A stretch of 22,471 nt of DNA from Utricularia gibba. Taxonomy: Eukaryota > Streptophyta > Magnoliopsida > Lamiales > Lentibulariaceae. A program made the translations under genes and the position numbers. Each line of letters opens with the position of its first letter. Positions within the stretch are counted from its first letter, which is position 1. The notes below the pieces were generated by a model. The model was not told the origin of the DNA. It made no database searches and was given only the letters and a program-made list of their open reading frames with translations. Where the stretch lies: contig NEEC01000266.1 of NCBI GenBank assembly GCA_002189035.1, positions 1 to 22,471 of the forward strand. The letters run 5' to 3'. Below are positions 1 to 22,471 of the stretch, one piece after another.

Positions 1-1548
1 GGTCCTACTCGACGAAAATCGTGATGCAGTTATTGAAGTTAGGATTTCATGAGCACCCAAAATGCTTTTTCAATCGCATGCTTTGTAGTTGAGGAGGCGC
101 TCTAGTGGGGCAACGGTATCGGGCAAAGGTCGAGTCGGGCTCGGCCCCAGAGTCATTTTTAGCCTGTCAAAAAAATGATGCATTTATTAACGTTGGGTTT
201 TAATAGGCTGCCTACATGGTTTCTCAAGGAAAAGCTTGTCGTTTCTGGGCGGGTGATGTCTTTTGGAACTTCGTTCTGACCATAGGTTCGGTCTGACTCC
301 TTTGCCACATCGGGTCCTACTCGACGAAAATCGTGATGCAGTTATTGAAGTTAGGATTTCATGAGCACCCAAAATGGTTTTCTCAACCGCATGCTTTATA
401 TTTGATAAGGTGCTCTCGTGGGGCAACGGTATCGAGTAGGAGGTCGAGTCGAGCTCGGCCCATAGTCATTTGTAGCTCGGCAAAAAACTTGATGCATTTA
501 TTAACGGTTGGTTTAATAGGCTGCCTCAAGGTTTCTCAAGGAAAAGCTTGTCGTTTTGGGCGGGTGATGTCGTTGTGAACTTCGTTCTGACCCAAGGTTC
601 GGTCTGTCTCCTTTGCCAAATCTGGTCCTACTCGACGAAAATCGTGATGCAGTTATTGAAGTTAGGATTTCATGAGCACCCAAAATGCTTTTCAATCGCA
701 TGCTTTGTAGTTGAGGAGGCGTCTAGTGGGGCAACGGTATCGGGCAAAGGTCGAGTCGGGCTCGCCCAGAGTCATTTTTAGCCTGGCAAAAAAATTGATG
801 CATTTATTAACGTTGGGTTTTAATAGGCTGCCTACATGGTTTCTCAAGGAAAAGCTTGTCGTTTCTGGGCGGGTGATGTCTTTTGGAACTTCGTTCTGAC
901 CATAGGTTCGGTCTGACTCCTTTGCCACATCGGGTCCTACTCGACGAAAATCGTGATGCAGTTATTGAAGTTAGGATTTCATGAGCACCCAAAATTTTCT
1001 CAACCGCATGCTTTATATTTGATAAGGTGCTCTCGTGGGCAACGGTATCGAGCAGGAGGTCGAGTCGAGCTCGGGCCATAGTCATTTGTAGCTCGGCAAA
1101 AAACTTGATGCATTTATTAACGGTTGGTTTTAATAGGCTGCCTCAATGGTTTCTCAAGGAAAAGCTTGTCGTTTTTGGGCGGTGATGTCGTTGTGAACTT
1201 CGTTCTGACCCAAGGTTCGGTCTGTCTCCTTTGCCAAATCTGGTCCTACTCGACGAAAATCGTGATGCAGTTATTGAAGTTAGGATTTCATGAGCACCCA
1301 AAATGCTTTTCAACGCATGCTTTGTATTGAGGAGGCGCTCTAGTGGGGCACGGTATCGGGCAAAAGGTCGAGTCGGGCTCGCCCAGAGTCATTTTAGCCT
1401 GTCAAAAAAAGTGATGCATTTATTAACGTTGGTTTTTAATAGGCTGCCTACATGGTTTCTCAAGGAAAAGCTTGTCGTTTCTGGGCGGGTGATGTCTTTT
1501 GAAACTTCGTTCTGACCATAGGTTCGGTCTGACTCCTTTGCCACATCG
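1..1548 (+). repeat. Monomers 1-5: alternating A-B-A-B-A block
   Basis: Monomer starts are 1, 313, 624, 933 and 1242. Classes alternate A, B, A, B, A, giving dimer periods of 620 bp (313 to 933) and 616 bp (933 to 1549). B monomers 2 and 4 end with AAATCTGG, the terminus that precedes class A. Monomer 4 lacks a few bases just before its first TTTTCTCAA block. Monomer 5 has several single-base deletions, mostly in G or A runs. Confidence 0.85.
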
Positions 1549-3395
1549 GGTCCTACTCGACGAAAATCGTGATGCAGTTATTGAAGTTAGGATTCATGAG
1601 CACCCAAAATGGTTTTCTCAACCGCATGCTTTATATTTGATAAGGCACTCTCGTGGGGCAACGGTATCGAGTAGGAGTCGAGTCGAGCTCGGGCCCAGAG
1701 TCATTTGTAGCCGGCAAAAAATTGATGCATTTATTAACGTTCGGTTTATAGGCTGCCTACATGTTTCTCAAGGAAAAGCTTGTCGTTTCTGGCGGGTGAT
1801 GTCTTTGGAACTTCGTTCTGACCCAAGGTTCGTCTGACTCCTTTGCCACATCGGTCCTACTCGACGAAAATCGTGATGCAGTTATTGAAGTTAGGATTCA
1901 TGAGCACCCAAAATGGTTTTCTCAACCGCATGCTTTATATTTGAGGAGGCGCTCTCGTGGGGCAACGGTATCGAGCAGGAGGTCGAGTCGAGCTCGGGCC
2001 CATAGTCATTTGTAGCTCGGCAAAAAATTGATGCATTATTAACGTTGGTTTTAATAGGCTGCCTACATTGGTTTTCTCAAGGAAAAGCTTGTCGTTTCTG
2101 GCGGGTGATGTCGTTGGAACTTCGTTCTGACCCAAGGTTCGTCTGACTCCTTTGCCACATCGGGTCCTACTCGACGAAAATCGTGATGCAGTTATTGAAG
2201 TTAGGATTTCATGAGCACCCAAAATGGTTTTCTCAACCGCATGCTTTATATTTGATAAGGTGCTCTCGTGGGGCAACGGTATCGAGTAGGAGTCGAGTCG
2301 AGCTCGGGCCCATAGTCATTTGTAGCTCGGCAAAAAACTTGATGCATTTATTAACGTTGGTTTTAATAGGCTGCCTACATGTTCTCAAGGAAAAGCTTGT
2401 CGTTTCTGGCGGGTGATGTCGTTGGAACTTCGTTCTGACCCAAGGTTCGGTCTGACTCCTTTGCCACATCGGTCCTACTCGACGAAAATCGTGATGCAGT
2501 TATTGAAGTTAGGATTTCATGAGCACCCAAAATGGTTTTCTCAACGCATGCTTTATATTTGATAAGGCACTCTCGTGGGCAACGGTATCGAGCAGGAGGT
2601 CGAGTCGAGCTCGGCCCATAGTCATTTGTAGCTCGGCAAAAAACTTGATGCATTATTAACGTTGGTTTAATAGGCTGCCTACATTGTTTTCTCAAGGAAA
2701 AGCTTGTCGTTTCTGGCGGGTGATGTCTTTTGGAACTTCGTTCGGACCCAAGGTTCTGACTGACTCCTTTGCCACATCGGGTCCTACTCGACGAAAATCG
2801 TGATGCAGTTATTGAAGTTAGGATTTCATGAGCACCCAAAATGGTTTTCTCAACCGCATGCTTTATATTTGAGGAGGCGCTCTCGTGGGGCAACGGTATC
2901 GAGTAGGAGGTCGAGTCGAGCTCGCCCCATAGTCATTTGTAGCCGGCAAAAAACTTGATGCATTTATTAACGTTGGTTTAATAGGCGCCTACATTGTTTC
3001 TCAAGGAAAAGCTTGTCGTTTCTGCGCGGGTGATGTCGTTGGGAACTTCGTTCGACCCAAGGTTCTGTCTGACTCCTTTGCCACATCGGGTCCTACTCGA
3101 CGAAAATCGTGATGCAGTTATTGAAGTTAGGATTTCATGAGCACCCAAAATGGTTTTCTCAACCGCATGCTTTATATTTGATAAGGCTCTCGTGGGGCAA
3201 CGGTATCGAGTAGGAGGTCGAGTCGAGCTCGGGCCCATAGTCATTTGTAGCTCGGCAAAAAACTTGATGCATTTATTAACGTTGGTTTTAATAGGCCTAC
3301 ATGTTTTCTCAAGGAAAAGCTTGTCGTTTCTGGGCGGGTGATGTCGTTGGGAACTTCGTTCTGACCAAGGTTCGGTCTGACTCCTTTGCCACATC
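1549..3395 (+). repeat. Monomers 6-11: one C followed by five E-type units
   Basis: Starts are 1549, 1853, 2163, 2471, 2780 and 3089. Monomer 6 is class C. Monomers 7-11 are E-like: they have CCATAGTC, and ACATTG or ACATG replaces CTCAATGG. Most have an end with GTTGG(G)AAC. Units alternate between GATAAGG and GAGGAGG in the alpha half, so they are not simple recent copies of one another. Monomer 10 has the TCTGCGCGGG variant shared with monomer 17. Confidence 0.75.
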
Positions 3396-4629
3396 GGTCC
3401 TACTCGACGAAAATCGTGATGCAGTTATTGAAGTTAGGATTTCATGAGCACCCAAAATGCTTTTTCAAACGCATGCTTTATATTTGATAAGGCACTCTCG
3501 TGGGGCAACGGTATCGAGCAGGAGGTCGAGTCGAGCTCGGCCCATAGTCATTTGTAGCTCGGCAAAAAACTTGATGCATTTATTAACGTTGGTTTTAATA
3601 GGCTGCCTCAATGGTTTTCTCAAGGAAAAGCTTGTCGTTTTGGCGGGTGATGTCGTTGTGAACTTCGTTCTGACCCAAGGTTCGGTCTGTCTCCTTTGCC
3701 AAATCTGGTCCTACTCGACGAAAATCGTGATGCAGTTATTGAAGTTAGGATTTCATGAGCACCCAAAATGCTTTTCAATCGCATGCTTTGTAGTTGAGGA
3801 GGCGCTCTAGTGGGGCACGGTATCGGGCAAAAGGTCGAGTCGGGCTCGCCCAGAGTCATTTTTAGCCTGTCAAAAAAATGATGCATTTATTAACGTTGGG
3901 TTTTAATAGGCTGCCTACATGGTTTCTCAAGGAAAAGCTTGTCGTTTCTGGCGGGTGATGTCTTTTGGAACTTCGTTCTGACCATAGGTTCGGTCTGACT
4001 CCTTTGCCACATCGGGTCCTACTCGACGAAAATCGTGATGCAGTTATTGAAGTTAGGATTTCATGAGCACCCAAAATGGTTTTCTCAACCGCATGCTTTA
4101 TATTTGATAAGGTGCTCTCGTGGGGCAACGGTATCGAGTAGGAGGTCGAGTCGAGCTCGGGCCCATAGTCATTTGTAGCTCGGCAAAAAACTTGATGCAT
4201 TTATTAACGTTGGTTTTAATAGGCTGCCTCAATGGTTTTCTCAAGGAAAAGCTTGTCGTTTTGGGCGGGTGATGTCGTTGTGAACTTCGTTCTGACCCAA
4301 GGTTCGGTCTGTCTCCTTTGCCAAATCTGGTCCTACTCGACGAAAATCGTGATGCAGTTATTGAAGTTAGGATTTCATGAGCACCCAAAATGCTTTTCAA
4401 TCGCATGCTTTGTATTGAGGAGGCGCTCTAGGGGCAACGGTATCGGCAAAAGGTCGAGTCGGCTCGCCCAGAGTCATTTTAGCCGTCAAAAAAATGATGC
4501 ATTTATTAACGTTGGTTTTAATAGGCTGCCTACATGGTTTCTCAAGGAAAAGCTTGTCGTTTCTGGGCGGGTGATGTCTTTGGAACTTCGTTCTGACCAT
4601 AGGTTCGGTCTGACTCCTTTGCCACATCG
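3396..4629 (+). repeat. Monomers 12-15: B-A-B-A double dimer
   Basis: Starts are 3396, 3707, 4015 and 4329, with dimer periods of 619 and 615 bp. Monomer 12 is a B unit whose alpha half begins class-A-like (GCTTTTTCAAACGCATGC) and then switches to the B-type TTTATATTTGATAAGG. Monomer 15 is a 301-bp class A copy with many single-base losses, including one inside CTCTAGTGGGG. Confidence 0.85.
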
Positions 4630-5874
4630 GGTCCTACTCGACGAAAATCGTGATGCAGTTATTGAAGTTAGGATTCATGAGCACCCAAAATGGTTTTCTC
4701 AACCGCATGCTTTATATTTGATAAGGCACTCTCGTGGGGCAACGGTATCGAGTAGGAGGTCGAGTCGAGCTCGGGCCCAGAGTCATTTGTAGCCCGGCAA
4801 AAAAATTGATGCATTTATTAACGTTCGGCTTTATTAGGCTGCCTACATAGTTTCTCAAGGAAAAGCTTGTCGTTTCTGGCGGGTGATGTCTTTTGGAACT
4901 TCGTTCGACCCAAGGTTCTGACTGACTCCTTTGCCACATCGGGTCCTACTCGACGAAAATCGTGATGCAGTTATTGAAGTTAGGATGTCATGAGCACCCA
5001 AAATGGTTTTCTCAACCGCATGCTTTATATTTGAGGAGGCGCTCTCGTGGGGCAACGGTATCGAGTAGGAGGTCGAGTCGAGCTCGGCCATAGTCATTTG
5101 TAGCTCGGCAAAAAAACTTGATGCATTTATTAACGTTGGGTTTTAATAGGGCCTACATTGTTTTCTCAAGGAAAAGCTTGTCGTTTCTGCGCGGGTGATG
5201 TCGTTGGGAACTTCGTTCGACCAAGGTTCGTCTGACTCCTTTGCCACATCGGGTCCTACTCGACGAAAATCGTGATGCAGTTATTGAAGTTAGGATTTCA
5301 TGAGCACCCAAAATGGTTTTCTCAACCGCATGCTTTATATTTGATAAGGTGCTCTCGTGGGGCAACGGTATCGAGTAGGAGGTCGAGTCGAGCTCGGCCC
5401 ATAGTCATTTGTAGCTCGGCAAAAAAATTGATGCATTTATTAACGTTGGTTTTAATAGGCTGCCTACATTGTTTTTCTCAAGGAAAAGCTTGTCGTTTCT
5501 GGCGGGTGATGTCGTTGGAACTTCGTTCTGACCAAGGTTCGGTCTGTCTCCTTTGCCAATCTGGTCCTACTCGACGAAAATCGTGATGCAGTTATTGAAG
5601 TTAGGATTTCATGAGCACCCAAAATGCTTTTTCAATCGCATGCTTTATATTTGATAAGGCACTCTCGTGGGGCAACGGTATCGAGCAGGAGGTCGAGTCG
5701 AGCTCGGGCCCATAGTCATTTGTAGCTCGGCAAAAAAATTGATGCATTTATTAACGTTGGTTTTAATAGGCTGCCTCAATGGTTTTCTCAAGGAAAAGCT
5801 TGTCGTTTTGGCGGGTGATGTCGTTGTGAACTTCGTTCTGACCCAAGGTTCGGTCTGACTCCTTTGCCACATCG
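4630..5874 (+). repeat. Monomers 16-19: C-E-E-chimera, echo of monomers 9-12
   Basis: Starts are 4630, 4942, 5252 and 5563. Monomer 17 carries the TCTGCGCGGG variant and a GTTCGACC tail like monomer 10. Monomer 18 resembles 11. Monomer 19 repeats the A-to-B chimeric alpha half of monomer 12 (GCTTTTTCAATCGCATGC, then TTTATATTTGATAAGGCAC). The group therefore looks like a copy of monomers 9-12 displaced by about 2.16 kb. Confidence 0.65.
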
Positions 5875-6808
5875 GGTCCTACTCGACGAAAATCGTGATG
5901 CAGTTATTGAAGTTAGGATATCATGAGCACCCAAAATGGTTTTCTCAACCGCATGCTTTATATTTGATAAGGCACTCTCGTGGGGCAACGGTATCGAGCA
6001 GGAGGTCGAGTCGAGCTCGGGCCCAGAGTCATTTGTAGCCCGGCAAAAAATTGATGCATTTATTAACGTTCGGCTTTATTAGGCTGCCTACATAGTTTCT
6101 CAAGGAAAAGCTTGTCGTTTCTGGGCGGGTGATGTCTTTTGGAACTTCGTTCTGACCAAGGTTCGGTCTGACTCCTTTGCCACATCGGGTCCTACTCGAC
6201 GAAAATCGTGATGCAGTTATTGAAGTTAGGATTCATGAGCACCCAAAAGGTTTTCTCAACCGCATGCTTTATATTTGATAAGGCACTCTCGTGGGGCAAC
6301 GGTATCGAGCAGGAGGTCGAGTCGAGCTCGGTCCCAGAGTCATTTGTAGCCCGGCAAAAAAATTGATGCATTTATTAACGTTGGTTTATTAGGCTGCCTA
6401 CATAGTTTCTCAAGGAAAAGCTTGTCGTTTCTGGGCGGGTGATGTCTTTGGAACTTCGTTCTGACCATAGGTTCGTCTGACTCCTTTGCCACATCGGGTC
6501 CTACTCGACGAAAATCGTGATGCAGTTATTGAAGTTAGGATATCATGAGCACCCAAAATGTTTTCTCAACCGCATGCTTTATATTTGATAAGGCACTCTC
6601 GTGGGGCAACGGTATCGAGCAGGAGGTCGAGTCGAGCTCGGCCCAGAGTCATTTGTAGCCCGGCAAAAAAATTGATGCATTTATTAACGTTCGGCTTTAT
6701 TAGGCTGCCTACATAGTTTCTCAAGGAAAAGCTTGTCGTTTCTGGGCGGGTGATGTCTTTGGAACTTCGTTCTGACCATAGGTTCGGTCTGACTCCTTTG
6801 CCACATCG
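5875..6808 (+). repeat. Monomers 20-22: homogeneous class C run
   Basis: Starts are 5875, 6188 and 6497. All three are class C with GATAAGGCAC, GAGCAGGAGG, CAGAGTC, AGCCCGGC and ACATAG, ending TCTTTTGGAAC or TCTTTGGAAC with GTTCTGACC. Monomers 20 and 22 share the GGATATCATGAG variant. The run looks like local amplification of one C subtype. Confidence 0.75.
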
Positions 6809-8353
6809 GGTCCTACTCGACGAAAATCGTGATGCAGTTATTGAAGTTAGGATTTCATGAGCACCCAAAATGGTTTTCTCAACCGCATGCTTTATATTTG
6901 ATAAGGTGCTCTCGTGGGGCAACGGTATCGAGTAGGAGGTCGAGTCGAGCTCGGCCCATAGTCATTTGTAGCTCGGCAAAAAACTTGATGCATTTATTAA
7001 CGGTTGGTTTTAATAGGCTGCCTCAATGTTTTCTCAAGGAAAAGCTTGTCGTTTTTGGCGGGTGATGTCGTTGTGAACTTCGTTCTGACCCAGGTTCGGT
7101 CTGACTCCTTTGCCACATCGGGTCCTACTCGACGAAAATCGTGATGCAGTTATTGAAGTTAGGATTCATGAGCACCCAAAATGCTTTTTTCAACGCATGC
7201 TTTTATTTAGGAGCGCTCTAGTGGGGCACGGTATCGAGCAGGTCGAGTCGACTCCCAGAGTCATTTGTAGCCCGACAAAAAATTGATGCATTTATTAACG
7301 TTCGGCGCTATTAGGCTGCCTACATAGTTTCTCAAGGAAAAGCTTGTCGTTTCTGGCGGGTGATGTCGTTGGGAACTTCGTTCGACCCAAGGTTCGACTG
7401 ACTCCTTTGCCACATCGGGTCCTACTCGACGAAAATCGTGATGCAGTTATTGAAGTTAGGATTCATGAGCACCCAAAATGGTTTTCTCAACCGCATGCTT
7501 TATATTTGAGGAGGCGCTCTCGTGGGGCAACGGTATCGAGTAGGAGGTCGAGTCGAGCTCGGGCCCATAGTCATTTGTAGCTCGGCAAAAAACTTGATGC
7601 ATTTATTAACGTTGGTTTTAATAGGCTGCCTCAATGGTTTTCTCAAGGAAAAGCTTGTCGTTTTGGGCGGGTGATGTCGTTGTGAACTTCGTTCTGACCC
7701 AAGGTTCGTTCTGACTCCTTTGCCACATCGGGTCCTACTCGACGAAAATCGTGATGCAGTTATTGAAGTTAGGATTCATGAGCACCCAAAATGGTTTTCT
7801 CAACCGCATGCTTTATATTTGATAAGGTGCTCTCGTGGGGCAACGGTATCGAGTAGGAGGTCGAGTCGAGCTCGGGCCCAGAGTCATTGTAGCCCGGCAA
7901 AAAAATTGATGCATTTATTAACGTTCGGCTTTATTAGGCTGCCTACATAGTTTCTCAAGGAAAAGCTTGTCGTTTCTGCGCGGGTGATGTCGTTGGGAAC
8001 TTCGTTCGGACCCAAGGTTCTGTCTGACTCCTTTGCCACATCGGGTCCTACTCGACGAAAATCGTGATGCAGTTATTGAAGTTAGGATTTCATGAGCACC
8101 CAAAATGCTTTTTTCAATCGCATGCTTTGTAGTTTAGGAGGCGCTCTAGTGGGGCACGGTATCGGGCAAAAGGTCGAGTCGGGCTCACTCCAGAGTCATT
8201 TGTAGCCCGACAAAAATATTGATGCATTTATTAACGTTCGGCTATTAGGCTGCCTACATAGTTTCTCAAGGAAAAGCTTATCGTTTCTGGGCGGGTGATG
8301 TCGTTGGAACTTCGTTCGGACCCAAGGTTCTGACTGACTCCTTTGCCACATCG
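6809..8353 (+). repeat. Monomers 23-27: mixed B, B and C units with A/C chimeras
   Basis: Starts are 6809, 7121, 7418, 7731 and 8044. Monomers 23 and 25 are B and 26 is C. Monomers 24 and 27 have class A alpha halves joined to class C beta halves (AGCCCGAC, GTTCGG, ACATAG). Monomer 24 is the most degraded copy in this zone. Monomer 27 has GCTTATCG instead of GCTTGTCG after the HindIII site, as do monomers 39, 55 and 68. Confidence 0.7.
7121..7417 (+). repeat. Degenerate 297-bp A/C chimeric monomer (monomer 24)
   Basis: This short copy has lost bases at several places in its alpha half: the TTTGTAGTTGAGGAGG region is reduced to TTTTATTTAGGAG, and the GTCGAGCTCGGGCCC region to GTCGACTCCC, removing both the SacI and ApaI palindromes. 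Its beta half is an ordinary class C sequence. It follows a B monomer that ends ACATCGGG, not the AAATCTGG usually seen before class A. Confidence 0.7.
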
Positions 8354-10540
8354 GGTCCTACTCGACGAAAATGTGATGCAGTTATTGAAGTTAGGATGTC
8401 ATGAGCACCCAAAATGGTTTTCTCAACCGCATGCTTTATATTTGAGGAGGCGCTCTCGTGGGGCAACGGTATCGAGTAGGAGGTCGAGTCGAGCTGGGCC
8501 CATAGTCATTTGTAGCTCGGCAAAAAACTTGATGCATTATTAACGTTGGTTTTAATAGCGCCTACATTGTTTTCTCAAGGAAAAGCTTGTCGTTTTTGGG
8601 CGGTGATGTCATTGTGAACTTCGTTCTGACCCAAGGTTCGGTCTGACTCCTTTGCCACATCGGTCCTACTCGACGAAAATCGTGATGCAGTTATTGAAGT
8701 TAGGATGTCAGGAGCACCCAAAATGGTTTTCTCAACCGCATGCTTTATATTTGATAAGGTGCTCTCGTGGGGCAACGGTCGAGCAGGAGGTCGAGTCGAG
8801 CTCGGGCCCAGAGTCATTTGTAGCCCGACAAAAAATTGATGCATTTATTAACGTTCGGCGCTATTAGGCTGCCTACATAGTTTCTCAAGGAAAAGCTTGT
8901 CGTTTCTGGCGGGTGATGTCGTTGGGAACTTCGTTCGGACCCAAGGTTCTGACTGACTCCTTTGCCACATCGGGTCCTACTCGACGAAAATCGTGATGCA
9001 GTTATTGAAGTTAGGATTTCATGAGCACCCAAAATGGTTTTCTCAACCGCATGCTTTATATTTGATAAGGCGCTCTCGTGGGGCAACGGTATCGAGTAGG
9101 AGGTCGAGTCGAGCTCGGGCCCATAGTCATTTGTAGCTCGGCAAAAAACTTGATGCATTTATTAACGTTGGTTTTAATAGGCTGCCTCAATGGTTTTCTC
9201 AAGGAAAAGCTTGTCGTTTCTGGGCGGGTGATGTCTTTTGGAACTTCGTTCTGACCAAGGTTCGGTCTGACTCCTTTGCCACATCGGGTCCTACTCGACG
9301 AAAATCGTGATGCAGTTATTGAAGTTAGGATTCATGAGCACCCAAAATGGTTTTCTCAACCGCATGCTTTATATTTGATAAGGTGCTCTCGTGGGGCAAC
9401 GGTATCGAGTAGGAGGTCGAGTCGAGCTCGGGCCCATAGTCATTTGTAGCTCGGCAAAAAACTTGATGCATTTATTAACGGTTGGTTTTAATAGGCTGCC
9501 TAAATGGTTTTCTCAAGGAAAAGCTTGTCGTTTTTGGGCGGGTGATGTCTTTTGGAACTTCGTTCTGACCATAGGTTCGGTCTGACTCCTTTGCCACATC
9601 GGGTCCTACTCGACGAAAATCGTGATGCAGTTATTGAAGTTAGGATATCATGAGCACCCAAAATGGTTTTCTCAACCGCATGCTTTATATTTGATAAGGC
9701 ACTCTCGTGGGGCAACGGTATCGAGCAGGAGGTCGAGTCGAGCTCGGGCCCAGAGTCATTTGTAGCCCGGCAAAAAAATTGATGCATTTATTAACGTTCG
9801 GTTTATTAGGCTGCCTACATAGTTTTCTCAAGGAAAAGCTTGTCGTTTCTGGGCGGGTGATGTCTTTTGGAACTTCGTTCTGACCAAGGTTCGGTCTGAC
9901 TCCTTTGCCACATCGGGTCCTACTCGACGAAAATCGTGATGCAGTTATTGAAGTTAGGATTTCATGAGCACCCAAAATGGTTTTCTCAACCGCATGCTTT
10001 ATATTTGATAAGGCGCTCTCGTGGGGCAACGGTATCGAGTAGGAGGTCGAGTCGAGCTCGGGCCCATAGTCATTTGTAGCTCGGAAAAAAACTTGATGCA
10101 TTTATTAACGTTGGTTTTAATAGGCTGCCTCAATGGTTTTCTCAAGGAAAAGCTTGTCGTTTTGGGCGGGTGATGTCGTTGTGAACTTCGTTCTGACCCA
10201 AGGTTCGTCTGACTCCTTTGCCACATCGGGTCCTACTCGACGAAAATCGTGATGCAGTTATTGAAGTTAGGATTTCATGAGCACCCAAAATGGTTTTCTC
10301 AACCGCATGCTTTATATTTGATAAGGTGCTCTCGTGGGCAACGGTATCGAGTAGGAGGTCGAGTCGAGCTCGGGCCCAGAGTCATTTGTAGCCCGGCAAA
10401 AAAAATTGATGCATTTATTAACGTTCGGTTTATTAGGCTGCCTACATAGTTTCTCAAGGAAAAGCTTGTCGTTTCTGGCGGGTGATGTCGTTGGGAACTT
10501 CGTTCGACCCAAGGTTCTGTCTGACTCCTTTGCCACATCG
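8354..10540 (+). repeat. Monomers 28-34: E-C-B-B-C-B-C zone
   Basis: Starts are 8354, 8662, 8973, 9287, 9602, 9916 and 10229. Monomer 28 is E-like with a B-type end, 29 is C, 30 and 31 are B with TCTTTTGGAAC ends, 32 is C with GGATATCATG, 33 is B, and 34 is C. No class A unit occurs here. Monomer 28 is a rare copy with a base lost from the conserved core (ACGAAAATGTG). Monomer 31 has TAAATGG, a variant otherwise seen only in monomers 70 and 72. Confidence 0.7.
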
Positions 10541-12399
10541 GGTCCTACTCGACGAAAATCGTGATGCAGTTATTGAAGTTAGGATTTCATGAGCACCCAA
10601 AATGCTTTTTTCAACGCATGCTTTGTATTTAGGAGGCGCTCTAGTGGGGCACGGTATCGGGCAAAAGGTCGAGTCGGCTCGCTCCAGAGTCATTTGTAGC
10701 CCGACAAAAAATTGATGCATTTATTAACGTTCGGCTATTAGGCTGCCTACATAGTTTCTCAAGGAAAAGCTTGTCGTTTCTGGCGGGTGATGTCGTTGGG
10801 AACTTCGTTCGGACCCAAGGTTCTGACTGACTCCTTTGCCACATCGGGTCCTACTCGACGAAAATCGTGATGCAGTTATTGAAGTTAGGATTTCATGAGC
10901 ACCCAAAATGGTTTTCTCAACCGCATGCTTTATATTTGATAAGGTGCTCTCGTGGGGCAACGGTATCGAGTAGGAGGTCGAGTCGAGCTCGGGCCCATAG
11001 TCATTTGTAGCTCGGCAAAAAACTTGATGCATTTATTAACGGTTGGTTTTAATAGGCTGCCTCAATGGTTTTCTCAAGGAAAAGCTTGTCGTTTTTGGGC
11101 GGGTGATGTCGTTGTGAACTTCGTTCTGACCAAGGTTCGGTCTGTCTCCTTTGCCAAATCTGGTCCTACTCGACGAAAATCGTGATGCAGTTATTGAAGT
11201 TAGGATTTCATGAGCACCCAAAATGCTTTTTCAATCGCATGCTTTGTAGTTGAGGAGGCGCTCTAGTGGGGCACGGTATCGGGCAAAAGGTCGAGTCGGG
11301 CTCGCTCCAGAGTCATTTGTAGCCTGTCAAAAAAATGATGCATTTATTAACGTTGGGTTTTAATAGGCTGCCTACATGGTTTCTCAAGGAAAAGCTTGTC
11401 GTTTCTGGGCGGGTGATGTCTTTGGAACTTCGTTCTGACCATAGGTTCGGTCTGACTCCTTTGCCACATCGGGTCCTACTCGACGAAAATCGTGATGCAG
11501 TTATTGAAGTTAGGATATCATGAGCACCCAAAATGGTTTTCTCAACCGCATGCTTTATATTTGATAAGGCACTCTCGTGGGCAACGGTATCGAGCAGGAG
11601 GTCGAGTCGAGCTCGGCCCAGAGTCATTTGTAGCTCGGCAAAAAACTTGATGCATTTTTTAACGTTGGGTTTTAATAGGCTGCCTACATGGTTTCTCAAG
11701 GAAAAGCTTGTCGTTTTTGGGGGTGATGTCGTTGTAACTTCGTTCGACCCAAGGTTCGGTCTGTCTCCTTTGCCAAATCTGGTCCTACTCGACGAAAATC
11801 GTGATGCAGTTATTGAAGTTAGGATTTCATGAGCACCCAAAATGGCTTTTGTCAATCCGCATGCTTTGTATTGAGGAGCGCTCTAGTGGGGCACGGTATC
11901 GGGCAAAAGGTCGAGTCGGGCTCGCTCCCAGAGTCATTTGTAGCCCGACAAAAAAATTGATGCATTTATTAACGTTCGGCTATAGGCTGCCTACATAGTT
12001 TCTCAAGGAAAAGCTTATCGTTTCTGGGCGGGTGATGTCGTTGGAACTTCGTTCGGACCCAAGGTTCTGTCTGACTCCTTTGCCACATCGGGTCCTACTC
12101 GACGAAAATCGTGATGCAGTTATTGAAGTTAGGATGTCATGAGCACCCAAAATGGTTTTCTCAACCGCATGCTTTATATTTGAGGAGGCGCTCTCGTGGG
12201 GCAACGGTATCGAGCAGGAGGTCGAGTCGAGCTCGGGCCCAGAGTCATTTGTAGCCCGACAAAAAAATTGATGCATTTATTAACGTTCGGTTTAGGCTGC
12301 CTACATAGTTTCTCAAGGAAAAGCTTGTCGTTTCTGGCGGTGATGTCGTTGGGAACTTCGTTCGGACCCAAGGTTCTGTCTGACTCCTTTGCCACATCG
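10541..12399 (+). repeat. Monomers 35-40: A/C chimeras and B-A pair preceding the HOR
   Basis: Starts are 10541, 10847, 11162, 11472, 11781 and 12091. Monomers 35 and 39 are A/C chimeras, 36-37 form a B-A dimer, 38 is a mosaic of C alpha and class-A-like beta with an AAATCTGG end, and 40 is class C of the right-hand subtype (GTTCGGACCC). This segment is transitional into the regular 13-mer zone. Confidence 0.7.
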
Positions 12400-13520
12400 G
12401 GTCCTACTCGACGAAAATCGTGATGCAGTTATTGAAGTTAGGATTCATGAGCACCCAAAATGGTTTTCTCAACCGCATGCTTTATATTTGAGGAGGCGCT
12501 CTCGTGGGGCAACGGTATCGAGCAGGAGGTCGAGTCGAGCTCGGGCCCATAGTCATTTGTAGCTCGGCAAAAAACTTGATGCATTTATTAACGTTGGTTT
12601 TAATAGGCTGCCTCAATGGTTTTCTCAAGGAAAAGCTTGTCGTTTTTGGGCGGGTGATGTCGTTGTGAACTTCGTTCTGACCCAAGGTTCGGTCTGTCTC
12701 CTTTGCCACATCTGGTCCTACTCGACGAAAATCGTGATGCAGTTATTGAAGTTAGGATTTCATGAGCACCCAAAATGCTTTTTCAATCGCATGCTTTAGT
12801 TGAGGAGGCGCTCTAGTGGGGCACGGTATCGGGCAAAAGGTCGAGTCGGGCTCGCTCCCAGAGTCATTTGTAGCCCGACAAAAATTGATGCATTTATTAA
12901 CGTTCGGCGCTATTAGGCTGCCTACATAGTTTCTCAAGGAAAAGCTTGTCGTTTCTGGCGGTGATGTCGTTGGAACTTCGTTCGGACCCAAGGTTCTGAC
13001 TGACTCCTTTGCCACATCGGGTCCTACTCGACGAAAATCGTGATGCAGTTATTGAAGTTAGGATGTCATGAGCACCCAAAATGGTTTTCTCAACCGCATG
13101 CTTTATATTTGATAAGGCGCTCTCGTGGGGCAACGGTATCGAGTAGGAGGTCGAGTCGAGCTCGGGCCCATAGTCATTTGTAGCTCGGCAAAAAACTTGA
13201 TGCATTAATTAACGTTGGGTTTTAATAGAACGCCTACATTGTTTTCTCAAGGAAAAGCTTGTCGTTTCTGGCGGGTGATGTCGTTGGAACTTCGTTCGGA
13301 CCCAAGGTTCTGTCTGACTCCTTTGCCACATCGGGTCCTACTCGACGAAAATCGTGATGCAGTTATTGAAGTTAGGATTTCATGAGCACCCAAAATGGTT
13401 TTCTCAACCGCATGCTTTATATTTGATAAGGTGCTCTCGTGGGGCAACGGTATCGAGTAGGAGGTCGAGTCGAGCTCGGGCCCATAGTCATTTGTAGCTC
13501 GGCAAAAAACTTGATGCATT

Positions 13521-13540
13521 TATTAACGTTGGTTTTAATA
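13521..13540. repeat. Short inverted repeat TATTAA-N8-TTAATA in beta half (example copy)
   Basis: TATTAACGTTGGTTTTAATA has 6-bp arms around an 8-base spacer. It is present in B and A class monomers and lost in class C, where GTTCGG and a shortened T/A stretch replace the right arm. It may be a coincidence of an AT-rich segment. Confidence 0.45.
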
Positions 13541-15207
13541 GGCTGCCTCAATGGTTTTCTCAAGGAAAAGCTTGTCGTTTTTGGGCGGGTGATGTCGTTG
13601 TGAACTTCGTTCTGACCCAAGGTTCGGTCTGTCTCCTTTGCCAAATCTGGTCCTACTCGACGAAAATCGTGATGCAGTTATTGAAGTTAGGATTTCATGA
13701 GCACCCAAAATGCTTTTTTCAATCGCATGCTTTGTAGTTGAGGAGGCGCTCTAGTGGGGCACGGTATCGGGCAAAAGGTCGAGTCGGGCTCGCTCCCAGA
13801 GTCATTTGTAGCCTGTCAAAAAAAGTGATGCATTTATTAACGTTGGGTTTTAATAGGCTACCTACATGGTTTCTCAAGGAAAAGCTTGTCGTTTCTGGCG
13901 GGTGATGTCGTTGGGAACTTCGTTCGGACCCAAGGTTCTGTCTGACTCCTTTGCCACATCGGGTCCTACTCGACGAAAATCGTGATGCAGTTATTGAAGT
14001 TAGGATTTCATGAGCACCCAAAATGGTTTTCTCAACCGCATGCTTTATATTTGATAAGGCTCTCGTGGGGCAACGGTATCGAGTAGGAGGTCGAGTCGAG
14101 CTCGGGCCCATAGTCATTTGTAGCTCGGCAAAAAACTTGATGCATTTATTAACGTTGGTTTTAATAGGCTGCCTCAATGGTTTTCTCAAGGAAAAGCTTG
14201 TCGTTTTTGGGCGGTGATGTCGTTGTGAACTTCGTTCTGACCCAAGGTTCGGTCTGTCTCCTTTGCCAAATCTGGTCCTACTCGACGAAAATCGTGATGC
14301 AGTTATTGAAGTTAGGATTTCATGAGCACCCAAAATGCTTTTTTCAATCGCATGCTTTGTAGTTGAGGAGGCGCTCTAGTGGGGCACGGTATCGGCAAAA
14401 GGTCGAGTCGGCTCGCTCCCAGAGTCATTTGTAGCCGTCAAAAAATGATGCATTTATTAACGTTGGTTTTAATAGGCTGCCTACATGGTTTCTCAAGGAA
14501 AAGCTTGTCGTTTCTGGGCGGGTGATGTCTTTTGGAACTTCGTTCTGACCAAGGTTCGGTCTGACTCCTTTGCCACATCGGGTCCTACTCGACGAAAATC
14601 GTGATGCAGTTATTGAAGTTAGGATGTCATGAGCACCCAAAATGGTTTTCTCAACCGCATGCTTTATATTTGAGGAGGCGCTCTCGTGGGGCAACGGTAT
14701 CGAGTAGGAGGTCGAGTCGAGCTCGGGCCCATAGTCATTTGTAGCTCGGCAAAAAACTTGATGCATTAATTAACGTTGGGTTTTAATAGAACGCCTACAT
14801 TGTTTTCTCAAGGAAAAGCTTGTCGTTTTTGGGCGGGTGATTTCGTTGTGAACTTCGTTCTGACCCAAGTTCGGTCTGACTCCTTTGCCACATCGGGTCC
14901 TACTCGACGAAAATCGTGATGCAGTTATTAAGTTAGGATGTCATGAGCACCCAAAATGGTTTTCTCAACCGCATGCTTTATATTTGATAAGGTGCTCTCG
15001 TGGGGCAACGGTATCGAGTAGGAGGTCGAGTCGAGCTCGGGCCCATAGTCATTTGTAGCTCGGAAAAAATTGATGCATTTATTAACGTTTGGTTTTAATA
15101 GGCTGCCTCAATGGTTTTCTCAAGGAAAAGCTTGTCGTTTTTGGGCGGGTGATGTCGTTGTGAACTTCGTTCTGACCAAGGTTCGGTCTGACTCCTTTGC
15201 CACATCG

Positions 15208-15504
15208 GGTCCTACTCGACGAAAATCGTGATGCAGTTATTGAAGTTAGGATATCATGAGCACCCAAAATGGTTTTCTCAACCGCATGCTTTATATTTGA
15301 TAAGGCACTCTCGTGGGGCAACGGTATCGAGCAGGAGGTCGAGTCGAGCTCGGGCCCAGAGTCATTTTAGCCCGACAAAAAATTGATGCATTTATTAACG
15401 TTCGGCGCTATTAGCTGCCTACATAGTTTCTCAAGGAAAAGCTTGTTTTGAAGTTAGGAACTTCGTTCGGACCCAAGGTTCTGTCTGACTCCTTTGCCAC
15501 ATCG
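15208..15504 (+). repeat. Monomer 50: class C copy with deletion after the HindIII site
   Basis: This 297-bp copy lacks most of the stretch that normally lies between AAGCTTG and GGAACTTCG. In its place is TTTTGAAGTTAGGAACTTCG, whose TTGAAGTTAGGA part equals a segment from the start of every monomer. It is the positional partner of monomer 63 in the 13-mer HOR. Confidence 0.8.
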
Positions 15505-17384
15505 GGTCCTACTCGACGAAAATCGTGATGCAGTTATTGAAGTTAGGATGTCATGAGCACCCAAAATGGTTTTCTCAACCGCATGCTTTATATTTGAGGA
15601 GGCGCTCTCGTGGGGCAACGGTATCGAGCAGGAGGTCGAGTCGAGCTCGGGCCCCGAGTCATTTGTAGCCCGCAAAAAATTGATGCATTTATTAACGTTC
15701 GGCTTTATTAGGCTGCCTACATAGTTTCTCAAGGAAAAGCTTGTCGTTTCTGGGCGGGTGATGTCGTTGGGAACTTCGTTCGGACCCAAGGTTCGTCTGA
15801 CTCCTTTGCCACATCGGGTCCTACTCGACGAAAATCGTGATGCAGTTATTGAAGTTAGGATGTCATGAGCACCCAAAATGCTTTTCTCAACCGCATGCTT
15901 TATATTTGATAGGCGCTCTCGTGGGCAACGGTATCGAGCAGGAGGTCGAGTCGAGCTCGGGCCCAGAGTCATTTGTAGCCCGACAAAAATATTGATGCAT
16001 TTATTAACGTTCGGCTTAGGCTGCCTACATGTTTCTCAAGGAAAAGCTTGTCGTTTCTGGCGGGTGATGTCGTTGGGAACTTCGTTCGGACCCAAGGTTC
16101 TGTCTGACTCCTTTGCCACATCGGGTCCTACTCGACGAAAATCGTGATGCAGTTATTGAAGTTAGGATGTCATGAGCACCCAAAATGGTTTTCTCAACCG
16201 CATGCTTTATATTTGAGGAGGCGCTCTCGTGGGCAACGGTATCGAGCAGGAGGTCGAGTCGAGCTCGGGCCCAGAGTCATTTGTAGCCCGACAAAAATAT
16301 TGATGCATTTATTAACGTTCGGCGCTATTAGGCTGCCTACATAGTTTCTCAAGGAAAAGCTTGTCGTTTCTGGCGGTGATGTCGTTGGGAACTTCGTTCG
16401 GACCCAAGGTTCTGTCTGACTCCTTTGCCACATCGGGTCCTACTCGACGAAAATCGTGATGCAGTTATTGAAGTTAGGATGTCATGAGCACCCAAAATGG
16501 TTTTCTCAACCGCATGCTTTATATTTGAGGAGGCGCTCTCGTGGGGCAACGGTATCGAGCAGGAGGTCGAGTCGAGCTCGGGCCCATAGTCATTTGTAGC
16601 TCGGCAAAAAACTTGATGCATTTATTAACGGTTGGTTTTAATAGGCTGCCTCAATGGTTTTCTCAAGGAAAAGCTTGTCGTTTTTGGGGGGTGATGTCGT
16701 TGTGAACTTCGTTCTGACCCAAGGTTCGGTCTGTCTCCTTTGCCAAATCTGGTCCTACTCGACGAAAATCGTGATGCAGTTATTGAAGTTAGGATTTCAT
16801 GAGCACCCAAAATGCTTTTGTCAATCGCATGCTTTGTATTGAGGAGGCGCTCTAGTGGGGCACGGTATCGGCAAAAGGTCGAGTCGGGCTCGCTCCCAGA
16901 GTCATTTGTAGCCCGACAAAAAATTGATGCATTTATTAACGTTCGGCGCTATTAGGCTGCCTACATAGTTTCTCAAGGAAAAGCTTATCGTTTCTGGCCG
17001 GTGATGTCGTTGGGAACTTCGTTCGGACCCAAGGTTCTGACTGACTCCTTTGCCACATCGGGTCCTACTCGACGAAAATCGTGATGCAGTTATTGAAGTT
17101 AGGATGTCATGAGCACCCAAAATGGTTTTCTCAACCGCATGCTTTATATTTGATAAGGTGCTCTCGTGGGGCAACGGTATCGAGTAGGAGGTCGAGTCGA
17201 GCTCGGGCCCATAGTCATTTGTAGCTCGGCAAAAAACTTGATGCATTAATTAACGTTGGGTTTTAATAGAACGCTACATTGTTTTCTCAAGGAAAAGCTT
17301 GTCGTTTCTGGCGGGTGATGTCGTTGGGAACTTCGTTCGGACCAAGGTTCTGTCTGACTCCTTTGCCACATCGGGTCCTACTCG

Positions 17385-17395
17385 ACGAAAATCGT
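17385..17395. other. Invariant core dyad ACGAAAATCGT (example copy)
   Basis: ACGA-AAA-TCGT is a small perfect dyad inside the ~40-bp core CTACTCGACG...GTTAGGA that begins each monomer. By eye it is intact in nearly all 72 copies; exceptions I saw are monomer 28 (a base lost) and, just outside the dyad, monomer 72 (CTCAACG). No function can be assigned from sequence alone. Confidence 0.6.
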
Positions 17396-17552
17396 GATGC
17401 AGTTATTGAAGTTAGGATTTCATGAGCACCCAAAATGGTTTTCTCAACCGCATGCTTTATATTTGATAAGGTGCTCTCGTGGGGCAACGGTATCGAGTAG
17501 GAGGTCGAGTCGAGCTCGGGCCCATAGTCATTTGTAGCTCGGCAAAAAACTT
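17396..17552 (+). repeat. Half-monomer alpha (157 bp) of monomer 57
   Basis: This is the first of two homologous halves, from one GATGCA anchor to the next. Landmarks in order are GATGCAGTTATTGAAGTT, AATGGTTTTCTCAA at 17434, TGCTCTCGTGGGGCAAC, GGTCGAGTCGAGCTC, and an A-run preceded by GCTCGGC. Each has a counterpart at the matching place in the next half. Gap-tolerant alignment by eye matches well over half of the positions. Confidence 0.75.
17511..17523. other. Overlapping palindromes CGAGCTCG and GGGCCC (example copy)
   Basis: CGAGCTCGGGCCC joins an 8-bp palindrome containing a SacI site to an ApaI palindrome. Most B, C and E monomers keep the first, and many keep the second; class A monomers lose both because of the GTCGGGCTCG change. 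The stretch is CpG-rich (GTCGAGTCGAGCTCG), which would make it a target for cytosine methylation in a eukaryotic genome. Confidence 0.5.
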
Positions 17553-17711
17553 GATGCATTTATTAACGGTTGGTTTTAATAGGCTGCCTCAATGGTTTTC
17601 TCAAGGAAAAGCTTGTCGTTTTTGGGCGGGTGATGTCGTTGTGAACTTCGTTCTGACCCAAGGTTCGGTCTGTCTCCTTTGCCAAATCTGGTCCTACTCG
17701 ACGAAAATCGT
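17553..17711 (+). repeat. Half-monomer beta (159 bp) of monomer 57
   Basis: This is the second homologous half. It begins GATGCATTTATTAACGGTT, has the exact block AATGGTTTTCTCAA at 17591 (157 bp after the alpha copy), TGATGTCGTTGTGAACT opposite alpha's TGCTCTCGTGGGGCAAC, GGTTCGGTCTGTCTC opposite alpha's GGTCGAGTCGAGCTC, and ACTCGACGAAAATCGT opposite alpha's GCTCGGC plus A-run. It ends where the next monomer's GATGCA begins. The near-equal spacing (157 and 159 bp) supports an ancestral dimerisation. Confidence 0.75.
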
Positions 17712-18318
17712 GATGCAGTTATTGAAGTTAGGATTTCATGAGCACCCAAAATGCTTTTTTCAATCGCATGCTTTGTATTGAGGAGGCGCTCTCGTGGGGC
17801 ACGGTATCGGGCAAAAGGTCGAGTCGAGCTCGCTCCCAGAGTCATTTTTAGCCTGTCAAAAAAATTGATGCATTTATTAACGTTGGGTTTTAATAGGCTG
17901 CCTACATGGTTTCTCAAGGAAAAGCTTGTCGTTTCTGCGCGGGTGATGTCGTTGGGAACTTCGTTCGGACCCAAGGTTCTGTCTGACTCCTTTGCCACAT
18001 CGGGTCCTACTCGACGAAAATCGTGATGCAGTTATTGAAGTTAGGATTTCATGAGCACCCAAAATGGTTTTCTCAACCGCATGCTTTATATTTGATAAGG
18101 TGCTCTCGTGGGGCAACGGTATCGAGTAGGAGGTCGAGTCGAGCTCGGGCCCATAGTCATTTGTAGCTCGGCAAAAAACTTGATGCATTTATTAACGGTT
18201 GGTTTTAATAGGCTGCCTCAATGGTTTTCTCAAGGAAAAGCTTGTCGTTTTTGGGCGGGTGATGTCGTTGTGAACTTCGTTCTGACCCAAGGTTCGGTCT
18301 GTCTCCTTTGCCAAATCT

Positions 18319-18626
18319 GGTCCTACTCGACGAAAATCGTGATGCAGTTATTGAAGTTAGGATTTCATGAGCACCCAAAATGCTTTTTTCAATCGCATGC
18401 TTTGTAGTTGAGGAGGCGCTCTAGTGGGGCACGGTATCGGGCAAAAGGTCGAGTCGGGCTCGCTCCCAGAGTCATTTTTAGCCCAAAAAAATGATGCATT
18501 TATTAACGTTGGTTTTAATAGGCTGCCTACATGGTTCTCAAGGAAAAGCTTGTCGTTTCTGGGCGGGTGATGTCTTTTGGAACTTCGTTCTGACCATAGG
18601 TTCGGTCTGACTCCTTTGCCACATCG
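18319..18626 (+). repeat. Representative class A monomer (monomer 60)
   Basis: Class A differs from the others in the alpha half. It has GCTTTTTTCAATCGCATGC instead of GGTTTTCTCAACCGCATGC, then TTTGTAGTTGAGGAGGCGC, CTCTAGTGGGGCACGG with one A missing, and GGGCAAAAGGTCGAGTCGGG instead of GAGTAGGAGG. The beta half usually has AGCCTGTC before the A-run, ACATGG, and TCTTTTGGAAC with CCATAGG. The preceding monomer usually ends AAATCTGG. Class A alpha halves occur in monomers 1, 3, 5, 13, 15, 24, 27, 35, 37, 39, 42, 45, 47, 55, 58 and 60. Confidence 0.85.
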
Positions 18627-18940
18627 GGTCCTACTCGACGAAAATCGTGATGCAGTTATTGAAGTTAGGATGTCATGAGCACCCAAAATGGTTTTCTCAA
18701 CCGCATGCTTTATATTTGAGGAGGCGCTCTCGTGGGGCAACGGTATCGAGTAGGAGGTCGAGTCGAGCTCGGGCCCATAGTCATTTGTAGCTCGGCAAAA
18801 AACTTGATGCATTAATTAACGTTGGGTTTTAATAGCGCCTACATTGTTTTCTCAAGGAAAAGCTTGTCGTTTTTGGGCGGGTGATGTCGTTGTGAACTTC
18901 GTTCTGACCCAAGGTTCGGTCTGACTCCTTTGCCACATCG
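18627..18940 (+). repeat. Representative class E monomer (monomer 61)
   Basis: Class E combines a CCATAGTC and CTTGATGCA segment like class B with a distinct junction. TTAATAGG is altered to TTAATAGCGCC or TTAATAGAACGCC, and the following block is ACATTG instead of CTCAATGG. In the right half class E also carries ATTAATTAAC in place of ATTTATTAAC. Members with ATTAATTAAC are monomers 43, 48, 56, 61 and 69. Confidence 0.75.
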
Positions 18941-19252
18941 GGTCCTACTCGACGAAAATCGTGATGCAGTTATTGAAGTTAGGATGTCATGAGCACCCAA
19001 AATGGTTTTCTCAACCGCATGCTTTATATTTGATAAGGTGCTCTCGTGGGGCAACGGTATCGAGTAGGAGGTCGAGTCGAGCTCGGGCCCATAGTCATTT
19101 GTAGCTCGGAAAAAATTGATGCATTTATTAACGTTTGGTTTTAATAGGCTGCCTCAATGGTTTCTCAAGGAAAAGCTTGTCGTTTTTGGGCGGGTGATGT
19201 CGTTGTGAACTTCGTTCTGACCAAGGTTCGGTCTGACTCCTTTGCCACATCG

Positions 19253-19544
19253 GGTCCTACTCGACGAAAATCGTGATGCAGTTATTGAAGTTAGGATTCA
19301 TGAGCACCCAAAATGGTTTTCTCAACCGCATGCTTTATATTTGATAAGGCACTCTCGTGGGGCAACGGTATCGAGCAGGAGGTCGAGTCGAGCTCGGCCC
19401 AGAGTCATTTTTAGCCCGACAAAAATTGATGCATTTATTAACGTTCGGCTATTAGGCTGCCTACATGTTTCTCAAGGAAAAGCTTGTTTTTGGTTTGGAA
19501 CTTCGTTCGGACCCAAGGTTCTGTCTGACTCCTTTGCCACATTG
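19253..19544 (+). repeat. Monomer 63: class C copy with deletion at the same place
   Basis: At 292 bp this is the shortest monomer in the window. It is shortened at the same place as monomer 50, but its junction reads GCTTGTTTTTGGTTTGGAAC, which fits loss of a segment around GCGGGTGATGTC and has no inserted TTGAAGTTAGGA. The conserved core also carries ACATTGGG in place of ACATCGGG at its 3' boundary. Confidence 0.8.
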
Positions 19545-20160
19545 GGTCCTACTCGACGAAAATCGTGATGCAGTTATTGAAGTTAGGATGTCATGAGCAC
19601 CCAAAATGGTTTTCTCAACCGCATGCTTTATATTTGAGGAGGCGCTCTCGTGGGGCAACGTATCGAGCAGGAGGTCGAGTCGAGCTCGGGCCCGAGTCAT
19701 TTGTAGCCGACAAAAAATTGATGCATTTATTAACGTTGGTTTATTAGGCTGCCTACATAGTTTCTCAAGGAAAAGCTTGTCGTTTCTGGGCGGGTGATGT
19801 CGTTGGGAACTTCGTTCGGACCCAAGGTTCTGTCTGACTCCTTTGCCACATCGGGTCCTACTCGACGAAAATCGTGATGCAGTTATTGAAGTTAGGATGT
19901 CATGAGCACCCAAAATGGTTTTCTCAACCGCATGCTTTATATTTGATAGGCGCTCTCGTGGGCAACGGTATCGAGCAGGAGGTCGAGTCGAGCTCGGGCC
20001 CAGAGTCATTTGTAGCCGACAAAAAATTGATGCATTTATTAACGTTCGGTATTAGGCTGCCTACATAGTTTCTCAAGGAAAAGCTTGTCGTTTCTGGCGG
20101 GTGATGTCGTTGGGAACTTCGTTCGGACCCAAGGTTCTGTCTGACTCCTTTGCCACATCG

Positions 20161-20473
20161 GGTCCTACTCGACGAAAATCGTGATGCAGTTATTGAAGTT
20201 AGGATGTCATGAGCACCCAAAATGGTTTTCTCAACCGCATGCTTTATATTTGAGGAGGCGCTCTCGTGGGGCAACGGTATCGAGCAGGAGGTCGAGTCGA
20301 GCTCGGGCCCAGAGTCATTTGTAGCCCGACAAAAAATTGATGCATTTATTAACGTTCGGCTTATTAGGCTGCCTACATAGTTTTCTCAAGGAAAAGCTTG
20401 TCGTTTCTGGGCGGGTGATGTCGTTGGGAACTTCGTTCGGACCCAAGGTTCTTCTGACTCCTTTGCCACATCG
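20161..20473 (+). repeat. Representative class C monomer (monomer 66)
   Basis: Class C is marked by GAGCAGGAGG, CCCAGAGTC instead of CCCATAGTC, AGCCCGAC or AGCCCGGC before the A-run, GTTCGG followed by a short CTATTAGG or TTATTAGG instead of GTTGGTTTTAATAGG, and ACATAG. In the right half of the array its end reads GTTCGGACCCAAGGTTC. In the 5.8-6.8 kb block it reads GTTCTGACC, which marks an older or locally converted subtype. Confidence 0.8.
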
Positions 20474-22471
20474 GGTCCTACTCGACGAAAATCGTGATGC
20501 AGTTATTGAAGTTAGGATGTCATGAGCACCCAAAATGGTTTTCTCAACCGCATGCTTTATATTTGATAAGGCGCTCTCGTGGGGCAACGGTATCGAGTAG
20601 GAGGTCGAGTCGAGCTCGGGCCCATAGTCATTTGTAGCTCGGCAAAAAACTTGATGCATTTATTAACGTTGGTTTTAATAGGCTGCCTCAATGGTTTTCT
20701 CAAGGAAAAGCTTGTCGTTTTTGGGCGGGTGATGTCGTTGTGAACTTCGTTCTGACCCAAGGTTCGGTCTGTCTCCTTTGCCAAATCTGGTCCTACTCGA
20801 CGAAAATCGTGATGCAGTTATTGAAGTTAGGATTTCATGAGCACCCAAAATGTTTTCTCAACCGCATGCTTTATATTTGAAGGCGCTCTCGTGGGGCAAC
20901 GGTATCGAGCAGGAGGTCGAGTCGAGCTCGGGCCCAGAGTCATTTGTAGCCCGACAAAAATATTGATGCATTTATTAACGTTCGGCGCTATTAGGCTGCC
21001 TACATAGTTTCTCAAGGAAAAGCTTATCGTTTCTGGGCGGGTGATGTCGTTGGGAACTTCGTTCGGACCCAAGGTTCTGTCTGACTCCTTTGCCACATCG
21101 GGTCCTACTCGACGAAAATCGTGATGCAGTTATTGAAGTTAGGATGTCATGAGCACCCAAAATGGTTTTCTCAACCGCATGCTTTATATTTGAGGAGGCG
21201 CTCTCGTGGGGCAACGGTATCGAGGGAGGTCGAGTCGAGCTCGGGCCCATAGTCATTTGTAGCTCGGCAAAAAACTTGATGCATTAATTAACGTTGGGTT
21301 TTAATAGCGCCTACATTGTTTTCTCAGGAAAAGCTTGTCGTTTTTGGGCGGGTGATTTCGTTGTGAACTTCGTTCTGACCAACAATTCGGTCTGACTCCT
21401 TTGCCACATCGGGTCCTACTCGACGAAAATCGTGATGCAGTTATTGAAGTTAGGATGTCATGAGCACCCAAAATGGTTTTCTCAACCGCATGCTTTATAT
21501 TTGATAAGGTGCTCTCGTGGGCAACGGTATCGAGTAGGAGGTCGAGTCGAGCTCGGGCCCATAGTCATTTGTAGCTCGCAAAAAACTTGATGCATTTATT
21601 AACGGTTGGTTTTAATAGGCCGCCTAAATGGTTTTCTCAAGAAAAAGCTTGTCGTTTTTGGGCGGGTGATGTCGTTGTGAACTTCGTTCTGACCATAGGT
21701 TCGTCTGACTCCTTTGCCACATCGGGTCCTACTCGACGAAAATCGTGATGCAGTTATTGAAGTTAGGATGTCATGAGCACCCAAAGTGGTTTCTCAACCG
21801 CATGCTTTATATTTGAGGAGGCGCTCTCGTGGGGCAACGGTATCGAGCAGGAGGTCGAGTCGAGCTCGGGCCCAGAGTCATTTGTAGCCCGACAAAAATA
21901 TTGATGCATTTATTAACGTTCGGGCTATTAGGCTGCCTACATAGTTTCTCAAAGAAAAGCTTGTCGTTTCTGCGCGGGTGATGTCGTTGGGAACTTCGTT
22001 CGGACCCAAGGTTCTGTCTGACTCCTTTGCCACATCGGGTCCTACTCAACGAAAATCGTGATGCAGTTATTGAAGTTAGGATGTCATGAGCACCCAAAAT
22101 GGTTTTCTCAACCGCATGCTTTATATTTGAGGAGGCGCTCTCGTGGGGCAACGGTATCGAGCAGGAGGTCGAGTCGAGCTCGGCCCATAGTCATTTGTAG
22201 CTCGGCAAAAAATTTGATGCATTTATTAACATTTGTAGCTCGGCAAAAAATTTGATGCATTTATTAACGGTTGGTTTTAATAGGCGCCTAAATGGTTTTC
22301 TCATGGAAAAGCTTGTTGTTTTTGGCGGGTGATGTCGTTGTGAACTTCGTTGTGACCAAGGTTCGGTCTGTCACCTTTGCCAAATCTGGTCCTACTCGAC
22401 GAAAATCGTGATGCAGTTATTGAAGTTAGGATTTCATGAGAACCAAAAGGGTTTTCTCAACCGCGTGCTTT
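20474..22471 (+). repeat. 13-monomer higher-order repeat, partial copy 3, eroded
   Basis: Monomers 67-73 start at 20474, 20789, 21101, 21412, 21725, 22038 and 22388 (partial). Classes are B, C, E, B, C, B against the expected B, A/C, E, B, A, B, so both A-type alpha halves are replaced by C-type. Monomer 69 keeps ATTAATTAAC at 21283, 4038 bp after its copy 2 partner. Private substitutions accumulate rightward, including changes in the conserved core (CTACTCAACG at about 22045) and next to the HindIII site (near 21640, 21950 and 22300). Confidence 0.7.
22193..22268 (+). repeat. Perfect 38-bp tandem duplication inside monomer 72
   Basis: Positions 22193-22230 and 22231-22268 are identical, running from ATTTGTAGCTCGG through the A-run and GATGCATTTATTAAC. 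This accounts for monomer 72 being 350 bp instead of about 312. No other monomer shows it. Confidence 0.93.

What the first reader, a model, noticed from the sequence alone, without database searches (positions are those of the whole stretch)
17396..17711. The ~311-bp monomer is an ancient dimer of two ~157-bp halves
The two GATGCA anchors lie 157 and 159 bp apart. Corresponding blocks line up at a constant offset: GATGCA(G/T)TTATT, the exact 14-mer AATGGTTTTCTCAA (157 bp apart), TGCTCTCGTGGGGCAAC against TGATGTCGTTGTGAACT, GGTCGAGTCGAGCTC against GGTTCGGTCTGTCTC, and GCTCGGC plus A-run against ACTCGACGAAAATC. The matches are collinear over the full half, which chance does not give. A ~157-bp ancestral unit is close to nucleosome-core length, a common size for centromeric satellites. 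The current period would then come from dimerisation followed by divergence of the halves.
Basis: seen in the sequence. Interest (0 to 1): 0.75.

Follow-up and report, generated by a model that had tools for sequence, protein, structure and literature searches.

The report
Plant satellite built from doubled 157-mers
The 312-bp tandem repeat filling this stretch of a small plant genome is an old doubling of a 157-bp unit whose two halves drifted apart, an ordinary kind of event, but its abundance is of interest because the inferred plant (a bladderwort) has been described as lacking satellite DNA at its putative centromeres.

Summary
The finding holds. The window is one satellite array of ~312-bp units, each half A (157 bp) plus half B (157-159 bp). 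The halves alternate throughout, except at one 38-bp duplication. In the window consensus A and B are 61% identical (score 99; shuffles 33.6 +/- 8.7; 0 of 10,000 as high). The likeness is uneven: 78% over 50 columns, 53% over the other 102, where the window alone is weak (82 of 5,000 shuffles as high).

Related arrays settle it. Three other sequence types also carry A and B. In a tree of 44 rows all A lie on one side of a branch and all B on the other (100/100). In array C106 the weak part matches in register at 46%; 89 rotations average 27%, maximum 32%. Some arrays doubled again (~630 bp).

The assembly fits Utricularia gibba (inferred), whose putative centromeres a 2021 paper describes as lacking satellites. 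Here A/B arrays cap three of 18 large contigs examined, one a telomere-started arm; exact words had no listed hit on the four chromosome-sized contigs. A centromeric or pericentromeric role is likely but untested. New member of a known kind.

The parts
1..22471 (+). Head-to-tail satellite array filling the window; 72 dimers between GATGCAG anchors, median 312 bp, mean pairwise identity 0.918
   Evidence: TRF 1-22230, period 313, 71.6 copies; anchors run on to the window end; dimer comparison
17396..17552 (+). Half A (157 bp) of the dimer named in the finding
   Evidence: Starts GATGCAG
17553..17711 (+). Half B (159 bp) of the same dimer
   Evidence: Starts GATGCAT; aligns to A with 93 identities, 62 mismatches, 6 gap positions
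17434..17447 (+). Shared 14-mer AATGGTTTTCTCAA in A
17591..17604 (+). The same 14-mer in B, 157 bp on
17690..17733 (+). 44-bp block across the B-to-A junction, nearly invariant in this sequence type, once per dimer
   Evidence: All 44 columns below 2% substitutions and 2% gaps in 188 dimers; longest such run in 20,000 column permutations was 34
22192..22268 (+). 38-bp tandem duplication, the one place in the window where the anchors do not alternate

Best explanation
An ancestral ~157-bp satellite monomer was duplicated in tandem (or two diverged monomers were amplified as a pair). The pair then became the unit that unequal exchange or replication-based amplification multiplied. Shown: two homologous halves of near-equal length; alternation in the window and, with a few irregular spots, in other arrays; separate descent of A and B across four sequence types; a second doubling (A1-B1-A2-B2, ~630 bp) in some arrays. 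Inferred: at 54-70% identity A and B rarely recombine out of register, so arrays grow and shrink in whole dimers, which keeps the order. Inferred and not tested (my estimate 0.6): the arrays belong to centromeric or pericentromeric heterochromatin of some chromosomes, where each half would fit about one nucleosome.
For: Halves align over full length, 0 of 10,000 shuffles as good, and the anchor register is the best rotation. Ungapped self-match of the dimer peaks at lag 157, half the period: 0.381 window type, 0.446 C8, 0.516 C106, mean over lags ~0.25. Tail alone: C106 45.7% against rotations averaging 27.3%, maximum 31.7%, 0 of 89, and 0 of 5,000 shuffles; global tail scores as high in 1 of 2,000 shuffles for C8, 1 of 2,000 for C106, 0 of 2,000 for C402, and 1 of 5,000 for the four-type consensus. 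A (22 rows) and B (22 rows) each need one change on the tree, 100/100. A-to-A junction word: 0 exact hits in the assembly; B-to-A 25-mer: 3,986 exact copies. Second doubling, same-half neighbours at lag 1 against lag 2: C106 A 0.72/0.94, C20 A 0.86/0.93, C7 A 0.84/0.93. Location: C213 starts with telomere repeat, has no satellite hit in 9 of 9 samples from 3.20 to 3.48 Mb, and from 3,486,175 has it in all 10 later samples and the four longer stretches read, up to its end at 3,704,653.
Against: Outside the first ~50 columns the window type's halves are only 53% identical over aligned columns, and banded tail tests are reached by 8 to 44 of 1,500 shuffles. Without a one-base shift its tail matches ungapped at only 0.238, no better than controls; the best of three shifts gives 0.419. 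C20 is also weak in the global tail test (29 of 2,000). One of six array consensuses (C300) fails the ungapped tail test: 16 of 90 rotations and 883 of 5,000 shuffles as good. C300 and C106 show a few irregular spots in the A-B order, not resolved. No monomeric 157-bp array was found. Published primer letters of the 161-bp centromeric repeat of Genlisea match no better than shuffles. Signature words gave no listed hit on C1-C4, so a role at every centromere is not indicated.
Confidence: 0.87

Rival explanations
1. Only a ~50-bp module (GATGCA to TTTCTCAA) is shared: it was copied or gene-converted into a second place of an unrelated 312-bp monomer, or is a recurrent protein-binding box, and the other ~105 bp of each half are unrelated.
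For: Identity drops from 78% to 53% past the module; tail tests in the window type alone are marginal (82 of 5,000; 21 and 44 of 1,500).
Against: The two tails have nearly equal length (105 and 107 bp). Tail likeness is significant in C106 and C8 and C402, and rises in the four-type consensus, as descent predicts.
Confidence: 0.08
2. The half-period likeness is chance or a composition effect.
For: Both halves share A/T-runs and TCG-rich stretches, which lift shuffled scores.
Against: 0 of 10,000 dinucleotide shuffles; the anchor register is the best rotation, and reverse-complement rotations reach only 59; other arrays show the same lag.
Confidence: 0.01
3. The arrays are not centromeric but subtelomeric or knob-like heterochromatin blocks, and centromeres of this plant are satellite-free, as a 2021 paper infers from the assembled chromosomes.
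For: No listed signature hit on C1-C4; PMC8333044 (passage) speaks of absence of satellite repeats in the putative centromeric regions; contig C460 has A/B arrays at both ends in opposite orientation around ~0.7 Mb without satellite hits in 18 of 18 samples.
Against: C213 carries the array at the end opposite its telomere; C460 shows an array-bounded interior. The four chromosome-sized contigs may have assembled through because they lack such arrays (inference).
Confidence: 0.3

Closest known systems
343-bp alpha satellite of New World monkeys (PMC4053949, passages)
   Same: A doubled version of a ~171-bp monomer became the main repeat; its two halves are only weakly alike.
   Different: Unrelated organism, sequences not compared here; for the monkeys the 171-bp form survives in relatives, here none was found.
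AB-dimer higher-order repeats of plant satellites, e.g. Sorghum (PMC4053949, passages)
   Same: A and B monomers alternate and cluster separately in a tree.
   Different: The Sorghum A and B are shown as differing by SNPs; here A and B consensuses are 54-70% identical, so the dimer behaves as the monomer.
Human alpha-satellite A/B dimers (PMC8997354, passages)
   Same: Alternating monomers 50-70% identical to each other within highly similar multimers; longer repeats built from dimers.
   Different: No CENP-B box was sought or claimed; the 44-bp invariant block once per dimer is only an analogy.
Gn7c161, 161-bp repeat of Genlisea nigrocaulis (PMC4542322, passages); same family Lentibulariaceae if the species inference is right
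   Same: Near-equal unit length; reported there as (peri)centromere-associated by FISH.
   Different: Described as a 161-bp motif, not a dimer; the only letters available (two primers) match the A/B satellites no better than shuffles. Its full sequence was not seen (Tran 2015 not held).

Membership tests
Dimeric (AB) satellite derived from a shorter monomer | Unit splits into two homologous halves over their full length | tested here: met
   weak in the window type alone outside the first ~50 bp; C300 fails the ungapped tail test
Dimeric (AB) satellite derived from a shorter monomer | Halves alternate | tested here: met
   Window: alternation with one exception, the 38-bp duplication. A-A junction word 0 hits. 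B-B word 10 hits, 5 of the 10 read and all 5 are A followed by B. Irregular spots in C300 and C106 and a mixed order in C402
Dimeric (AB) satellite derived from a shorter monomer | A and B form separate groups across arrays | tested here: met
   22 A and 22 B rows (7 consensuses and 15 single units each), one change each, 100/100; root not known
Dimeric (AB) satellite derived from a shorter monomer | Monomeric ancestor or relative exists | tested here: inconclusive
   None in the pieces of G000 that were read; Genlisea primers at chance level
Higher-order repeat satellite | Copies several units apart are more alike than neighbours | tested here: met
   C7, C20 and C106 at two dimers; C402 within a ~2.3-kb mixed repeat. 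Not C8 at lag 2; window and C213 interior only slightly
Centromeric satellite | Carries CENH3 nucleosomes | not testable with these tools
   No ChIP data
Centromeric satellite | Megabase-scale abundance in long arrays | tested here: met
   22,144 half anchors with up to 3 mismatches, reversed control 0; C213 array about 218 kb to contig end, read in part
Centromeric satellite | Present on every chromosome | tested here: inconclusive
   No listed hit on C1-C4 (exact words) or among the zero-mismatch hits listed. The lists show about 100 places and appear to run in contig order, so exact hits there would have come first; arrays with diverged words would be missed

The most novel reading that the evidence does not exclude
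This plant (Utricularia gibba by inference) has two kinds of chromosomes: some with large satellite-based centromeres built on the doubled 157-mer or on a separate ~340-bp satellite, and some without satellites. The published view that its putative centromeres lack satellites would then be an assembly bias, because only satellite-free chromosomes assembled end to end.
Probability: 0.4. Interest if true: 0.65.

Novelty: new member of a known kind. Interest (0 to 1): 0.45.

Why it matters
It gives a nested series of doublings (157, ~314, ~630 bp) preserved in several sequence types within one 100-Mb genome, useful for testing how satellite units grow. It also makes a stated gap testable: whether the centromeres of a model minimal plant genome are really satellite-free, or were missed because satellite-bearing arms end in unassembled arrays.

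Tried and rejected
Quarter units of ~78 bp: no global self-likeness in A (z -1.0) or B (z 0.1), although B's local score was reached by only 6 of 2,000 shuffles; not pursued. True B-B junctions: 10 word hits; the 5 that were read are ordinary A-to-B; the other 5 were not read. Kinship of the A/B satellite with the 343/337-bp satellite: none found (132 and 175 of 300 shuffles as good), while 343 and 337 are related to each other (0 of 300). Kinship with Genlisea Gn7c161 through its two primers: chance level (180 and 160 of 400 shuffles as good); the 16 other primers of the same table behave alike. Constraint reading of the shared 5' part: A is less variable there (0.016 against 0.062) but B is not (0.044 against 0.037), so shared constraint is not shown. 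The other half's base as the commonest minor allele at differing sites: 14 of 30, not pursued.

Limits of the statistics: the tail boundary was chosen after seeing the alignment; array types share ancestry, so their tests are not independent; C402 was not in the ungapped test. Rows outside set length limits were dropped before a consensus or count: under 100 bp (1 of 145), 140-165 bp kept, 125-185 bp, 290-330 bp for the 188 dimers, 130-170 bp; one search took 5 random units (140-165 bp) per half from three arrays. The large contigs whose ends were read came from a histone search, from C1-C4 and C213, and from an arbitrary sample, not from a full list.

Full report
WHAT THE WINDOW IS. The window is contig C427 (22,471 bp) of a 100.09-Mb, 516-contig assembly. 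It is one head-to-tail satellite array (TRF 1-22230, period 313; anchors run on to the end). GATGCA occurs 146 times, 73 times followed by G and 73 times by T. The two alternate at spacings of 139-159 bp with one exception, a 38-bp duplication. The 72 dimers have median length 312 bp and mean pairwise identity 0.918.

CHECK OF THE FINDING. The window consensus of A (72 copies) and B (72 copies) aligns with 94 identities in 153 columns. Score 99 against shuffles 33.6 +/- 8.7, 0 of 10,000 as high; without the first 12 bases 78 against 27.9, 0 of 5,000. Among all rotations of B the anchor register is best; reverse-complement rotations reach 59.

WHERE THE LIKENESS LIES. With 203 A and 199 B units (window plus C213 and C34 pieces), identity is 78% over 50 columns up to TTTCTCAA and 53% over the other 102. 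The tail alone is marginal in this type: 82 of 5,000 shuffles as good; 21 and 44 of 1,500 in banded alignments, 8 of 1,500 in each band when transitions cost less; unrelated flank DNA reaches the score in 1 of 400 (A tail) and 7 of 400 (B tail) overlapping windows. Taken alone, the window could not exclude a shared 50-bp module.

OTHER ARRAYS DECIDE. Pieces of other contigs hold three further sequence types, here called C8-type (C7, C8, C20, C300), C106-type and C402-type. Consensus identity to the window type is 0.68-0.71 for A of the C8-type, 0.82 for C106 A and 0.76 for C402 A; A against B within an array is 0.54-0.70. The A-B order holds in C7, C8 and C20; C300 and C106 have a few irregular spots, and C402 a mixed order. 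Ungapped self-match of the dimer peaks at lag 157: 0.381 (window), 0.446 (C8) and 0.516 (C106), mean ~0.25. In the tail alone, best of three shifts, C106 gives 0.457 (no shift needed) against rotations with mean 0.273 and maximum 0.317 (0 of 89), and 0 of 5,000 shuffles. Window, C7, C8 and C20 also exceed every rotation, the window only after a one-base shift (0.419; unshifted 0.238). C300 does not (16 of 90 rotations, 883 of 5,000 shuffles). Global tail tests: 1 of 2,000 shuffles as good for C8, 1 of 2,000 for C106, 0 of 2,000 for C402, 29 of 2,000 for C20. A consensus over four types lifts the whole score to 115 (z 9.4) and the tail to z 4.1 (1 of 5,000). A tree of 44 rows puts the 22 A and the 22 B on two sides of one branch, 100/100. 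The doubling therefore predates the sequence types.

FURTHER DOUBLING. Same-half neighbours at lag 1 against lag 2: C106 A 0.72/0.94, C7 A 0.84/0.93, C20 A 0.86/0.93; C8 shows none (0.883/0.882). C402 A gives 0.76/0.99, but there the repeat is a ~2.3-kb mixture. TRF periods of 616-623 bp appear at the starts of C25, C60, C250 and C460. The window shows little (0.913/0.928), as do two stretches inside C213. The edge of the C213 array repeats with ~631 bp by inspection.

ALTERNATION IN THE ASSEMBLY. The A-to-A junction word has no exact hit. A B-to-B word has 10 hits; 5 of the 10 were read and all 5 are A followed by B. The B-to-A 25-mer has 3,986 exact copies. Mechanism (inference): halves this unlike rarely recombine out of register, so exchange and amplification act on whole dimers.

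AN INVARIANT BLOCK. In 188 window-type dimers (window and C213), the 44 bp across the B-to-A junction vary below 2% at every column; the longest such run in 20,000 permutations was 34. Columns are not independent, and the block is not kept as a whole in the other types, so function is a suggestion only.

AMOUNT AND PLACE. The half anchor with up to 3 mismatches occurs 22,144 times, reversed control 0; at ~156 bp each that would be ~3.5 Mb (my arithmetic). The C8-type B word occurs 4,519 times exactly. Of 20 arbitrarily chosen contig starts, 8 lie in A/B satellite, 3 show a 342-347-bp tandem period, 2 one of 523-534 bp, 5 read N, and 2 show none. I looked at ends of 18 contigs above 0.7 Mb (the start of one, C98, reads N). 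Three end in A/B arrays (C213, C402, C460), a fourth (C414) begins with a 66-bp piece of half B only, and three have a 337-347-bp tandem repeat at an end (C244, C451, C480). C213, C244 and C451 begin, and C480 ends, with telomere repeat, so four contigs have telomere at one end and satellite at the other; their insides were mostly not read. On C213 the array begins at 3,486,175, about 300 bp from a Ty1/copia-type retrotransposon (Pfam RVT_2 and others; gag of another element further out), and reaches the contig end at 3,704,653. C460 has window-type array at its start (positive at 1-1,500, 42 and 84 kb), no hit in 18 of 18 samples from 126 to 840 kb, and C106-type array in the opposite orientation at its end. 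Signature words have no listed hit on C1-C4 (exact words; zero-mismatch class); the lists are cut at about 100 places and appear to run in contig order. C3 and C4 have telomere repeat at both ends, C1 and C2 only at the start.

SPECIES. Inferred, not shown: four chromosome-sized contigs (8.50, 6.19, 5.35, 3.85 Mb), TTTAGGG telomeres and a 6.82-Mb contig fit the PacBio assembly of Utricularia gibba, for which PMC8333044 names four putatively entire chromosomes and a 6.8-Mb Unitig_8 (passages). PMC5793159 gives 581 contigs and a genome size of 82 Mb for the long-read assembly (passages), which differ from the 516 contigs and 100.09 Mb here. The genome paper itself (Lan 2017) is not held.

RELATION TO PRINT. 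[quoted passage not shown] The arrays here do not contradict that for C1-C4 but show that the same assembly (if the inference is right) holds abundant satellites elsewhere. Searches listed no paper whose title or shown start of abstract describes a U. gibba satellite; the library lacks most subscription papers. The closest parallels are dimer-derived satellites (PMC4053949; PMC8997354; passages only). In Genlisea, of the same family, a 161-bp repeat is centromere-associated (PMC4542322, passages); its primers do not match beyond chance.

VERDICT. Dimer origin well supported; centromeric or pericentromeric role likely but inferred; a new member of a known kind.

Noticed in passing
L099 (C244 end), L100 (C451 end): A second satellite with 343/337-bp period, the two versions related to each other but not detectably to the A/B satellite; a shared 25-mer occurs 2,262 times in the assembly and has no listed hit on C1-C4. 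The 343-bp version has a weak self-match at 171 bp.
   Followed up: partly
L117, L120, L124 (starts of C200, C330, C480): Tandem periods of 342-347 bp by TRF; kinship with the 343/337-bp satellite was not tested.
   Followed up: no
L095, L096 (end of C402): Complex ~2.3-kb repeat mixing A/B units with AT-rich ~62-bp tandem repeats.
   Followed up: partly
L113, L122 (starts of C80, C400): Tandem repeats with 523-534-bp period, no A/B likeness.
   Followed up: no
L030:3371-7876: Ty1/copia-type retrotransposon reading frames (590 and 910 codons) about 300 bp outside the array edge on C213.
   Followed up: partly
G000 contigs C1, C2, C40, C45, C70, C280, C350, C360, C409, C505: Contig lengths are multiples of 2,500 (for example 8,500,000 and 6,192,500), and C1 and C2 lack telomere repeat in their last 700 bp; suggests trimming during assembly or polishing.
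   Followed up: no
C460 (880,676 bp): Satellite arrays of two different types, in opposite orientations, at the two ends of one contig.
   Followed up: partly
C402:1152439-1152773: Histone-fold match split over two exon-like pieces; could be a variant H3, not examined.
   Followed up: no
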